DNA of 64,000 nt from Calditrichia bacterium (GCA_028284905.1 JANQQU010000012.1:62001-126000), one strand, 5' to 3'. Shown: positions 1-64,000, counted from the first letter of the stretch. Notes: a model not told the origin generated them from the sequence alone. Program-made: numbers and translations.

Positions 1-1
1 A

Positions 2-349
2 CGATTGATTGCCTCCAGCGCCAAATTGGTTAGCGAGCTTGCTGCCAGTGGTGATGAGGAAGCGTTAAAAATTGTCGAGAATGCCGTTGAATCGTTGATG
101 ATGCACCTGGAAAAAGCAATGGCCTTAACCCGTGCAGAAGATACCTGCCGAATTGCATTTACCGGCGGGTTGTTGAAGGGAGAGAATGTTGTCAGCAATT
201 TGCTGCAAAAATCTTTAGATGAGCTTGGATGCAATTACCAGCTGGCGCGTCAGGAATTTGCCCCTGCGGTGGCAGCTGCATTTTTTGGCTTTTCTGCCAG
301 TGGCAATAAAGCACCGGCAGATGTCGTCCAACGTTTAAAAAATATCTGA
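2..349 (+). CDS. BadF/BadG/BcrA-type sugar kinase (N-acetylglucosamine or N-acetylmuramate kinase-like), C-terminal part
   Basis: Only the last 115 residues lie in the window; the gene enters from the left edge, so the TTG at position 5 is an internal codon and not a start. The visible part has the ASKHA-fold C-terminal signature TGGLLKGE followed by a helix and a PAVAAAFFG segment, as in the BadF/NAGK family. Members phosphorylate amino sugars with ATP. The gene ends 104 bp before murQ, so a kinase for GlcNAc or anhydro-MurNAc released from peptidoglycan is the likely role. Which of the two cannot be decided from a fragment. Family confidence is good, substrate is inference from context. Confidence 0.75.
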   Translation, partial: RLIASSAKLVSELAASGDEEALKIVENAVESLMMHLEKAMALTRAEDTCRIAFTGGLLKGENVVSNLLQKSLDELGCNYQLARQEFAPAVAAAFFGFSASGNKAPADVVQRLKNI

Positions 350-420
350 ATCAATTTTAAATGGGAGGGGGTTCCGGCTGTTTCTTAGCAATAGCAAACA
401 GTCTTTTGGCCCGGCGAAAA

Positions 421-436
421 ATCGGTCATTACCGAT
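421..436. promoter_or_regulatory. short inverted repeat before murQ
   Basis: ATCGGT-CATT-ACCGAT is a perfect 6-bp inverted repeat with a 4-bp spacer, ending 17 bp before the murQ start and just upstream of its GGAGAG ribosome binding site. It could be an operator or a small RNA hairpin. The size is modest, so chance is possible. Confidence 0.25.
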
Positions 437-453
437 AAATTCGGAGAGAAAAA

Positions 454-1371
454 ATGCCTAATCATGTCTTTGACGAAATTAAAAATTTGGTAACCGAAGC
501 ACGCAATCCCGCCTCGGAAGATATCGATGCGAAAAGCAGTGAAGAAATTCTTCACATTATGAACCAGGAGGATCAAACGGTGCCGCAGGTTGTCGCCCGG
601 GAAATCCCCTACATCGCCCGGGCGGTGGATCTACTGGTAGAAACCTTTGCGAACGGTGGCCGCCTTTTTTACGTCGGCGCAGGCACCAGTGGGCGACTCG
701 GTGTATTGGATGCCGCGGAATGCCCTCCGACCTACGGCACACCACCAACGCTGGTGCAAGGTATTATCGCCGGGGGAGAGAAGGCGCTGGTAGAATCGCA
801 GGAAGGCAGTGAAGACCGGCGGGATAATGGTGTTAAGGATCTGCTCGCCAGAGGGGTTACCAGCAAAGATGTTGTTTGTGGTATTGCCGCCAGTTTCCGT
901 ACGCCTTATGTGTTGGCTGCGATTGATAAAGCGCGGGAGATCGGTTGCAAGACGATTTTCGTCACCTGCAATCCCCGGGAGGAAATAAAGCTGGATGTGG
1001 ACATTGCCATCTGCCCGGTCGTCGGTCCGGAAGTCGTGATGGGATCCACTCGCATGAAGGCCGGTACCGCCACCAAATTAGTACTGAATATGCTCACCAC
1101 CGCCTCCATGATCCGATCCGGAAAAGTTTACGGTAATATGATGATCGATCTGATGATGACTTCTAAAAAATTGGAAGAGCGCTCGAAACGAACTGTTATG
1201 ATGGTAACTGGATTGAATTATGAGTCTGCTGTTGCTGTATTGAAGAAGGCAGATGGTCATGTAAAGACGGCCCTGGTGATGGCTCTGGCGGAAGTTTCTG
1301 CGGAAGAGGCCCGCAAACGCTTGAAAGCCAGCAATGGTTTCGTCCGGAAAGCGCTCGCTAAAACGGAATAA
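454..1371 (+). CDS. murQ: N-acetylmuramic acid 6-phosphate etherase
   Basis: Cleaves the D-lactyl ether of MurNAc-6-phosphate to give GlcNAc-6-phosphate and D-lactate in the cytoplasm, a step of peptidoglycan recycling. The 305 residues match the ~300 usual for MurQ. The SIS sugar-phosphate fold is shown by GAGTSGRLG (about 75-83), the AECPPTYG block with the presumed catalytic Glu (E89), the ESQEGSEDR block (114-122) and GSTRMKAGTATK near 200. ATG 454 follows GGAGAG at good distance. It sits between a sugar kinase and an epimerase, all on the same strand, as expected of a recycling operon. High confidence. Confidence 0.95.
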   Translation: MPNHVFDEIKNLVTEARNPASEDIDAKSSEEILHIMNQEDQTVPQVVAREIPYIARAVDLLVETFANGGRLFYVGAGTSGRLGVLDAAECPPTYGTPPTLVQGIIAGGEKALVESQEGSEDRRDNGVKDLLARGVTSKDVVCGIAASFRTPYVLAAIDKAREIGCKTIFVTCNPREEIKLDVDIAICPVVGPEVVMGSTRMKAGTATKLVLNMLTTASMIRSGKVYGNMMIDLMMTSKKLEERSKRTVMMVTGLNYESAVAVLKKADGHVKTALVMALAEVSAEEARKRLKASNGFVRKALAKTE

Positions 1372-1396
1372 AAAGAAATAACCTGACGAGGAATGA

Positions 1397-2485
1397 ATGA
1401 GTGCATCAGATCGTTTTCGGATCTCGAAAGTGGATACCTGGCTGGAACACCTTGAACTGACCCGGCCATATACGATTGCTTACAAAACTGTTACGGCGGT
1501 AGAAAACGTTTTTATCCGGGTAGAAACTGCCGATGGCGCCTGGGGCATTGGCGCTGGTTCGCCGGCAGCTTATGTGACCGGCGAAGACACTGATGCCTGC
1601 TTTGCCGCGCTTTCTGCCAATGCCGAAAGCTTGCTGCTGGGTAAAGATGTCCGCGCATTGCCACAACTGATTCGGGATATGGAAGCAAAAATGCCCGCCA
1701 CGCCCGCTGCCCGCACCGCTATCGATATTGCCCTGCACGATCTGTTGGCGAAACAACTTGGTGTGCCGCTGGTAAAGCTGCTCGGCGAAGCGCATACTGC
1801 ATTGCCAACCTCTATTACCATCGGGATTAAATCCCTGGAAGAAACCCTGGAAGAAGCGGAAGAATATCTTGGCCGCGGATTTAAAATTCTAAAGTTGAAA
1901 ATTGGTAAATCCCTCGAACAAGATATCGAAACGACCCGGAAACTCAACGAAAAAGTACGCGGCCAGATGTTGATTCGGGTAGATGCCAACCAGGGATACT
2001 CAACGGATGACCTAGTAACTTATGCCCGTTCAACAGAGGGATTGGGGCTGGATTTAATCGAGCAGCCAGTCGCTAAGGAAGCCTGGGAAAAAATGCGGGA
2101 AGTGCCCGCAGATGTCCGGAAAATTTGTGCCGGGGACGAAAGTATGCAGCTACCGGCGGATGCCCTGGCGATGGCCGCAGCGCCGCAGCCGTTTGGCATT
2201 TATAACATCAAGCTAATGAAATGCGGTGGCATTAATGCTTCGATGCGTATTGGTAACATTGCCCAGTTGGCCGGCATCGATTTAATGTGGGGATGCATGG
2301 ACGAGAGCATCGTCAGTATTACCGGTGCCCTCCATGCCGCCCTGGCGAATCCCGCCACGCGCTATCTCGATCTTGATGGTAGCCTGGACCTTGCCCGGGA
2401 TCTGGTAAAAGGCGGTTTCGTTCTGAAAGACGGATACCTCAGTGTTTCTGACAAACCGGGACTCGGTGTTACATTGATAACGTAG
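1397..2485 (+). CDS. enolase-superfamily dipeptide epimerase (L-Ala-D/L-Glu epimerase or N-acyl-Glu racemase type)
   Basis: Muconate-lactonizing subgroup enzyme of 362 residues. Visible motifs are the KxK base (K166-L-K168 in ILKLKIGK), metal ligands D196 (RVDANQG), E222 (LIEQPV) and D247 (CAGDES), and the second Lys region NIKLMKCGG near 272. The family epimerises L-Ala-D-Glu and related dipeptides. A second, diverged copy lies at 7455-8480. This one is followed after 66 bp by a DUF1611 gene; in the reported DgcN/DgcA route a DUF1611 protein N-acetylates D-Glu and an enolase-superfamily partner racemises the product. Either Ala-Glu epimerase or N-acetyl-Glu racemase is therefore possible. 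GAGGA precedes ATG 1397. Family certain, substrate open. Confidence 0.85.
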   Translation: MSASDRFRISKVDTWLEHLELTRPYTIAYKTVTAVENVFIRVETADGAWGIGAGSPAAYVTGEDTDACFAALSANAESLLLGKDVRALPQLIRDMEAKMPATPAARTAIDIALHDLLAKQLGVPLVKLLGEAHTALPTSITIGIKSLEETLEEAEEYLGRGFKILKLKIGKSLEQDIETTRKLNEKVRGQMLIRVDANQGYSTDDLVTYARSTEGLGLDLIEQPVAKEAWEKMREVPADVRKICAGDESMQLPADALAMAAAPQPFGIYNIKLMKCGGINASMRIGNIAQLAGIDLMWGCMDESIVSITGALHAALANPATRYLDLDGSLDLARDLVKGGFVLKDGYLSVSDKPGLGVTLIT

Positions 2486-2551
2486 TGAAGATTATGAAAT
2501 TCTTCCTGAAACAAATTCAATAAAAATAATTTTTTAGGATAAGAGGATGCA

Positions 2552-3631
2552 ATGAAGAGTGGAACGGCAATAGTGCTGACAAACGGATGGCTGGCACATA
2601 TTGAAGCGAAGACTTGCCATGGTTTGCTGCGAGGCTCAGAACGGTTTTCGGTTGTGGCGGTAGTAGACAAAAATCATCCCGGGGAGGATGCTTGTAAAGT
2701 GAGTAATGTTTCTAATCGTGAAGCGGTGCCGGTTTATGCGGATATCGCGGAAGCGCTGGAGAAATTGCCGGAACGCCCGGATTATTGCATCGTTGGCGTC
2801 GCTGTGCACGGTGGATATCTGCCGGATGAAATACGTCAGGACCTCCTCTTCGCGGCGAAACAGGGAATTTCGCCGGTAAATGGTTTGCATAGTTTTTTAA
2901 GTAACGATCCGGAATTCCTGGCACTGGCAGAAGAAAAAAATCTGGAAATTATCGATGTACGGAAGCCGCGCACGTTTGAAGAATTGCGTTTCTGGAGCGG
3001 CGACATTTATTCCGTAAAAGCACCGCGAATTGCCGTGCTGGGCACCGATTGTGCAATCGGCAAACGGACCACCTGCAGCTATTTGCTGGATCTCTGTCAG
3101 CAAAATGATATTCAGGCCGAGATGATCTATACCGGGCAAACCGGTTGGATGCAAGGATACAAATATGGCTTTATCTTTGATTCTACTTTAAACGATTTTA
3201 TCAGCGGGGAAATTGAACGGGAGATAGTGAAGTGCGACCGGGAAGCATCACCGGAAGTAATTCTGATCGAAGGCCAGTCTTCCCTGCGTAATCCCAGCGG
3301 GCCCTGCGGTTCGGAGTTCATTATTTCCGGCCATGCCCGGGGTGTCATTCTTCATCATGCCCCTAGCCGCAAATATTATGATGGGGCGGAATACCCTCCT
3401 GGCCTCATGCCGCCGGTCGAAACAGAAGTGGCCTTAATACGAGCGCTTGGTGCGGAAACGCTTGCGATTACGTTGAATGAAAGCGGTATGTCCGAGGCGG
3501 AAATTACCAGCTATCAAAATGACTTACGGGAGAAGTTGGGTATTCCGGTGGTTCGTCCCTTAAAAGATGGCTTGTCCGCGTTATTGCCGGTTATTCAATC
3601 CTATATTCGCGAAAATCGGGAGGCCAGCTAA
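2552..3631 (+). CDS. DUF1611 P-loop protein, DgcN-like (possible D-glutamate N-acetyltransferase)
   Basis: 359-residue DUF1611 protein. An N-terminal Rossmann-like half (about 1-150, with VVGVAVHGG) precedes a P-loop half with a Walker A-like GTDCAIGKRTT (164-174), then IEGQSSLRNP and ILHHAPSRKYYDG blocks typical of the family. DUF1611 genes very often neighbour dipeptide epimerases. Members called DgcN have been reported as D-glutamate N-acetyltransferases. Here that activity would feed D-Glu from muropeptides to the adjacent racemase. The Walker motif suggests nucleotide or acyl-CoA phosphate binding. An AGAGGA precedes ATG 2552. The stop overlaps the next start as TAATG, indicating translational coupling. 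Family confident; reaction is inference. Confidence 0.8.
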   Translation: MKSGTAIVLTNGWLAHIEAKTCHGLLRGSERFSVVAVVDKNHPGEDACKVSNVSNREAVPVYADIAEALEKLPERPDYCIVGVAVHGGYLPDEIRQDLLFAAKQGISPVNGLHSFLSNDPEFLALAEEKNLEIIDVRKPRTFEELRFWSGDIYSVKAPRIAVLGTDCAIGKRTTCSYLLDLCQQNDIQAEMIYTGQTGWMQGYKYGFIFDSTLNDFISGEIEREIVKCDREASPEVILIEGQSSLRNPSGPCGSEFIISGHARGVILHHAPSRKYYDGAEYPPGLMPPVETEVALIRALGAETLAITLNESGMSEAEITSYQNDLREKLGIPVVRPLKDGLSALLPVIQSYIRENREAS

Positions 3632-5145
3632 TGAGGATGCGATTGAGGAATTATTCTGGTGTAAATTTTCTACTTCGATTTCTGCTGATCGGTGCGACGT
3701 TCTGGTTTTTCGGCGCTTGCTCTTCGACAAAACCCAATCTTCAGGCAATTAGTCAATCTCCGCTGGAAACATTAAAAACAGAAATCGATAAAGTACTCGC
3801 AGATTCCGTGATGCGCCAAACCCAGGCAGGCATCAAAATCGTCTCTCTGAAAAACGGGGAAGTATTGTACGAACGGGACGCGCAAAAGCTTTTTCATCCG
3901 GCCTCGAATATGAAGCTGTTAACCACCGCAACAGCGCTATCCCGGCTAGGCAGCAATTTTCGATACCAGACCACACTGCATGCCGATTCCGCTGCCATTC
4001 AGGACAGCGTGCTGCAGGGCGATCTTTACCTGAAAGGCACCGGGAATCCTGATTTACTGAACGATGATTTACGCTCAATGGTGCGCCAACTTCAGGGACT
4101 GGGTGTAAAATCGGTTAGCGGTAATCTGATATGCGATGACAGCTATATGGATGATCTTTTTTGGGGGCGCGGCTGGATGTGGGATGATGCATCCGCCTGG
4201 TATTGGGCGCCAATCTATGCCTTGTCTGTAGAAGATAACTGTGTGACCATTACGGTGAAGCCCGGCGAGAATATCGGAGATCCATTAAAAGTGGAAATTG
4301 AGCCGAAGACCGCCTACATGCGTATTGAAAATAACGGCCGTACTGTTGCTGCGGATGATTCGCTGGCGCTGGACGATTTCTCTGTTCAGCGGGAATGGAA
4401 AGATCCGGCAAATGTCGTCGTGATCAAAGGGGGCCGGACCACTGATATGGGCCCGCGTAGCTATGTGATCGATGTTTTGGATGGCGCCCTTTATACCGGT
4501 ACAGTTTTCAGTGAGCGACTGATTGAAGCCGGCATTGAATTTAGCGGAGAAGTAAAGCGTGGTATTCTCCCGGAAAATAGCGAACAATTGGCAGCTCACA
4601 CATCCGCATCTCTCGCTGATGTCATCGATAATACCAATAAAATCAGCGATAACCTATCCGCAGAAATACTCCTGAAAACGGTCGGGGCAGAGATGCGTGG
4701 AACACCTGGCAGCGCGGCGAAAGGAATTTCAGAAATTTACCGTTTCCTTGATGAAGCTGGCGTCGATAGCAACAGTTATTATCTGGCCGATGGTTCCGGG
4801 GTATCCCGCTATAATGTAGTTCATGCAGATCTCCTGATCGCGTTGCTGGAACAGATGCACCGGGATTTTCGGGTGCAGGCGGAATTTAAGGCTTCTCTGC
4901 CAATCGCAGGCGTGGACGGCACGCTTTCTTCCCGAATGAAAGGGGGAAGTGCAATGGATAATCTTCGGGCGAAAACCGGTTCTCTGCGCGGCGTTAGTTC
5001 TCTTGCCGGCTATACGATTACTGCTGATGGGGAGCAACTCGCTTTCGCAATCCTGATGGCAAATTTTGTTGGCTCCGCCCGGCATATTCGTAAAGTGCAG
5101 GATCGCATCGGCCATCTGATCTCGGATTTCCGGCGCACGCCCTGA
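3631..5145 (+). CDS. dacB: PBP4-type D-alanyl-D-alanine carboxypeptidase/endopeptidase, lipoprotein
   Basis: Serine peptidase family S13 (504 aa), which trims or cuts peptidoglycan cross-links outside the cytoplasmic membrane. All three active-site motifs are present: SxxK (S92-K95 in HPASNMK), SxN (S339-D-N341) and KTG (448-450 in RAKTGSL). The long insertion between the first two motifs is typical of PBP4. The N-terminus has a hydrophobic stretch (about 13-28) ending FFGAC-SS, so C30 is a likely lipidation site. ATG 3631 overlaps the preceding stop. In this operon it would generate the muropeptides that the cytoplasmic enzymes degrade. Confidence 0.92.
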   Translation: MRMRLRNYSGVNFLLRFLLIGATFWFFGACSSTKPNLQAISQSPLETLKTEIDKVLADSVMRQTQAGIKIVSLKNGEVLYERDAQKLFHPASNMKLLTTATALSRLGSNFRYQTTLHADSAAIQDSVLQGDLYLKGTGNPDLLNDDLRSMVRQLQGLGVKSVSGNLICDDSYMDDLFWGRGWMWDDASAWYWAPIYALSVEDNCVTITVKPGENIGDPLKVEIEPKTAYMRIENNGRTVAADDSLALDDFSVQREWKDPANVVVIKGGRTTDMGPRSYVIDVLDGALYTGTVFSERLIEAGIEFSGEVKRGILPENSEQLAAHTSASLADVIDNTNKISDNLSAEILLKTVGAEMRGTPGSAAKGISEIYRFLDEAGVDSNSYYLADGSGVSRYNVVHADLLIALLEQMHRDFRVQAEFKASLPIAGVDGTLSSRMKGGSAMDNLRAKTGSLRGVSSLAGYTITADGEQLAFAILMANFVGSARHIRKVQDRIGHLISDFRRTP

Positions 5146-5164
5146 TTGGTTTGTGGTTAGTATT

Positions 5165-5251
5165 GTCATTGCGAGGCGCTTTTTGCCGAAGCAATCTCAA
5201 ACGTGCATGCAATATAGAGATCGCTTCGTCGCTGCACTTCTCGCGATGACA
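5165..5251. repeat. 87-bp palindromic intergenic element, copy 1
   Basis: Begins GTCATTGCGAGGCGC and ends TTCTCGCGATGACA, with GCAATCTC and GAGATCGCTTCG inside, so the two ends are inverted copies. Two more copies lie at 10691 and 30047. It fills most of the dacB-lysA gap and causes an artificial in-frame N-terminal extension of lysA. Confidence 0.85.
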
Positions 5252-5326
5252 GCTAAGACAACTTTCAGCATTACATGTTTAACACTATCGAAAAAATTTA
5301 TCACACTAAAGAAAATTGGAAGCAGC

Positions 5327-6481
5327 ATGTTCACAAAGCATCATATAGAAAAGTTCAGTCAACTGGAAACGCCATTTTATTACTACGACCTTTCCCTGTT
5401 GGACGAAACGCTGGATCGCCTGCGAAAAGCGTCCGGGCAATATGGCTACCGGGTGCATTATGCCATGAAAGCGAATGTTAACAAGCCGATCCTGAAACGA
5501 ATTTGCGCACAGGGATTTGGCGCGGATTGTGTTAGTGGTAACGAGATTCTGCGTGCCCTGGAGATCGGCTTTCCGACAGAGGATATTGTTTTTGCCGGGG
5601 TGGGGAAGAGTGATAAAGAAATGCAAATCGGGCTGGACAATGATATCTTTTGTTTTAACTGCGAGTCCGTTCAGGAATTGGCTGTATTAAATCAACTGGC
5701 CGGCGCTGCCGGGAAAACCGCCCGGGTAGCGCTGCGTATCAATCCCAATCTGGATGCAAAAACCCACCATCACATCACTACCGGCCTGGAAGAGAATAAA
5801 TTCGGTATTCCCCTGGAAAAACTCGATGAAGCAATCGCAGCGGTGCATCGCTGTGAACATCTTAATTTTATTGGACTGCACTTTCATATTGGCTCCCAGG
5901 TGACCGACATGCCAGTGTTTGAGAAACTGTGTATTCGGGCCAATGAAATTCAAGAATCGTTGGTAAAAAATGGTTTGCACCCGGAACACATCAACCTCGG
6001 CGGTGGATTGAGCGTGAATTATCAGGACCCAAATGGTCACAAGATTGCTGACTTCGATACCTATTTCGGCATTGTTAATCGCTACCTGACGCCATTACCG
6101 GGGCAAACTGTTCATTTCGAGTTGGGGCGTTCGCTGGTAGCGCAATGCGGTAGCTTAATTAGCCGGGTACTATTTGTGAAAGAAGGTTTGAAAACCCGTT
6201 TTGCCGTGCTGGATGCCGGGATGACCGAGTTGATTCGTCCGGCACTGTATAGCGCCACTCATCATATTGAAAATCTCAGCGGCAATGGGAAAATGTTGCC
6301 CTACGATGTCGTTGGTCCGATCTGTGAATCGTCAGATTGCTTTGGAAAAAACGTCAGTTTGGCTACTGTGGAGCGGGGAAATATTATTGCAATTCGCACC
6401 GCCGGTGCTTATGGCGAGATTATGGCCTCCCGTTATAATTTGCGGGATTACGCCCCTGCGGTTTATTCGGAGGAAGCATAA
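5327..6481 (+). CDS. lysA: diaminopimelate decarboxylase (fold-type III PLP enzyme)
   Basis: Decarboxylates meso-diaminopimelate to L-lysine. The 384-residue protein has the PLP lysine in HYAMKAN (K48), the phosphate-binding GGGLSVNY, ELGRS, the DAGMTELIRPALY block, CESSD with the substrate-side Cys, and GAYG near the end, all LysA hallmarks. An in-frame open frame continues upstream to 5153, but that part is translated repeat DNA, so ATG 5327 is chosen. The stop overlaps the following ATG (TAATG). Placement in a recycling operon suggests it consumes DAP freed from muropeptides, though ordinary lysine synthesis is equally compatible. Confidence 0.9.
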   Translation: MFTKHHIEKFSQLETPFYYYDLSLLDETLDRLRKASGQYGYRVHYAMKANVNKPILKRICAQGFGADCVSGNEILRALEIGFPTEDIVFAGVGKSDKEMQIGLDNDIFCFNCESVQELAVLNQLAGAAGKTARVALRINPNLDAKTHHHITTGLEENKFGIPLEKLDEAIAAVHRCEHLNFIGLHFHIGSQVTDMPVFEKLCIRANEIQESLVKNGLHPEHINLGGGLSVNYQDPNGHKIADFDTYFGIVNRYLTPLPGQTVHFELGRSLVAQCGSLISRVLFVKEGLKTRFAVLDAGMTELIRPALYSATHHIENLSGNGKMLPYDVVGPICESSDCFGKNVSLATVERGNIIAIRTAGAYGEIMASRYNLRDYAPAVYSEEA

Positions 6482-7344
6482 TGGGCGCAGGAATAATGAA
6501 ATGGGACTGGGCCCATAAGGATGCTATCGCTTATGGTATTGTAGCGATCAGTGTGGCAAATATGCGGCAGTTGCCGGTGTTTCCATCCGAACTGGTGGAT
6601 CAGGTGTTGTTGGGAACCGTCGTCCCGGTGTTTGAAGAACAGAATGGATTTTATTACATGCTTAACCGGGATGGCCATTGGGGCTGGTTGAGCAAGCCAT
6701 CTTTGCAAATTACCGATGCTACCGGCGCCAGCGCCTGGGAAGCGGATGAACGGGCCATTTGTGTGGCCAATTATGGCGTCATTCGCAGCGCCCCGCGGGA
6801 TGCTGCTCCGGCAATCAGCGACCTGGTCGCCTGTGCAGTGTTGAAAAATGTCACGGCGAATGGGCAATATTGCCAGGTTGAATTGCCGGATGGTCGACGC
6901 GGGTTTCTGGAAAAATCACTCATTCGGAACGAAAGTACCCTGGGGCAGAGCACTATCACTGCTGAAGCGATTTACAGAATAACAGGGCAATTTCTTGGCA
7001 TACCCTATTTGTGGGGAGGCACTTCTTCCAAAGGGTTCGACTGTTCCGGCTTCGTGCAGACAGTTTTTCGTCTGCTCAATTTGGACCTGCCCCGCAACTC
7101 CCGGCAAATGGCGGAAGTCGGTGAAACAATCTCTTTTGACAATAACCTTGCTGGCTTAAAAACCGGGGATCTGCTGTTCTTTGGCAACACACTGCGCCGA
7201 ATTACACACGTGGCGATTTATCTTGGAGACGGTCAATTTATTCACGCCGACGGTACTGTGCACATTGATAGTCTGCAGCCGGGGGCGGAAGGGTATAATG
7301 AGTATCGCCACCAGACTTTGTTGAAAGCACAGCGGATTTTTTAA
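6481..7344 (+). CDS. YkfC-like gamma-D-glutamyl-L-diamino acid endopeptidase (SH3b + NlpC/P60)
   Basis: 287 residues: two SH3b-like segments (about 20-75 and 90-150) and a C-terminal NlpC/P60 domain (160-287) with catalytic Cys188 (GFDCSGF), His243 (THVAIYLG) and His255 (FIHADG). There is no signal peptide, so it should act in the cytoplasm like Bacillus YkfC, cutting gamma-D-Glu-DAP bonds of imported murein peptides. It is coupled to lysA by TAATG and carries a CGGAGGAA site. The next gene is a YkfB-like epimerase, which repeats the ykfB-ykfC pairing. Specificity is inferred from architecture and context. Confidence 0.87.
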   Translation: MGAGIMKWDWAHKDAIAYGIVAISVANMRQLPVFPSELVDQVLLGTVVPVFEEQNGFYYMLNRDGHWGWLSKPSLQITDATGASAWEADERAICVANYGVIRSAPRDAAPAISDLVACAVLKNVTANGQYCQVELPDGRRGFLEKSLIRNESTLGQSTITAEAIYRITGQFLGIPYLWGGTSSKGFDCSGFVQTVFRLLNLDLPRNSRQMAEVGETISFDNNLAGLKTGDLLFFGNTLRRITHVAIYLGDGQFIHADGTVHIDSLQPGAEGYNEYRHQTLLKAQRIF

Positions 7345-7421
7345 ATGGGTAAATGGGCAAATATACAAATGGGCAAATAGGCAGATTTGCTCATCTGCTC
7401 ATTTGCTCATCTGCTCATTTA
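7345..7421. repeat. iterated word array AAATGGGCAAAT / GAGCAGATGAGC
   Basis: Starts right after the preceding stop codon. The first half iterates AAATGGGCAAAT, the second half iterates TTTGCTCATCTGCTCA in the opposite sense, so the block can fold on itself. Related words occur at 18995-19032 and 57730-57795. Confidence 0.7.
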
Positions 7422-7454
7422 TATCCTACTCACCTAAAACCTAAAGCCTGAATC

Positions 7455-8480
7455 ATGAATCATACTGAAATCAGTTACGAAGTCCGGCGGCTGGAATTGA
7501 AGCATAGCTGGAATCTTTCCCGGGGATCCTGGGATTTCAAGGAAAATGTAATCGTCCGTTTGACTCGCGACGGCATTAGTGGCTGGGGTGAAGCGGCACC
7601 GAATTCCCGCTATGATGAAACGCCGGAAAGCACGGTTGCTGTTATGGAAAAGGCAGCTGAGGTATTGGCCGATTTTCATCCTGCCGAATATGTGCGGTTT
7701 GGGGAAGCCATTCAACAGCTGGGAGACGGGCAGACCGCTGCTAAAGCGGCGCTGGATATGGCTTTGATGGATTGGGTGGGGAAATCTTTTAAGTCGCCAC
7801 TGCATCGCTTCTGGGGCTTGTCCGCAGCGGAAACACCGATAACTACGTTAACCATTGGCATCGATACCCCGGAAGTGATCCGGGAAAAAGTAAATGAGGC
7901 GAAAGATTTTCCGATATTGAAGATCAAGCTGGGCAGTCAGGACGACCGGGAGATCATTGCGGCAGTGCGCGCTGTTACAGATAAACCGCTTTGCGTTGAT
8001 GCAAATGAAGGCTGGAAAGACCGGGAAACTGCGCTGCGCAATATCGAGTGGCTGGCGGGGGAAAATGTTGTCTTCGTAGAACAACCGATGCCGGCGGCAA
8101 TGCTCGATGATATTGCCTGGGTGCGCCAACGGGCCAGTTTGCCTTTGATTGCTGATGAAAGTGTGAAGCAGGGGAGTGAGATTCCCCAATTGGCGGCAGC
8201 CTTCGATGGCATTAACATCAAGGTGATGAAGGCGGGAGGACTGCAGGAAGCACTACGGATGATTTGGATGGCTAAGACACTGGGTTTGAAGGTAATGCTC
8301 GGTTGTATGGTAGAAACTTCCCTGGGGATTTCTGCCGCGGCGGCGCTTTCTCCACTGGTGGATTATGCCGACCTCGACGGACATCTCCTGATCAAAAATG
8401 ATCCCTATCGGGGGATTGCGATTGATGCGGGTAAAATTGTTTTGAATGATATGTTTGGGGTTGGGGTGGTCGAACGTTGA
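7455..8480 (+). CDS. L-Ala-D/L-Glu dipeptide epimerase (YkfB-like)
   Basis: 341-residue enolase-superfamily enzyme. It shows the KxK base (LKIKLGSQ), ligands in CVDANEGW, FVEQPMP and IADESV, the second Lys in NIKVMKAGG, and the GCMVETSLG loop seen in dipeptide epimerases. It would epimerise L-Ala-D-Glu released by the upstream NlpC/P60 peptidase so that normal dipeptidases can use it. It is clearly diverged from the paralogue at 1397-2485, so the two probably have different substrates. It ends the + strand operon; a bidirectional terminator follows at 8688. Confidence 0.9.
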   Translation: MNHTEISYEVRRLELKHSWNLSRGSWDFKENVIVRLTRDGISGWGEAAPNSRYDETPESTVAVMEKAAEVLADFHPAEYVRFGEAIQQLGDGQTAAKAALDMALMDWVGKSFKSPLHRFWGLSAAETPITTLTIGIDTPEVIREKVNEAKDFPILKIKLGSQDDREIIAAVRAVTDKPLCVDANEGWKDRETALRNIEWLAGENVVFVEQPMPAAMLDDIAWVRQRASLPLIADESVKQGSEIPQLAAAFDGINIKVMKAGGLQEALRMIWMAKTLGLKVMLGCMVETSLGISAAAALSPLVDYADLDGHLLIKNDPYRGIAIDAGKIVLNDMFGVGVVER

Positions 8481-8504
8481 TTTTTGGGTGAATGTTTGAT
8501 TTTT

Positions 8505-8639
8505 GCCCACGAAACACACGAAATACGCAAAAATTTGCATAGAAAAAATGAGCATTTAATGTGAAAGAGTCATGAATCCCTGGCAACACCTACTGAACAA
8601 CAATTTGTCTTTTTAGCGTATTTCGTGTGTTTCGCGGGC
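8505..8639. repeat. 24-bp inverted repeat pair between convergent genes
   Basis: GCCCACGAAACACACGAAAT (8505-8524 and onward to 8528) returns in inverted form at 8616-8639 with one mismatch. The arms are 87 bp apart. It lies between the epimerase stop and the terminator and has no coding capacity that I can see. Confidence 0.7.
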
Positions 8640-8687
8640 CCCTTTATGAAATGTTTTGACCTCCGCGTAACATGAGGTGTGTAAAAG

Positions 8688-8717
8688 AAAAAAGCCTTCC
8701 GTTTGGAAGGCTTTTTT
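8688..8717. terminator. bidirectional rho-independent terminator
   Basis: AAAAAAGCCTTCC-GTTT-GGAAGGCTTTTTT: a 13-bp perfect stem with a 4-nt loop. Runs of A before and T after serve both the + strand recycling operon and the - strand gene ending at 8743. Confidence 0.92.
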
Positions 8718-8742
8718 CTTTATAGGAAAATGGGGTTGCTGA

Positions 8743-10359
8743 TTACTTCAGCATGGTCATCTTCTTGGATTCGGTGAAGTTGCTGGTTCTCAGGGTATAA
8801 ATGTAAATACCACTGGCAACTTTCTGACCGAAGTTGTTCAAACCATCCCACTGGATATTGTGAGTGCCAGCGCTGCGGCTGTCATTCACGAGCGTTTTTA
8901 CTACCTGACCGCGAACATTGTAAATCGTCAGAGATACGTTCTCGGAAGTCGGAATAGTAAAGGAAATAGTGGTGTTCGGGTTGAACGGATTCGGATAGTT
9001 CTGGGAGAGTTCATAACCGGACGGTGCATTGCTGCTCAGTTCGTCATCGATGCCAACTACACCGTTGTAATCGAGAACGGTGATCGGCTGAGCATTGCCG
9101 CTAGTACCGCTACGGGGAGTACCGGCATATAGCACTTCGTCATCGCCATCGCCATCAAGGTCTCCGGTGGCAATAACATCCCATTGAACGCCATCACTGT
9201 CAGCCAGTGAATCAATCGCTGCCGATGCCCAACTGCTGGCATCAGTCATGTCGCCGCCCTGATATTCCAGGCGATAGATTAAGCCGTTTGGTGTCGCACT
9301 ACGAGTGCCAGCTACATAGTCTACCTTGTTATCACCATCGAAATTTCCGGCAGCGCCACCATTGAGGCGATTTCCAATTGCTTCCTGAATGAGGTAAGTC
9401 GCAACCCAACCGTTGGTCGCTGGTACAACTAAATACATATTTTGTGAAGAAGAGAACCAGCCAGAAACGATTATTTCATGATTGCCATCGTTGTTGACAT
9501 CTACAACTGCAGCAGATTTCCAGGAAGCGCCATCGACATTTCCAACTACACCACCGCCATTGTTTGCTTCATAAGTGTCAGCAGCAGTAGCCGATACCGA
9601 ATAAACTTCGCCATTGTCACGAAAACCGTAAACGGTATTGCCAATAACAGCCATGTCGTAAAAAGTGCCAGATATACCACTATACTCGGTAGTCCAATTT
9701 TCGGAGCCATCACCATTGTCCGGCACAGCATCGGTGGAATAGATCTGGATGCCATCACCAACGCGACAACTGGCCACGATTTCATCAGTGCCATCGCTGT
9801 CGATGTCAGTAACAACCCACTTAAAAGGACGCAGATTGTCTTCAACGCCCATAGTAATGGTCCACTGTGCATTGGGTGCCCAGGTGCCATCACCATTGTC
9901 GATGCCCATGCCATCGGAACCATCACCAACGGTTTCGAAAACGACAATTCTTTCCGGGTTTGGCTGCAGACCGCTACCGAAATTGTTTACCGGACCCCAA
10001 ACGACTTCCCAGCGGCCGTCGTTGTCTAAGTCTGCACCAGCAAGGGCGCCCCAGGTATTCTGGAAGTTCAGCGGCAGACGGGTACTCCAAACAGTTACCC
10101 AATTACCAGCACCATCATCCTCATACTTGTAAATTCTTGGTACGAGGTCACCGCCAACATCATCAAACCAGTCAGTATTGATGGCATAAATTTCATGCTT
10201 GCCGTCATTATCATAGTCCATGCCCGCAATAATATTACCAAAACCAGCGGTATCAAGCGAATCTGGCTCGATTGTGGCTAGACGGGTAAAAGAATTCAGC
10301 TGTGCATGTGCAGCAATTGACAGCGATAATACAATTAAAACGGTTACAAATTTTTTCAT
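8743..10359 (-). CDS. secreted FG-GAP/VCBS-repeat protein with T9SS sorting domain
   Basis: 538 residues with a signal peptide (1-19, cut after AHA). A propeller-like body carries calcium-loop repeats such as DYDNDGKHE (48-56), DLDNDGRWE, DIDSDGTDE, DVNNDGNHE and DLDGDGDDE. The last ~85 residues form a type A T9SS domain with QNYPNPFNPNTTISF and a VKTLV...GIYIYTL...KKMTMLK tail. The protein should cross the outer membrane by T9SS. FG-GAP propellers usually bind ligands or other proteins; no enzyme motif is visible. AGGAGGT lies just before ATG 10359. The PorV-like barrel that may help cargo release is the next gene upstream. Confidence 0.88.
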   Translation of the reverse strand: MKKFVTVLIVLSLSIAAHAQLNSFTRLATIEPDSLDTAGFGNIIAGMDYDNDGKHEIYAINTDWFDDVGGDLVPRIYKYEDDGAGNWVTVWSTRLPLNFQNTWGALAGADLDNDGRWEVVWGPVNNFGSGLQPNPERIVVFETVGDGSDGMGIDNGDGTWAPNAQWTITMGVEDNLRPFKWVVTDIDSDGTDEIVASCRVGDGIQIYSTDAVPDNGDGSENWTTEYSGISGTFYDMAVIGNTVYGFRDNGEVYSVSATAADTYEANNGGGVVGNVDGASWKSAAVVDVNNDGNHEIIVSGWFSSSQNMYLVVPATNGWVATYLIQEAIGNRLNGGAAGNFDGDNKVDYVAGTRSATPNGLIYRLEYQGGDMTDASSWASAAIDSLADSDGVQWDVIATGDLDGDGDDEVLYAGTPRSGTSGNAQPITVLDYNGVVGIDDELSSNAPSGYELSQNYPNPFNPNTTISFTIPTSENVSLTIYNVRGQVVKTLVNDSRSAGTHNIQWDGLNNFGQKVASGIYIYTLRTSNFTESKKMTMLK

Positions 10360-10821
10360 TTGTACCTCCTGTTGGGTTGAACGGAAAAATAATTATGAGT
10401 GGTGTTTAGATAGATAATTACAGTGGGAAATATTTCCCGGGTAGAAAAAAAATCTGTTTTTATTGACAGCATATAGCCCCAAGATACAGAGAAGAATTAT
10501 TTTTGTCTAGTATAATTTAGGATAAAGATTAACTCTGTAACTTTAATTCCATTTCAGCATGCTTGCTAAAAAATCAGGTAGGAGTTTCCCCCCTTTTAGC
10601 CAGGTAGTTGCGCCCCTTGCAGCAGCTAATTGTTAACGGTATTCAATAACAACTAGCTGTATTCGCAATCAACTAATGAAATTTAAAACCGTCATTGCGA
10701 GGCGCTTTTTGCCGAAGCAATCTTTAAAATGCATGCAACCATGAGATCGCTTCGGCAAAAAGCGCCTCGCGATGACAGCTAATCAACTATTAGCATTACT
10801 TCTTTAACACTACCCATCGTT
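10360..10821. other. 462-bp intergenic region with palindromic element copy 2 (10691-10777)
   Basis: Holds no convincing gene. The 87-bp element at 10691-10777 is the most symmetrical of the three copies: GTCATTGCGAGGCGCTTTTT and its inverted mate at the right end match almost base for base. The rest is AT-rich and probably holds the promoter of the - strand gene starting at 10359. Confidence 0.8.
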
Positions 10822-11868
10822 TTAATACCGAACCACGAAAGATACAAACTTCACATCATTCAAGCGGCCATAATCCGCCCAGCCGAAATCGAATTTTAAA
10901 TTGGTACCGGCGGCATCATAGCGAATACCGGCGCCAAAGGTGAGGCCTTGTTCGCTATCATCGAGGTATAATGCCTTATAGCCACCGCGGAGAAAGATAA
11001 CATCCTTCACGCCCAATTCGATACCGCTGTTAATGTATTCGGAATTATCGTTCGGTTGGTTGCCATCTACGGCAACTAATACGCTCAATTCTTCGTTGTC
11101 AATGGCCTGATAGGCGATACCGAAGCGGAGATTGAGCGGCATGTCAAAGCTTTCCGTGCGATACTGCGCCGGCACTTCCTGCACGGCACCGTCGTCGCCA
11201 ACCGGGGATTCGTTGAAGTATAAATCCCGGCCATCAAGCTTCATCTTTGTGCCAAAATTGGACATTGCCGCACCGAGCCGCAGTCCCTTCATCGGTGTGT
11301 CGTAAAGAATACCGAGATCGAATGCTGCACCGCGGGCGGAAAGATGAAAGATCGTTTCGGACACAAACTTACCGGTAAATCCGATGGAGAAGCGGTCGGT
11401 CAGATTCCGCGCATAGCTGAGGCCGGCAGCGATCATGCTGGCATCCCAGTTTTGGCCGTTACCATCCGGTTGGAGAACGGTTCTCACCGGCTCTTCCGGC
11501 GTACCAAAAGAGATAACATGCAAACCAATGGCTCCTAAAGCACCGGCGTTTACCGACATCGCGACAAAATCGTAACTGGTTTCCGCCAGCCATTCGGCAT
11601 GGTTAAAGGTCGCCTCGCCACCACCGACGATACGCGATAGTCCCGCGGGATTCCAGTAAATGGAATGAATGTCGTTCGCCAGGGCAGTATAGGCACCACC
11701 GAGTGCGATCGGTCGGGCACCGGCGCCGATCTTAAGAAACTGCGCCGCTGTGGTTCCCGCCCGGTTGATGGAAGAAACATCCTGGGCGTTGTCCTGCGAA
11801 AAAAGCAGCGACGTAGTCGAAAAAATTGTAAAAACGATCGTTGTTAGAAGATAGTATCTTGCTTTCAT
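10822..11868 (-). CDS. PorV/PorQ-family outer-membrane beta-barrel protein (T9SS accessory)
   Basis: 348 residues with signal peptide (about 1-25). The family signature follows directly: AAQFLKIGAGARPIALGG, then AYTALANDIHSIYWNPAGL, which marks the PorV/PorQ/UPF0164 barrels. PorV shuttles T9SS cargo to the cell-surface attachment machinery. The rest alternates short beta strands and ends in an aromatic FVVRY, typical of outer-membrane barrels. It lies between two cargo genes and in line with a TonB receptor. Assignment to PorV rather than PorQ is not possible by eye. Confidence 0.88.
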   Translation of the reverse strand: MKARYYLLTTIVFTIFSTTSLLFSQDNAQDVSSINRAGTTAAQFLKIGAGARPIALGGAYTALANDIHSIYWNPAGLSRIVGGGEATFNHAEWLAETSYDFVAMSVNAGALGAIGLHVISFGTPEEPVRTVLQPDGNGQNWDASMIAAGLSYARNLTDRFSIGFTGKFVSETIFHLSARGAAFDLGILYDTPMKGLRLGAAMSNFGTKMKLDGRDLYFNESPVGDDGAVQEVPAQYRTESFDMPLNLRFGIAYQAIDNEELSVLVAVDGNQPNDNSEYINSGIELGVKDVIFLRGGYKALYLDDSEQGLTFGAGIRYDAAGTNLKFDFGWADYGRLNDVKFVSFVVRY

Positions 11869-11961
11869 AATGTCTGGCCGCTTTAGTTGTTTTTAAACCG
11901 TTTTTTCCTGGCAGGTATCGGAAGCATCCATACCTGCCTCAAATTAGGATTAAGCTGCGAT

Positions 11962-14900
11962 TTATTTCAAGATCGCTAATCTACCGATTTTCGTTCCGAC
12001 ACCGGGCGCATCAACATGGTAGATGTAAACCCCATAAGCGATTTCCTGGGATTCGAAACTGAGCAGATTCCAATCGAGGAAATTGCTGGGATCGTTTTTC
12101 TCCAGAGTCGCTATTAATTCACCAACAATGGTGTAGATGCGAATGGTGCATTTTTCCGGGAGATTGCGGAACTGAACCTTGCGGTCATCGCGATCCCCGG
12201 TGCGCACGCCGGCAATTTCCGTGGCGCTGAATGAGATGTACGGATTGGGCACTACAATGATATCATCCATCTGTTCCCGGGCTGCTGCATCATCGAAACG
12301 CACTGCTTTTGTGGTAAAGGTGTAGCGATCTTCCGTATCGAACGGCTTCGTAGAGAAGAGCAGGAAGACATCGCCGTTACCGGGATAGACCGGGACGTCG
12401 GCAACGCCAGCAGTATCCACCGGTGGTGAGAATTTCACCCGATAAGTCGTCTGCGTAATGACAGTGGCGTTCGGGCGAATCAGGTTGATGGTTTCCTGCC
12501 AGTCCCAGCGATTATTACGCAGGCCGGCCGCTTCCGCGATAAAGAACTCCACCCGCTCGCCGGTCGCAACATCGACAATAGTAAAAGGCGTGCGGACATT
12601 ACCGAGTGAGGAAGAATCCGCCGGGTTGACCAGATTGCCATCTGCAGTAGTGTCATAATTAACAAAACGGAATTCGAAGTCTGAAGGATAGGGCTGCGGA
12701 TTACCAACTTCCGCCATTCCGATTTCCGTGGTTTCATCGCTAAAATTGGTGCCGCTTTCTCTAATCGTAAATCCACTGCGACCACCGTCGGAAGATAAAG
12801 AATCCAGCCCGGTTTCTTCGTTGTTGACGGAGATGCGAACCCCGTCGAAGGTTGGGGTATCATCTTCGCCGTTGATAGAAGTGCTGGCGGAAACCGGCTT
12901 CACTTTATAAGTGATCGAGTAGGATTTTCCTTCGGGCAGGTTCCCCGGAGCGGTCCCGCGAATCCGGCCATTCGGATAATCGACTTCATACAATGCGGCA
13001 TCAATACTGCCGCCGGAAATTTCACTGAGCACTACAGTGCCTTCCTGAACCGCGCAGCAGGCGCCGAAGCGGACAAAGAAGGTATCCCGGGCAACAAAGT
13101 TGCTGGTCGTTTCCTGTAAATCAAGAATGCTGAAAGCGATGGTTTCCGAGGTTGAATCAGGATCGATGTCTTCGAACTGGACAGTGTAAACATAATCGTC
13201 TTTCACCAATAGCGGATTGAGGAAATCCACCGATACCCGGCCGGTTGCATCTCCGGATTCCTGGATGGCGTTGTTACCGTCACCATTATCGAGGAAAGCA
13301 TCGACGTAGCCGTTGGCCGGTCCGCCCGGTGTCGCTGCGGCAGTGTTGACATCAAAGGTGAATTCCCGGGTCACTGCATCCCGCTGAATGGTTCGTTGGG
13401 TTTCGCTCGGGGGAATGTCCGCATTCTCATCACCGCGATCGTAAGCAGTTACCGCATAAAAATAGGTGATACCATCAGTGACGTTGTTGCTATCAACATA
13501 GCTGTGCACCAATCCGGTGTTTTTTCCAAGATCAAAGCGCACACCTCTGCCAGCATATTCGATATCGGAAAGACCTTCGTATTGATTAATCAAATCCCAT
13601 TGGGCATCCAGTCCGTTCGGCTGCTCCAGCGGCACGGAGAGGAAGGGAATTCCCCGGGAGTCGGTAATAGTTTTCGTATCGTTAAAACTCCAGTCCCGGC
13701 TGCGATAGATGCGGTATCCTTCGAAGTCGAAGCCACGCTGGGTGCTATCGGGATTGGCGCGGGCAATAAACGGATCGAAGGACTGCTCGCTTTCGCTATC
13801 CCAGTAGAGAGTCACTTTGCCTTCGCCGGGCACTGCAACCAAATTCGGCTTTTTCGGCGGCTGGGCAAAACGGTAATCGTTTTCAAAAATCTGCTGAGAA
13901 ATCAAGGCATTGGAAACCAGATCGTCGAAATCCAGACCCATCATCAGGGCAATAGAGAAACGCTGGCTTTCGCCCGGTTCGAGAATAAAAGGACCGGAGC
14001 CATAGATAAAGACGTTATCCGCTTCCTGTTCAATTTGTGGGGGCGGGTCAAACGGTCTTTGATTGGGGGTGGACATCAGATCCCACATCAAAGGATCGTT
14101 ACTGGGATCGTTACTACCACCGAACCCGATGGCGTTAAAGCTGGTCAAACCGAGTTGATCGGACTCTGCCGTATCGAGAAAACCGAAATTCGGCTCTCCA
14201 CCGCCAAAGCGATAACCGGGCAGGCGGCTTTCTGCGAAGGCCTCACCTGGATCAAAGATACCATTATTGTTGGCATCGAGATAAAAGCGCTGATTCGGTT
14301 TGCCATCGCCTTCACCAAGGTCGCCGGTACCAGCCAGGCCGTCTACGCCCACATCATCAAATTCTTCATCCCAGTCACCGTCTTCGTCGCCGGACCAGTG
14401 AAATTTATTTAACACCGGATTGAACTGGAATACACCGGCATCATTGAAGGGGCTTTCATCGATTAAGCCATCGTTATCATTGTCAAATCCGTCATCTTCC
14501 AAACCAGGGCTTTCCAGGAAACGATAGCCGAAGTAACCAGGATCTTTTCCGAGGTCACCGACGTCATCATTATCCCAGGCGTAGAGCATGTTTCTGGCAT
14601 TACGGGGGAAGTTCTCGTCGAAGATGGAAATAAAGCCGGCGTTGTCATCGGAGAAGTCTCCGGGGCCACCAACGTGCGGATCACCGAACATTCCAAGGTG
14701 AACATTGTTAAGTGTCTTTTCACTCACGTTGGTGATGGTATACACCAGGAAGATCAGGTCTTCTGCCAGCGGGTTGTTGAACTGGAAGATACGCACCTGT
14801 AATTCGAGGCCGAGTCCGTTGATCGTGAGATCATTCGGAGATGGTGTGTAATCGAATTCGATATTGTCAAAATCGTCCATTACGTAATAGACTTCTTCAT

Positions 14901-15528
14901 CCGGCGTAGTGGCGTCATCTCCGAGGAAGGCCGGCCAGACGTAGCGGCCGAGCACATCATTAAACCAGGATTCCGGCCAGCTATCCGGCTTGCCATCAAG
15001 ATTTCGGTCCAGATCAGAAAATGTCGCTACCTCGTTGGATGCCGGGTCGGAAAATCCCAATTTCGGCTCCCATCCCCAACGTTCGAGGGTCGCAGGATCA
15101 AATTCTCCGCCAGATCCACGGAAAAAACCGTCACTAACGATATGAATCGTATCTCCATTACTATCAAGCACTTCCGCAGCCACCAGCGGTCCGAACTCAT
15201 AGGCATAACCCAAACCGCTGGGACCGGCCGGCCAAACGAGGTCCGCATTCGCATCGTCTGCAGATGGCGTAGAAATTGAGCCCTGATTAGTAACCAGCAC
15301 CCGAATTTGGTTTCCGGTAATAATGGTTTCTTTCAGCTCATCGTGCCGGTCATCTGCTTGCAGTGATTTCTGCAGTTGACGATAGTGTTCCTTAAACAAT
15401 TTATGGCGTTCACTGGAAGGCAATGCTTTGTAATCATTGTCCAGTTTGCTGACCTGGGCAAAAGCACCGAAGTGCAAGCAGAGGAGCAAAATGCAAATCA
15501 GTTTAAATGGTAGGAATACTGTTCTCAT
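11962..15528 (-). CDS. large secreted protein with FN3-like segment and atypical T9SS-like C-terminus
   Basis: 1188 residues with a signal peptide (1-24, ending FGAFAQ). The middle has Asp/Asn-rich calcium-loop-like stretches (DNDNDGLIDE, DANNNGIFD), then a fibronectin-III-like domain from about 555 (KPNLVAVPGEGKVTLYW). The C-terminal ~100 residues resemble a sorting domain (VPNPYISF, IRIYTIVGELIATLEKND, YGVYIYHVD, GRLAILK) but lack the usual NPFNPSTTI. It is encoded between a PorV-like barrel and a TonB receptor; this trio recurs in FCB genomes as far as I know. Function unknown; a surface structural or binding role is a guess. Confidence 0.75.
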   Translation of the reverse strand: MRTVFLPFKLICILLLCLHFGAFAQVSKLDNDYKALPSSERHKLFKEHYRQLQKSLQADDRHDELKETIITGNQIRVLVTNQGSISTPSADDANADLVWPAGPSGLGYAYEFGPLVAAEVLDSNGDTIHIVSDGFFRGSGGEFDPATLERWGWEPKLGFSDPASNEVATFSDLDRNLDGKPDSWPESWFNDVLGRYVWPAFLGDDATTPDEEVYYVMDDFDNIEFDYTPSPNDLTINGLGLELQVRIFQFNNPLAEDLIFLVYTITNVSEKTLNNVHLGMFGDPHVGGPGDFSDDNAGFISIFDENFPRNARNMLYAWDNDDVGDLGKDPGYFGYRFLESPGLEDDGFDNDNDGLIDESPFNDAGVFQFNPVLNKFHWSGDEDGDWDEEFDDVGVDGLAGTGDLGEGDGKPNQRFYLDANNNGIFDPGEAFAESRLPGYRFGGGEPNFGFLDTAESDQLGLTSFNAIGFGGSNDPSNDPLMWDLMSTPNQRPFDPPPQIEQEADNVFIYGSGPFILEPGESQRFSIALMMGLDFDDLVSNALISQQIFENDYRFAQPPKKPNLVAVPGEGKVTLYWDSESEQSFDPFIARANPDSTQRGFDFEGYRIYRSRDWSFNDTKTITDSRGIPFLSVPLEQPNGLDAQWDLINQYEGLSDIEYAGRGVRFDLGKNTGLVHSYVDSNNVTDGITYFYAVTAYDRGDENADIPPSETQRTIQRDAVTREFTFDVNTAAATPGGPANGYVDAFLDNGDGNNAIQESGDATGRVSVDFLNPLLVKDDYVYTVQFEDIDPDSTSETIAFSILDLQETTSNFVARDTFFVRFGACCAVQEGTVVLSEISGGSIDAALYEVDYPNGRIRGTAPGNLPEGKSYSITYKVKPVSASTSINGEDDTPTFDGVRISVNNEETGLDSLSSDGGRSGFTIRESGTNFSDETTEIGMAEVGNPQPYPSDFEFRFVNYDTTADGNLVNPADSSSLGNVRTPFTIVDVATGERVEFFIAEAAGLRNNRWDWQETINLIRPNATVITQTTYRVKFSPPVDTAGVADVPVYPGNGDVFLLFSTKPFDTEDRYTFTTKAVRFDDAAAREQMDDIIVVPNPYISFSATEIAGVRTGDRDDRKVQFRNLPEKCTIRIYTIVGELIATLEKNDPSNFLDWNLLSFESQEIAYGVYIYHVDAPGVGTKIGRLAILK

Positions 15529-15591
15529 AATTTTTCCGTTATGCTTTTTATTTACCGGTTTTGTTTCAACTGCTTTTCACTGCGAGCCAAT

Positions 15592-18453
15592 TTAAGGTTG
15601 AATGCTGATGCCGACCCGAATTTCCCGGGGAGAGCTTAACCAGTCTTCCCGCTGATAAAAATTGTCGATAAATTCGATCGGGAAAAAATCGCTGGGAATA
15701 CCCGTAAATTCTTCACGGGCTTCATTGAACTCAATCCTGTCGCGAATTTCGTTAAATGCACTGGTGTTGATGGTTTCGTTCAGGCTTGTCAGGGAACGGC
15801 CAGTGTTTGTATGGATGAAACGTTCCTGAAGGTTGTCGATAACATTCTCTACCTGCATGAACAGGGACACCCGCGAATCGCCGAAGCGGAAGAATTTTTC
15901 CAGCTTGAGATCAAGATTGGCGATCCAGGGACGGCGGTCGCTGTTTACTTCAAAAATAACCGCCTGGAAGGAAGATGGCAGGCTCGGTGTATATGGCGTG
16001 CCGGATTGCAGCGTACCGATCGCACTGGCCACCCAGCCACCCGGTTTGCCGAGGGTTAAGGTGGAATTAAGCGTATGAGTACGGTCGAAGCTCAGCGGAA
16101 TGAATTTTTGAGCTGTCTGCCGACCGGTACGGGTGTCCACCGCCAGGCGTGTCGGATCGGTAAAAGAACCTTCACCGATTTGATAGGTGTAGTTCAGGCC
16201 CGCCGAAAACATGCCGTTCGGTGCACGACGCTTAAAGAGGGCAGCGGTGAAACCGCGGATGTTCGCGTAACTGATATTCGTGATAACGTTGAAAGCTTTA
16301 TCGATCGCCACCTCACCGGCAACTACCCGGCGCAGTTCGATCAGATCGTTCACGTCTTTGTAGAAAACGGTCAGGTCGATCTTGAAATCTTCGGTGAGCT
16401 GCTGCTGCAGACCCATCTCATACTGCACACTGCGCTGCGGCTTAAGATTGGGATTGCCAAAAGTCGGCGTCAGCTGAAAATCGAAATCGATGAAGCGCGG
16501 ATTGCGATAGATGCTCCGGAAGGTCGGATTCTGATAGAAAATACCGTAGGAGAAACGAATGATTCCCCGGGATGTAATCGGGAAACTAAGACTCAGGCGC
16601 GGCATTATCCGATGCTTCGGCTCGGACTCTTCCAGGAATTCCGGGCTGTCCACGCCATCATCAACAGTGCCGGCGAGGTCCGGATTGAAAAGTGCCTTGG
16701 TATCGAGATATTCGTAGCGGAGACCGGCGTTAAAGATGAAGCGCTTGGCTAGTTCCATCTTGTCGAGGATGTAGAATGCGCCCTGGGTGGGTTCCCGGTT
16801 ATAGCGGGAGAAGAACAGGTTGTTCGGATTGTTGTCTTCTGTAGGAATCTCAAAGCGCTGAGTATTCCGATTAAAAAATAAGGTGAAGGCATCCAGATCC
16901 AGCTCGTGCTGCGCATATTCCGCACCGAATTTCAATTCGTGGGAGGGATGAATCTGGTTGACAAAATCGATCTTGACCTGAGTCGTGCGTGCTTCTTCCG
17001 TAGTGTGACTGAGGCTGTTGCCGCCGGCCCGGTAGCCGGTATTGGGAATGGTTAACTGGCTGAGGTCGTTGGAGTAATCGATATTATTGTTCTCATCGAG
17101 AATAACCACCGGCAGATAACGGGGATCGAGTGGATCTTCGTATACGGAAGTGCGGGCCTTGTTATTATTGATGCCTAACTTCAGGGTGTAGAACATTTTC
17201 TTCGAAAGGGTGTGGGTAATTCCCAAGGAATGACTGACATTGGTGGAAACAGTTTGCGGCCGCCCATCCGGGGTAAAGCGATAGGTGCGGAATGAGCCGT
17301 AGCGTTCACCATCATCAAGAATCAAATCGTAACTCATTTTGAGATTATGCGTTGGCTTCCAGGTGAGTTTACCAGTCACGTTGATCGATTCCCGGGTTAC
17401 CATCGGAACAACTTCACGGTCCCCACTGGCGCCGCGATTGACTCTGTTTGTGTCCGCGGTAATAACACCATTGTTGTTGATAAAATCCAAACCGAGCGGG
17501 TCTACGCGGTAAGAGCTGCCCTCGGAATCCAGCATGTCCGAAGGATTGTAGAGGCGGATGCCGTAGAGATGCCCTTTGTCATTCTGATAAACACCGCTGG
17601 TGATGAATGTGAGCTTGTTGCCGAAGAGCGGAATCGGTCCGCTGAGGGTCCACTCTGCGCGGGCATTATTCAATGGATCAAATTCATCGATGTTGAAGAA
17701 GATGTCGTCCCGGGGGCTAAAATTATCCCCGCTCCAGGCACGCAGGCTCGCCTCATATTTCGGGCCGCCGTCCTTGGTAACAAAGTTAATAACCCCACTG
17801 AGTGCGTTTCCATACTCTGCACTAAACGTTCCGGCAGAGATCGATACTTCTTCCACAGCGTTCGTTGCCAGGCCAACACCCTGGGTGTTTCCAAAAGGAT
17901 TGTTGATGGAAACGCCATTCACCTGGAAGTTGACTTCGTTGGAACGGCCACCGCGAATGTGCAGGTTGCCACTATTATCTTCTACGATACCGGCCTGCAG
18001 CTTGATGACATCCCTTAATTGATCGACCGGGAGAGAAGATATCTCCTCTGCCGTAACCGCCACCTGGGTATTGGTAAGGTCTGCGCGAACCAGCGGATTA
18101 CGTTCGCCGACAACTTCAACTTCCCCCAACTCGACGGCGGATGAAGTCAGTCTTTGCTCCACACGGGTGGTGAAATCCACATTTACCCGGACATCTTTTA
18201 CCCGGACGGTCTGGTAACCGATGAAGGAGATAACCAAATCATATAATCCCGGGGGAACATTGAGGATAACAAAGACGCCATCGATGTCCGTCGCGGCGCC
18301 GAGCGTTGTGCCATCCAGCTGGAGGTTCACTCCGGGCAGCGGCTCACCGGTTTCAGCATCGGAAATTTGACCGGCAACTTTACCGGTAGTACCTGCAAAC
18401 ATCATGAAGGACGTTGCCAGGATGAGTGCTAAAATAGTAAATACATGTTTCAT
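15592..18453 (-). CDS. TonB-dependent outer-membrane receptor with N-terminal carboxypeptidase-regulatory-like domain
   Basis: 953 residues from the chosen start: signal peptide (1-20), carboxypeptidase-regulatory-like domain (about 24-105, GQISDAETGEPLPGVNLQL and onward), plug domain (about 115-235, with QLRDVIKLQAGIV and HIRGGRSNEVNFQVNGV), then a long barrel rich in alternating strands. It imports or senses a large substrate with TonB energy; a TonB protein is at 46073. The open frame extends 29 codons further, but that part is poor as a leader and the TTGACA promoter at 18512-18540 lies inside it, so ATG 18453 is preferred. Substrate unknown. Confidence 0.9.
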   Translation of the reverse strand: MKHVFTILALILATSFMMFAGTTGKVAGQISDAETGEPLPGVNLQLDGTTLGAATDIDGVFVILNVPPGLYDLVISFIGYQTVRVKDVRVNVDFTTRVEQRLTSSAVELGEVEVVGERNPLVRADLTNTQVAVTAEEISSLPVDQLRDVIKLQAGIVEDNSGNLHIRGGRSNEVNFQVNGVSINNPFGNTQGVGLATNAVEEVSISAGTFSAEYGNALSGVINFVTKDGGPKYEASLRAWSGDNFSPRDDIFFNIDEFDPLNNARAEWTLSGPIPLFGNKLTFITSGVYQNDKGHLYGIRLYNPSDMLDSEGSSYRVDPLGLDFINNNGVITADTNRVNRGASGDREVVPMVTRESINVTGKLTWKPTHNLKMSYDLILDDGERYGSFRTYRFTPDGRPQTVSTNVSHSLGITHTLSKKMFYTLKLGINNNKARTSVYEDPLDPRYLPVVILDENNNIDYSNDLSQLTIPNTGYRAGGNSLSHTTEEARTTQVKIDFVNQIHPSHELKFGAEYAQHELDLDAFTLFFNRNTQRFEIPTEDNNPNNLFFSRYNREPTQGAFYILDKMELAKRFIFNAGLRYEYLDTKALFNPDLAGTVDDGVDSPEFLEESEPKHRIMPRLSLSFPITSRGIIRFSYGIFYQNPTFRSIYRNPRFIDFDFQLTPTFGNPNLKPQRSVQYEMGLQQQLTEDFKIDLTVFYKDVNDLIELRRVVAGEVAIDKAFNVITNISYANIRGFTAALFKRRAPNGMFSAGLNYTYQIGEGSFTDPTRLAVDTRTGRQTAQKFIPLSFDRTHTLNSTLTLGKPGGWVASAIGTLQSGTPYTPSLPSSFQAVIFEVNSDRRPWIANLDLKLEKFFRFGDSRVSLFMQVENVIDNLQERFIHTNTGRSLTSLNETINTSAFNEIRDRIEFNEAREEFTGIPSDFFPIEFIDNFYQREDWLSSPREIRVGISIQP

Positions 18454-18511
18454 TGGGCCTGCCTCGCATCGTGCGGTAGTTACATGAGAATTTTTGAATT
18501 GGATTCTGGAG

Positions 18512-18540
18512 AAAATACAAGTTCTGATAATTTTTGTCAA
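18512..18540 (-). promoter_or_regulatory. sigma-70-type promoter of the TonB receptor gene
   Basis: Read on the - strand: TTGACA, a 17-bp spacer and TATTTT. This is near consensus and places transcription start about 50 bp before ATG 18453. It argues for classical housekeeping promoters in this organism. Confidence 0.6.
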
Positions 18541-19263
18541 GATATTTACGTTTCCAGAACAAAATTAAAAAATAGTATAAGATTATGATAAAATCCTATT
18601 TGCTAATGATCTTTTCTACTTCTATTTTAACAAAAAACGATACAATATTAGCAATTGACGGAGCGCACATGTTTTCGGCACGATTTTCCCGCTTTTTGGA
18701 AGTTATCTAACGAAAAGATTCGCTTTTACAAATAGAAAAATTGCATATTGTTCTTTTTTTTATTGAATATATTCGGAAATTTGTTTTCTTAGCTAATGAA
18801 AGCATGTTGAATTAGCTATCTGGAATGTCTTACCGCAAAAGGACCGTGTTGGGAATGCCATTGAGTAATTGAGTTTGTGCTTCAGTTAGAAATCATACTT
18901 AAATATAAAGTCAATTGTAAGTAAGTGGACAAAATATTTTTGATAAAGAAGTGAACTAAAAAGATTAACATCCCTGCCCAATCCGGCATTGTTGCCCATT
19001 TGCAAATCTACAAATGGGCAAATGACACGGAGAGATATAGGCTGTCTGGTTATCACTTAAATATTTTTGTCTCATTACGTATTCTTTTAAAAAACAACGG
19101 TTAAATCACTGCCCCGGGGGGGAAATCATCTTCATAAGTAAAGTTATACTAAACGATTATTCGTAGCCGTTTAATTGGCTGCATTAGTTGCCCTCAATAA
19201 ATAGCTTAATGTTCTATTATCTAAAACTCTCAAATTACTCCAACCAAAGATTAAGGAGGAAAA
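18541..19263. other. 723-bp divergent intergenic region
   Basis: AT-rich spacer between the divergently read TonB receptor and the first + strand cargo gene. A small word repeat (CCCATTTGCAAATCTACAAA and its inverse) sits at 18995-19032. No gene or RNA was recognised. Promoters for the + strand cargo genes should lie toward the right end, but no clear -35/-10 pair stands out. Confidence 0.5.
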
Positions 19264-21066
19264 ATGATCAAAGGTTACAAGTTTATTTTTCTTGCATGCC
19301 TCATTTTTGTATCAATGTCATTTGATTTGCGGGCTCAGGATCCTGCTCCTGGTGAAAATGAATTTCGTCTCGCCGCTGTAAATCCGCGCGCAGGCGCTGG
19401 GGAAGATACCCTGACATCCGACGCCGGCCGTGGTATTCATGTTGCCCATGATCCGGATCTTGATGGCGACGGCTTTCCGGAAATTATCGTTACCGAGTAC
19501 ACTAATGGTGGACGCGTTTTTGTTTACGAAATGACCGGTGATAATACCATGGAATTCGTCTGGGCATCTCCCAAGCTGAGCGCAACGGGTCGCGGTGGTG
19601 GCGGCTCCACACCCCGGATGATTACTACTGGCGATTTCGACAATAATGGTATGCGGGAGATTATCTTCCCCATTGGCTATTTTGCCAGCGACAGTGCCGA
19701 AGCAGCAACGATGGGCATCTACTTTTTCGAACACACCGGTGCTGATAATGATTATGGTACAGCGCCCGCTTACAGACTACAGTATGAGAACATCGATCCG
19801 TTGTTTGTCGGACAAAATACCGGCCGGACCGAAAACGGACTGCGGGTGCAAGATATCGATGGTGATGGCCGCAGCGAATTGCTTTTCCCACCGCGCTCCT
19901 TCAACTTCGGTATTGCCAAGTTGTTTATTATGCAGGTGACATCCGGTACTTTCAGCGCACAAAATGCCGTTGTAGAAACTGAATATGTCTACGAAGAGAT
20001 GGTTTTAGCGTTGCCGCCAACCGATGGTTATGTACCTGTAAATACTGAGATTGCCGATGTTGATGGCGATAATTTCGACGAGATTATTGTTACCGGCTGG
20101 ACCAATATTTCCCAGGGCGCGGGCATTGGTTTTATTCAGATTGACGGTCCGGATACTTATACACCGGGCAGCGTGGTGCCATTGGCGACATTTAATGCTT
20201 TTAATGTAAAGTCCAGTCCGTTGTTTACCATGGTAAACGGTGAGCCGGTGATTTATCTGCCCGCCTCAAATGGTTCTACCAGCCGGATTTGGGTAATAGA
20301 TGGCATCATTTCCGATGCGTTTGTAACTCCCGCAAATATTTCTACAATTGCTTCCGGTATCGGACATTTTAGTATTGCTGCACTGGGCGATCAAGATCAT
20401 CCTACTGATGCTGTCGGCGACGGACTTGATCTTTATCTCTACGGCGGCGGCGGTCGTCTCCTCGACTTTGAGTATAGTGGTACTGGTGACGTGACCGATA
20501 GCTCGAACTACTCAGTCACTCAGCTTTACGATCTTGACGATCTGTATGACAGATTTGGTGGCCTTTTCAACGAAATCTATACCTATCCCGGTATGGATCT
20601 GGACAATGATGGTCTGCGGGATATTGTTGCCGGCTACAAAGGCTCCGGACTGGATACCCTCAGTGGCGTTGATGTCACCAAAAACGGTTTCCACATTTTC
20701 TTCTTTGAGTGGGGCGATTCCGCAACTTCAATCATTCCTTCCGTTGTTAGTGGTATTGATGATGGCTTTACCATTATCACCCCGGATGATTATGAGTTGG
20801 CTCAGAACTATCCGAATCCCTTCAACCCCTCAACCACTATTGAGTTTACCCTGCCGATTAATAAGGCCATCAGCCTGAAGGTGTATAACACGCTGGGGCA
20901 GGAAGTAAAAACCCTTATCAGTAGCCAGCCGTATGCTGCCGGTACTCATCAAACCCAATGGGATGGCAGCAATAATAATGGGCAACAGGTTGCCAGCGGG
21001 GTTTATATCTATCAACTGAAATTTGGTAACTTTACGAAATCCAAACGGATGACGTTGATTCGTTAA
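19264..21066 (+). CDS. secreted VCBS/FG-GAP-like protein with T9SS sorting domain
   Basis: 600 residues; signal peptide 1-24 (DLRAQ). Calcium-loop repeats include DPDLDGDGFPE, DFDNNGMRE, DIDGDGRSE, DVDGDNFDE and DLDNDGLRD, consistent with an Asp-rich beta-propeller. The C-terminal ~85 residues hold QNYPNPFNPSTTIEF and end KRMTLIR, a type A T9SS signal. An AAGGAGG site precedes ATG 19264. It is the first of three consecutive cargo genes on this strand. It resembles the - strand protein at 8743 in layout. No catalytic motif seen. Confidence 0.87.
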   Translation: MIKGYKFIFLACLIFVSMSFDLRAQDPAPGENEFRLAAVNPRAGAGEDTLTSDAGRGIHVAHDPDLDGDGFPEIIVTEYTNGGRVFVYEMTGDNTMEFVWASPKLSATGRGGGGSTPRMITTGDFDNNGMREIIFPIGYFASDSAEAATMGIYFFEHTGADNDYGTAPAYRLQYENIDPLFVGQNTGRTENGLRVQDIDGDGRSELLFPPRSFNFGIAKLFIMQVTSGTFSAQNAVVETEYVYEEMVLALPPTDGYVPVNTEIADVDGDNFDEIIVTGWTNISQGAGIGFIQIDGPDTYTPGSVVPLATFNAFNVKSSPLFTMVNGEPVIYLPASNGSTSRIWVIDGIISDAFVTPANISTIASGIGHFSIAALGDQDHPTDAVGDGLDLYLYGGGGRLLDFEYSGTGDVTDSSNYSVTQLYDLDDLYDRFGGLFNEIYTYPGMDLDNDGLRDIVAGYKGSGLDTLSGVDVTKNGFHIFFFEWGDSATSIIPSVVSGIDDGFTIITPDDYELAQNYPNPFNPSTTIEFTLPINKAISLKVYNTLGQEVKTLISSQPYAAGTHQTQWDGSNNNGQQVASGVYIYQLKFGNFTKSKRMTLIR

Positions 21067-21096
21067 CTTATTCTTTTATAGCAAGTTGTTAAGGTG

Positions 21097-21128
21097 CCCG
21101 CCGGTTTCGAGTTAAGGAGATCGGCGGG
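21097..21128 (+). other. intercistronic hairpin
   Basis: CCCGCCG and CGGCGGG pair across an 18-nt loop between two cargo genes. No T-run follows, so it is more likely an mRNA-stabilising hairpin or attenuator than a terminator. Confidence 0.4.
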
Positions 21129-21182
21129 TATCTTGTAACAAACCCCTAATAAAAGTTTATTGATAACAAAGGAGTCTAGAGT

Positions 21183-22682
21183 ATGAAAAAAATGTTATGG
21201 TTAATTGCCCTGGCGTTTCTGGCGTTTCAAATCCAGGGATTTGCACAACCGACCAATTATGCCGTGCAGTACACTGTTTTGGATGATGTCAATCACGGGC
21301 CTGGCACGCAAACTTCCAGTGTGGCAACGATCGGTCCCGATCGCTTTGTTGCCCTGCAGGCGGAAGATCCGGATGACAATGATATTTTTGCTGTCGTCAG
21401 TAATTACTTAGTCGGATTCTGGGATGCTGATTCCGTAAACGGCCGGGTGTTGTCCCCGATAAATGGTGCGCAGGCATTGCCAGCGTATGGCCGCGGAAAT
21501 GGACAGTTTACCAGCTGGGTTTCCGGCCTGGATCAAGTCCAGCTGCAAGGCGCCTGGCAAATTGCCAGTGGTGGCGCAGATAATTACATCTATGTGGCCA
21601 ATAATGACGATTTTCATAACATCCTCGTGTTTAACCTGACTGAAACAGGATTAGTAACCACCGATTTCCGGATGGAGACTGGTTCGGAAAACATTTTTGC
21701 CATCGAAGTAGATGACAATGGCTACGTTTATGTCTGTGATTATGAAGGTAATGATACCAAGACGAATGAAATTCGTATTTATGCCGGTGTTGGCGCGCCG
21801 AATACCACCTGGGGCGATTTTGGTGGCCATCAGGATGCCCCGGTAGCAACCGTAGATCTGCCGCCAGGAAAATATCAAGGATTGACGGTGAAAGGTGATG
21901 GGTCGCAGTTATTTGTCAGTGGTGTAGATACCTCAGTACCATTGCTAAATGGCAGAAAAATTTGGAAATTTAATGGTAGCCCCACTAGTGGATATACTCT
22001 GGACAATGGGTTTAGCTACGCAATGGATCCGAGTGATGTTAATACTATCGGAACTGGCACGCCAACCGTATTGGGCTTGGCTTATATGGCAAGTCCGCCG
22101 ACCTTGGTTGCAGCTGTAGATACCATTCTCCACGGTAGCGATGCCGGTGGATATTCTTATGGTCGCGTGTACACATTTAATCCGGCAAACGGCGCTCCCC
22201 GGGACACTATCGATATTGCCCAGTGGAATTTTGACCAGACCGGCGATTACAGCACCGGTTCAAATAACGGACGTGTTGGCGGATTTACCTCCGTCTGCGA
22301 TGTAGATGCAAATGCCGAAGAAAGCACTGTTTATACCCAGACTTATTTTGGTTGGACAGTCGAAAAGTGGAACTTTACCGGCGAAGTTAGCATTGATCCG
22401 GTCGCGGATGTTATTCCTACCCAATTTGAATTGCGGCAGAATTATCCGAATCCATTTAATCCGCAAACGACGATTGAATTCTCTGTTTTAGAGGCCAATG
22501 ATGTTGCCCTGGAAATTTACAATGTCCTCGGGCAAAGTGTCGCTGTCCTCGTGAATGAGCGTTTGGGCGTCGGCACCTATCAGGTGACCTTCGATGGCGC
22601 TAATCTGCCTTCCGGCGTTTATATCTACAAGCTGACTGCCGGTAACAACCAGGCATTCAAAAAGATGCTCTTAACCAAGTAA
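21183..22682 (+). CDS. secreted beta-propeller-like protein with T9SS sorting domain
   Basis: 499 residues; signal peptide 1-21 (IQGFAQ). The body has NHL/propeller-like strands (DNYIYVANNDD, IFAIEVDDNGYVYVCD, KYQGLTVKGDGSQLFVSG) and the tail has QNYPNPFNPQTTIEF, ALEIYNVLGQSVAVLV and a final KKMLLTK, a type A sorting domain. AAGGAG precedes ATG 21183. It lies between two other cargo genes, 116 and 89 bp away, probably co-transcribed. Likely surface or secreted binding protein; no enzymatic residues could be assigned. Confidence 0.85.
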   Translation: MKKMLWLIALAFLAFQIQGFAQPTNYAVQYTVLDDVNHGPGTQTSSVATIGPDRFVALQAEDPDDNDIFAVVSNYLVGFWDADSVNGRVLSPINGAQALPAYGRGNGQFTSWVSGLDQVQLQGAWQIASGGADNYIYVANNDDFHNILVFNLTETGLVTTDFRMETGSENIFAIEVDDNGYVYVCDYEGNDTKTNEIRIYAGVGAPNTTWGDFGGHQDAPVATVDLPPGKYQGLTVKGDGSQLFVSGVDTSVPLLNGRKIWKFNGSPTSGYTLDNGFSYAMDPSDVNTIGTGTPTVLGLAYMASPPTLVAAVDTILHGSDAGGYSYGRVYTFNPANGAPRDTIDIAQWNFDQTGDYSTGSNNGRVGGFTSVCDVDANAEESTVYTQTYFGWTVEKWNFTGEVSIDPVADVIPTQFELRQNYPNPFNPQTTIEFSVLEANDVALEIYNVLGQSVAVLVNERLGVGTYQVTFDGANLPSGVYIYKLTAGNNQAFKKMLLTK

Positions 22683-22716
22683 TTCCTGCCCTTACTCTGT
22701 TTTGCCTAATATTTTC

Positions 22717-22744
22717 GAAGCAGTCGCATTTATGCGGCTGCTTC
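22717..22744 (+). other. strong intercistronic hairpin
   Basis: GAAGCAGTCGCAT-TT-ATGCGGCTGCTTC, a 13-bp stem with one T-G wobble, between the second and third cargo genes. The T-run is missing (CAATTTC follows). It may be a weak terminator or a processing/stability element. Confidence 0.55.
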
Positions 22745-22771
22745 AATTTCTAATCAATTCCTGGAGGTGAT

Positions 22772-24451
22772 ATGAAAAGATTGTTTACCGGATCCATGGT
22801 TTTTGGTGTATTAACAGCTTTAATGCTCGTTTTGTCTACCAATAGTGTTCGGGCAGATGTTTTTGCCGGTTATCTAAAAATTCAAAACCCGGATGGTTCG
22901 CCGTTTGATGGGAATTTTTCTGATGGGACGGACGCTTCTCTCACATTTTACCTCAATGATGCGGCCACTTCAGTTGAAGTAGAAGTGCTTGATGCTGGCT
23001 CTGGCTCAGTGGTTGCCAACTTGTCCGGCGGGGCAATGAGTCGTGGTTTAAATAGCGTTGCCTGGGATGGCAGCGGCAGCGTTTCCGGTGGCCAATATAC
23101 TTTCCGGGTAACTGCGGAGCAAAATAATGCTTCTACCACGGAATGGACGATGTTTTGGGATTCTGGTCCCAATGATATTTATACCCGTGGTGTCGCCATA
23201 AACAACAATCAGGTCGATCCCAATTTTGGATTAATTTTTACCTCCAATGACGGCGGTCCGCTAAAAACGGGAATTAATATTTATAATCCCGATGGTAATC
23301 CCCATGATCCTTTTCTGGTAGCTGCGAGCATTCAAGATGGCGGTACGATAGATTATGGCACTGATGCACCCATTTTTGCGGTGATGGATTACGAAGGACG
23401 CCTTTATGTTTCCCTGAAAGATAAGGGACAGGTGCTTCGCATTAACCGGGATTTTTCCGCGGATACCCTGATTGATGGATTGACCTTTCCGAAAGGTCTT
23501 TACGTGGCCGGGGAAGGCGCTAACTTTACGATGTATGTCTGCGCGGACCAGCAAGTATTACGCGGGGTAATTGGAGAAGCCAATTCCTTTGATCCGAACA
23601 ATATGGAAGTTGTCGGGCAATATGCCGGATTTTATCCCCATCAGGTGATGCTCGATGATGATGGTGCGATGTATCTAACATTACGGGCAAGCAATAGTCT
23701 TGGCTCGGATGGCAAAGGTATTCGCAAATTCGATATTTCCGGCTCGCTACCCGTCGGTGATGACGATGCGTTATGGTTCCTCTTTGAAGACAAGACTTTT
23801 ATTGCCAATGATTTACTGTTGGACAGTGGTGACGATCCAAATTCTTCCGCAGATGATATCCTCTACTATTGCACCCGCGCCGGTGGTGGCTTTGACCAGG
23901 ACGGCGTTTGGCGAATCAGTGACATAAATTCTCCTTTTGCGGATACGGTACGGGTATTAACGGAAGATGCGCTTTATGGTTCGGATGAGAATATTAACTG
24001 GCGGGCCACAATTGATTTTGATGCTGCTGGCAATATCGTCCTGATGGAAAATTCCAATGAACATACATTTTTCCTGTCACCGCCAGGCGTCGGTGCAACA
24101 AACAGTTTTACCTCTACCAGCGCTGATACTGTAACAGTTGGCCCTACTGGTATCGAAGATGGTATTCAGCCCTACACGTATCGTCTGGAGAAAAATTATC
24201 CGAATCCGTTTAACCCCAGCACGACAATCAAATACTCCCTTGGCGCGGCCGGTTTTACCGAAGTAACGGTCTATAATATTCAGGGACAGATTGTCAATCG
24301 TCTGGTAAACGAGCAGCAGACGGCTGGCGATTACAGCGTGGTGTGGAACGGACGAAACAGCAACGGACAGCAGGTGACCAGTGGTGTTTATATCCTTAAT
24401 CTGCGCTCCGGGGATTTTGTCAAATCTCAGCGGATGACGTTCTTGAAATAA
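22772..24451 (+). CDS. secreted NHL/propeller-like protein with FlgD-like N-terminal and T9SS sorting domain
   Basis: 559 residues; signal peptide about 1-28. An N-terminal FlgD/FN3-like segment (VEVEVLDAGSGSVVANL ... NSVAWDG) precedes NHL-type propeller strands (FAVMDYEGRLYVSLKDKGQV, YPHQVMLDDDGAMYLTLR). The C-terminal sorting domain has KNYPNPFNPSTTIKY and ends QRMTFLK. The FlgD-like fold at both ends is notable, as T9SS domains themselves resemble it. CTGGAGGTG precedes ATG 22772. A terminator follows at 24511, closing the three-gene cargo unit. Confidence 0.85.
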   Translation: MKRLFTGSMVFGVLTALMLVLSTNSVRADVFAGYLKIQNPDGSPFDGNFSDGTDASLTFYLNDAATSVEVEVLDAGSGSVVANLSGGAMSRGLNSVAWDGSGSVSGGQYTFRVTAEQNNASTTEWTMFWDSGPNDIYTRGVAINNNQVDPNFGLIFTSNDGGPLKTGINIYNPDGNPHDPFLVAASIQDGGTIDYGTDAPIFAVMDYEGRLYVSLKDKGQVLRINRDFSADTLIDGLTFPKGLYVAGEGANFTMYVCADQQVLRGVIGEANSFDPNNMEVVGQYAGFYPHQVMLDDDGAMYLTLRASNSLGSDGKGIRKFDISGSLPVGDDDALWFLFEDKTFIANDLLLDSGDDPNSSADDILYYCTRAGGGFDQDGVWRISDINSPFADTVRVLTEDALYGSDENINWRATIDFDAAGNIVLMENSNEHTFFLSPPGVGATNSFTSTSADTVTVGPTGIEDGIQPYTYRLEKNYPNPFNPSTTIKYSLGAAGFTEVTVYNIQGQIVNRLVNEQQTAGDYSVVWNGRNSNGQQVTSGVYILNLRSGDFVKSQRMTFLK

Positions 24452-24510
24452 AGATTAAAGAAGTTCAGAGTTCAGTTTTCAAAGTTCAGAGTTGTAATTT
24501 GTTTGAAAAA

Positions 24511-24545
24511 AATAAACCCCGACATTTTGCCGGGGTTTATTTTTC
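24511..24545 (+). terminator. rho-independent terminator of the cargo operon
   Basis: ATAAACCCCG-loop-CGGGGTTTAT followed by TTTT. The A-rich left flank means it could also work for the convergent gene at 24656. A second hairpin, GCCCAGGAC-GACA-GTCCAGGGC (24624-24645), lies just before that gene's stop. Confidence 0.9.
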
Positions 24546-24655
24546 TAACTTATGTTACGTATCTACTATGTTATTAATAATTTACCCACCCAACCCTAAA
24601 GCCCGGAAGGGCCATCCAAAATAGCCCAGGACGACAGTCCAGGGCGGGTACGTCG

Positions 24656-25183
24656 TTATTTGCTCAATACATCATAAAACAGTAAAATAACGCCATTATC
24701 ATAAATTTTCTGATCCTTTAGTTTCAGCGAAGTGGTAGGAATATCCGCATGAAACATTGGGATGCCTTTTCCGAAAACAACCGGATTCAGCTTCAGGATA
24801 ATTTCATCGATGAGGCCGGCGTTAAAGATTTGCGTGGCCAGTCCACCACCACCGCAAAGCCAGATCGGTTTACCTTCCTGGCTCTTCAAATCTTTTACTG
24901 TTTCGAGCATGTCGTCCCGTACCAGGGTGACATTCTCATCCGGGCTCTCTGTTAATGAATGGGAAAAAACATATTGCTCCAACATCGGGTAGGGATTGGT
25001 GACCTCCATATCCAATGCGACCTGGTAGGTTTTCCGTCCCATCAATACCGTGCTGAACCAACTATATGAATCGAGGAAATCCTGGACATGATCTCCTTCG
25101 GCGACGAATCCATCCCAACTGCCATCTTCATGGGAAATGAATCCGTCTATCGTTGTGGCTACGTAATATTTTAATTTTCTCAT
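24656..25183 (-). CDS. dihydrofolate reductase/RibD-C family protein
   Basis: 175 residues from ATG 25183, which follows GGAAAGG; the open frame upstream to 25276 has no leader character. The RibD C-terminal/DHFR-like fold is shown by KYYVATTIDGFIS at the start, VLMGRKTYQVAL (about 45-56) and KPIWLCGGGGLATQIFNAGLIDE (about 108-130), the NADPH-binding GGG segment. Members reduce pteridine- or flavin-precursor-like substrates with NADPH, but most stand-alone members have no known substrate. It stands alone between two large secreted-protein genes. Confidence 0.85.
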   Translation of the reverse strand: MRKLKYYVATTIDGFISHEDGSWDGFVAEGDHVQDFLDSYSWFSTVLMGRKTYQVALDMEVTNPYPMLEQYVFSHSLTESPDENVTLVRDDMLETVKDLKSQEGKPIWLCGGGGLATQIFNAGLIDEIILKLNPVVFGKGIPMFHADIPTTSLKLKDQKIYDNGVILLFYDVLSK

Positions 25184-25283
25184 ATTTGACCTTTCCGGCG
25201 GATGTCGCCGTTGGCGATTTCCTGCCTGCATACTGTAATGCCTTCGGCATATGTTCGGATATCCGATAACGAACAACGAACAA

Positions 25284-28200
25284 CTACTTCAACAGGATCA
25301 TCTTTCTTACCTCCCGATAATGATTGACTTTAATTTGATAGAAATAGATACCACTACCGACGCGTTCGCCGAGGTTATTGGTGGCATTCCATTCTTCGCT
25401 ATAACTGCCGGCTGCCCGGTTTTCATTCACCAGGGTTTTAATGAGTCGCCCATTGATATCATAAATCAGTAATTCGACGAATCCGAAGTCCGACAGTCGA
25501 AATCCAATATTTGTACTGGGATTGAAGGGATTCGGATAATTCTGGGCGAGCAGATAATCGCCGGGCACTCCGTTAAGCGGATCATCGATTGCCGTGGTCG
25601 AATCCTCCACGACGGAGATCGTTTGATTGACGGAAACATTACCCAGTCGATTGACCTTGCCGGAGGGCCACTGTACAATCAATGAATCGACAATGGAAGC
25701 GCTTCCCAGGCCAAAATGAGCATGGGGGCTGTTTTGCGCGGCAAAATTCGATTGTGAGGAAATTTCCCGTAATTGCCAGGTCGATGTGCCGGAAGGGCGG
25801 CTTTGTAAACGCACTTTCGCGCCAAATCCGTTAGCATTCGATAATGTGCCTCGTAGGAAAACTTTCAGCCAGTTATTGCTAAAGCTATTATTGATGAATA
25901 ATTGATTGCCATCGCTTTCGGAAAGCAGGGCAACGGCAATATCGAGGTCGCCGTCATTGTCGATGTCTGCAGTGCTGATGGCATTGCTGGAGGTTGGATT
26001 GCTATTGAAACCGGGAATTTCAACCCGGGAAAAAGTTTTGTCCCCATTGTTTAAATAAAAGCTGTTGGTTGCCTCGTTGGAGACAATCAGGTCGAGGTCG
26101 CCGTCATTATCAAGGTCTGCCCAGGTGCCACTGCGGGAAGTAAATGCATCGCTGGTTGGAACGCTATTGCTGATTTTTGTGAAGGTGCCATCGCCATTGT
26201 TCTCATAAAAGAAATTAAAGCTGAAATTTGCGACAAAAAGATCAGGATCGCCATCATTGTCATAATCGCCCCAGCTGCCGGAGAGGGAGATCGCCGCATC
26301 GGTAACTATCGGACTGTTAGTTACCGCGGTAAAGGTGCCGTTGCCATTGTTGTGGTATAAATCGTTCGTCTGGGAATTCGCGACAAACAAGTCGACAAAT
26401 CCATCATTGTCATAATCTGCCCAGACGGCACCGAAAGCATTGCGAGCGTCCGTGGCAATGGCCCCACTGGTTATTTTGCTAAAGCTGCCGCCATCATTGT
26501 GATAAATAAAATTGGCGCTGTTGGAGCCATTGGCAGCTAATAAATCCAGCCATCCATCATTGTCATAATCCGCCCAGCTGCCGGAAAGGGTGTTGCCGCC
26601 CTCGTTTGCTGGCAAGGCAACGGTATTACTGCTGAATGTGCCGTCGCCATTATTCATGTAAAGCCGATTGTTTTGCCCATTCACATTGGCAACGAACAGA
26701 TCGGGATAATTGTCGCGGTTATAATCGCCCCAGACAGCGCCGAAAGAATCATCAGCATCGTTGGCGATAGTGCCGCTGGTGATTTCCGTAAAGGTGCCAT
26801 TGCCATTGTTGCGATAGAGTTGATTCCGTTTGTTGGATGCGTTGGTGACGTAAAGATCTACCGATCCATCATTGTCATAATCCATCCAACTGGTGCCGGT
26901 GGAGGGAAACTGCGGGTCGCCGATGACGATAGCCGATAGACTGAATAGTGCGAAGTTTTCACTATAAAACAATCGGGGATTTTTAGCTGCAGTCCGCTGA
27001 GTGCCGTCACTGGCATCCGCAGACCAGTAGATCGCATGATTGGGTGGAATTACCCCGCGACTGACTGCGAAAGAAGTATCGCTGATGTTGCTAAAGCTGG
27101 TGTCCCGATAACTATTGCTCAGGAGATCTTTTAAGGTAAGAAAAAGGGAGTAGCTGAGCGTTTCGCCATCGCTATCGGCAGCATTTTCCCAGCGAAAAAT
27201 AACGTCATCATTACCAGCGGCAAGGGTATCGCCATCTGCCGGGCTCAGCAACGCAAAAGTGGTGGGGCGATGATTAAGGCTGCTGCCTTCGATCATGGTA
27301 ATCTCCTGATCGATATCCTGGACATCATATAATTTATCCACAACGCCGTTTGGCCAGTAGAAGATAATGGAGTCTACGCTAGTTGCAGTGCCCAGTCCAA
27401 AGTGCGCCATCAGATCGAGGTTTTGGGAGCAGAAACTATCGCCGGCGCGAATCGCCCGCAATTGCCGTTGAGTGCCGATAAAAAGCTCAATGCGTGTCCC
27501 TACACCGTGATAATTATTGCTAATACCACGGCAGCGCAATCGTAACCAGTGGTTGCTGCCGCCGTCGTTCATCAATAGTTTATTTTCCGGGGCACCGGCG
27601 GTGAAAATATCGATCCAGCCGTCGTTGTCCAGATCTGCAACAGAAACGGTGCGATGATTATTGGCGGGGATGCCGGCAGCGGCAGCGATATCGCTGTAAG
27701 TGCCATCGCCATTATTACGGAAAAGGCGGTCGGGATGATCGACGTTGGTGACGTATAAATCTTCCCAGCCGTCATTGTCGAAATCCGCGACAGACGCGCC
27801 AAAGCTGTTTTCATCGAGTGCGCCAACGCCGGCAAAGCTGGCCATATTGGTAAAGGTATTGTCGCCGTTATTGCGATAGAGGCGATTATCGCCAGGCCGG
27901 GGATCGTGCACGGAATTGGTGACAAAGATGTCGAAATCATTATCTGCATCGTAATCGGTCATCAGTACCGCCCAGCCGGCAAGAGAATCTGCCGTGCCGG
28001 AAGCCTGCCCGATATTGGTAAAGGTTTCATCCCCATTGTTCAGCAGCAGGTGGTTGATTGAACGCAGTGGATCATTGGGATGACAGGTGGCGATGTATGC
28101 GTCCGGGTAGCCGTCATTGTTGATATCTCCCCAGGAAACCCCGTAGGAATTACCGATGGTCTGTACACCGGCAGCAATGCTGATATCTTCAAAACTGATC

Positions 28201-28730
28201 CGGTCAATATTTTTGAAGAGCTGATTGGGACCGACGTCGTTCACGATGAAAAAATCCAGTTTGCCATCGAGGTTAAAATCGTCCCAGGCTGCGCCCTGCG
28301 CGAGGGTGAGGATATCGACATTTGCTTCATCATTCACCAACTCAAACATGCCGCTGCGGCGATTTTTATAGAGCAAGCTGGGCTCGGAAAGATCTTCGAA
28401 GAGGATATCGAGATAGCCATCATCATTATAATCGCCGAAGGCCGCGCCCCACATGTTTTCCCCTTCATCGATGTCCAGGCGTTCAAGAACGTCCAGAAAG
28501 GTACCGTCTCCCTGGTTGAGATAGAGTCTGCCGGGATCACGAAAGTTAGCGTGATAGAGATCCACCAGCCCGTCGTTATTAAAATCTGCCGCACTGCTAC
28601 CCCGCTGCCCAACGCGATTGCCGGGAGGGTCGATAGGGGAAAGCAGCCCGGATACATCAGTAAATGTTTGCGCAAACAGCAGCGTAGTTGCAGAAAATAA
28701 AAAAATGAAAAGTAGGAGTATTTTGTTCAT
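25284..28730 (-). CDS. giant FG-GAP/VCBS protein with two ASPIC/UnbV modules and T9SS sorting domain
   Basis: 1148 residues; signal peptide 1-20 (LLFAQ). Two full cycles are visible: an N-terminal block of VCBS repeats (DFNNDGLVDL, DYNDDGYLDI and others) ending in an ASPIC/UnbV domain (NHWLRLRCRG ... AHFGLGTATSVDSI), a linker with an FN3-like segment around 490-600, then a second VCBS block and a second ASPIC/UnbV domain (NNWLKVFLRG ... AHFGLGSASIVDSL). The end is QNYPNPFNPSTNIGF ... RKMILLK. ASPIC/UnbV domains accompany integrin-alpha-like propellers in secreted proteins. It was probably built by an internal duplication. Adhesion or binding role inferred. Confidence 0.9.
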   Translation of the reverse strand: MNKILLLFIFLFSATTLLFAQTFTDVSGLLSPIDPPGNRVGQRGSSAADFNNDGLVDLYHANFRDPGRLYLNQGDGTFLDVLERLDIDEGENMWGAAFGDYNDDGYLDILFEDLSEPSLLYKNRRSGMFELVNDEANVDILTLAQGAAWDDFNLDGKLDFFIVNDVGPNQLFKNIDRISFEDISIAAGVQTIGNSYGVSWGDINNDGYPDAYIATCHPNDPLRSINHLLLNNGDETFTNIGQASGTADSLAGWAVLMTDYDADNDFDIFVTNSVHDPRPGDNRLYRNNGDNTFTNMASFAGVGALDENSFGASVADFDNDGWEDLYVTNVDHPDRLFRNNGDGTYSDIAAAAGIPANNHRTVSVADLDNDGWIDIFTAGAPENKLLMNDGGSNHWLRLRCRGISNNYHGVGTRIELFIGTQRQLRAIRAGDSFCSQNLDLMAHFGLGTATSVDSIIFYWPNGVVDKLYDVQDIDQEITMIEGSSLNHRPTTFALLSPADGDTLAAGNDDVIFRWENAADSDGETLSYSLFLTLKDLLSNSYRDTSFSNISDTSFAVSRGVIPPNHAIYWSADASDGTQRTAAKNPRLFYSENFALFSLSAIVIGDPQFPSTGTSWMDYDNDGSVDLYVTNASNKRNQLYRNNGNGTFTEITSGTIANDADDSFGAVWGDYNRDNYPDLFVANVNGQNNRLYMNNGDGTFSSNTVALPANEGGNTLSGSWADYDNDGWLDLLAANGSNSANFIYHNDGGSFSKITSGAIATDARNAFGAVWADYDNDGFVDLFVANSQTNDLYHNNGNGTFTAVTNSPIVTDAAISLSGSWGDYDNDGDPDLFVANFSFNFFYENNGDGTFTKISNSVPTSDAFTSRSGTWADLDNDGDLDLIVSNEATNSFYLNNGDKTFSRVEIPGFNSNPTSSNAISTADIDNDGDLDIAVALLSESDGNQLFINNSFSNNWLKVFLRGTLSNANGFGAKVRLQSRPSGTSTWQLREISSQSNFAAQNSPHAHFGLGSASIVDSLIVQWPSGKVNRLGNVSVNQTISVVEDSTTAIDDPLNGVPGDYLLAQNYPNPFNPSTNIGFRLSDFGFVELLIYDINGRLIKTLVNENRAAGSYSEEWNATNNLGERVGSGIYFYQIKVNHYREVRKMILLK

Positions 28731-29164
28731 AATGTGCTCAACCTGATAAAAGTAGTTTTGAACTTTTGTTAATTAATGTTTTAGCCACGGATTTCACTGA
28801 TAGACACGGATAACAGATGTTACACGCTTGACCATTATGACATGCCGCTGAGACTAAAAAACAATGACAACATTCATCAATCAATATAAATAATACCCTA
28901 CCTGGGCGGCAGGGCAAACTTTAAACCTGCATAATCAAATAGCTCCGATAGGAGTGAAATATTTATAGCGTTATGATTCAAATTTATTCAATAGAGCGCC
29001 AGCGGTGCGAAATATTAAATACGAGCATAATCAGTGAAAAATTCAACCAGACGCTAAACCAAATCCGTGTTTACCTGTGTGAATCTGTGGCTAATTTTCA
29101 ATAATTTCAAACATTAATGATATCGAAGATTTTAGAAAAGAACTGTAACTTTAGGCACCTTAAC
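28731..29164. other. 434-bp intergenic region with inverted CCACGGAT words and a CTCCGATAGGAG repeat
   Basis: TTAGCCACGGATTTCACTGA at 28781 onward and its inverse AAATCCGTGT...CTGTGGCTA at 29061-29093 flank the segment. Inside, AGCTCCGATAGGAGTGAAAT (about 28949-28968) belongs to the same hairpin family as the repeats near 53.0 kb. No gene seen. Confidence 0.7.
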
Positions 29165-29935
29165 TTAGGGCAATTGCCATTGCGTTTTAAATTGTTGATA
29201 TAAATCTGCCGTCAATTGCACAAGAACCGGATGCTTTGATTCATCCAGCCATTTGGCGATTGTCTCCATATCGGCTGCTGCCATTGCTGTGCAACCGATC
29301 GTTGGCGTTTTATTGTTTTTCCAGATATGAAGAAATATGCACGAGCCTCCGCCCGGTTGGGGCGCGGGGAAGTTGTGATCGACGGTGACGCCAAGTTGGT
29401 ATTGCGGATCAACCTTTATCATCTTTTCCGAAGACTGCCAGTCGATGGTATCTACAGCGGTATTCTCAACGACTTGATTGTAGTAGCGGGAATTGGCATC
29501 ATCCACACATTCAAGTGCTTCATTAACATGGAGATAGGGGAAGTTAAGGACGGTCATATCTTCAGCCGTGGCAAAGCCAAAGACCGCGCTCAACTTAAAG
29601 ATACCAGCGGGACTCTTACCATCTCCTTCTTTTTTGTTCGGAAGACCTTCTACGGTATTCTGCGGATGAAGACCGGCCCCCCAACCCAAACCGTTTTTGC
29701 CGACAACGATTGTCATCTTACTCTCAAACGACTGCCAGGGAGTATTGATCGACGTTCTCTCGAAGCGATGCAACTTGCCATTGAATGCGCTATCCGAGTC
29801 GGTCACCACGAGAATGAGCTGGGAGGATTCCGGGGGGATGACCGTCCCATCTGTTTGCTGCTTATTATTGCATGACGAAAAAAGCAGGGCAGAAACTAGC
29901 GCTGTTAGAACAATCCTGAAGATTGATGAATGCAT
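29165..29935 (-). CDS. YkuD-family L,D-transpeptidase-like lipoprotein
   Basis: 256 residues. The leader ends FSSC, so C22 is the likely lipidated Cys. The YkuD domain shows KSPAGIFKL (about 117-125), LGVTVDHN, and the catalytic block IFLHIWKNNKTPTIGCTAMA, where the Cys of GCTAM is the nucleophile and the His upstream its partner. The usual Arg after the Cys motif is replaced by Met, as in the COG3786 subgroup. L,D-transpeptidases cross-link peptidoglycan or attach proteins to it; COG3786 members are poorly characterised. It stands next to a secreted amidase. Confidence 0.85.
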   Translation of the reverse strand: MHSSIFRIVLTALVSALLFSSCNNKQQTDGTVIPPESSQLILVVTDSDSAFNGKLHRFERTSINTPWQSFESKMTIVVGKNGLGWGAGLHPQNTVEGLPNKKEGDGKSPAGIFKLSAVFGFATAEDMTVLNFPYLHVNEALECVDDANSRYYNQVVENTAVDTIDWQSSEKMIKVDPQYQLGVTVDHNFPAPQPGGGSCIFLHIWKNNKTPTIGCTAMAAADMETIAKWLDESKHPVLVQLTADLYQQFKTQWQLP

Positions 29936-30046
29936 GGGAATTTCCCGTTTGGCAGGTTCTTGTTTACGGCCACGGATTCAATTGGCTAAAAAATAGGTAT
30001 CATTTTTGGTGGAGATAAATGGTTAATGCTGAATGTGTTTTTTGCT

Positions 30047-30135
30047 GTCATCGCGAGGAGTGCAGCGACGAAGCGATCTCTCTGTAAATAAACATATTAG
30101 AGATTGCTTCGGCAAAAAGATGCCTCGCAATGACA
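30047..30135. repeat. palindromic intergenic element, copy 3
   Basis: GTCATCGCGAGGAGTGCAGC ... GCCTCGCAATGACA, the same family as at 5165 and 10691 with the centre changed. It is framed by CCACGGAT words at about 29968-29990 and 30190-30221, so one repeat family sits inside an inverted pair of another. Confidence 0.85.
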
Positions 30136-30235
30136 TTTCAGACAGCATTATCAATGTAACACTACCTATTTTTAAATACCCTATTTTTTATCTGTGTCTA
30201 TCTGTGCACATCCGTGGCTAATAAAATTAAAAAAT

Positions 30236-33200
30236 TTATCGAATCAACATCATCTTTTTGGTTGAGCGAAAATCGCCGGCATTGAGGCGATAAAAATAGA
30301 TACCGCTGGCAACGGCTTTGCCCTGATCGTCCCGGCCATTCCAGTTCAGTTTATGTTGTCCGGCAGCCATCCGGCCGTTTACTAAGGTGCGCACTTTTTG
30401 GCCAAGGGCATTGTAAACAATCAGATTGACCTTCCCCTGGTAATTGGCTGGCACATCAAAGCGGATTTGCGTTTCCGGATTGAAAGGATTGGGGTAGTTC
30501 TGTGCCAGGGCGAATGCTTCCGGCAAACTTCCGTTGCTATCACCAATGCCAACCGGCAGGCCGAAATAGTTGAGTACTTTTTCCATCAGACGGGAGCGCT
30601 GATACGGGTTGACAATTGTTTCGTAAGTAAAACCGAGATAAATCAATTGCGCGGTCTCGTTACTGCTGTTATACGTACCGGTGTATTCCACTCCGGCAAT
30701 ACGCAAATTATCATAAATCAATGCTGAATTGCTGCCGCCGTTTGTTTGCAGATAATCGGGAAAATCTTCAATGTAAAGGTTCGGTCCGTTGGTGGTGCCA
30801 TAGACGAAATCCAGGCCGCTAAAGCTGGTGCCACCAAGGCCAATGACCCGATTCGAACCGGCAAGATCGCCAAAATATCTGGCCTTTAGAAGATTCTCGT
30901 AACGCTGTAATTCTACCGCCGTTGTGGAAGCAAAATCGTAGCCGATCTCCGAGCCGGAGATAAACAACTTACCGCCACCTTCCTGATAAGCCATTAAGCG
31001 ATGCTGGTCGGCTGCTGCCAGGGATTCATCAGAGCGACTGTCATCTCCACAAAAATACATTACCACTTCGTAGTCGGAGAGGAGAATATCGCCATTCTGC
31101 ACGGCGGTTTCGGTGCAGGAAGAGAAGCCATGTCCCCGTTGGTCAATCGCTTCGCCATAGCTGGCGACAAACGGATGCTGCGGGGCGCTCCAGGAAGCGC
31201 GCCGGTCGAAATTGTCGACAACAAGAATGCTGCGGTCGCTGGCAATGCCCACGCCGTAAGCATCACTGGGGGAGCTTAATAAGGGGATTTCGCTGCCGAA
31301 TTCATCAATGACTTTATTTGTATCAACGGCAACAATGCGAAAATAAGCGGATGTACCATTGCCCGGGAATAAAAGGGTATAACTACTGGCATTGCCATCA
31401 ATGACATTTTCATCGGCAATCGGAGTCTCGCCCCAGCTTAATCCGTCGCTGCTGCTGAAAAGACGGTAGCCGGCAATGTCCCCTTCCAAATTCGGATACC
31501 AGGCAACTTCCACTTCATTGGCCGCGGCATCGGTCAGGCGAACCGATTTCAGAATCGGCTGCGTCGGTGGATCAAGACGGTCAACTCTTTCCAGGCGGAA
31601 AGCATCGACCATCAGCAGAGTGGGGATATCCGGCAGACCGCTGATTTCGATATAGCCAAGGGAGTCGCCATCAGCATCAAAATGCATCGGCGACGGACTC
31701 ACCAATGCCCACTGATTGAAATTCACGCTGTTATATTCCAGAAATAATGGATGTGCGCGGCCATGTTCATCAACAAAACGATAACGGGCGCTATTGCCTA
31801 AATAATTTGTGCCGGAGGCGAGAAAAACATCATAGTCACCCGGCTCCACCACTGCGGGAAAGATGCGTACCCGATGGGAGCCGTCGGTGTCTTCCGCCAG
31901 CAGCCGCTGTCCGCTGGTGAGCCCGGGAAGATTAACATCGCTATTGTCGACGGTCCAGTTGCCTTCCACGCTGAAGGTGCCATTTCGAATACTGGACAGC
32001 GATTGAATTTCTACATTAAGCGCCGCTATTTCGATCTGGAACTGATAGGTGTATTCCATCACATTCGGAGGCGTAGCAAGGTCCGATGCGATAACATCGA
32101 CAATCACATTTTGCGACTGGGGGAAGGGATTGGGCGGATCATAGAAAACCTGGTATAAAGATGGTGAACCGCTGATGATCGGGGTGACCACCTGGCCGTT
32201 AATGCGCATTACGATGGTGCTCTCGTCAATGCCTTCTTCCGCATCTTCAATCAACACGCCAACTGGCGTCTCCGGGGAAATACCGGTGCTGTATGGCTGT
32301 GGAAATGGAAGAGCGATATATGGCGCACCGAAACCCAGCTGACGACGGATGCCGGCACGCATATCGGGAATTTCCGGGTAGAGATTATTGCCCGGGCAGG
32401 CCGTTGAGTTGTAATCCCGGTGACCAAAGAGAGAATCGGGGGTAATGCTGTAATTAAAAGCGAGCCAGCTCCACATCGATATTAAGCTTTCCAGCGCTTC
32501 CGGGGTGGGATTTTCCCCGGAGATATCGAGATTGCCCATGTAAGAGATACCGACGTTGCCAGTGTTGTTGCCACCAACGTGGGTGCCGCGAAAATCTTGA
32601 GGAACACCTTCATAGAGGCGTCCGGCATCATCGACTAAAAAGTGATAACCGATATCCTGCCAGCCCCGGCCGTTCTGATGAAAGTCCTGGATGAACTGCA
32701 TCTCGGAAATCCCCTGCGACAGTGATGACACCCGGGAACCGGCGGTATGGTGCTGAGTAAGGCGAAAAGGGCTGTGTGGAATATATTGACCGACCGGCGG
32801 ATTGGCGCCCCACTGCTGGCGAGTGATTAAAGCTGGCTTGGGAATCGTATCTACTTCGATAAATGAAGTTGGGGCAATCGGGGGCAGTGTCTCTTCAATA
32901 GGATGAGCATCTTTCTCATCGAGTCCTTCTACGGCAAAAATTTGTACTTGCAAAGGCAGATTCGCACCTTTTTCAAGCAGGCGGTATTGAATAGAATGGG
33001 TATGGGCGCCGATCATATCCAGGCGTGCCCAAAAGCGACCAGTCGGGAACACCCGCAGGAAAGCATCCTGCCAATCGGACCAACTTGCATCGCTTAATTG
33101 ATAACGAATTTGCAGGTTCAGGTTTTCGTCCCCAAGGATACCATTGATTAGCACCCGGTTAAAGGCCACCGTGCTTGCTTCACTAATTGCCGACCGATAA

Positions 33201-33346
33201 ATTTCCCCGCTATTCTCGGTCGCTTGATCAATGGTAATATCCAGGTTGATAGCACCGTTAAAACGGAGCATTTCCCCGCTTTCGTGGGCAAATAATAATG
33301 ATGTCAGGAATAATAATAGTCCTGTGAAATAAGTACGAATCCGCAT
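30236..33346 (-). CDS. T9SS-exported PGRP/amidase_2 N-acetylmuramoyl-L-alanine amidase
   Basis: 1036 residues; signal peptide 1-20. The PGRP zinc amidase domain (about 172-340) has the expected ligands: His in QHHTAG (199), His309 (FGHRDY) and Cys317 (ACPG), plus Tyr234 in IGYHFLV, so it should be active on the bond between MurNAc and L-Ala. A Golvesin/Xly-like beta domain (about 450-590), an FN3 domain (600-700) and a glutamine-amidotransferase-like segment with a DYEVVMYFCGDDS strand follow. The C-terminus is QNYPNPFNPETQIRF ... KKMMLIR. Export through T9SS would put it outside the cell, suggesting attack on other cells' walls. Confidence 0.9.
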   Translation of the reverse strand: MRIRTYFTGLLLFLTSLLFAHESGEMLRFNGAINLDITIDQATENSGEIYRSAISEASTVAFNRVLINGILGDENLNLQIRYQLSDASWSDWQDAFLRVFPTGRFWARLDMIGAHTHSIQYRLLEKGANLPLQVQIFAVEGLDEKDAHPIEETLPPIAPTSFIEVDTIPKPALITRQQWGANPPVGQYIPHSPFRLTQHHTAGSRVSSLSQGISEMQFIQDFHQNGRGWQDIGYHFLVDDAGRLYEGVPQDFRGTHVGGNNTGNVGISYMGNLDISGENPTPEALESLISMWSWLAFNYSITPDSLFGHRDYNSTACPGNNLYPEIPDMRAGIRRQLGFGAPYIALPFPQPYSTGISPETPVGVLIEDAEEGIDESTIVMRINGQVVTPIISGSPSLYQVFYDPPNPFPQSQNVIVDVIASDLATPPNVMEYTYQFQIEIAALNVEIQSLSSIRNGTFSVEGNWTVDNSDVNLPGLTSGQRLLAEDTDGSHRVRIFPAVVEPGDYDVFLASGTNYLGNSARYRFVDEHGRAHPLFLEYNSVNFNQWALVSPSPMHFDADGDSLGYIEISGLPDIPTLLMVDAFRLERVDRLDPPTQPILKSVRLTDAAANEVEVAWYPNLEGDIAGYRLFSSSDGLSWGETPIADENVIDGNASSYTLLFPGNGTSAYFRIVAVDTNKVIDEFGSEIPLLSSPSDAYGVGIASDRSILVVDNFDRRASWSAPQHPFVASYGEAIDQRGHGFSSCTETAVQNGDILLSDYEVVMYFCGDDSRSDESLAAADQHRLMAYQEGGGKLFISGSEIGYDFASTTAVELQRYENLLKARYFGDLAGSNRVIGLGGTSFSGLDFVYGTTNGPNLYIEDFPDYLQTNGGSNSALIYDNLRIAGVEYTGTYNSSNETAQLIYLGFTYETIVNPYQRSRLMEKVLNYFGLPVGIGDSNGSLPEAFALAQNYPNPFNPETQIRFDVPANYQGKVNLIVYNALGQKVRTLVNGRMAAGQHKLNWNGRDDQGKAVASGIYFYRLNAGDFRSTKKMMLIR

Positions 33347-33521
33347 GTTTCCAAATCCTCGCAGTTATAAAATAGGTCTCCAGAGTCTTCTGTTGCTATA
33401 TACCGAATATGGCCGGAAAACCCTGCGGATATCAAGTATCAACGAACCGGAAAGTTGTATTATTTTTTCCTGGGGAGTGATGTCGCGGTTTTGAATATTG
33501 CTTTCATTGATACAGCTTAAG

Positions 33522-33609
33522 TTAGCCACGGATAGCACGGATTTCACTGATAAAGACTAACAACATGCGTATTTAGTATTTATCAGTGAAATCCGTGCTA
33601 TCTGTGGCG
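33522..33609. repeat. inverted CCACGGAT word pair
   Basis: TTAGCCACGGATAGCACGGA...TCACTGATAAA at 33522-33554 returns inverted as TATCAGTGAAATCCGTGCTA...TGGC at 33581-33608. The stem is nearly perfect and about 28 bp long. Same word family as at 28781, 29061 and 30190. Confidence 0.85.
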
Positions 33610-33628
33610 AAAATTTACTGTAATGAAG

Positions 33629-34879
33629 TTATTTCTCACTAATAAACTTTTGTAAGTCTGGACTAAATGCCCGCTTTCGCTGTCGCTCGTAATCATAAAC
33701 AGCCTGGCCCAATTTGGCGAAAAAGGGATAGCCAAGCGTTTTATATTCGTAAGTATCGTCGTTGTAGATTTGATTATCATTGACCTGAATGACGGCGCTT
33801 AGAAAAAACTCAATCTTGTTTTCGACGTCGACGATATAAGCATTGTCGATCAGGTAGCCATAGGCATTACCCACCTTATTGAAGATGCGAATATTATTCG
33901 GCAGCGGCGCTTTTGAATCGCCAAACATGAAGAATTTGACGTAACTATCGTAGTAGCGGGCACTGTCCGGATAAGATGGGTAATCGCTCTCCCGGGGGAG
34001 CATACTCATGTATTTGTAAAGGAATTGATAATCTTCATCGCTGAGATCAAACCGCTGTTCCGCTGGTGTGCCTTCCGGCAGGATGACTGCGCGGAGAATG
34101 CCCTGCAGACTTTCCAGGGAGATATAGTTGGAATTGCTAAAATCGATCGGTTCATTGACCAGCTTACCGCCACGCATATAGCCGATGCCTTGTTTTACAT
34201 CAGCCATTTCTACTTTATAGTGATTGGGATTTTCTACCAGCGGTTGCTCGTAAAAAATGTTCTCCCCGCCGTAAAAGAGGAAAGGATTGGTAAAGCGCTG
34301 ATCGTCCGGCGTACCGCGGGATTCCAGGCGGCGAACCATTTGCGCATCCTTGTAGCCCTTCTCCCAGAGCGCTTCATTGAAATACTGCTGACCGAGAAAT
34401 TCGTAGAGGCGATTATACGCGTCGTTGTCGCTCACCAGGAAAATTTTCTTGATGTAATGGCCGATACTCGGTTTGCCGTCCTGCGATGAAGGATCATCAA
34501 GAACCGCCGATTGAGATGCACGGGCGCTGTCGATCTGCAAATATGTATGGATGTTCACATTTTCCATGCCAAGCCGATTCAGCTTTTCCATGGCGAGAAT
34601 CGCCGCCGGAAGCTTCACCGTACTGGCGGGGTAAAAATAGTGGGTTTTATTCAGGCCAAAGCCGTAAGCGGTAAATGTCGGCTGATTATTTTCATCCCGA
34701 TCGATCTGCGTGTAGAGAATCTGCACCCGATGCTTCCCGGCGTTATTCATAATTTTTTGCACTGCTGCTGGAGAGTTTTTCAGAATTTGATGTAGCGGGT
34801 TATTCATATCGTAATTCGGCCCATTGTCGCTACAGCTCATAAGCAATCCTATCATGATCAGACAAATGTATTTAAGCAT
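33629..34879 (-). CDS. class A beta-lactamase-like serine hydrolase lipoprotein
   Basis: 416 residues from ATG 34879, which has AGGAG just upstream; the longer open frame adds 34 residues without leader character. The leader ends LLMSC, so C16 is the likely lipidation site. The serine-hydrolase motifs are S86-T-V-K89 (YPASTVKLP), an SDN (FLVSDNDAYNRL) and a KTG-position KVG (IFNKVGNAYG). The fold is that of class A beta-lactamases and related DD-peptidase-like enzymes. KVG in place of KTG and the long insertions make true beta-lactamase activity doubtful. It follows DUF3124 and phosphatase genes on the same strand. Confidence 0.85.
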   Translation of the reverse strand: MLKYICLIMIGLLMSCSDNGPNYDMNNPLHQILKNSPAAVQKIMNNAGKHRVQILYTQIDRDENNQPTFTAYGFGLNKTHYFYPASTVKLPAAILAMEKLNRLGMENVNIHTYLQIDSARASQSAVLDDPSSQDGKPSIGHYIKKIFLVSDNDAYNRLYEFLGQQYFNEALWEKGYKDAQMVRRLESRGTPDDQRFTNPFLFYGGENIFYEQPLVENPNHYKVEMADVKQGIGYMRGGKLVNEPIDFSNSNYISLESLQGILRAVILPEGTPAEQRFDLSDEDYQFLYKYMSMLPRESDYPSYPDSARYYDSYVKFFMFGDSKAPLPNNIRIFNKVGNAYGYLIDNAYIVDVENKIEFFLSAVIQVNDNQIYNDDTYEYKTLGYPFFAKLGQAVYDYERQRKRAFSPDLQKFISEK

Positions 34880-34913
34880 CGGAAACTCCTTTATGATCAG
34901 CAATCGTTTGAAA

Positions 34914-35399
34914 TTAGTCCGTCGGTTTGATAACACGACCTTGAGATGTAAAGGAAATACCCTGTTGAGATTGGGTGCCAATCATAATACTTTCGATCAC
35001 CGGTGGGTTTACGTACTTGTCCGTATTCCATTCAACAATAAAGTTCGCCCCGGATCCACCACTTTTATCTCTCTCGGGAATGACATAGCGAATGGACTCC
35101 AGCGGTTTCAGCACAGCCGGTTCGTTCAAATATTCTTTTAAGAGTTTGCCTTGAGATTCATAATATTTTACGGAAGTTACTTTAATCTCATGCTTCGGAT
35201 CTATATTTCGAATGCTTAATGTTATGGTTAACAGATATGGGCTTTCGCGATCACCGATATAGATGTGTGAATAGGCAGGCACATAAACCATCTGCCCGTT
35301 TGACAGGCCATCTTTATCCTCAGCTTGCACGTTGATTGGGGAGAAAGAATAAATTGCAAGGATTAACAGCGTTAAAGTAATCGACAGCTTTTTTATCAT
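34914..35399 (-). CDS. DUF3124 periplasmic protein
   Basis: 161 residues with a signal peptide (about 1-26, cut after VQA). The DUF3124 blocks are clear: VYVPAYSHIYIGD, LLTITLSIRNID, KVTSVKYYESQGKLLKEYL, DKSGGSGANFIVEW and MIGTQSQQGISFTSQG. The family has no assigned function. GGAG precedes ATG 35399. It lies 35 bp before a beta-lactamase-like lipoprotein and 114 bp after a tyrosine-phosphatase gene. Confidence 0.88.
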   Translation of the reverse strand: MIKKLSITLTLLILAIYSFSPINVQAEDKDGLSNGQMVYVPAYSHIYIGDRESPYLLTITLSIRNIDPKHEIKVTSVKYYESQGKLLKEYLNEPAVLKPLESIRYVIPERDKSGGSGANFIVEWNTDKYVNPPVIESIMIGTQSQQGISFTSQGRVIKPTD

Positions 35400-35513
35400 T
35401 AATATCTCCGCATTTTAATCTTTGGTATAACGACATATATACTGGCAGGAAAACCAGGGTGAGACGATGGTTTGATTTCCGCTGAACATGACGATATGCC
35501 GTAATCAAGCTGT

Positions 35514-35981
35514 TTAGTACAAGCTATCCGCGAGTTCAAAATATTTACTATCCAACGCCTCAAATGTCTCTGGCCGGATGTATTTGATGATATTGAGAGC
35601 ATCATCATGTGTTGCGCCACCTTTTCGCATAACGGCGTAAGCAAACATCCCGGTGCGATGTAACCCGGCAGAGCAATGGACCAACACTGATTCATTGTCT
35701 AAAATACAGTTGTATATTTTATGAACCGATCGTTTAAAGAACATTTTTTCTGCAGACGAAAGCTCAGTCGCATGTGCTACTTTCAGCCATTCCCATGAGA
35801 TGCCATGGGCTTCAACAGCTTCCCCAATTTTGTGAGCTTGTTCTCCACGTTCAGCCAATATCGTTACAACCCGGTCACAGCCTGCCGGAACAAGTTCTTT
35901 TACTTCCTTCAGCTTTGGCCTTTCGGATAGCGCCAATTTTCCGGAACCAAACAACTCTACAAAATTAAAACTTAATGCCAT
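35514..35981 (-). CDS. dual-specificity/tyrosine protein phosphatase
   Basis: 155 residues, no leader, so cytoplasmic. The CX5R signature is VHCSAGLHRTG (about 108-118), with Cys nucleophile and Arg phosphate-binding residue. A family-typical upstream Asp is not obvious. Such small DSP-like enzymes remove phosphate from proteins, phosphoinositides or nucleotides. It heads a short - strand group with DUF3124 and the serine hydrolase. Substrate unknown. Confidence 0.85.
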   Translation of the reverse strand: MALSFNFVELFGSGKLALSERPKLKEVKELVPAGCDRVVTILAERGEQAHKIGEAVEAHGISWEWLKVAHATELSSAEKMFFKRSVHKIYNCILDNESVLVHCSAGLHRTGMFAYAVMRKGGATHDDALNIIKYIRPETFEALDSKYFELADSLY

Positions 35982-36043
35982 TTACAATTTCTCTTTACCG
36001 CATATCTTACCTATCGCCTAACAGCCTACCGTCTACCGCCTAT

Positions 36044-38332
36044 CTACTTCACCATCAACAACTTACGAGTTTGCTGAAAAGTCTGCCCACCCTCTCCGGT
36101 TTTCGCCTGAAAGCGTGCGAGATAGATGCCGCTGGGTAGACTGCTGCCATTATCACTGCGCCCATCCCAAGTAATGGTATGAATGCCCGCTGGCAGATTA
36201 TTGGAAACCAAACTACGCACCCGCTGCCCCAATGAATTGTAAATAACCAGTGATGCCTCAGCTGCTTTTGGCAAATGAAATTCCAACGTCGTACTTGGGT
36301 TAAAGGGATTGGGATAGTTCGGCTGAAAGGCAAATTGTCTCGGGAGTCCATCGATTAACTCACCATCCGGGTCGATAGCGACAATATCGAAGAAGAAATC
36401 CAACACGCCTTCCATGACGCTGAAACGGGCGGACTCGCTGGCAATCGTTTCGAATGGGAAGGCGAAATAGATGAGTTTACCCGGTGTGCTCCCGGCGCCA
36501 AAAGTACCGCCATATTGAATAGCTGCGGTTGCTCCACCATCGTATTGCAGAATAGTCTCCGCCCCGCCAAAGGAAGTAATGACATCAGCATCCTGCACAA
36601 AATAGGGGATTTGCCCGAAATTGAAATTAAGGCCCTGCAGAATACTGCCATCAACGCCGCTAACGCTAACAGTGCCGGCGCTGCTGTCTGCAAAGGCGGC
36701 TTTCAGATAATCGTTCAGAAATTGTCCGTCTTCAACGCTGGCGTTGCTGCTGCTGGCCGGATCAAGATCCCAGGCAACTTTGCTGCCGCTCAGGAACAGG
36801 TAGCCGCCACTTTCCAGGTAAGCCCGGACCAGCGCCTGTTCCTCACTGCTAAAAGTTTCATCTGCTGCTTCCTCATCACCGAGTATCCAGAATACTGCAT
36901 CATAATCAGCAAGGCTAACGCTGCTGTCGAGAATTGCCTCGTTGGGGGCGGTATCAAAGCTGATATCATGCGCGATAATTGCCTGCCCGTGGGTAACTGC
37001 GAAATCGTGCCAGTCATCCGTCCAACTGCCAGTAGTGCGATCGAAGCCATCGACGATGAGCACTTTATGCAAGAAGTTGCCGTTGCTCATCCCATAACTA
37101 TCGGAAGCGGGACTTTCGTTTGCCAGCGGAGAATTATCTACCGCAGTAAGGCGGAAATAGACATCCCTGTTGAGTATTCCTGATATGAGGGTGTCGGAGA
37201 CATTTGCCGTCAGATAATTTTCATCCCGAAAAAGATCCCATTGTTCATTATCAAAACTGAAATAGAGGCGATAGCCTTCCAGATCGTTGTCGGTATTCGC
37301 ATACCAGTCGACGAGCATACCGTTGGATGCTTCCGCCACAAAGCGCATGGTCGGTTGCGCCGGTGGTGTCAGATCGGTCTCGGTTACATTCACTGCGGTA
37401 TACATTGTATCGGCATTTCCGCGGGTATCCTCGGCAAAGGTCATTACCACATAAGGGCCGAGGGGCAAAGTGGTAGTATTCCAGGAATTGTTACTGCTGA
37501 TGTTATTGGTCACCTGGTAGACATGGCTGGTCGTAGTAGACTGTGGCCTAAAATAGGCGATGTTAACGTAGCTGTTACTTGGTTTAGTATCAAATTGAAA
37601 ACGCACGCCATTATTGGATGGCTCATATACTATCGTGCTGGTATCCGCACTCAGAATTTTATAGCCGATTTTATAAATGCCATTGTTCCGGATGGAGGTT
37701 GAAGTCCAGGACGGACCACTCTGCTCATCAACTTTCACGATAATATCCACGAGGCCATTTACATTGTTGTTGGAGAAAAAATTAAGGGTATTATCCTGGT
37801 AAAAATGGGTATAGCGAATAATCGGCGCCCAGGTATCTTCATAGGGAGTCAATCCACTATTTGACAGCAAGCTAACCTTTTCCGCTCCACTATAACCATT
37901 GGTGAAATGAACATGCCCTAATCCCGGAAGGATAGTGCCGAGTACCGTTTGAGACGCAATTACCGGCGAGCCGACGGAAAGGGAAGGATTCGGGAGGATA
38001 TGCACATAAGCAATATCGTTGACGCGAACATATGCATTGGAGCCCACGGAGGACAGGGCAGTGACATTTCCATTCTTGACTGGATACACCGCAGAACCAT
38101 CCGCTTTGGGGATATCTGTGCCGTTGTGAAAATGACCATTCACACTAGTGCTACGATATTCCGCAAAAGTACCGGTGATATATTGGCTATTGTTGAAGGG
38201 CGTTACCGGCCAGGGAAACTGCGTTTGGGCCTGCAGCGCGGAGCAGCCGAGCAATAGTAATATCAACGACATGCTTTTCATTAGCCGAGTTAATTGAATT
38301 GAGTCGGAAATTGTATTAAAAAATCTATGCAT
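36044..38332 (-). CDS. T9SS-exported M23 (LytM-like) peptidase with FN3 domain
   Basis: 762 residues. The leader core lies at about 20-35 (LILLLLGCSALQAQ). The M23 zinc-peptidase residues are complete: H69 and D73 in HNGTD, H111 in YVHIL, and H140/H142 in GHVHF. M23 enzymes cut peptidoglycan cross-bridges or Gly-rich proteins. An FN3 domain (about 325-410), a GATase-like segment with DYDAVFWILGDEEA and the sorting tail QPNYPNPFNPSTTLEF ... RKLLMVK follow. The ATG overlaps the preceding stop as TAATG, which supports this start even though a later Met (38281) would give a shorter leader. Confidence 0.87.
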   Translation of the reverse strand: MHRFFNTISDSIQLTRLMKSMSLILLLLGCSALQAQTQFPWPVTPFNNSQYITGTFAEYRSTSVNGHFHNGTDIPKADGSAVYPVKNGNVTALSSVGSNAYVRVNDIAYVHILPNPSLSVGSPVIASQTVLGTILPGLGHVHFTNGYSGAEKVSLLSNSGLTPYEDTWAPIIRYTHFYQDNTLNFFSNNNVNGLVDIIVKVDEQSGPSWTSTSIRNNGIYKIGYKILSADTSTIVYEPSNNGVRFQFDTKPSNSYVNIAYFRPQSTTTSHVYQVTNNISSNNSWNTTTLPLGPYVVMTFAEDTRGNADTMYTAVNVTETDLTPPAQPTMRFVAEASNGMLVDWYANTDNDLEGYRLYFSFDNEQWDLFRDENYLTANVSDTLISGILNRDVYFRLTAVDNSPLANESPASDSYGMSNGNFLHKVLIVDGFDRTTGSWTDDWHDFAVTHGQAIIAHDISFDTAPNEAILDSSVSLADYDAVFWILGDEEAADETFSSEEQALVRAYLESGGYLFLSGSKVAWDLDPASSSNASVEDGQFLNDYLKAAFADSSAGTVSVSGVDGSILQGLNFNFGQIPYFVQDADVITSFGGAETILQYDGGATAAIQYGGTFGAGSTPGKLIYFAFPFETIASESARFSVMEGVLDFFFDIVAIDPDGELIDGLPRQFAFQPNYPNPFNPSTTLEFHLPKAAEASLVIYNSLGQRVRSLVSNNLPAGIHTITWDGRSDNGSSLPSGIYLARFQAKTGEGGQTFQQTRKLLMVK

Positions 38333-39570
38333 TATTTCACCCGGTAAATTTTGTAGTTATTGGAAAATCCACTCCAGATTGTCTGGGCATCCGGGGCGAT
38401 AAATAATTGTGGTGTGATAAACTGCTCGCCGCGGATCTCGATCGCCTGAATCATATCGCCACTAGTATCGACAACATGCAAAGTGGGATCGCCAAAGATG
38501 AAACGGCCGTTCTTGAAACTATTGTGGGCAATGAGAATAATAGAACGATCCCCGCTATTAGCTAAAGCAACAGCACTGATCATTCCATATCGTTGATTGA
38601 TTGTCTTTTCCCAAAGTTGCTGGCCGCTGGCAAGATCGAATAAAGCACTGCGGGATTTATCCGCAAGCAGGATGTGGGAATCATCTGCTGATACAGCCGC
38701 ATAATCGGCGAGAATATCACTTTTGGCGATAACCTTTCCGGATCGATCAAAAACAACTGTGTTACGGTCAAAGCTGCCTTTATCCTGATGATACGTAAAG
38801 CTGTTCGCAGCAAGGTAATTTCCACTGGCAGCGATCCAGAGTGCATTGGCACTGTATCCGGGCAGCGCGGCCTGCCACAATGCTTTGCCATTTGCATCAA
38901 AGAGAAATATATGCGGTTCACCGGAAGGATTTTCCAGTCCGGCCCCGGCTGGTGAAGCGCCTTTTTTGCCCAAAAGAATCGCGGCATTTTCCCCGGCTTC
39001 GTCCCAGGCAATATGAAATGCCCGCTCGTAGTCATGCGTTAGATTCTCAAACAGTGTCGGTTCTGCAGACAAATTCCCCCGGCGATCATAAAAAGTAACC
39101 AGACCGTTGGAGGCATCTCCAATAATAACCGCACCGTCTTTGCCGGATACGGCAATTAAGGGATGCTGTTCATCAAAAGGGACCCGTTCCGTTAATTCAT
39201 ACTGTTTTTGAAACGCCTGGTTATAAATTGCAATCTGCAAGAGTTTCTCGCCTTTCAGGGAGGCGTCAGTCGATTTTTGATTTACGACGGCAAGAAATTT
39301 CCCATTACGGGAGAAACGCGAATAGAGATAAGTCGAATTTTCCGCTAAAATCAGCGTTTTTTCGTTATTTTGCCAAATTCGTTCGCTGTTTTCGAAGAAA
39401 ATTGCCGGGCTGGCATCGTTTCTGCTTTTTGCAAAAAAGTAAATATTATCAGCGGCAAAAGAGTTGGTTTCAAATAAAGTGTATGTTGGGTTTGTCCTGG
39501 CGTTCTGGGCAAAAAGCGGTATAATATAGAATAGAAACGCCAAAAAAATCTGGAATGAGTGCTTCGTCAT
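38332..39570 (-). CDS. secreted beta-propeller (WD40/PQQ-like) protein
   Basis: 412 residues; signal peptide 1-21 (IPLFAQ). The repeated pattern of four-strand blades (YSRFSRNGKFLAVV, IAVSGKDGAVIIGDASNGLV, AVSADDSHILLADKSRSALFDLASGQQLWEK) indicates a seven- or eight-bladed propeller of quinoprotein/WD40 type, ending IWSGFSNNYKIYRVK. No T9SS domain, so probably periplasmic. AAGGGGA precedes the start and the stop is coupled to the M23 gene, suggesting that the two proteins work together, perhaps as propeller chaperone or cofactor-binding partner. That is inference. Confidence 0.75.
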   Translation of the reverse strand: MTKHSFQIFLAFLFYIIPLFAQNARTNPTYTLFETNSFAADNIYFFAKSRNDASPAIFFENSERIWQNNEKTLILAENSTYLYSRFSRNGKFLAVVNQKSTDASLKGEKLLQIAIYNQAFQKQYELTERVPFDEQHPLIAVSGKDGAVIIGDASNGLVTFYDRRGNLSAEPTLFENLTHDYERAFHIAWDEAGENAAILLGKKGASPAGAGLENPSGEPHIFLFDANGKALWQAALPGYSANALWIAASGNYLAANSFTYHQDKGSFDRNTVVFDRSGKVIAKSDILADYAAVSADDSHILLADKSRSALFDLASGQQLWEKTINQRYGMISAVALANSGDRSIILIAHNSFKNGRFIFGDPTLHVVDTSGDMIQAIEIRGEQFITPQLFIAPDAQTIWSGFSNNYKIYRVK

Positions 39571-39770
39571 AAAATCCCCTTGCGGTTTGCTGGTTGATAC
39601 CCATAAAAGATAAATGTATCAAACAAAATTAAAAAGGTCAATTAAGGAAGAAATTTGAAAACGATCCATGAATGCGGTATAATTAAAATGGTTGGGTTGG
39701 GTTGAATTGAGGATGTTGGTAATTTTTGTGATGTATTTGTGTAAAGTGCAATGAGGCGAAGTGGTGGAAG

Positions 39771-40060
39771 GATGGCTCCACTCCCTTTTATCGTTAATGG
39801 CTCCGTTCCCTGCGGTCACTAATGGCTCCGCTCCCGATGGTCGCTAATGGTTCCACTCTCCCGGCTGCCGGGATCGTTCATGGCTATTCGGGGAATTACA
39901 ATAATTTAGCCATCAGCGACGCCAGGAGCGCAACAATTAGCGACTGAAAGGAGCGGAGCCCTTAGTGACCGCAGGGAACGGAACCATCAGCGACGCCAGG
40001 AGCGGCAACCATCAACGACCGCAGGGAGTGGAACCACCAGCGACTATCAGGAGCAACAAC
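39771..40060. repeat. 25-bp word array 1 (inverted halves)
   Basis: Four words read forward (CTCCGTTCCCTGCGGTCACT and relatives, each ending RATGG), a non-matching centre around 39886-39905, then six words in the opposite sense (CCATCAGCGACGCCAGGAGC and relatives). The last word ends in CAGGAGCAACAAC and supplies the ribosome binding site of the kinase starting at 40062. Confidence 0.9.
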
Positions 40061-40061
40061 A

Positions 40062-41912
40062 ATGATGAACAGCATCAGTTACAAAATTGGCCTGGGATTT
40101 TTTATCATGGTCTGCATTAATATCGGGATGGCGGTCTTTGCGATTTATTATATCGATCAGCTCTCAAACCCGATTGACCGTATTCTGAAAGAACGCTATG
40201 AGAACGTCGGTGCCGCAGAAAATATGATTCAGGCCTTGAAGCAGCAGGAACTCGCCAATAGCGCCATGGTGGAAGAGCAGTACGATTCGACTTTGGTAAA
40301 TGAATTCAATACCTACAAAAATGAGTTTTTCAACTGGCATCAACAGGCGATTGCTGGTGTGGCATTACCGCGGGAGCCTTTATTGCTGGACAGTATTAAA
40401 CGGTATTATAAGAAGTATATCGCCAAATCCCAGGGATTGCACCGGATGTTGAAGAGCGATTTACCTCCGCCGCTAATTAATACTGTTCGGAAAACCGATA
40501 TCTATCCGGTAATCGGGAAAATTGAACTACTCTGTAATGAAATTAAAACCCTTAATCAGCACGCCATTGCCACGGCAGATATTCAGGCGAAACGGTTCTC
40601 CCGACAGGGGATGGTGTTCATTATTGTCATCTCAATTTTTGCGATACTCTCCAGTATTTTTATCAGTTATCGTTTTACGCAAAGCATTATACAACCGGTA
40701 AAGGAAACTACGGAAACGGTGCGTAAGATCGGACAAGGGCAGCTAAATCAGAAAATCGAAATCACCACCGATGACGAAATCGCCGAGCTGGGGAGGGAGT
40801 TTAATCGTATGACCCAGCGCCTGCAAGAATATGAAGAAATGAATATTCAACAGATACTTCTGGAAAAGAAAAAGTCGGAAGCAATCGTCGCTGGCATGCC
40901 GGTATCGATTATCGTTACGGACAATCAAAATCGTTTAATGCTGATGAACCAGCGCGCGATGGAAGTGCTCGCACTGCCAAAAGACGAATGGGAAGGCCGT
41001 CCGGCGCGGGAGATCGTTGCGAATGAAGCGGTTGCGACATTACTCTCCCGAGAAAATATTACTGAGAGTAACGCTGAAAAAGATGCCGTCCGCTCCTTGA
41101 TTCCGCTGATGCGTGGTGAGGAAGAGCACTACTTTTTTGCCCGGCAAATCAGTATTCCCAATGACGACGGGGAAGCGAGCGGATACGTCACTTTGCTCCA
41201 GGATGTCACCAGCTTCAAAAACCTTGACCGTTTAAAATCCGAATTTATGGCAACCATTTCCCACGAATTCCGCACACCGCTGACGTCGATAAATATGGCT
41301 GTGGATATTCTCTTACGGGAGGTGCCCGGTCCGCTGAATACGGAGCAGGCCGATCTGCTCAGTGATGTGAAAAGCGATTGCCAGCGTCTCCGTCATTTAG
41401 TGAAAGATCTGCTTGATCTGTCGAAGCTGGAATCCGGCAATTATCAGCTGAATTTGCAGGAAATAGATCCACCTCGTTTAATCGATGATGGCTTGCAACC
41501 GTTGCGTTTTCGCCTTCGCGAGAAATCCATCGAGCCGACTATTCATATTGCGGAGGATATGGCCGATTTTTCCGGTGATTTTCGCCGGCTTTCCCGGGTC
41601 ATCACCAACCTGGCAGACAATGCTTTACAACATACACCACCAGCGGGACAGATAGAAATTAGCGTCCGCCAGACCGGCAATGAAATTCAAACCTGTGTCA
41701 GTGATAGCGGCGAAGGGATACCGGAAGATGCCATCGATTTAATTTTTGATAAATTCGTGCAATTAAAGAACTTCAAGGATGCCGCCAAAGGGAATATTGG
41801 CCTGGGACTGGCGATTGCCCGGGAGATTATCCATGCGCATCATGGACGAATCTGGGTGGAAAGTGAAGTCGGCAGCGGGAGCCGCTTTTATTTTACTTTA
41901 CCTGTGCAGTGA
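40062..41912 (+). CDS. membrane sensor histidine kinase (HAMP-PAS-HisKA-HATPase)
   Basis: 616 residues: TM1 (about 8-31), an extracytoplasmic helical sensor of ~150 residues, TM2 (184-203), HAMP (204-256), PAS (270-385), HisKA with H401 in ATISHEFRTP, and HATPase with N-box NLADNALQHTP, G1 DSGEGIPE and G2 GNIGLGLAIA. It autophosphorylates and passes phosphate to a regulator, most likely the NtrC-type protein at 44147, the only one in the window. The layout resembles KinB/NtrY-like sensors. The start follows AGGAGC provided by a repeat array; the stop codon lies inside another repeat. Confidence 0.93.
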   Translation: MMNSISYKIGLGFFIMVCINIGMAVFAIYYIDQLSNPIDRILKERYENVGAAENMIQALKQQELANSAMVEEQYDSTLVNEFNTYKNEFFNWHQQAIAGVALPREPLLLDSIKRYYKKYIAKSQGLHRMLKSDLPPPLINTVRKTDIYPVIGKIELLCNEIKTLNQHAIATADIQAKRFSRQGMVFIIVISIFAILSSIFISYRFTQSIIQPVKETTETVRKIGQGQLNQKIEITTDDEIAELGREFNRMTQRLQEYEEMNIQQILLEKKKSEAIVAGMPVSIIVTDNQNRLMLMNQRAMEVLALPKDEWEGRPAREIVANEAVATLLSRENITESNAEKDAVRSLIPLMRGEEEHYFFARQISIPNDDGEASGYVTLLQDVTSFKNLDRLKSEFMATISHEFRTPLTSINMAVDILLREVPGPLNTEQADLLSDVKSDCQRLRHLVKDLLDLSKLESGNYQLNLQEIDPPRLIDDGLQPLRFRLREKSIEPTIHIAEDMADFSGDFRRLSRVITNLADNALQHTPPAGQIEISVRQTGNEIQTCVSDSGEGIPEDAIDLIFDKFVQLKNFKDAAKGNIGLGLAIAREIIHAHHGRIWVESEVGSGSRFYFTLPVQ

Positions 41913-42206
41913 ACAGTGAACAGTGAACAGTGAACAGTTATCAGTGATCAGTGATCAGTTGACAGTGATCGGTGAACAGTTATCAGTTGACAGTTATCAG
42001 TTGACAGTTATCAGTGAACAGTTGTTAACTTTCTGCAAGCAATTAGTGGTGGTTATGATTTGTTTCTTAGCTGCTTTGGAGATGCATAGTCTGAGACTTT
42101 TATCTTACTCATATACCAGGATACAAATCATCTCAAAACCAATCAGAATTTTTAAATGATAACTGTTTACTGATAACTGTTCACTGACAACTGTTAACTG
42201 CCAACT
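41906..42206. repeat. CAGTTATCAGTGAACAG word arrays between convergent genes
   Basis: About 118 bp of iterated CAGTGAACAGT/ATCAGTTGACAGT words begin in the kinase stop codon and run to 42023; inverted words (AACTGTTTACTGATAACTGT) occupy 42158-42206 and end in the nitroreductase stop. The mRNA from either side could form a long imperfect hairpin. Confidence 0.88.
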
Positions 42207-42810
42207 ATTTCACCAGGGAATGTGTCTCGCCAAACTGGCCACCGAAAATAAAATCTTTCAGCGGTTTACGAGAGCGCGGCGATTTTTCCATTTCCTGATA
42301 ATTCTCCGGCAGGCGCTCTACATCTCCCGTATAACCAAGCGCAATTGCGGTAATTGGCTGATGACTTTCCGGAATGTTAAACCGTTCGCGGGCTTTGTCT
42401 GCGAAAAACCCGCCCATCTGATGTAATGATAGTCCCAGGTGCGTTGCCTGAATCACCAGATTGCCAATCGCCAGACCAAGGTCATGCGATGCGTGATTAT
42501 TCGTTTTATCATTTCGATCAAATCGAGTCTTGATCATTGTTAGCAGCAATACCGGGGCATGCTGCGCCCAAACGCGGTTGCCTTCCATCAGGCAATCCAG
42601 CAACTTATTGTAGTTATCCGGATCGTCTTTTGTTGCCAGCACAAACGCCCACGGTTGTTCGTTCATACTGGATGAGGCCCAGCGCGCCGCTTCTAAAATA
42701 GATTGCAATTTTTCCGGCTCAACGGCCTTATCGGAAAAGGCGCGAGGACTCCAGCGGTCTTTAATTAAGTCATGTATTGGGTAAGTGTTATCGGCTGTTT
42801 TCCTGCTCAT
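42205..42810 (-). CDS. nitroreductase-family flavoprotein
   Basis: 201 residues from ATG 42810, which follows AAAGGAAG at 7 nt; an alternative start lies six codons upstream. The FMN-binding nitroreductase pattern is visible: RWSPRAFSDKAV near the start, EAARWASSSMNEQPWAFVLA (about 43-62), the NHASHDLGLAIGNLVIQATHLGL helix and ITAIALGYTGD near the end. Members use NAD(P)H to reduce nitro groups, quinones or flavins. It is convergent with the kinase and divergent from the DUF3565 gene, so not in an operon. Confidence 0.9.
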   Translation of the reverse strand: MSRKTADNTYPIHDLIKDRWSPRAFSDKAVEPEKLQSILEAARWASSSMNEQPWAFVLATKDDPDNYNKLLDCLMEGNRVWAQHAPVLLLTMIKTRFDRNDKTNNHASHDLGLAIGNLVIQATHLGLSLHQMGGFFADKARERFNIPESHQPITAIALGYTGDVERLPENYQEMEKSPRSRKPLKDFIFGGQFGETHSLVK

Positions 42811-42941
42811 CAACTTGCTTCCTTTCATAGGTTTTCGTTTATTGATGAATCTGACTTTATATCCAAAAGATGTTGTCTGAATAGATCAACGTTAATACGA
42901 TGTTCAAGCAAGGAACAGGTTACTTTTTTTTAGGTGATTTT

Positions 42942-43325
42942 ATGAAACAAAAAGTTTTTGGTTTTCATCAGGATCGACAGGGAGATTGGGTGGCCGAGTT
43001 AGCTTGTGGGCATACTCAGCACATGCGGCACGATCCGCCAATGAGTATACGTCCCTGGATAACCAGTGCAGAAGGCCGGGCAGGTTTTATAGGAACCGAG
43101 CTAAATTGCCTGCGATGCGAAAATAGTAATGAAGATGATTCAACAGTACGAAGCTATCGGGTTGCCACGGCGGTAAAAGCAGCTTGTTTACAGGCGGCAA
43201 TAGCAGCTTATCAGCAAGCAAAACTTTCCGGGCTCTGCCAGGAAGGTGCCTGGGATTTAGCGCTGGATGCTATTCGTAGTCTGGATATTGAGAATGTGTT
43301 GGGAACCCTGCCGAATGGGGATTGA
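42942..43325 (+). CDS. DUF3565 protein with C-terminal helical extension
   Basis: 127 residues from ATG 42942, behind AGGTGA; the frame opens at 42900 but the first 14 codons look non-coding. The DUF3565 core covers about 1-55: GFHQDRQGDWVAELACGH, QHMRHDPPMS, RPWIT and a CxxC pair (LRCEN ends it), hinting at a small metal-binding fold. The C-terminal ~65 residues (AACLQAAIAAYQQAKLSG ... AWDLALDAIRSLD) form amphipathic helices not needed by stand-alone DUF3565 proteins. Function unknown. Confidence 0.85.
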   Translation: MKQKVFGFHQDRQGDWVAELACGHTQHMRHDPPMSIRPWITSAEGRAGFIGTELNCLRCENSNEDDSTVRSYRVATAVKAACLQAAIAAYQQAKLSGLCQEGAWDLALDAIRSLDIENVLGTLPNGD

Positions 43326-43377
43326 GGATGTTGAAAATTTTAGTGAATGGATTATTTATTGAGTGCTATTAGGCGAC

Positions 43378-43592
43378 TTAGTGGTAGGATGGTTCCGCTC
43401 CTTTCAGTCGCTACAGCTCCGTTCCCTGCGGTCACTGATGGTTCCACTTCCTGCGGTCGTTCATGGTTATTGTAAAATGTCACGTAACTTCAACCATCAG
43501 CGACGCCAGGAGCGCAACCATTAGCGACTGAAAGGAGCGGAGCCATCAGTGACCGCAGGGAACGGAGCCATGAACGACCGAAGGGAGTGAAT
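43378..43592. repeat. 25-bp word array 2 (inverted halves)
   Basis: Three forward words (CTCCTTTCAGTCGCTA, CTCCGTTCCCTGCGGTCACT, TTCCACTTCCTGCGGTCGTT), a centre TTATTGTAAAATGTCACGTA (about 43468-43487), then four words in the opposite sense. Word order in the right half is not the mirror of the left, so it is not a simple hairpin. Confidence 0.9.
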
Positions 43593-43602
43593 TTTTTAAA
43601 CG

Positions 43603-44154
43603 ATGACCAATAAACCAACAAATATTTTCCTGGAAACCGAACGCCTTATTTTCCGCAGATTTACCACGGCAGATGGTCCCCTGTTGCTTGATCTGGACAG
43701 TGATCCGGCTGTGATGAAATACATTAATGGTGGCACGCCGACGCCGTTATCCGATATTGAATCGAAATCTTTACCGAAAATCCTTAGTTACTACGAGTCC
43801 TATGATCATTATGGGTTTTGGGCTGTTTTGGAAAAGCCGGCGCTGGATTTTATCGGATGGTTTCATTTTCGCCCGTTTCGATTTGCCCCGGAAGAAATCG
43901 AGTTGGGATATCGCCTGAAACGAAGTGCCTGGGGGAAAGGGTATGCCACTGAAGGATCTATGGGGCTTATCGATCGCAGCATCAATGAATGGGAAATCCC
44001 GAAGGTATGTGCCGTTGCAATGCCGGGAAATAACGCGTCGATAAATGTTATGAAAAAGTGTGGGTTAACCTTTGAAGATACAGTGACATATTCATCCGGT
44101 GATGAGCTGGTTAAATATAGTCGAAATTTGATTAGAGAGAGCGTTGATGAGTAA
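43603..44154 (+). CDS. GNAT N-acetyltransferase (RimJ/RimL type)
   Basis: 183 residues. The RimJ/RimL-like pattern is ETERLIFRRFTTADGPLLLDL at 11-31, IGWFHFRPF, then the acetyl-CoA loop in ELGYRLKRSAWGKGYATEG (about 100-118) and the ASINVMKKCGLTFE motif near 145-158. Substrate could be a ribosomal protein, an amino sugar or a small amine. Its stop overlaps the start region of the sigma-54 regulator by 8 bp, so the two are translationally linked. Confidence 0.9.
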   Translation: MTNKPTNIFLETERLIFRRFTTADGPLLLDLDSDPAVMKYINGGTPTPLSDIESKSLPKILSYYESYDHYGFWAVLEKPALDFIGWFHFRPFRFAPEEIELGYRLKRSAWGKGYATEGSMGLIDRSINEWEIPKVCAVAMPGNNASINVMKKCGLTFEDTVTYSSGDELVKYSRNLIRESVDE

Positions 44155-45478
44155 GCAAAACGTAAAAGTACTGCTGGTCGATGATGAGCCGAATATTCTG
44201 AAAACAATGGCGATCTGCTTCGAGGATTTGGGCTTAATCGTGCACAAATATAATCAGCCGGAAGCAGCGGTTGCACATATTCAGCGGGAATCGGTTGATC
44301 TGGCCTTTGTCGATTTGAAAATGCAGCCGATTGATGGTATGGGCGTATTGGCGGAAATTCGCCGACATTCTCCGGATACCACGGTAGTAATGATCACCGC
44401 GCACGGCTCTATTGACAGTGCGGTTGAGGCCGTTAAAAATGGTGCCTATCATTATCTCCAAAAACCATTCGATTTTATGGAGTTGCAACTGTTTACCCAA
44501 AAAGCGCTGGAGTTTCATTCCCTCAAGCAGGAAGTGCTCGATTTACGAAATCAGCTTAGAAATGAAGCTTTCGCAGGGGACATTATTACGCGTAATGCGA
44601 AAATGCAGGAAATGGTCTCTCTGGCGGAAAGGGTGGGGGAAACTGACCTCAGCGTGCTCATCGAAGGAGAGAGCGGCACGGGAAAGGAATTAATCGCCCG
44701 CTTGATCTATCGGAACAGCCATCGTTCCGGCAAACCGTATGTGCGCATCAACTGTGCGGCCTTGCCGGAAAATCTGCTGGAAAGTGAACTGTTCGGACAC
44801 GTGAAGGGAGCATTTACCGGGGCAATAAAGGATCGCAAAGGGCGCTTCGAAATGGCAGAAGGGGGCACTGTTTTCCTTGACGAAATCGGTGAACTCCCAC
44901 CTTCATTGCAGGCGAAATTGTTAAGAGTACTGCAAAATAAAGAGTTTGAACGATTGGGGGAGAGCATTACCCGCATTGCCGATGTGCGAATTACAGCGGC
45001 GACCAATCGCGACCTGGAAGAGATGATACAAAATGGCACTTTTCGCGAAGATCTCTTTTACCGTTTGAATGCCGTTCGTATAAAATTACCGCCCTTACGG
45101 GAACGGCCGGAAGATATCGCCCTGTTGATCGAACACTTTATCGAAAAGTTTTCCCCGCCGGACCGCAAAGTGGAAATAAGCCGGGAGGCGCTAAAATCAT
45201 TACGGATCTACGGCTGGAAAGGCAATGTGCGCGAGCTGGAAAATGTGATGCAACGGGCAGTATTGCTCGCCCGACACGGCAGTATTGATCTCGCAGATTT
45301 GCCGGAAGAAATACGAGAAGCGTCATCAGGACCTCCACAGCTGGAATCACTGGAAGCGATAGAACGCCGGCACATTAAAAGAATTCTTGAAAGCACAACA
45401 GACCTGGGAGAGGCGGCAAAGATTCTCGGCATCGACCCGGCGACGCTTTGGCGGAAACGGAAGAAGTATGGATTGTAG
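44147..45478 (+). CDS. NtrC-family sigma-54-dependent response regulator
   Basis: 443 residues: receiver (about 5-118) with phospho-acceptor D56 in AFVDLKM; AAA+ domain (140-370) with Walker A GESGTGKE, GAFTGA sigma-54 contact loop, Walker B VFLDEIGE; and a Fis-type HTH (400-443, GEAAKILGIDPATLWRKRKK). It activates sigma-54 promoters after phosphorylation. TTG 44144 is possible but ATG 44147 is preferred. It overlaps the GNAT stop. The likely partner kinase is at 40062, separated by three unrelated genes. I could not find a clear TGGCAC-N5-TTGC site in the intergenic regions. Confidence 0.95.
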   Translation: MSKQNVKVLLVDDEPNILKTMAICFEDLGLIVHKYNQPEAAVAHIQRESVDLAFVDLKMQPIDGMGVLAEIRRHSPDTTVVMITAHGSIDSAVEAVKNGAYHYLQKPFDFMELQLFTQKALEFHSLKQEVLDLRNQLRNEAFAGDIITRNAKMQEMVSLAERVGETDLSVLIEGESGTGKELIARLIYRNSHRSGKPYVRINCAALPENLLESELFGHVKGAFTGAIKDRKGRFEMAEGGTVFLDEIGELPPSLQAKLLRVLQNKEFERLGESITRIADVRITAATNRDLEEMIQNGTFREDLFYRLNAVRIKLPPLRERPEDIALLIEHFIEKFSPPDRKVEISREALKSLRIYGWKGNVRELENVMQRAVLLARHGSIDLADLPEEIREASSGPPQLESLEAIERRHIKRILESTTDLGEAAKILGIDPATLWRKRKKYGL

Positions 45479-45479
45479 G

Positions 45480-45765
45480 TGCCACTCCCTTCGGTCGTTA
45501 ATGGCTCCGCTCCTTTCAGTCGCTAATGGTTGCGCTCCTGGCGTCGCTGATGGTTCCGTTCCCTGCGATCACTGATTGCTCCGCTCCTTTCAGTCGCTAA
45601 TGGTTGCGCTCCTGGCGTCGCTGATGGTTGCCGCTCCCGATGGTCGCTAATGGCTAAAGTTGCGTAACATATCCGAAGAACCATGAACGACCGCAGGGAG
45701 TGGAACAATTAGTGACCGCAGGGAACGGAGCCATGAGTGAGCCCCGCGAACGGAACCTCACTTAA
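45480..45765. repeat. 25-bp word array 3 and AT-rich tail
   Basis: Seven forward words (CACTCCCTTCGGTCGTTAAT, CTCCGCTCCTTTCAGTCGCT, TTGCGCTCCTGGCGTCGCTG, twice each for two of them), centre AAGTTGCGTAACATATCC (about 45658-45675), then three reversed words. The following ~300 bp to the TonB gene are AT-rich without a recognised gene. Confidence 0.9.
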
Positions 45766-46072
45766 TAAGCTCTCCCTTTTCCCCAACCCCCATCGTGCAA
45801 AATTCAATCTCACCTATTTTAAATAATATCAAATAATTATAGCAATATTCGTATTGGCAATTCTTTTTGGTATTGCATAATGCAAGATTGTTTAATAGGA
45901 AATTGGCCGGGAGATATTGGGTTCCTGATTTTATTGCGCTGTTTTTATTGAGTTTATAGGAATATGCATTCTTTTGGCATCAATCTTGAATATATACCAG
46001 ACGAGCGGGAAAAACCCGTAGATGCACAAAGTAAGCGGGAAAGCATCGATCCGGTAATGATGGAGGCACCCA

Positions 46073-46723
46073 ATGAAGCATCAAAAATATTTTGGCTTTA
46101 TTCGAAAACACCCGGCTGTCGATTTGCACAAAAAGTATCCCCGCTGGGTGGAAGGATCCTTTCTCGCCGTTTTAATTGGTATGTGTGTAATGTTCTGGTC
46201 TTTTCAGCGCTACCAGCCTCAAGTAACTTTAGCAACGATTAGCGACGGTCCGATAATCACCGAAGTGGTACCGATAACCGAACATCCTGAAAAACGCCTG
46301 AAGCCGCCGCAACCGAGAATACCTGTGGCATCTGAAGATGACGAAGAATTACCAAAAGACGTTGATGTAGACAGCGTATTTGCAAGATGGGAGACTATCG
46401 AGAATAGTGGTCCACCACCTGAAGAAGAGCCGGAGCCGATTTTCCTTATACACGAACTGTCCAATAAACCAACGGTTTTAAAGAAGGTAACGCCACATTA
46501 TCCGGAGTTGGCTAAAAAGGCTAAACAGGAAGGAACGGTTGTGGTAAAGGTGCTCCTGAATACCAAAGGAGAAGTGGAAGCAACTGAGATTCTAAAATCC
46601 CACACCCTTTTCGATAATGCAGCAGTGGCAGCAGCAAAAGAATTCCGTTTTACGCCGGCGAAGCAGCGGGATCGCCTGGTGAGAGTTTGGGTTTCGATTC
46701 CATTCATTTTTCGATTGAACTAA
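46073..46723 (+). CDS. TonB-family energy-transducing protein
   Basis: 216 residues: cytoplasmic N-terminus, one TM helix (about 28-46, EGSFLAVLIGMCVMFWSF), a periplasmic Pro/Glu-rich linker (80-130) and the TonB C-terminal domain (135-216) with the PHYPELAKKAKQEGTVVVKV block, EATEILKSH and AKEFRFTPAKQ. It couples inner-membrane proton-motive force to TonB-dependent receptors such as that at 15592. GGAGGC precedes ATG 46073. ExbB/ExbD genes are not in the window. Confidence 0.92.
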   Translation: MKHQKYFGFIRKHPAVDLHKKYPRWVEGSFLAVLIGMCVMFWSFQRYQPQVTLATISDGPIITEVVPITEHPEKRLKPPQPRIPVASEDDEELPKDVDVDSVFARWETIENSGPPPEEEPEPIFLIHELSNKPTVLKKVTPHYPELAKKAKQEGTVVVKVLLNTKGEVEATEILKSHTLFDNAAVAAAKEFRFTPAKQRDRLVRVWVSIPFIFRLN

Positions 46724-47284
46724 AGCTTTGGCGAAAGACGGCAAAAATTGAAGACAAATTTATTAAATAAATCTCCTCTCGTGCATGCCCTTTGAATGCG
46801 AGGATGTCCCGTGCCGGGGTTCGTCTCCCGTTCCCCGGTAGCTTTAAAAACAAGTGTTTTATATCAGCAAAATAGAGTTGGGAGTTTTTCTTTTAACCGG
46901 ATGTGGAAATGATGATGACAGTAGCAATCAATATTTGCAGCAAGTGATATCCGGTTTTAAGACCGACACCGAAATACCTGGAAGGAACCGATTTTCCCGA
47001 AGCCGGGGCACGGTGGTGCCGACATTAATTAATTAAATAACAAATGGATCGCGCATCGCTCAAGCAACCACCGCAAATTTGTCTATTCGAGGAGGCAAAT
47101 CTGCATGGTGCCACCGCTGTCCCGGCGTTTCGGGGAATTTTTTCTCCTCACGCCTTAATTGCCTTCTTTCGCCTGCCTTTAAAAGCTAATAGATAACCTT
47201 CAAATTATTATTAAACATATTTCATTAAATATAAAATTTCGTAATTCGCAACTTTCAATTTTATAATTGGTTAGGAGCTATTTA
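46724..47284. other. 561-bp intergenic region with GC-rich inverted segments
   Basis: TCCCGAAGCCGGGGCACGGT (46995-47014) recurs in inverted form as GCTGTCCCGGCGTTTCGGGG (47116-47135), and a related piece CCCGTGCCGGGGTTCG lies at 46808-46823. The rest is AT-rich. No convincing gene; a GTG frame at 46854-47036 looks lipoprotein-like but has no ribosome binding site. Confidence 0.55.
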
Positions 47285-48799
47285 ATGAAGGTTTATATTT
47301 TGTTCTTTGTAATAGTTTTCTGTCTATCCTGTCATGAAAAAAAATCACGTGAATTTACGTTGCAATCAAATGGGTTAATTTATACACCAGCTGAAATAGT
47401 GAATTTGAAAAACATCGTTAACAAGGAGAATGATGAATTTAAGAATTGTGAACTCAACAGAACGTATTATTCAAAATATCAAGGGAAGGGGCATTATATT
47501 GAATTTCATAACCGAATGGAAAATGGACATTTCAATGATTTGATCGAAGATCTTAATAAAGATTTAGGGCATGATAGTTTGTTAAAAAAATATCGAAAAT
47601 ATATTTATGACCGTAAAGATAATGTTTACATCGTTCGACAAAGATATCTGAACTTCTATGAAAGTTTGGATACTTGCCTTTTCAGTATTGATGCTAACTA
47701 TAACTTTGGGAAGAAAGTGAAAGTTAGTCCTTCTGGTGATGATATTATTAAGACTGGTGGAAAAAATAAATGGATTTATGAATTTATTGGAAGGGGCACG
47801 TTTAAACATATAACGGTTAAAGCATATTTTTTAACAGATTCGATAAAGCAGCAAATTATTCCAGAAAAATATGCCCGTTCCGTGCAATATGTTGATTGCA
47901 TGATTGACACAAATTCAAGAGTAATAAATCCACCTGACTCAAGAACTCGCGAGAGTAGTTTAAGTTTGCTCAAAAAAGTTCAAGACTTTTTGGTTTATGT
48001 TGATTATCCAAACGAACCTGGATATGAAACCAAAGAAGAGGACTTAACTCCCGAAGAAATGTATAGAAAATATGAAATAAGATATGATCGATGGTTTAAG
48101 AAGAAACTCGAGTATATCGATAAAGAATTGTCACATACTACTGAATTCAAATTGTTTCTATCAAACGCTTTTCAAGAAGCGCTAAAATTTGGCAATGGCA
48201 CTCATGAATTTGAAAGAATAGTCGAAAAATTTACCTCCGCGGAAAATGCGCTAGCGCTCAAAAGACGGAGAAGAGTCGTTGGTAGTTGTAGTATGGATAT
48301 GTCACCCCGTATTCATGCATTAAGCATAGCCAGACTTTCGGCGAAAACCCGAAACTGGAATATCTTTTTAAGAGCGCATCTGAATCTAATGAATGACCAT
48401 TTTGCCCGGGTTAGTGATGCGAGCTGGGGATGGAGCGGAAGGCAAACTTATATTAGTGAACTTGAAGAACTCGAAATAGATGTTTTCAGATTATTAATAG
48501 GTAGCTCCCTTAGAGTCGAGAATGTTAACCAGAATCATTATCAAAGTTCTGTTGGAAGAATTGGACGATCTCTGTCTGAAGCACAAAATCGCAGGTTGTT
48601 TGAAAATAAAATAATATCTATGATTAAGGATGAAAAACTGGATAATTATAATCGTTACTTAATTTATCTTTTGTACGTTAATTACATCCATAGTATTTCT
48701 AATCAAGCTATTCGTTGGTTTAAAATAGTCAGTTTGAAACTTGGTTTTTGGCGGTATCCAAAGTTTTTGCAAAAGCACATATTAACGCTTCATCCATAG
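47285..48799 (+). CDS. AT-rich hypothetical lipoprotein
   Basis: 504 residues from ATG 47285 behind TAGGAG (an upstream TTG in frame is discarded). The leader VFCLSC-HEKK makes C16 the likely lipid site. The body is charged and mostly helical, with a conserved-looking core GSCSMDMSPRIHALSIARL ... NWNIFLRAHLNLMNDHF ... RQTYISELEELEID ... NHYQSSVGRIGRSLSEAQ. I recognise no known domain. Base composition is clearly more AT-rich than neighbours, which suggests recent acquisition. It is convergent with rmlA, 29 bp away. Confidence 0.75.
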   Translation: MKVYILFFVIVFCLSCHEKKSREFTLQSNGLIYTPAEIVNLKNIVNKENDEFKNCELNRTYYSKYQGKGHYIEFHNRMENGHFNDLIEDLNKDLGHDSLLKKYRKYIYDRKDNVYIVRQRYLNFYESLDTCLFSIDANYNFGKKVKVSPSGDDIIKTGGKNKWIYEFIGRGTFKHITVKAYFLTDSIKQQIIPEKYARSVQYVDCMIDTNSRVINPPDSRTRESSLSLLKKVQDFLVYVDYPNEPGYETKEEDLTPEEMYRKYEIRYDRWFKKKLEYIDKELSHTTEFKLFLSNAFQEALKFGNGTHEFERIVEKFTSAENALALKRRRRVVGSCSMDMSPRIHALSIARLSAKTRNWNIFLRAHLNLMNDHFARVSDASWGWSGRQTYISELEELEIDVFRLLIGSSLRVENVNQNHYQSSVGRIGRSLSEAQNRRLFENKIISMIKDEKLDNYNRYLIYLLYVNYIHSISNQAIRWFKIVSLKLGFWRYPKFLQKHILTLHP

Positions 48800-48828
48800 A
48801 CTAAGAAAGCACTATACCTTTAGGGAAA

Positions 48829-49695
48829 TTACTCTGCCAGGAGACTGCGCAGGTAATCGCCATATTCATTCTTCGGGACAGCATCCGCCGCTTTTTGCAA
48901 CTGCGCGGCATCGATAAAGCCCTGGCGATAGGCGATTTCTTCCAGACAGGCAATCTGCTGCCCCTGGCGTTGTTGAATGGCTTCCACGTAATTGGACGCT
49001 TGCAAAAGGGACTCATACGTCCCGGTATCCAGCCAGGCAAATCCCCGGCCGATCAGCTGGACCCGTAATTCTTTTCGCTGCAGATATTCGCGATTGACGT
49101 CAGTAATTTCCAGTTCCCCCCGGGGAGAGGGTTTCAGATTCTTCGCTATTTCTACGACCTGATTGTCATAAAAATATAATCCCGGTACGGCATAATGGGT
49201 TTTCGGTTTTGCCGGTTTCTCTTCGATGTCGGTAACTTTACCCGCCTCATCGAAAGAGACGACGCCATATCGCTCCGGATCTTTCACCCGGTAACCGAAG
49301 ATGAGTCCGCCGGCAGTTAGCTGTGCAGACTGCTTCACCAGTTTTTGCAGGTCATGACCAAAGAAAACATTATCACCGAGAATCAGGCAAACACTGTCAT
49401 CGCCAATAAAGGACTCGCCAAGAATAAATGCCTGCGCCAATCCTTCCGGTTTCGGCTGCTCTTTGTAGGAGAATGACATCCCAAGCTGTTCTCCGCTACC
49501 GAACAACTCTTTAAATTTAGGAAGATCCCGGGGAGTGGAAATGATCAGGACTTCCTGAATACCGGCAAGCATTAATACCGAAAGGGGATAGTAGATCATC
49601 GGTTTATCATAGATAGGGAGAAGTTGCTTGCTGATAACGCTTGTCATCGGGTGAAGCCTGGTACCGGCACCACCGGCGAGGATAATACCTTTCAT
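48829..49695 (-). CDS. rfbA: glucose-1-phosphate thymidylyltransferase
   Basis: 288 residues, the standard RmlA length. It joins dTTP and glucose-1-P to dTDP-glucose, first step to dTDP-rhamnose. Motifs: [16 protein letters not shown] (3-18), [29 protein letters not shown] (105-116), [46 protein letters not shown] precedes ATG 49695. The rfbB/C/D partners are not adjacent here. Confidence 0.95.
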
Positions 49696-50019
49696 TACGC
49701 GCCTTTCTAATTAAAGTCCCGGCTAAATAAACAAAAAGTTTTCCCCAATGCTACCTGAATAGAAAATCGATGAGCAATTGATTTGCCGACCAGGATATTT
49801 TTCGGGCAACAACTCTCCGCCTGATTCCGGGAAAATTCCCTAAGTATTTGTAAAAAAAATAGTTGAATTTTAACCCTTACAGATTTTTCAGTTGACATTT
49901 AGGATTAAGTTTATTTACTTAACTATCAGTGTTTCTTGTGATTTGAATCACTTGAGTGGGGTTGGGTCGGTTATTAAAACCGATACTTTTATGTTCAGCG
50001 AAGATTCGGTAAATGTGCG
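49696..50019. other. 324-bp divergent intergenic region
   Basis: Spacer between rfbA (-) and the STAS gene (+). Mixed AT-rich sequence; no repeat family of this genome and no RNA gene recognised. It should contain the promoters of both genes. Confidence 0.4.
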
Positions 50020-50325
50020 ATGCATTTAGATCTCGAAATGAAGAACAATAATCTCTACGTATCTGTCGCAGGGATTCTTGACGATAATCAGGCTGAAGCA
50101 TTCCGACAACAGTTAAACATGTTGCAGGATCACGACTTCGATGAAGTGGTATTCAACATGTTTCATGTGCCGGTAATGACCAGCGCAGTCATCGGCCGTC
50201 TGGTAATGTTTTACCGGGAAGTTGTCGCAACCGGTAGAAATTTTCGGGTCTGTGGGGTTAATGACAACCTCTTGCATCTCTTTCAATCTATCAATCTGAA
50301 TCAGTTATTCCACATTGAGCAGTAG
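50020..50325 (+). CDS. STAS-domain protein (anti-sigma-factor antagonist type)
   Basis: 101 residues that form a single STAS domain: short beta strands (LYVSVAGILDD), an alpha helix, FDEVVFNMFHVPVMTSAVIGRLVMFYREV with the Ser of MTSAVIG at the usual phospho-site, and a final strand-helix (NFRVCGVNDNLLHLF). Such proteins bind anti-sigma kinases and are switched by Ser phosphorylation. No anti-sigma kinase is adjacent, so it is an orphan. The ribosome binding site is weak. Confidence 0.87.
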   Translation: MHLDLEMKNNNLYVSVAGILDDNQAEAFRQQLNMLQDHDFDEVVFNMFHVPVMTSAVIGRLVMFYREVVATGRNFRVCGVNDNLLHLFQSINLNQLFHIEQ

Positions 50326-50536
50326 GCACTGCACCTTGTAACATCTGTGACAAGCCCCCGTAGTTTTTCAAGTCTCTACATTTAATCTTTGACATTCGAA
50401 GTTTTGCAGGACTTATCCACAAAGGTTTTATCCGTGCGTTTATTTAAGGAAAAATCTTGTTGCAACTGTCCATCTTTGCAACTATTATAACGCCCTGCTA
50501 AATTTTTTAACGATTAACAAGAAGGAATTAACATCT

Positions 50537-50722
50537 ATGCATTTCTGTAAGTCAAAGAAACACGTTTGGGCCTCCAAGGAGGATGCTGCCAAGTGTTGTA
50601 ATGGTTTCGAACGTGTTGTGGTGTTCGGCGAGGACATTCCTGCCGATGCCAAAAATATCCAGGTGAATAGCGAAACCGGCATCAAATTTAGCCGCATCTG
50701 GGTAAAAGCTAGCGAAGTATAA
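50537..50722 (+). CDS. 61-residue Cys-containing protein of unknown function
   Basis: Starts ATG 50537 behind AGAAGGAATT and ends at 50722, with a strong terminator after it. The protein (Cys4, then Cys20-Cys21) has FCKSKKHVWASKEDAAKCC and a GFERVVVFG strand. It is short but has the proper start, ribosome binding site and terminator, and the Cys pattern suggests metal binding or redox. I do not recognise a family. Confidence 0.6.
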   Translation: MHFCKSKKHVWASKEDAAKCCNGFERVVVFGEDIPADAKNIQVNSETGIKFSRIWVKASEV

Positions 50723-50746
50723 TTCTCCAATTAGATTTTTCGAATT

Positions 50747-50792
50747 AAACCGGGGTCGCAATATTTAACATGTTTTGCGGTTCCGGTTTTTT
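50747..50792 (+). terminator. rho-independent terminator after the 61-aa gene
   Basis: AAACCGGGGTCGCAA pairs with TTGCGGTTCCGGTTT (with G-U wobbles) over a 13-nt loop, followed by TTT. About 15 bp of stem. Confidence 0.8.
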
Positions 50793-50930
50793 GTTTAATG
50801 CTGCGATATCTCTTCACGCCATCTTTTATAATTCCCGGAAAAATGATACATTAGTGTTCTGATGCTTAATGGTCAGGCAATCCAATTAAGTTCACTGGCT
50901 CAATATTTAATCATAACCAGAGGTCGAATT

Positions 50931-51326
50931 ATGCAGAATACAGATGGCTCAACGAGCAAGTTTTTGCCAATTTGGGTATGGGCAATCGCGTTATTACAGA
51001 TAGTTTTGGTTTTATTCTTTTCTGCCGGTACTGCTATGAGTCCCGGTGATTTTATACCTGGATTATCCGAGGTCAACTATGTTGCCCAACTTTATATTAC
51101 CAGGAATGTGACTATGGCACTCGGGATTATAATTGCCTTGCTGCTAAAGTCCCATAAAGCACTTTTGGTAATACTTGCTGTGCGACTATTAACAGATATA
51201 TCAGATGTAATTACAGTGTATGCCTTAAATGTCGAGGCTGTCAAATCAAGTGTTCCTATGGTCGTTGTTATTCTGATTATTCCAGCGATACTGGCGATTG
51301 GTTATTTGTGGAAAAAAGATAAATAA
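50931..51326 (+). CDS. small integral membrane protein, four hydrophobic segments
   Basis: 131 residues from ATG 50931, which has AGAGGTC upstream; 23 in-frame codons before it look non-coding. Four hydrophobic stretches (about 15-37, 48-70, 71-92, 100-124) match a small four-helix membrane protein of DoxX/DUF4267-like type, but I cannot assign a family. It precedes a purine/pyrimidine permease by 69 bp on the same strand. Confidence 0.6.
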   Translation: MQNTDGSTSKFLPIWVWAIALLQIVLVLFFSAGTAMSPGDFIPGLSEVNYVAQLYITRNVTMALGIIIALLLKSHKALLVILAVRLLTDISDVITVYALNVEAVKSSVPMVVVILIIPAILAIGYLWKKDK

Positions 51327-51394
51327 GTTTTCTAAAGAAATTTGGCGTGTAAGTGCTTTGCCCACTTATACGCCATCTGATAGGGGATGATTTA

Positions 51395-52786
51395 ATGCCG
51401 AAAGCGCCAATCACAGAAAAGCACGATGATAATGCCGTTTGGGAAAGCCTGCCGGAATTGGAAAAGCCGATCTTTCGAATTGATGAAAAACCGGAACGGC
51501 TCTGGGAATCGTTGCTCTACGGCTGGCAGCATACTTTGGTAGATATTTCCCCTTTTGTGCTCCCTTTAGCAGTGGCTGGCGCAATTGGCATGTCTTTGGG
51601 AGAAAAGGCGCAATTTATCAATTTCTGCCTCTTTGCGATGGGCATTGCCACCCTCCTGCAAACCACCATTGGCAATCGTTTACCAATTATCCAGGGCCCC
51701 TCGGCGACACTCACCGGCACGCTGGCGCCGATCGCCGGGCAGTTAGGCGCGGCAGCCATGTGGGGCGGTATTTTTATTGGAGGAATTCTGGAGATGTTCA
51801 TCGGGGCGTCGCGCATACTCAAATATTTGCGTAAGCTGTTTCCCCCGGTGGTATCCGGCGTAGTAATTGTTTGTATCGGATTATCGCTGGGCCAGGTAGC
51901 GGTTCGTTTAATGATTGGGGATGGCAGCGGCACCAATTTCCTTTTTGGGATCGGAGTGATTTTGGTGATCTTTTTTCTCCAGTTGAAATGCCGGAATCTC
52001 TGGAATGGCATTCTTTCCCGGGGTGCTGTGTTTTTTGCTATCTGGATTGTCGGGTTATTGATAGCCGGTATTTTTGGCCAGGTAAACTGGCAGGTTGTTG
52101 CGGAAAAACCCTGGTTCGAGCTGCCCCAATTTTTCCCCTATGGTGGACCGGGATTTGGCTGGGAATTCATGATACCGGCAATTCTGGCTATCATCGCCGG
52201 TTATATGGGATCGATGGTAGAATCCCTGGGAGATTATGCTGCGACCTGCGCAGTCGCCGGGGAGAAATACACGGTTTCTCACATGAATAAAGGAATATTT
52301 GCGGAAGGATTGGGAAGTGTTGTTGCGGCGGCTTTTGGAGGATTGCCCTGCACCAGTTATACACAAAATATCGGGATAATTGCCACCACCCGGGTTGCCA
52401 GTCGATTCGTGGTGCAGATCGCTGCCGTTGTACTATTGCTCTATGGGCTTTGCCCGAAGTTTGGTGCCTTGCTGGTAGCAATGCCCCGCTCGGTGCTAGG
52501 GGGAGTGTTCATCCTGGTTTGCGGGATGATCGTCATATCCGGTATCCGCTTATTGCAGGTTGCCCCGGATACTACCGGAAATCAATTTGTCGCCGGCCTT
52601 ACCCTGATAATCTCGATTGGTGTACCGATCTACGCCAAATTCGGTTTAGGGGACGCCTGGCTAAACGAGATTTCCTTAACGCTAAAGCTTTTACTTACCA
52701 ATACTGTCGTCCTGGCCGTTTTAGTCGCAATTGTATTAAATGTTATCCTGAATATTATCTTACAGGATTCGCCTGAAAAAGGGTAA
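51395..52786 (+). CDS. NCS2-family xanthine/uracil permease
   Basis: 463 residues from ATG 51395 (behind AGGGGA), with the 14-helix UraA/UapA layout. Motifs: QGPSATLTGTLAPIAG, GYMGSMVESLGDYAATCAVAG (the substrate Glu region), AAFGGLPCTSYTQNIGIIATTRVASR. It imports a nucleobase with protons or Na+. The N-terminal ~45 residues are soluble and charged. Whether it prefers uracil, xanthine or another base cannot be told by eye. Confidence 0.92.
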   Translation: MPKAPITEKHDDNAVWESLPELEKPIFRIDEKPERLWESLLYGWQHTLVDISPFVLPLAVAGAIGMSLGEKAQFINFCLFAMGIATLLQTTIGNRLPIIQGPSATLTGTLAPIAGQLGAAAMWGGIFIGGILEMFIGASRILKYLRKLFPPVVSGVVIVCIGLSLGQVAVRLMIGDGSGTNFLFGIGVILVIFFLQLKCRNLWNGILSRGAVFFAIWIVGLLIAGIFGQVNWQVVAEKPWFELPQFFPYGGPGFGWEFMIPAILAIIAGYMGSMVESLGDYAATCAVAGEKYTVSHMNKGIFAEGLGSVVAAAFGGLPCTSYTQNIGIIATTRVASRFVVQIAAVVLLLYGLCPKFGALLVAMPRSVLGGVFILVCGMIVISGIRLLQVAPDTTGNQFVAGLTLIISIGVPIYAKFGLGDAWLNEISLTLKLLLTNTVVLAVLVAIVLNVILNIILQDSPEKG

Positions 52787-52879
52787 ATGATCCCTAAGAT
52801 GTTTGCCGTTTTAATCATGCAATGTTCTTAGTCCCTTATAACCCCACTTGGTCAATTTAAAGCACATCTTTTACCACAG

Positions 52880-53075
52880 TTGTATATGCCGCCCCGAATG
52901 GGGCTTAAATGTAGATGAGCAATATTTTGCTATAAATATATCGTCCCTATGAGACGCCTAAGACAAAGCCGTTTGAGCTAACTTGAGGAGCCCTGTAAGG
53001 GCGATATGTTTATAGGATAATCGATTTTCTAAAAGATTTAGCCCTGTAGGGGCGATATATTATTACCATTTTTCT
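52880..53075. repeat. GCCCTGTAGGGGCGATAT hairpin repeats
   Basis: Several copies of a short hairpin: GCCCCGAATGGGGC, CCCTGTAAGGGCGATATGTT and GCCCTGTAGGGGCGATATAT, each followed by an A/T tail. Related to AGCTCCGATAGGAGTGAAAT near 28950. The region between the permease and the radical SAM gene holds nothing else except the palindrome at 53321. Confidence 0.75.
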
Positions 53076-53320
53076 CAATGCAGAAATGCCTGTAAACCAT
53101 TATTCAATGGGAGGTCTGCTGAACAATTACAGGTTATATAGCATCGTATATTTCTTCATTATCATTCCCAAATTGTTTTAGCAAAAATATTTTTGCCGTA
53201 ATTTTTATCATATTTTCCTCCACCCTAATCCCTTTATTTACAATGTTTAGATAGAAATAAAAAGTGAATACCAATGACTAATTGTCTTGAGTTTTGTAAA
53301 TAAAATTACTTTTCAATAAA

Positions 53321-53345
53321 AAATACTTTGCATTGCAAAGTATTT
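53321..53345. promoter_or_regulatory. 25-bp perfect palindrome before the radical SAM gene
   Basis: AAATACTTTGC-ATT-GCAAAGTATTT: both 11-bp arms match exactly. It ends 65 bp before ATG 53411, the distance of a typical operator over a promoter. A dimeric regulator is the likely binder; none is encoded nearby. Confidence 0.65.
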
Positions 53346-53410
53346 GAGAATATGTTTAAGAAATTTTTTCAGGAAATTAATTCTTAACCATATTCACAGT
53401 TGGAGAGATA

Positions 53411-54916
53411 ATGAGAACATATCTGCCCAAACCGTTTCTGGAAGCGCCAGTGCTGGATCCTGCTTTCCAGCCGGAACAAATCAATCATCACTTTGCATTA
53501 CTGATCAATCCATTTTACCCCAAAGACCCTCATTCCAGCTTTGGGAAACATGTGTTAACACCAACACTGGCGCTTACCAGTATTGCCGCCAGCACCCCGG
53601 AGCATTGGGAAATTCGCTATTGGGATGAAAATTTACTGCAGGGACCGCCCCCGGTAGCTCCCTTCCCGCAAGTTGTTGGCATTACCGTTCATTTAACTTT
53701 TGCGGAACGTGCTTATGAATTATCTCGTTGGTTTCGGGCGCGCGGTGCAATCGTCGTGATGGGAGGATTGCATGCAATTTCCTGCCCGAATGAAGTTCGC
53801 GAACATTGCGACGTGCTTGCCATTGGGGAAGGTGTTCAGTTATGGGGAGAGATTCTCCGTGATATCGATGGCGGCAATATGCAGCGGGAATACCGGGCAA
53901 AATTTCGGAAAGCATATCGTGAAGACCCGGCACCGCGTCGGGATATTCTTCCTGCAAAAGGGTTCCTAACCACGACGAGTCTGAATGCGACTCGGGGTTG
54001 CCATAATCGCTGCGACTTTTGTTATCTGTCGACGGAAGGATTGCATATGCCATACCAAATGCGCGAACCGGCGCAAATAGCGAAGGAAATTCAGGCCGAT
54101 GGACAACCTTACGCTGTTTTCACGGATAATAATTTGGGATCAAAACCGAAATACTTACGTGAGCTTTGCCGGGCACTCGCGCCGCTGAAAATGATCTGGA
54201 GCGCCGCGGTCTCCATCGATGTCAGCGACGATCCTTCCCTGGTGAAAGAAATGGCGTTAGCGGGATGTACCGGCGTATTTGTGGGCTTCGAATCATTGCA
54301 AAATGACAATATTCTCGGCGCCGGCAAGCGCAGTCCAAACACTGCGGATTATGCCCGGCGGGTACGGATTTTTCATGAGCATGGTATCCAGGTAAACGGC
54401 AGTTTTGTTTTTGGATTCGATCATGACCGGCCGGATATTTTTGCGCGCACCGTTGATTGGGTAGAAGAGAATCGCCTGGAATGCGCCACTTTTCATATTC
54501 TCACGCCCTATCCGGGAACGCCTTTATTCGATAGAATGTCTGCCGAGGGCCGATTGCTCCATCGGGACTGGCGATTGTATGACACCGCACATGTTGTATT
54601 TCAGCCGCGCCATATGTCTCCGGAAGTTTTGGCGGAAGGATATGAGTGGTGCTACCAGCGCTTATTCTCTCACGCTTCTATCTGGCGCCGGCGCCCGGCA
54701 GATGCCCGGTCGGTATTGCCATATCTGGCGATGTCTTATCTCTATAAAAGATCGAATCGATTTTGGCATTACCTGATCCAATATCAATTAACCGCGACAG
54801 TCTGGCGGCCGTTGGTAGAATGGACGCGCCTCCGGCATCTTCGTTTTCGGGAAGAATTAGCGGGAGGAAAAGACAGGGAGAAACGCGCCGCTTCGGTGGT
54901 TTCAGCGAGTGTTTAG
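53411..54916 (+). CDS. B12-binding-domain radical SAM protein
   Basis: 501 residues: N-terminal cobalamin-binding-like domain (about 25-150, ALTSIAASTPEHWEIRYWDE, VVGITVHLTFAERAYEL, VVMGGLHAISCPNE), then the radical SAM barrel with the [4Fe-4S] cysteines in ATRGCHNRCDFCYLS (CxxxCxxC, near 197-204), and SAM-binding GCTGVFVGFESL. Family members carry out methylations, ring contractions and similar radical reactions; the substrate is not predictable here. A perfect palindrome sits upstream, so it is probably tightly regulated. AGAGAT precedes ATG 53411. Confidence 0.9.
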   Translation: MRTYLPKPFLEAPVLDPAFQPEQINHHFALLINPFYPKDPHSSFGKHVLTPTLALTSIAASTPEHWEIRYWDENLLQGPPPVAPFPQVVGITVHLTFAERAYELSRWFRARGAIVVMGGLHAISCPNEVREHCDVLAIGEGVQLWGEILRDIDGGNMQREYRAKFRKAYREDPAPRRDILPAKGFLTTTSLNATRGCHNRCDFCYLSTEGLHMPYQMREPAQIAKEIQADGQPYAVFTDNNLGSKPKYLRELCRALAPLKMIWSAAVSIDVSDDPSLVKEMALAGCTGVFVGFESLQNDNILGAGKRSPNTADYARRVRIFHEHGIQVNGSFVFGFDHDRPDIFARTVDWVEENRLECATFHILTPYPGTPLFDRMSAEGRLLHRDWRLYDTAHVVFQPRHMSPEVLAEGYEWCYQRLFSHASIWRRRPADARSVLPYLAMSYLYKRSNRFWHYLIQYQLTATVWRPLVEWTRLRHLRFREELAGGKDREKRAASVVSASV

Positions 54917-54919
54917 TGG

Positions 54920-55090
54920 CTCGTTGTTCGTTAATTGTTAATCGTTGATCGTTGCTTAAATAGGATCAATCTAAATCTGATAAAATTTGCCAGGCTATAA
55001 AATACCGGTATTGACTAACCTCTTAATTGCCTTTATCTTAAATCCGTACCTCAATTAACGAACAACGATCAACGAACAACGAATAGCGAA
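54920..55090. repeat. AACGATCAACGAAC word arrays, inverted
   Basis: CGTTGTTCGTTAATTGTTAA...GATCGTTG at 54920-54954 and its inverse (TTAACGAACAACGATCAACG) at 55053-55090 flank the space between the radical SAM stop and the glucosidase start. Confidence 0.75.
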
Positions 55091-55096
55091 TCCTTT

Positions 55097-57724
55097 ATGA
55101 CCGCCGAAAAACGACGACTGCAAGCTGCAAATACCGGAAAATCACCCTGGAAAAAATGGGGCCCCTATCTCACTGAAAGACAATGGGGAACCGTTCGGGA
55201 AGACTATAGCGCTAATGGCAATGCATGGGGATACGTCTCCCACGATATGGCCCGCAGTAAAGCCTACCGTTGGGGGGAAGAAGGCATCGCCGGCATTTCT
55301 GATTATACCCAATCACTCTGTTTTTCCCTGGCCTGTTGGAATGGCGTTGATCCTTTCCTGAAAGAAAGACTGTTTGGTGTCGCCGGTAATGAAGGGAATC
55401 ATGGGGAGGATGTTAAGGAATACTACTATTATCTTGACAGCACGCCGACTCACTCCTACATGAAAATGCTTTATAAATATCCGCAGCAAGCATTTCCTTA
55501 TGAACTGTTAGTCGCGGAAAATCGCCGTCGTGGGAAGCAGGACAGAGAGCTCGAATTAGTTGATACTGGTATCTTTTCGGAGAATCGCTATTTTGATGTT
55601 TTTATTGAATATGCGAAAGCAACAGCCGAGGATATTTGTATTCGGATCACCGCAATTAATCGCGGTCCGGAACAAGCAGTGCTGGATTTATTACCCCACC
55701 TCTGGTTTCGCAATTCCTGGTCCTGGCATACCGATGCGCCTAAACCGAAATTAAGCGTAAAAGGAAATGCGATTCAGGCAACGATGCCGGATAAAACAGA
55801 ATCATATTTCCTCTATGCAGACGGCGACCCCGAACTGCTTTTCTGCGAAAATGAGTCCAATGCCTCCCGCTTATACAATATGCCAACAGATGGCGGTTTT
55901 TTTAAGGATGGTATTAATGATTATGTGGTTAATGGGCAGCAGAATGCAGTTAATCCTACAAACGAAGGCACCCGGATGGCCTGCCGCTATCATCTGGAAA
56001 TTGCTCCGGGGGAATCACAATCCATTCGCCTTCGATTTTCGAATAAATCCCTTCGGCAGCCATTTCAAACGTTTGAAAAAGTTTTTCAACAGCGGCAGAC
56101 AGAAGCAGATGAATTTTATGCTGAGCTTCAGCAAGGTATAGCTAACGAAGATGCGCTTAATGTGCAACGGCAGGCATTGGCCGGGATGCTCTGGAGCAAG
56201 CAGTTTTACTACTTTAACGTTGGCGAATGGCTTTCCGGAGATGCCAATCAACCTCCACCGCCGGATGCGCGAAAAGAAGGCCGGAATCGCGAATGGCTGC
56301 ATTTGCATAATGCTGATATTATCTCCATGCCGGATAAATGGGAATATCCCTGGTATGCCGCCTGGGATCTGGCATTTCATTGCATTCCCCTGGCGATGGT
56401 CGATGCCGAATTTGCCAAGGAACAACTACTACTGTTAACGCGCGAATGGTATATGCATCCCAACGGACAACTACCGGCGTATGAATGGGCGTTTAGCGAC
56501 GTCAATCCACCAGTCCATGCCTGGGCAACCTGGCGGGTGTATAAAATGGATCAGAAGCAACGGGGTGGCAAAGGCGATATTCGTTTTCTGGAAGCGGTAT
56601 TTCACAAGATGCTGCTAAATTTCACCTGGTGGGTGAATCGGAAAGACAAACATGGAGATAATCTATTTCAGGGGGGATTCCTGGGATTGGATAATATCGG
56701 CGTATTTGATCGCAGTGCGCCCTTGCCAACCGGCGGTCATCTGGAGCAGGCCGATGGCACCAGCTGGATGGCGATGTATTCCCTCAATCTGATGCGCATG
56801 TCCATTGAGCTGGCCCTGCACAATCCGGTTTATCAGAGTACTGCCACCAAATTTTTCGAACATTTCCTCTACATTGCCGGGGCGATGGCAAATATCGGCA
56901 AAGAGGATATCGATCTCTGGGATGATGCTGATAAATTCTTTTACGATGCGATCCATTTTCCCAATGGGGAAGCGAAGCGCTTGAAGGTGCGATCCATGGT
57001 TGGATTAATCCCGCTCTTTGCAGTAGAAACCCTGGAACCGGGGACGCTGGAAAAACTGCCGGAGTTTAAAGCCCGCCTGGAATGGTTCCTGGAAAATCGT
57101 CCGGATCTTGCCAGCCTGGTTTCCCGCTGGTATGAGCCGGGACTTGGGGAACGCCACTTGCTGTCTTTACTGCGCGGCCATCGGATGAAACGCCTGCTAA
57201 AGCGGATGCTCGATGAAAATGAATTCCTTTCCGAATACGGGGTGCGGGCATTGTCGAAATATCATCAGGCCAATCCTTACGTTTTTCACCTCAATAATCA
57301 AGCGCATCAGGTTAGTTATGTGCCTGCTGAATCGGATTCTTACATGTTTGGCGGTAACTCCAATTGGCGGGGACCAGTGTGGTTTCCGGTAAATTTTCTC
57401 ATCATAGAATCCCTGCAAAAATTTCATCATTATTACAGTGACGATTTTAAGATCGAATATCCGACTGGCTCCGGAAACTATGTAACTATTGCTGCAGTTG
57501 CCGACTCACTTTCCGAGCGGCTTTGCCGGCTTTTTCTCCGTGATGAGCACGGCCGTCGGGCAGTATTTGGAGATGATGATAAATTTCAGAATGATCCGCA
57601 CTTTCGCGATCATCTGCTGTTCTACGAATATTTCCATGGCGATAATGGCCGTGGGGTAGGTGCATCCCATCAAACCGGCTGGACCGGACTGGTCGCAAAG
57701 CTGCTGCAGCCGCGACGGAAATAA
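55097..57724 (+). CDS. GH63-like cytoplasmic glucosidase
   Basis: 875 residues, no signal peptide. It matches the bacterial GH63-related glucosidases of ~880 residues that begin [20 protein letters not shown], then [32 protein letters not shown] and [13 protein letters not shown]. The (alpha/alpha)6 part holds [20 protein letters not shown] and [17 protein letters not shown], the usual acid/base regions. These enzymes release glucose from alpha-glucosides. The downstream gene encodes a protease with a glycogen-binding module, suggesting a glycogen-associated pair. AACGAAT before ATG is a weak ribosome binding site. Confidence 0.85.
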
Positions 57725-57820
57725 AAATAAATGAGCAGATGAACAGAGCCCAAAGGGGCAAGTGAGCAACTCTTAATTCTGAATTTTGTTCATCTGAAGA
57801 CTTTGTTAGAGAGGCATATC

Positions 57821-59455
57821 TTGAATAAACTTTTTACAACCGTTTGCCCTTTATGCGGAATGGAAGTTGACCGCCTTGTCCATGGTTTTGAAAACTCTCC
57901 GGAAGCACGCCTTTTGCAGAAGATTGAAGCTTTGCATCCGGAATGGCATCTGGCACACGGGGCTTGTTCGCGTTGTATCGACCGTAGTTATGTGAAAATT
58001 ATGCAGAATGAAATGCCAGGCGAAGCCGTTTCGCAGGCAACTTATGATCCACTGGTGTTACCGACGCCGGACCGCCTCAATGCCAGCAGAGAATACCTCG
58101 GAAACGGTACGACAATCTGTGTTATTGACAGTGGGTTTTATCCACATCCGGACCTTATTGAGCCACTAAACCGCATTCGTGCGCTAGTGGATATTACCCA
58201 CCCCGGGCGCCGGACCAGTTATTTTAACCGAGCATATGGACATAGCTGGCATGGCACAATGACCGCAGTGGTTGCGGCAGGCAATGGCTTTAGTTCCAAT
58301 GGTGTTTATAGTAGTATCGCCCCGGAAGCTGATTTAGTGTTGATAAAAGTTCAGGACGATGGGCGCATTACCGGGGAAAATATCGCGAAGGCGATTCGCT
58401 GGGCCATTCGATATAGGGAGCAGCATAATATTCGCATTATCAATCTGTCGGTAACGGACGATTGGGCGATATCATATCAGGACAGTGTGGTTTCCCAGGC
58501 AGCGGAAGCCGCTGTGGAGGCGGGCATTACTGTGGTTGCTGCGATCGGAAACGATACAACTATGCCGATCCGCCCGCCGGCGAGTGCGCCAAACGTCATC
58601 GCTGTCGGTGGATTGAATGATCAAAATACAATGTGGCTGGGCGATGATACCCTCTATCATTCCACCTTCGGCTATACGGTTGATGATTTTTTAAAACCGG
58701 GAATTATTGCCCCGAGCATCTGGTTGGCAGCCCCCATTTTACCAAAAACCGATCAGCAGCGCGAAGCCCATGCACTGTTCGATATTCTTGAGGCAAATGA
58801 CAATGATATCCTGGCTGTGCTGACCCGGGAAATTGGGCATACCGGACTTTCATCGTCTTTACTGCAAGCCTCTCCCGGGGAAATCCGTGACGCTGTTGCA
58901 CAGGAAATTTACCGAAACAAATATATTCACCGCGATTATAAGCATGCCGATGGCACCTCGTTCGCAGCACCGATCGTTTGCTCCGTCATTGCGCAGATGT
59001 TGGAAGCGAGTCCCGGACTGACGCCGAGAGCGATTCGCAATATTCTTTTCCTGACCGCTCGTCCCTTAAAGAACGTTTCGATTGAGCGTCAGGGGCATGG
59101 TGTGATCGATCCTCCGGCAGCAGTGGATATGGCCTTGAAAGAAAACCATCCTTTCCTGAATCGCCCACCGTCCCCGTTTATCGACCGGGACCAATCAAAG
59201 ATCGTTTTCTATTTTCATAATCATGATGCGCAGAGCGTTTCCCTCGCCGGAAGTTTTAATGGCTGGGAACCAAATCAGATCTTTTTTGACTATTATGGAG
59301 AAGGCCGCTGGCGTCTTGAAATCCCGATGTTGCCAAATGGCTTTTATCTCTATAAATTTGTACTGGATGGTTGGCGCTGGATAGACGATCCGGAAAATGT
59401 TTTTCGCGAGCCGGATGGCTTTAACGGACTGAATAGCCGGTTGTGGATTGAGTAG
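57821..59455 (+). CDS. leaderless subtilase with zinc-ribbon-like N-terminus and C-terminal CBM48/AMPK-beta-like domain
   Basis: 544 residues from TTG 57821, which follows GAGAGG; an alternative TTG lies 6 codons upstream. N-terminal Cys pairs C9/C12 and C49/C52 suggest a zinc ribbon. The S8 peptidase domain (about 85-440) has the complete triad D103 (CVIDSG), H144 (WHGTM) and S380 (DGTSFAAP), with oxyanion N244 (AIGND). The last ~85 residues (459-544) are an E-set carbohydrate-binding fold: LAGSFNGWEP, FYLYKFVLDGWRWIDDP. No signal peptide, so it should be cytoplasmic, unlike most subtilases. It follows a glucosidase gene by 96 bp. Confidence 0.85.
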   Translation: MNKLFTTVCPLCGMEVDRLVHGFENSPEARLLQKIEALHPEWHLAHGACSRCIDRSYVKIMQNEMPGEAVSQATYDPLVLPTPDRLNASREYLGNGTTICVIDSGFYPHPDLIEPLNRIRALVDITHPGRRTSYFNRAYGHSWHGTMTAVVAAGNGFSSNGVYSSIAPEADLVLIKVQDDGRITGENIAKAIRWAIRYREQHNIRIINLSVTDDWAISYQDSVVSQAAEAAVEAGITVVAAIGNDTTMPIRPPASAPNVIAVGGLNDQNTMWLGDDTLYHSTFGYTVDDFLKPGIIAPSIWLAAPILPKTDQQREAHALFDILEANDNDILAVLTREIGHTGLSSSLLQASPGEIRDAVAQEIYRNKYIHRDYKHADGTSFAAPIVCSVIAQMLEASPGLTPRAIRNILFLTARPLKNVSIERQGHGVIDPPAAVDMALKENHPFLNRPPSPFIDRDQSKIVFYFHNHDAQSVSLAGSFNGWEPNQIFFDYYGEGRWRLEIPMLPNGFYLYKFVLDGWRWIDDPENVFREPDGFNGLNSRLWIE

Positions 59456-59641
59456 TGAACAGTTGTCAGTGAACAGTTATCAGTAATCAGTAATCAATTA
59501 ACAATTAGCAGGTGATAGTAATCTTTTTAGGATATAAACAAGAAGTTTTTTACAAGTGATTAAGCCCATAAGATGCAGGGGCTGATCAGTTAACAGTGAT
59601 AACTGATAACTGTTAACTGACAACTGTCAACTGATAACTGT
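59454..59641. repeat. CAGTTATCAGTGAACAG word arrays, second locus
   Basis: Words like GTGAACAGTTATCAGTAATC start in the subtilase stop codon and run to about 59505; inverted words (AACAGTGATAACTGATAACT) occupy 59584-59641. Same family as at 41906-42206. Confidence 0.85.
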
Positions 59642-59655
59642 AAAGGGGATGAATT

Positions 59656-61059
59656 ATGGCACAGCATGACTATGAACTTATTGTGATCGGCTCTGGGCCG
59701 GCAGGGCAGAAAGCAGCGATTCAGGCGGCTAAACTGGAAAAAAAAGTTGCCATTGTCGAGCGAAAATCGGTCGTTGGCGGCGTTTGTATTAATTCCGGTA
59801 CCATTCCCAGTAAAACTCTTCGTGAAGCGGTTATCTACCTTTCCGGATATCGCCAGCATAATATTTACGGCGAGGCTTACCAGGTAAAGGATAAAATTAC
59901 CGTTACGGATCTTTCCCGCCGTACCGAGCATGTCATGCGGAATGAGATCGATGTTACCTTACATCAATTAAGCAGAAACGGCATTGATGTGATTAATGCA
60001 GAAGCGTCGTTTGTCGACTCGCATACCCTTAATCTGAAAATCGTCGATAGTGATCAGGTGCAGGAGGTGAGCGGGGAAAACATTTTTATCGCGACCGGCA
60101 CCAGTGCCACCCGGGATCCGCATATTCCCTTCGATGGCCGTAATATTATGACCAGCGACGATATCCTTTATATGGATGAAATTCCCCGTACCCTGACTGT
60201 TGTTGGCGCTGGGGTTATCGGGATTGAATACGCCAGCATCTTCGCCGCGCTGGATGTACGGGTAACGCTGATTGACCGGAGAGATGAAATGCTCTCTTTC
60301 GTCGACCGAGAAATTATCGATGATCTTGTCTATCATCTCCGGCAAAATGATGTCATCATCCACACCGGGGAGAATGTTAGCGGTGTAGAGATGATGGAGG
60401 ATGATCATGAAAGTGTGAAAATTCATCTGGAGAGTGGCAAGATTATCCAATCGGAAAAGGTGTTGTACAGTATTGGTCGCACCGGCGCGAGTGCTGCGCT
60501 TAACCTGGAAGCAGCCGGATTGAATGCGGACAAACGCGGCCGTTTGAAGGTAAATGAAAATTTTCAGACCGACGTACCGAATATTTATGCGATTGGTGAT
60601 ATCATTGGTTTTCCCAGCCTCGCCTCTACCTCCATGGAGCAGGGAAGAATGGCAGCCTGCCATGCTTTTGGCGAGGAAACCCATAGTATTCCGGCATTAT
60701 TCCCTTATGGCATTTATAGCATCCCGGAAATCTCTACAGTTGGGAAAAACGAGGAAGAGCTGACCGCCGCCGGCATTCCTTACGAAATTGGGAAGGCGCA
60801 ATACCGCGAGGTAGCGCGGGGGCATATCATCGGCGATAGCGTGGGGATGCTGAAGTTGATCTTTCACCTGGAAACCCGCGAAGTACTCGGTGTTCATATT
60901 ATCGGCGAACGCGCCAGTGAGTTAGTGCATATCGGGCAAACCGTAATGGCCTTTGGCGGCAAAATCGATTATTTCGTTGATACGGTGTTTAATTATCCGA
61001 CCCTGGCGGAGTGTTATAAGATTGCGGCGCTGAATGGAGTGAACCGTTTGGCGAAGTAG
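59656..61059 (+). CDS. sthA: soluble pyridine nucleotide transhydrogenase
   Basis: 467 residues of the FAD disulfide-reductase fold. VIGSGPAGQKAAIQAAKLEKK binds FAD; GGVCINSGTIPSKTLREAV has Thr in place of the second redox Cys, diagnostic of SthA; VVGAGVIGIEYASIF is the NAD(P) site; YAIGDIIGFPSLASTSMEQG and the C-terminal FNYPTLAECYKIAALNG follow. It exchanges hydride between NADPH and NAD+. A GGGGAT site precedes ATG 59656. Confidence 0.95.
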   Translation: MAQHDYELIVIGSGPAGQKAAIQAAKLEKKVAIVERKSVVGGVCINSGTIPSKTLREAVIYLSGYRQHNIYGEAYQVKDKITVTDLSRRTEHVMRNEIDVTLHQLSRNGIDVINAEASFVDSHTLNLKIVDSDQVQEVSGENIFIATGTSATRDPHIPFDGRNIMTSDDILYMDEIPRTLTVVGAGVIGIEYASIFAALDVRVTLIDRRDEMLSFVDREIIDDLVYHLRQNDVIIHTGENVSGVEMMEDDHESVKIHLESGKIIQSEKVLYSIGRTGASAALNLEAAGLNADKRGRLKVNENFQTDVPNIYAIGDIIGFPSLASTSMEQGRMAACHAFGEETHSIPALFPYGIYSIPEISTVGKNEEELTAAGIPYEIGKAQYREVARGHIIGDSVGMLKLIFHLETREVLGVHIIGERASELVHIGQTVMAFGGKIDYFVDTVFNYPTLAECYKIAALNGVNRLAK

Positions 61060-61063
61060 GGTA

Positions 61064-61345
61064 GTACTCCCTGCGGTCGTGAGGTTCCACTCCCTTCGGT
61101 CGTTAATGGCTACCGCTCCTACCGTCGCTGATGGTTCCGTTCCCTGCGGTCACTAATGGTTCCACTCCCTTCGGTCGTTAATGGCTGCCGCTCCTACCGT
61201 CGTTGATGGTTCCGTTCCCTGCGGTCACTAATGGTTCCACTCCCTGCGGTCGTTGATGGCTTTTCCGGTTAAGTTAAGATCTTTTAACCATCAGCGACGG
61301 TAGGAGCGCAACAATTAGCGACTGCAAGGAGCGGAGCCATCCTGC
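61064..61345. repeat. 25-bp word array 4
   Basis: Eight forward words in a near-regular cycle (CACTCCCTTCGGTCGTTAAT, CCGCTCCTACCGTCGCTGAT, TTCCGTTCCCTGCGGTCACT), an AT-rich centre with AAGTTAAGATCTTTTAAC (about 61272-61288), then reversed words that lead into the tandem repeat. Confidence 0.9.
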
Positions 61346-61618
61346 TCGGCAATCGTTTGGGCAACCAATCACGAATATAGCAGAACCATAGGCGTAGAAT
61401 CAAACCCAAACCAACCATCAGCGACTGGCAAGGAGCGGAGCCATCCTGCTCGGCAATCGTTTGGGCAACCAATCACGAATTTAGGCAGAACCATCCACGT
61501 ACAAACAATCCCAAACCAACCATCAGCGACTGCAAGGAGCGGAGCTATCCTGCTCGGCAATCGTTTGGGCAACCAATCACGAATTTAGGCAGAACCATCC
61601 ACGGTCAAATAACCATCA
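61315..61618 (+). repeat. ~104-bp tandem repeat, three copies
   Basis: Three units of 103-105 bp start at about 61317, 61420 and 61525. Each has one word of the 25-bp array (AGCGACTGCAAGGAGCGGAG) plus TCCTGCTCGGCAATCGTTTG and CAACCAATCACGAAT. To 61937 the sequence is AT-rich without a recognised gene. Confidence 0.92.
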
Positions 61619-61937
61619 AAAAATCAATTCATTTCCAATTTGCATACAGAAAAAAATCTGTTTAAATATTGACTAGTCATATAGTTACTGCGGTCGCACA
61701 GACAGATTTTCCTTCCTCTGATTATTCTATTTTGATGACTACCCTAAAATGACTGCTTACAGGAGTAGCGGGAAATTTTCAAAAAAATACAAAATGTTTT
61801 CAGAAAAATACGCTATTTGCCGGATAAATAGTAAAAAAACTCGCTAATTAATGATTTACCGCAAGGTGGCGATTATGAAATAATATACATTTATAGGAGA
61901 GTTACGCTTAAACGTTAGCATTCCTATGGAGGCAAGG

Positions 61938-62444
61938 ATGAAGAGACAGGTGTTAACAATATGCGTTATTTTGGGATTAATGGTGGTGGTTGCCCAAGGG
62001 CAAACGGCTGGCTCCGGTCTGGAAGTCAGCAATCCCCGGGAATTGATCGTTTTATACGAACCCCTTTCCGAGGCAACTCAGGGAGTTATTTCCTCTGCTC
62101 GAGTAGAAACACTGGTTGATCTAAAATTACGCGAATATAATATCAACCCGAGAAATAGCCGTTCGGTGCCAGCCGGCAGTGGCTTTTTGGTGGTGCAGGT
62201 GCAGGTCGTTTCTACCGCATTTTCAATTAATCTCAGTTTTTACCGATTCGTGAACTATTCCGTTTTTAATAATGATTACGAGTCGCGGGCAAAAACCTGG
62301 GATTCCGGATTGTTCGGTCAACTGTCGGAAGATGAAACTGCCGACCGGGAAACCGTCATATCTAATTATCTCACCCAACAACTGGAAGAATTTATCGATA
62401 GCTTTCAGCAGGCCAATACCAGTGTGGATAGCGTCAGCAGGTAG
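61938..62444 (+). CDS. small secreted protein, CsgE-like length and layout, unknown function
   Basis: 168 residues from ATG 61938 behind GGAGGCAAGG (an ATG four codons earlier overlaps the ribosome binding site). The leader (1-20) ends AQGQ. The mature part is beta-rich (RELIVLYEPLSEATQGVIS, GFLVVQVQVVSTAFSINLSFYRFV) and ends in a helix (NYLTQQLEEFIDSFQQ). I do not recognise a family; a periplasmic or surface assembly factor is possible. Not clearly related to neighbours. Confidence 0.7.
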   Translation: MKRQVLTICVILGLMVVVAQGQTAGSGLEVSNPRELIVLYEPLSEATQGVISSARVETLVDLKLREYNINPRNSRSVPAGSGFLVVQVQVVSTAFSINLSFYRFVNYSVFNNDYESRAKTWDSGLFGQLSEDETADRETVISNYLTQQLEEFIDSFQQANTSVDSVSR

Positions 62445-62549
62445 GAAATAAATTTGTTGCGAAATTGGTAATGCAAATTTACTTTCCTATAAGGCCTTAG
62501 GCAATGGGGGCTTAGGCCGTTGAATCTTTCAAAATAATCGGGGGATGTT

Positions 62550-62906
62550 ATGAGAGATCATCGAAAGCTTAGGGCTTTTGTTTTAGCTGATGAAATTGCT
62601 TTATTGATCTACAGGCTAACCAGCACTTTTCCTAGAAGTGAAATATATGGATTAACGTCTCAAATGAGACGTTCTGCAGTTTCAGTTCCTTCAAATATTG
62701 TTGAAGGATGTGCACGGAATGGCTTGACAGAATACTTACGATTTTTAGAAATTGCATTTAGCTCTTTGAGAGAATTGCATTATCAATATTCTTTTGCAAG
62801 CCGGCTCGGATACATTGCAGAGTGCGATAAGAACGAAGCAGAATCATTGATGTGCGAAGCAGAAAAGGTGTTAGCAGCCTTAATAAGATCGTTACGAAAA
62901 ATGTAA
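62550..62906 (+). CDS. four-helix-bundle (23S rRNA-IVS-type) protein
   Basis: 118 residues: KLRAFVLADEIALLIYRLTSTFP, GLTSQMRRSAVSVPSNIVEG, EYLRFLEIAFSSLRELHYQ and a final helix match the family of small helical proteins first found encoded in intervening sequences of 23S rRNA genes. This copy stands alone, as often in FCB genomes. Function unknown; nucleic-acid contact has been suggested for the family. GGGGGATG precedes the start. Confidence 0.9.
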   Translation: MRDHRKLRAFVLADEIALLIYRLTSTFPRSEIYGLTSQMRRSAVSVPSNIVEGCARNGLTEYLRFLEIAFSSLRELHYQYSFASRLGYIAECDKNEAESLMCEAEKVLAALIRSLRKM

Positions 62907-62986
62907 CTAACGTCTTAAGTATACTCTGTTTTGCCTAAAGCCTACGGTCTAATTACCTTGATTTCGCCTAAATAAAAAGGAGCGCT

Positions 62987-63883
62987 GTGAACGATTCCGA
63001 AAACATCAAGATTGAAGATCAGGATTATCCGGCATTATTCCGCTCGGCGGATCAGGCTTCTATAAAAGCTCAAAGTAGTTATTTAGCCACTATCCGCTGG
63101 TATCTCATTTCTCTCATTGCCGGTGCCCTATTTACTTTACTGGCAGATGCGAACCCAATTAACGGCATAATTGCAACAATATTATTTTTAGCTTCTTTAT
63201 TCCTTTTTATTTTCCAGCAAAACCGAAAGAATGACACCGTCTGGTATAATGGCCGGGCTGTCGCGGAGTCCGTAAAAACCCGCACCTGGCGCTTTATGAT
63301 GAAAGCGATACCTTATCAGGATTATGATTCCCTGGAGGAGGTTAGCGAGGCATTTAGTAAAAATTTATATGATATTTTGCATCAGAATCGCGAACTGGGC
63401 TCTCATATTGGCGGGGTAGAAGCTGCCGGTGATCAGATAACCGATAAAATGAGAAAAGTCCGTGCGTTGGATTTTAAAGAGCGGGCGGAAATATATCTTC
63501 GGGAAAGAATCGACGATCAGCGAAACTGGTATGCCCGAAAGTCTGATTTTAATAAAAAGACTGCGCATCGATGGTTTATTTCTCTGGTGATAATTCATGC
63601 AGCTATTATAGGATTGTTACTGTACAAAATTTACCAACCGGAATTGCGTTATTTACCAATCGAAACTTTTATTGTTGCCGCCGGGGCAATGCTTACCTGG
63701 ATTCAATTAAAACGTTTTCAGGAATTGGCAACTGCCTACGCCCTGGCTGCCCATGAAATAGGAATTATCAAGAGCTCAATTAATCGTATAAATGATGATA
63801 GTAGTTTATCGGATTTTGTGCAGGACGCGGAGAACGCCTTCTCCCGGGAGCATACTCAGTGGGTGGCTCGTAAAGACAGGTAG
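62987..63883 (+). CDS. DUF4231 protein with tandem SLATT membrane modules
   Basis: 298 residues from GTG 62987 behind AAAAGGAG. The first SLATT-type unit has two TM helices (about 34-52 and 55-75) followed by WYNGRAVAESVKTRTWRFMMKAIPY; the second has RIDDQRNWYARKSDFNKK, two more TM helices (about 200-218 and 228-245) and LAAHEIGIIKSSINRI. SLATT proteins are proposed nucleotide-signal-triggered membrane effectors in conflict systems, usually beside a SLOG or nucleotidyltransferase sensor. No such sensor is visible upstream; it may lie beyond the right edge. Family confident, role inferred. Confidence 0.88.
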   Translation: MNDSENIKIEDQDYPALFRSADQASIKAQSSYLATIRWYLISLIAGALFTLLADANPINGIIATILFLASLFLFIFQQNRKNDTVWYNGRAVAESVKTRTWRFMMKAIPYQDYDSLEEVSEAFSKNLYDILHQNRELGSHIGGVEAAGDQITDKMRKVRALDFKERAEIYLRERIDDQRNWYARKSDFNKKTAHRWFISLVIIHAAIIGLLLYKIYQPELRYLPIETFIVAAGAMLTWIQLKRFQELATAYALAAHEIGIIKSSINRINDDSSLSDFVQDAENAFSREHTQWVARKDR

Positions 63884-63908
63884 GGAAATATTTAAAACAG
63901 CAGCAAGC

Positions 63909-63930
63909 GGCAGTTAATTATTTAACTGCC
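63909..63930. terminator. hairpin between the DUF4231 gene and a convergent gene
   Basis: GGCAGTTAA-TTAT-TTAACTGCC, a 9-bp perfect stem with a 4-nt loop, extended imperfectly on both sides. It could end both genes, though no T-run is present. Confidence 0.5.
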
Positions 63931-63967
63931 ATCTGCTACTGCAAACTGTACATCCCTTTGGGGCTAC

Positions 63968-64000
63968 TTAAATAGCGACCATCTGGCCGTATAACTCTTC
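63968..64000 (-). CDS. possible C-terminus of a - strand gene
   Basis: Read on the - strand the edge codes for EELYGQMVAI then TAA. It is too short for a family call, but a hairpin between it and the DUF4231 gene supports a convergent gene entering from the right. Confidence 0.3.
   Translation of the reverse strand, partial: EELYGQMVAI

Follow-up and report, generated by a model that had tools for sequence, protein, structure and literature searches.

Peptidoglycan makes up a large share of bacterial necromass. An isolate of the Marinimicrobia, Fidelibacter multiformis (Fidelibacterota), is reported to use exogenous muropeptides as its source of wall material (peptidoglycan), carbon, and energy; the text of that paper is silent on secretion and on hydrolases (PMC11652737). 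The isolate resembles the case described here in that relatives within the Marinimicrobia carry an operon of beta-propeller, M23, S13, and S66 genes (read from the genomes of those relatives); it differs in that the organism considered below belongs to the Calditrichota.

The enzymes of the locus have their own described counterparts. M23 peptidases such as LytM, ShyA, and lysostaphin (PF01551) possess an H-xxx-D, H, HxH zinc/catalytic set that recurs, in the same order, in one of the two proteins, and their solved structures are matched by its profile. That protein differs from them in scoring under the Pfam cut-off, in being fused to a chassis of FN3, alpha/beta, and T9SS segments, and in having a beta-propeller gene as its partner. 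Animal PGRPs and other Amidase_2 proteins (PGRP3, T7 lysozyme) share with the second protein a domain of about 155 residues with an H-H-C zinc site, but the protein of the locus is bacterial, with an FN3 and alpha/beta C-terminal half and a T9SS tail. Both proteins resemble the T9SS-secreted polymer degraders of Bacteroidota in their type A sorting domain and PorU/SprA pathway, except that here the substrate would be peptidoglycan. Each part is of a known kind, but their combination was not found described: a search of the open-access literature, covering T9SS-dependent scavenging of peptidoglycan as well as predation by enzymes of these types, yielded nothing direct and no described T9SS peptidoglycan-scavenging set, just as an earlier note on this DNA had known of no system that joins the two.

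Two wall hydrolases on a common chassis

The window is a stretch of 64,000 nucleotides from a Calditrichia bacterium (GCA_028284905.1, JANQQU010000012.1:62001-126000). The two open reading frames to which the earlier note drew attention are present, both on the minus strand:

30236..33346, minus: PGRP-type N-acetylmuramoyl-L-alanine amidase, 1036 aa (FN3-like and alpha/beta chassis, T9SS tail)
32387..32761, minus: Amidase_2 domain of the amidase, aa 196-320 (H199, H309, C317)
30563..31231, minus: alpha/beta 'GATase-like' domain of the amidase, about aa 706-928 (homology to its counterpart in the M23 protein)
30239..30496, minus: type A T9SS sorting domain at the amidase C-terminus, aa 951-1036 (Pfam, TIGR04183)
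36044..38332, minus: M23-like endopeptidase, 762 aa (FN3-like and alpha/beta GATase-like parts, T9SS type A tail)
37793..38227, minus: M23 catalytic domain, about aa 36-180 (H69, D73, H111, H140, H142)
36389..37066, minus: alpha/beta 'GATase-like' domain of the M23 protein, about aa 423-648 (predicted structure; homology to the amidase)
36047..36316, minus: type A T9SS sorting domain at the C-terminus of the M23 protein, aa 673-762 (Pfam, TIGR04183)

Both proteins were said to keep full catalytic sets, and both do. The amidase matches Pfam Amidase_2 with an E value of 6.5e-18 (65.8 bits, cut-off 26), its top PDB matches are animal PGRPs (PGRP3, 4z8i, E 3.4e-27), and the zinc residues H199, H309, and C317 do not vary in an alignment of seven orthologues. 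Its distribution is order-specific.

The M23 assignment takes more argument. As a single sequence, the protein has no Pfam match at E 0.01, and in a genome-wide search its score against Pfam M23 is 15.6 bits, under the cut-off. A profile of 22 homologues, on the other hand, matches solved M23 enzymes (9gy1 at 1.3e-7, LytM at 7.1e-5, ShyA at 5e-3) and aligns with six Pfam-positive M23 proteins that this genome also encodes (hhalign probability 97.5, E 7.8e-12). H69, D73, H111, H140, and H142 occur in all 80 aligned sequences (the window protein and 79 homologues from across the FCB group). The AlphaFold2 model of the full-length protein is confident (pLDDT 91); a Foldseek search with it has FN3/Ig-like proteins among the matches listed and is uninformative on the M23 domain. 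By profile and catalytic residues, then, 36044-38332 encodes a divergent M23 endopeptidase, predicted to cleave cross-bridges.

Orthologues of the M23 protein occur once per genome and are kept in many FCB phyla, including the small-genome Marinimicrobia; named relatives of the gene come from Calditrichota, KSB1, and Caldithrix bacteria. Among 40 Calditrichota genomes, 14 lack a detectable orthologue, five of these being among the 23 that are near-complete. The genome of the window also encodes M23 proteins without tails, one of which, L013, is related to the window protein (hhalign E 8e-8) and is rated as of the tail-less type though its final residues fall outside the stretch compared.

The tails of the amidase and the M23 protein score 35.0 and 31.6 bits against TIGR04183 (cut-off 23), in agreement with the earlier reading, and 26.5 (just below the cut-off of 27) and 28.5 bits against Pfam PF18962. 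The host, a member of the small phylum Calditrichota with a genome of 8.55 Mb, carries at least 150 such tails and encodes SprA (591 bits) and PorU (810 bits), a matter of gene presence alone. From tail scores and machinery genes we infer that both proteins are T9SS type A cargo and are secreted. Cargo of this system passes through the periplasm before export, and contact with the cell's own wall in transit would therefore have to be managed; the earlier argument that exported enzymes cannot reach their own wall is on this account too simple.

The likeness of the two proteins extends beyond the tail. Their C-terminal halves (FN3-like, alpha/beta, and tail) are homologous, being about 34% identical across 474 aa, a span that takes in the tail. 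This bears out the similarity of the 'GATase-like/FN3' middle parts that had been noted, but not an active GATase: the alpha/beta region has no Pfam match in either protein. The loop resembling the position of the catalytic Cys nucleophile of class I GATases reads LGDEE in the M23 protein and FCGDDS in the amidase, in a putative register.

A beta-propeller encoded with the M23 protein

The most conserved partner of the M23 protein is a gene that the earlier note overlooked:

38332..39570, minus: exported beta-propeller of 412 aa that lacks a T9SS tail (its stop and the M23 start overlap in TAATG)

The product is predicted to be a WD40-like beta-propeller (pLDDT 92). In 65 of 79 M23 loci, an iterated profile places it next to the M23 gene and in the same orientation: 40 loci (from Calditrichota, KSB1, Marinimicrobia, Zixibacteria, and others) have it upstream, and 25, mostly from Ignavibacteria, have it downstream. 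Of the remaining 14 loci, one has the propeller 4.4 kb away and some are cut by contig ends; the same iterated search found eight loci, from Ignavibacteria, where the M23 gene is apparently without a propeller. Within the 40 Calditrichota genomes, the propeller is present in all 26 that have the M23 protein (adjacent in 25) and in two of the 14 that do not. We have found no description of such a partner. Most likely it would serve the M23 enzyme as a chaperone, or hold it in check, during passage through the periplasm.

GH18 and other neighbours

In sister Calditrichota, the M23 gene is followed by one encoding a GH18 protein (E about 2e-33) on the same chassis and with a T9SS tail. The gene order is propeller, M23, GH18, and then amidase in four loci (L082, L083, L084, and L101; the GH18 of L084 is interrupted by masked bases) and propeller, M23, GH18 in L090. 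Among solved structures, the sister GH18 comes closest to YdhD of B. subtilis, a further GH18 protein, chitinases, and enzymes of the cortex-lytic/YaaH type. Spore cortex-lytic GH18 proteins (YdhD, YaaH/SleL) are thus among its best PDB matches (3cz8, 4s3j, 4s3k), but the sister protein differs from them in having a T9SS tail and no LysM match, and it is matched by chitinases as well. It is also absent as such from the genome of the window, where a search for a chassis-type GH18 found one distant relative of 477 aa.

Two further genes of the window have counterparts at related loci:

33629..34981, minus: Beta-lactamase2-family serine hydrolase (beside the amidase also in L076, L084, and L101)
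29165..29935, minus: YkuD-family L,D-transpeptidase-like protein with a lipoprotein-like leader (homologue upstream of M23 in L073)

In L084 and L101, the Beta-lactamase2 protein is encoded directly before the amidase. L073, from a relative in KSB1, also has an Amidase_3 protein with a T9SS tail upstream of the propeller-M23 pair. A WalK-like histidine kinase is encoded next door to the hydrolases of the window. Scans for promoters and terminators gave sites no more frequent than in shuffled sequence.

Links to muropeptide catabolism

The left end of the window holds a set of genes for the breakdown of wall fragments:

454..8480, plus: muropeptide-catabolism cluster, an operon separate from the hydrolases (MurQ/GKRP-like SIS protein, two MR_MLE epimerases, DUF1611 protein, S13 D-Ala-D-Ala carboxypeptidase, PLP decarboxylase, NlpC/P60 protein)

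The cluster exists as the earlier note described it, but it is not transcribed with the hydrolase genes, which lie 22-30 kb away on the opposite strand; a direct link between the two within the window was rejected on these grounds. The trio of a TonB receptor, a protein of 1188 aa, and a PorV-like protein (10822-18540) was considered as a dedicated muropeptide importer, an idea weakened by how widespread the 1188-aa protein is: 14 matches fall within this genome, and nearly all relatives have many.

The connection to catabolism is found in relatives, and only there, where T9SS wall hydrolases share operons with S13, S66, NlpC, and epimerase genes. In the Marinimicrobia loci L121, L143, L145, and L148 (for L148 the label says no more than 'FCB group bacterium'), propeller, M23, S13, and S66 follow one another consecutively, and in L116 and L133 one additional gene separates M23 from S13 (S66 in L116 and L143 was called from N-terminal sequence). 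Beyond these genes, L145 encodes a pair of 'Gate' membrane proteins, an M15 D-Ala-D-Ala dipeptidase, another S66, and an amino-acid permease and, further on, a beta-lactamase-family protein and an M14 peptidase with a T9SS tail. In the Calditrichota loci L183 and L185 (genomes G020 and G021), GH18 is followed by NlpC/P60 and epimerase genes (Pfam on L183); in L074, of KSB1, the order is NlpC/P60, NlpC/P60, epimerase, propeller, M23; and in L082 and L083 an NlpC gene lies about 6 kb distant. Since several of these loci are closely related, the adjacencies may represent perhaps three or four independent events. They support the tie to wall-fragment catabolism that had been proposed from the window.

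Discussion

The T9SS-exported enzymes probably dissolve foreign peptidoglycan, from dead or living neighbours or from wall debris, for food. An endopeptidase, an amidase, the glycosidase of sister genomes, and enzymes acting on stem peptides are, taken together, best read as a means of feeding on exogenous peptidoglycan, and the occurrence of the same enzymes beside wall-fragment genes in relatives makes extracellular digestion of the walls of other bacteria probable. According to the model, the M23 endopeptidase and the PGRP-type amidase would travel by way of the Sec and type IX systems to the surface or the medium, where they would cut cross-links and strip stem peptides, while in most sister genomes a third enzyme of the same chassis, GH18, would cut the glycan. 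The propeller, made together with M23 and exported without a tail, would do its guarding in the periplasm. Fragments would then enter the cell, to be processed by NlpC/P60 proteins, S13/S66 carboxypeptidases, and L-Ala-D/L-Glu epimerases of the sort encoded at the left end of the window. That several enzyme types (M23, amidase, GH18) are built on one homologous chassis counts in favor of this reading, as do the invariant catalytic residues, the T9SS tails and core genes, the operons of relatives, and the muropeptide diet reported for Fidelibacter. Counting against it are the distance of 22-30 kb to the catabolic operon in the window, the missing GH18, the eight Ignavibacteria loci lacking a propeller, and the chance that so divergent an M23 might cut protein instead.

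The earlier note suggested that the enzymes may lyse other bacteria for feeding. On this rival reading they would be weapons released against living neighbours, whose lysis would then provide food. T9SS has been tied to predation by Aureispira, in whose ixotrophy it participates, and to interactions of Flavobacterium with walls, and bacteria of the Cytophaga-Flavobacterium group are said to degrade the walls of Bacillus cereus (PMC11205867). In light of these ties, and of two intact hydrolases with T9SS tails, lysis of living cells is a reading to be weighed. It is an unlikely one, however: a single M23 orthologue is conserved over many FCB lineages, the Marinimicrobia included, the operon partners are catabolic rather than toxin or immunity genes, and the outer membrane shields Gram-negative targets. 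Scavenging of wall material fits the conservation of M23, and the D,D- and L,D-carboxypeptidases encoded in its operons, no less well than predation does. What stands of the earlier proposal is thus the intact enzymes, their tails, and the link to catabolism; it is the lysis of living bacteria that fares less well.

Perhaps, instead, the M23 protein and its propeller remodel the cell's own peptidoglycan, either in transit or once at the surface, for example by opening the wall for the trans-envelope machine of the T9SS. One might then expect the near-constant single copy and the gene pairing seen in T9SS-bearing phyla, and the passage of cargo through the periplasm and the adjacent WalK-like kinase would fit as well. 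But the M23 orthologue goes undetected in those 14 Calditrichota genomes, near-complete ones among them, the amidase is specific to an order, and the operons are shared with catabolic enzymes. Work on the cell's own wall is in any case covered by L013 and the other tail-less M23 proteins of the genome, which makes such a role less likely for the tailed protein, though possible; as an account of the locus, it is distinctly unlikely. That the M23 family has left peptidoglycan to cut extracellular proteins, the amidase being a separate scavenging or binding protein, is highly improbable, for though the domain is divergent and under the Pfam cut-off, LasA-type M23 enzymes can cleave extracellular proteins, and Caldithrix-type bacteria are protein degraders, the neighbouring S13, S66, M15, NlpC, and epimerase products act on D-amino-acid or muropeptide bonds, and a GH18 of the cortex-lytic type lies alongside.

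The recycling of peptidoglycan by anaerobic bacteria of sediment and ocean is poorly known, and candidate secreted enzymes that could liberate muropeptides can now be named. How a wall hydrolase is exported unharmed through the cell's own periplasm becomes a question, for which the propeller is a concrete candidate, and the conserved two-gene unit of propeller and M23 is open to study in culture, for instance in Caldithrix abyssi, where the pair appears to be present. A broader proposal, more tentative and perhaps somewhat short of an even chance, is that the FCB group possesses a T9SS-exported scavenging module, consisting of M23 and its propeller guard, joined in Calditrichota by GH18 and amidase, and feeding a muropeptide operon. 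Such a module, if real, would give uncultured phyla a dedicated means of living on bacterial walls.

Surroundings of the M23 gene

Three further features lie in the window that holds the genes encoding the T9SS-tailed M23 endopeptidase and PGRP-type amidase:

10822-18540, PorV-like protein, 1188-aa protein and TonB-dependent receptor, consecutive
34914-35981, DUF3124 protein and dual-specificity-phosphatase-like protein, between M23 and amidase
38226-38332, leader of M23, carrying LLGCSA, a weak lipobox-like motif

The cysteine of LLGCSA is not kept among the homologues of M23, whose leaders look like the ordinary Sec type. Near M23, loci of both Marinimicrobia and Calditrichia (L140, L143, L145, L146, L148, and L152) again have homologues of the proteins encoded at 10822-18540. 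The 1188-aa protein has no match in Pfam, and its family is multi-copy, with 14 matches within the window genome (G000).

Variation in the hydrolases predicted to be exported

Two KSB1 loci hold amidase or amidase-like sequences:

L073:5228-7717, T9SS-tailed Amidase_3 that also has Ig-like domains, with a PD40 protein and the propeller-M23 pair directly downstream
L074:4195-4878, 228-aa ORF like the N-terminus of the window amidase, the remainder missing

L073 has, in the same place, an amidase of another type (Amidase_3 rather than PGRP-type). The ORF of L074, which adjoins NlpC genes, is perhaps a decayed amidase. The family's two 8 Mb genomes (G000 and G034) retain M23 and amidase; neither has kept the GH18 on the T9SS chassis.

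Two further proteins of the window genome, of 505 aa (L008, G000:C19:198060-198368) and 494 aa (L010, G000:C6:749-1015), have strong Pfam M23 matches, and their C-terminal ends resemble T9SS tails. The exported wall peptidases of this organism thus look, from sequence, more numerous than the window M23 alone.
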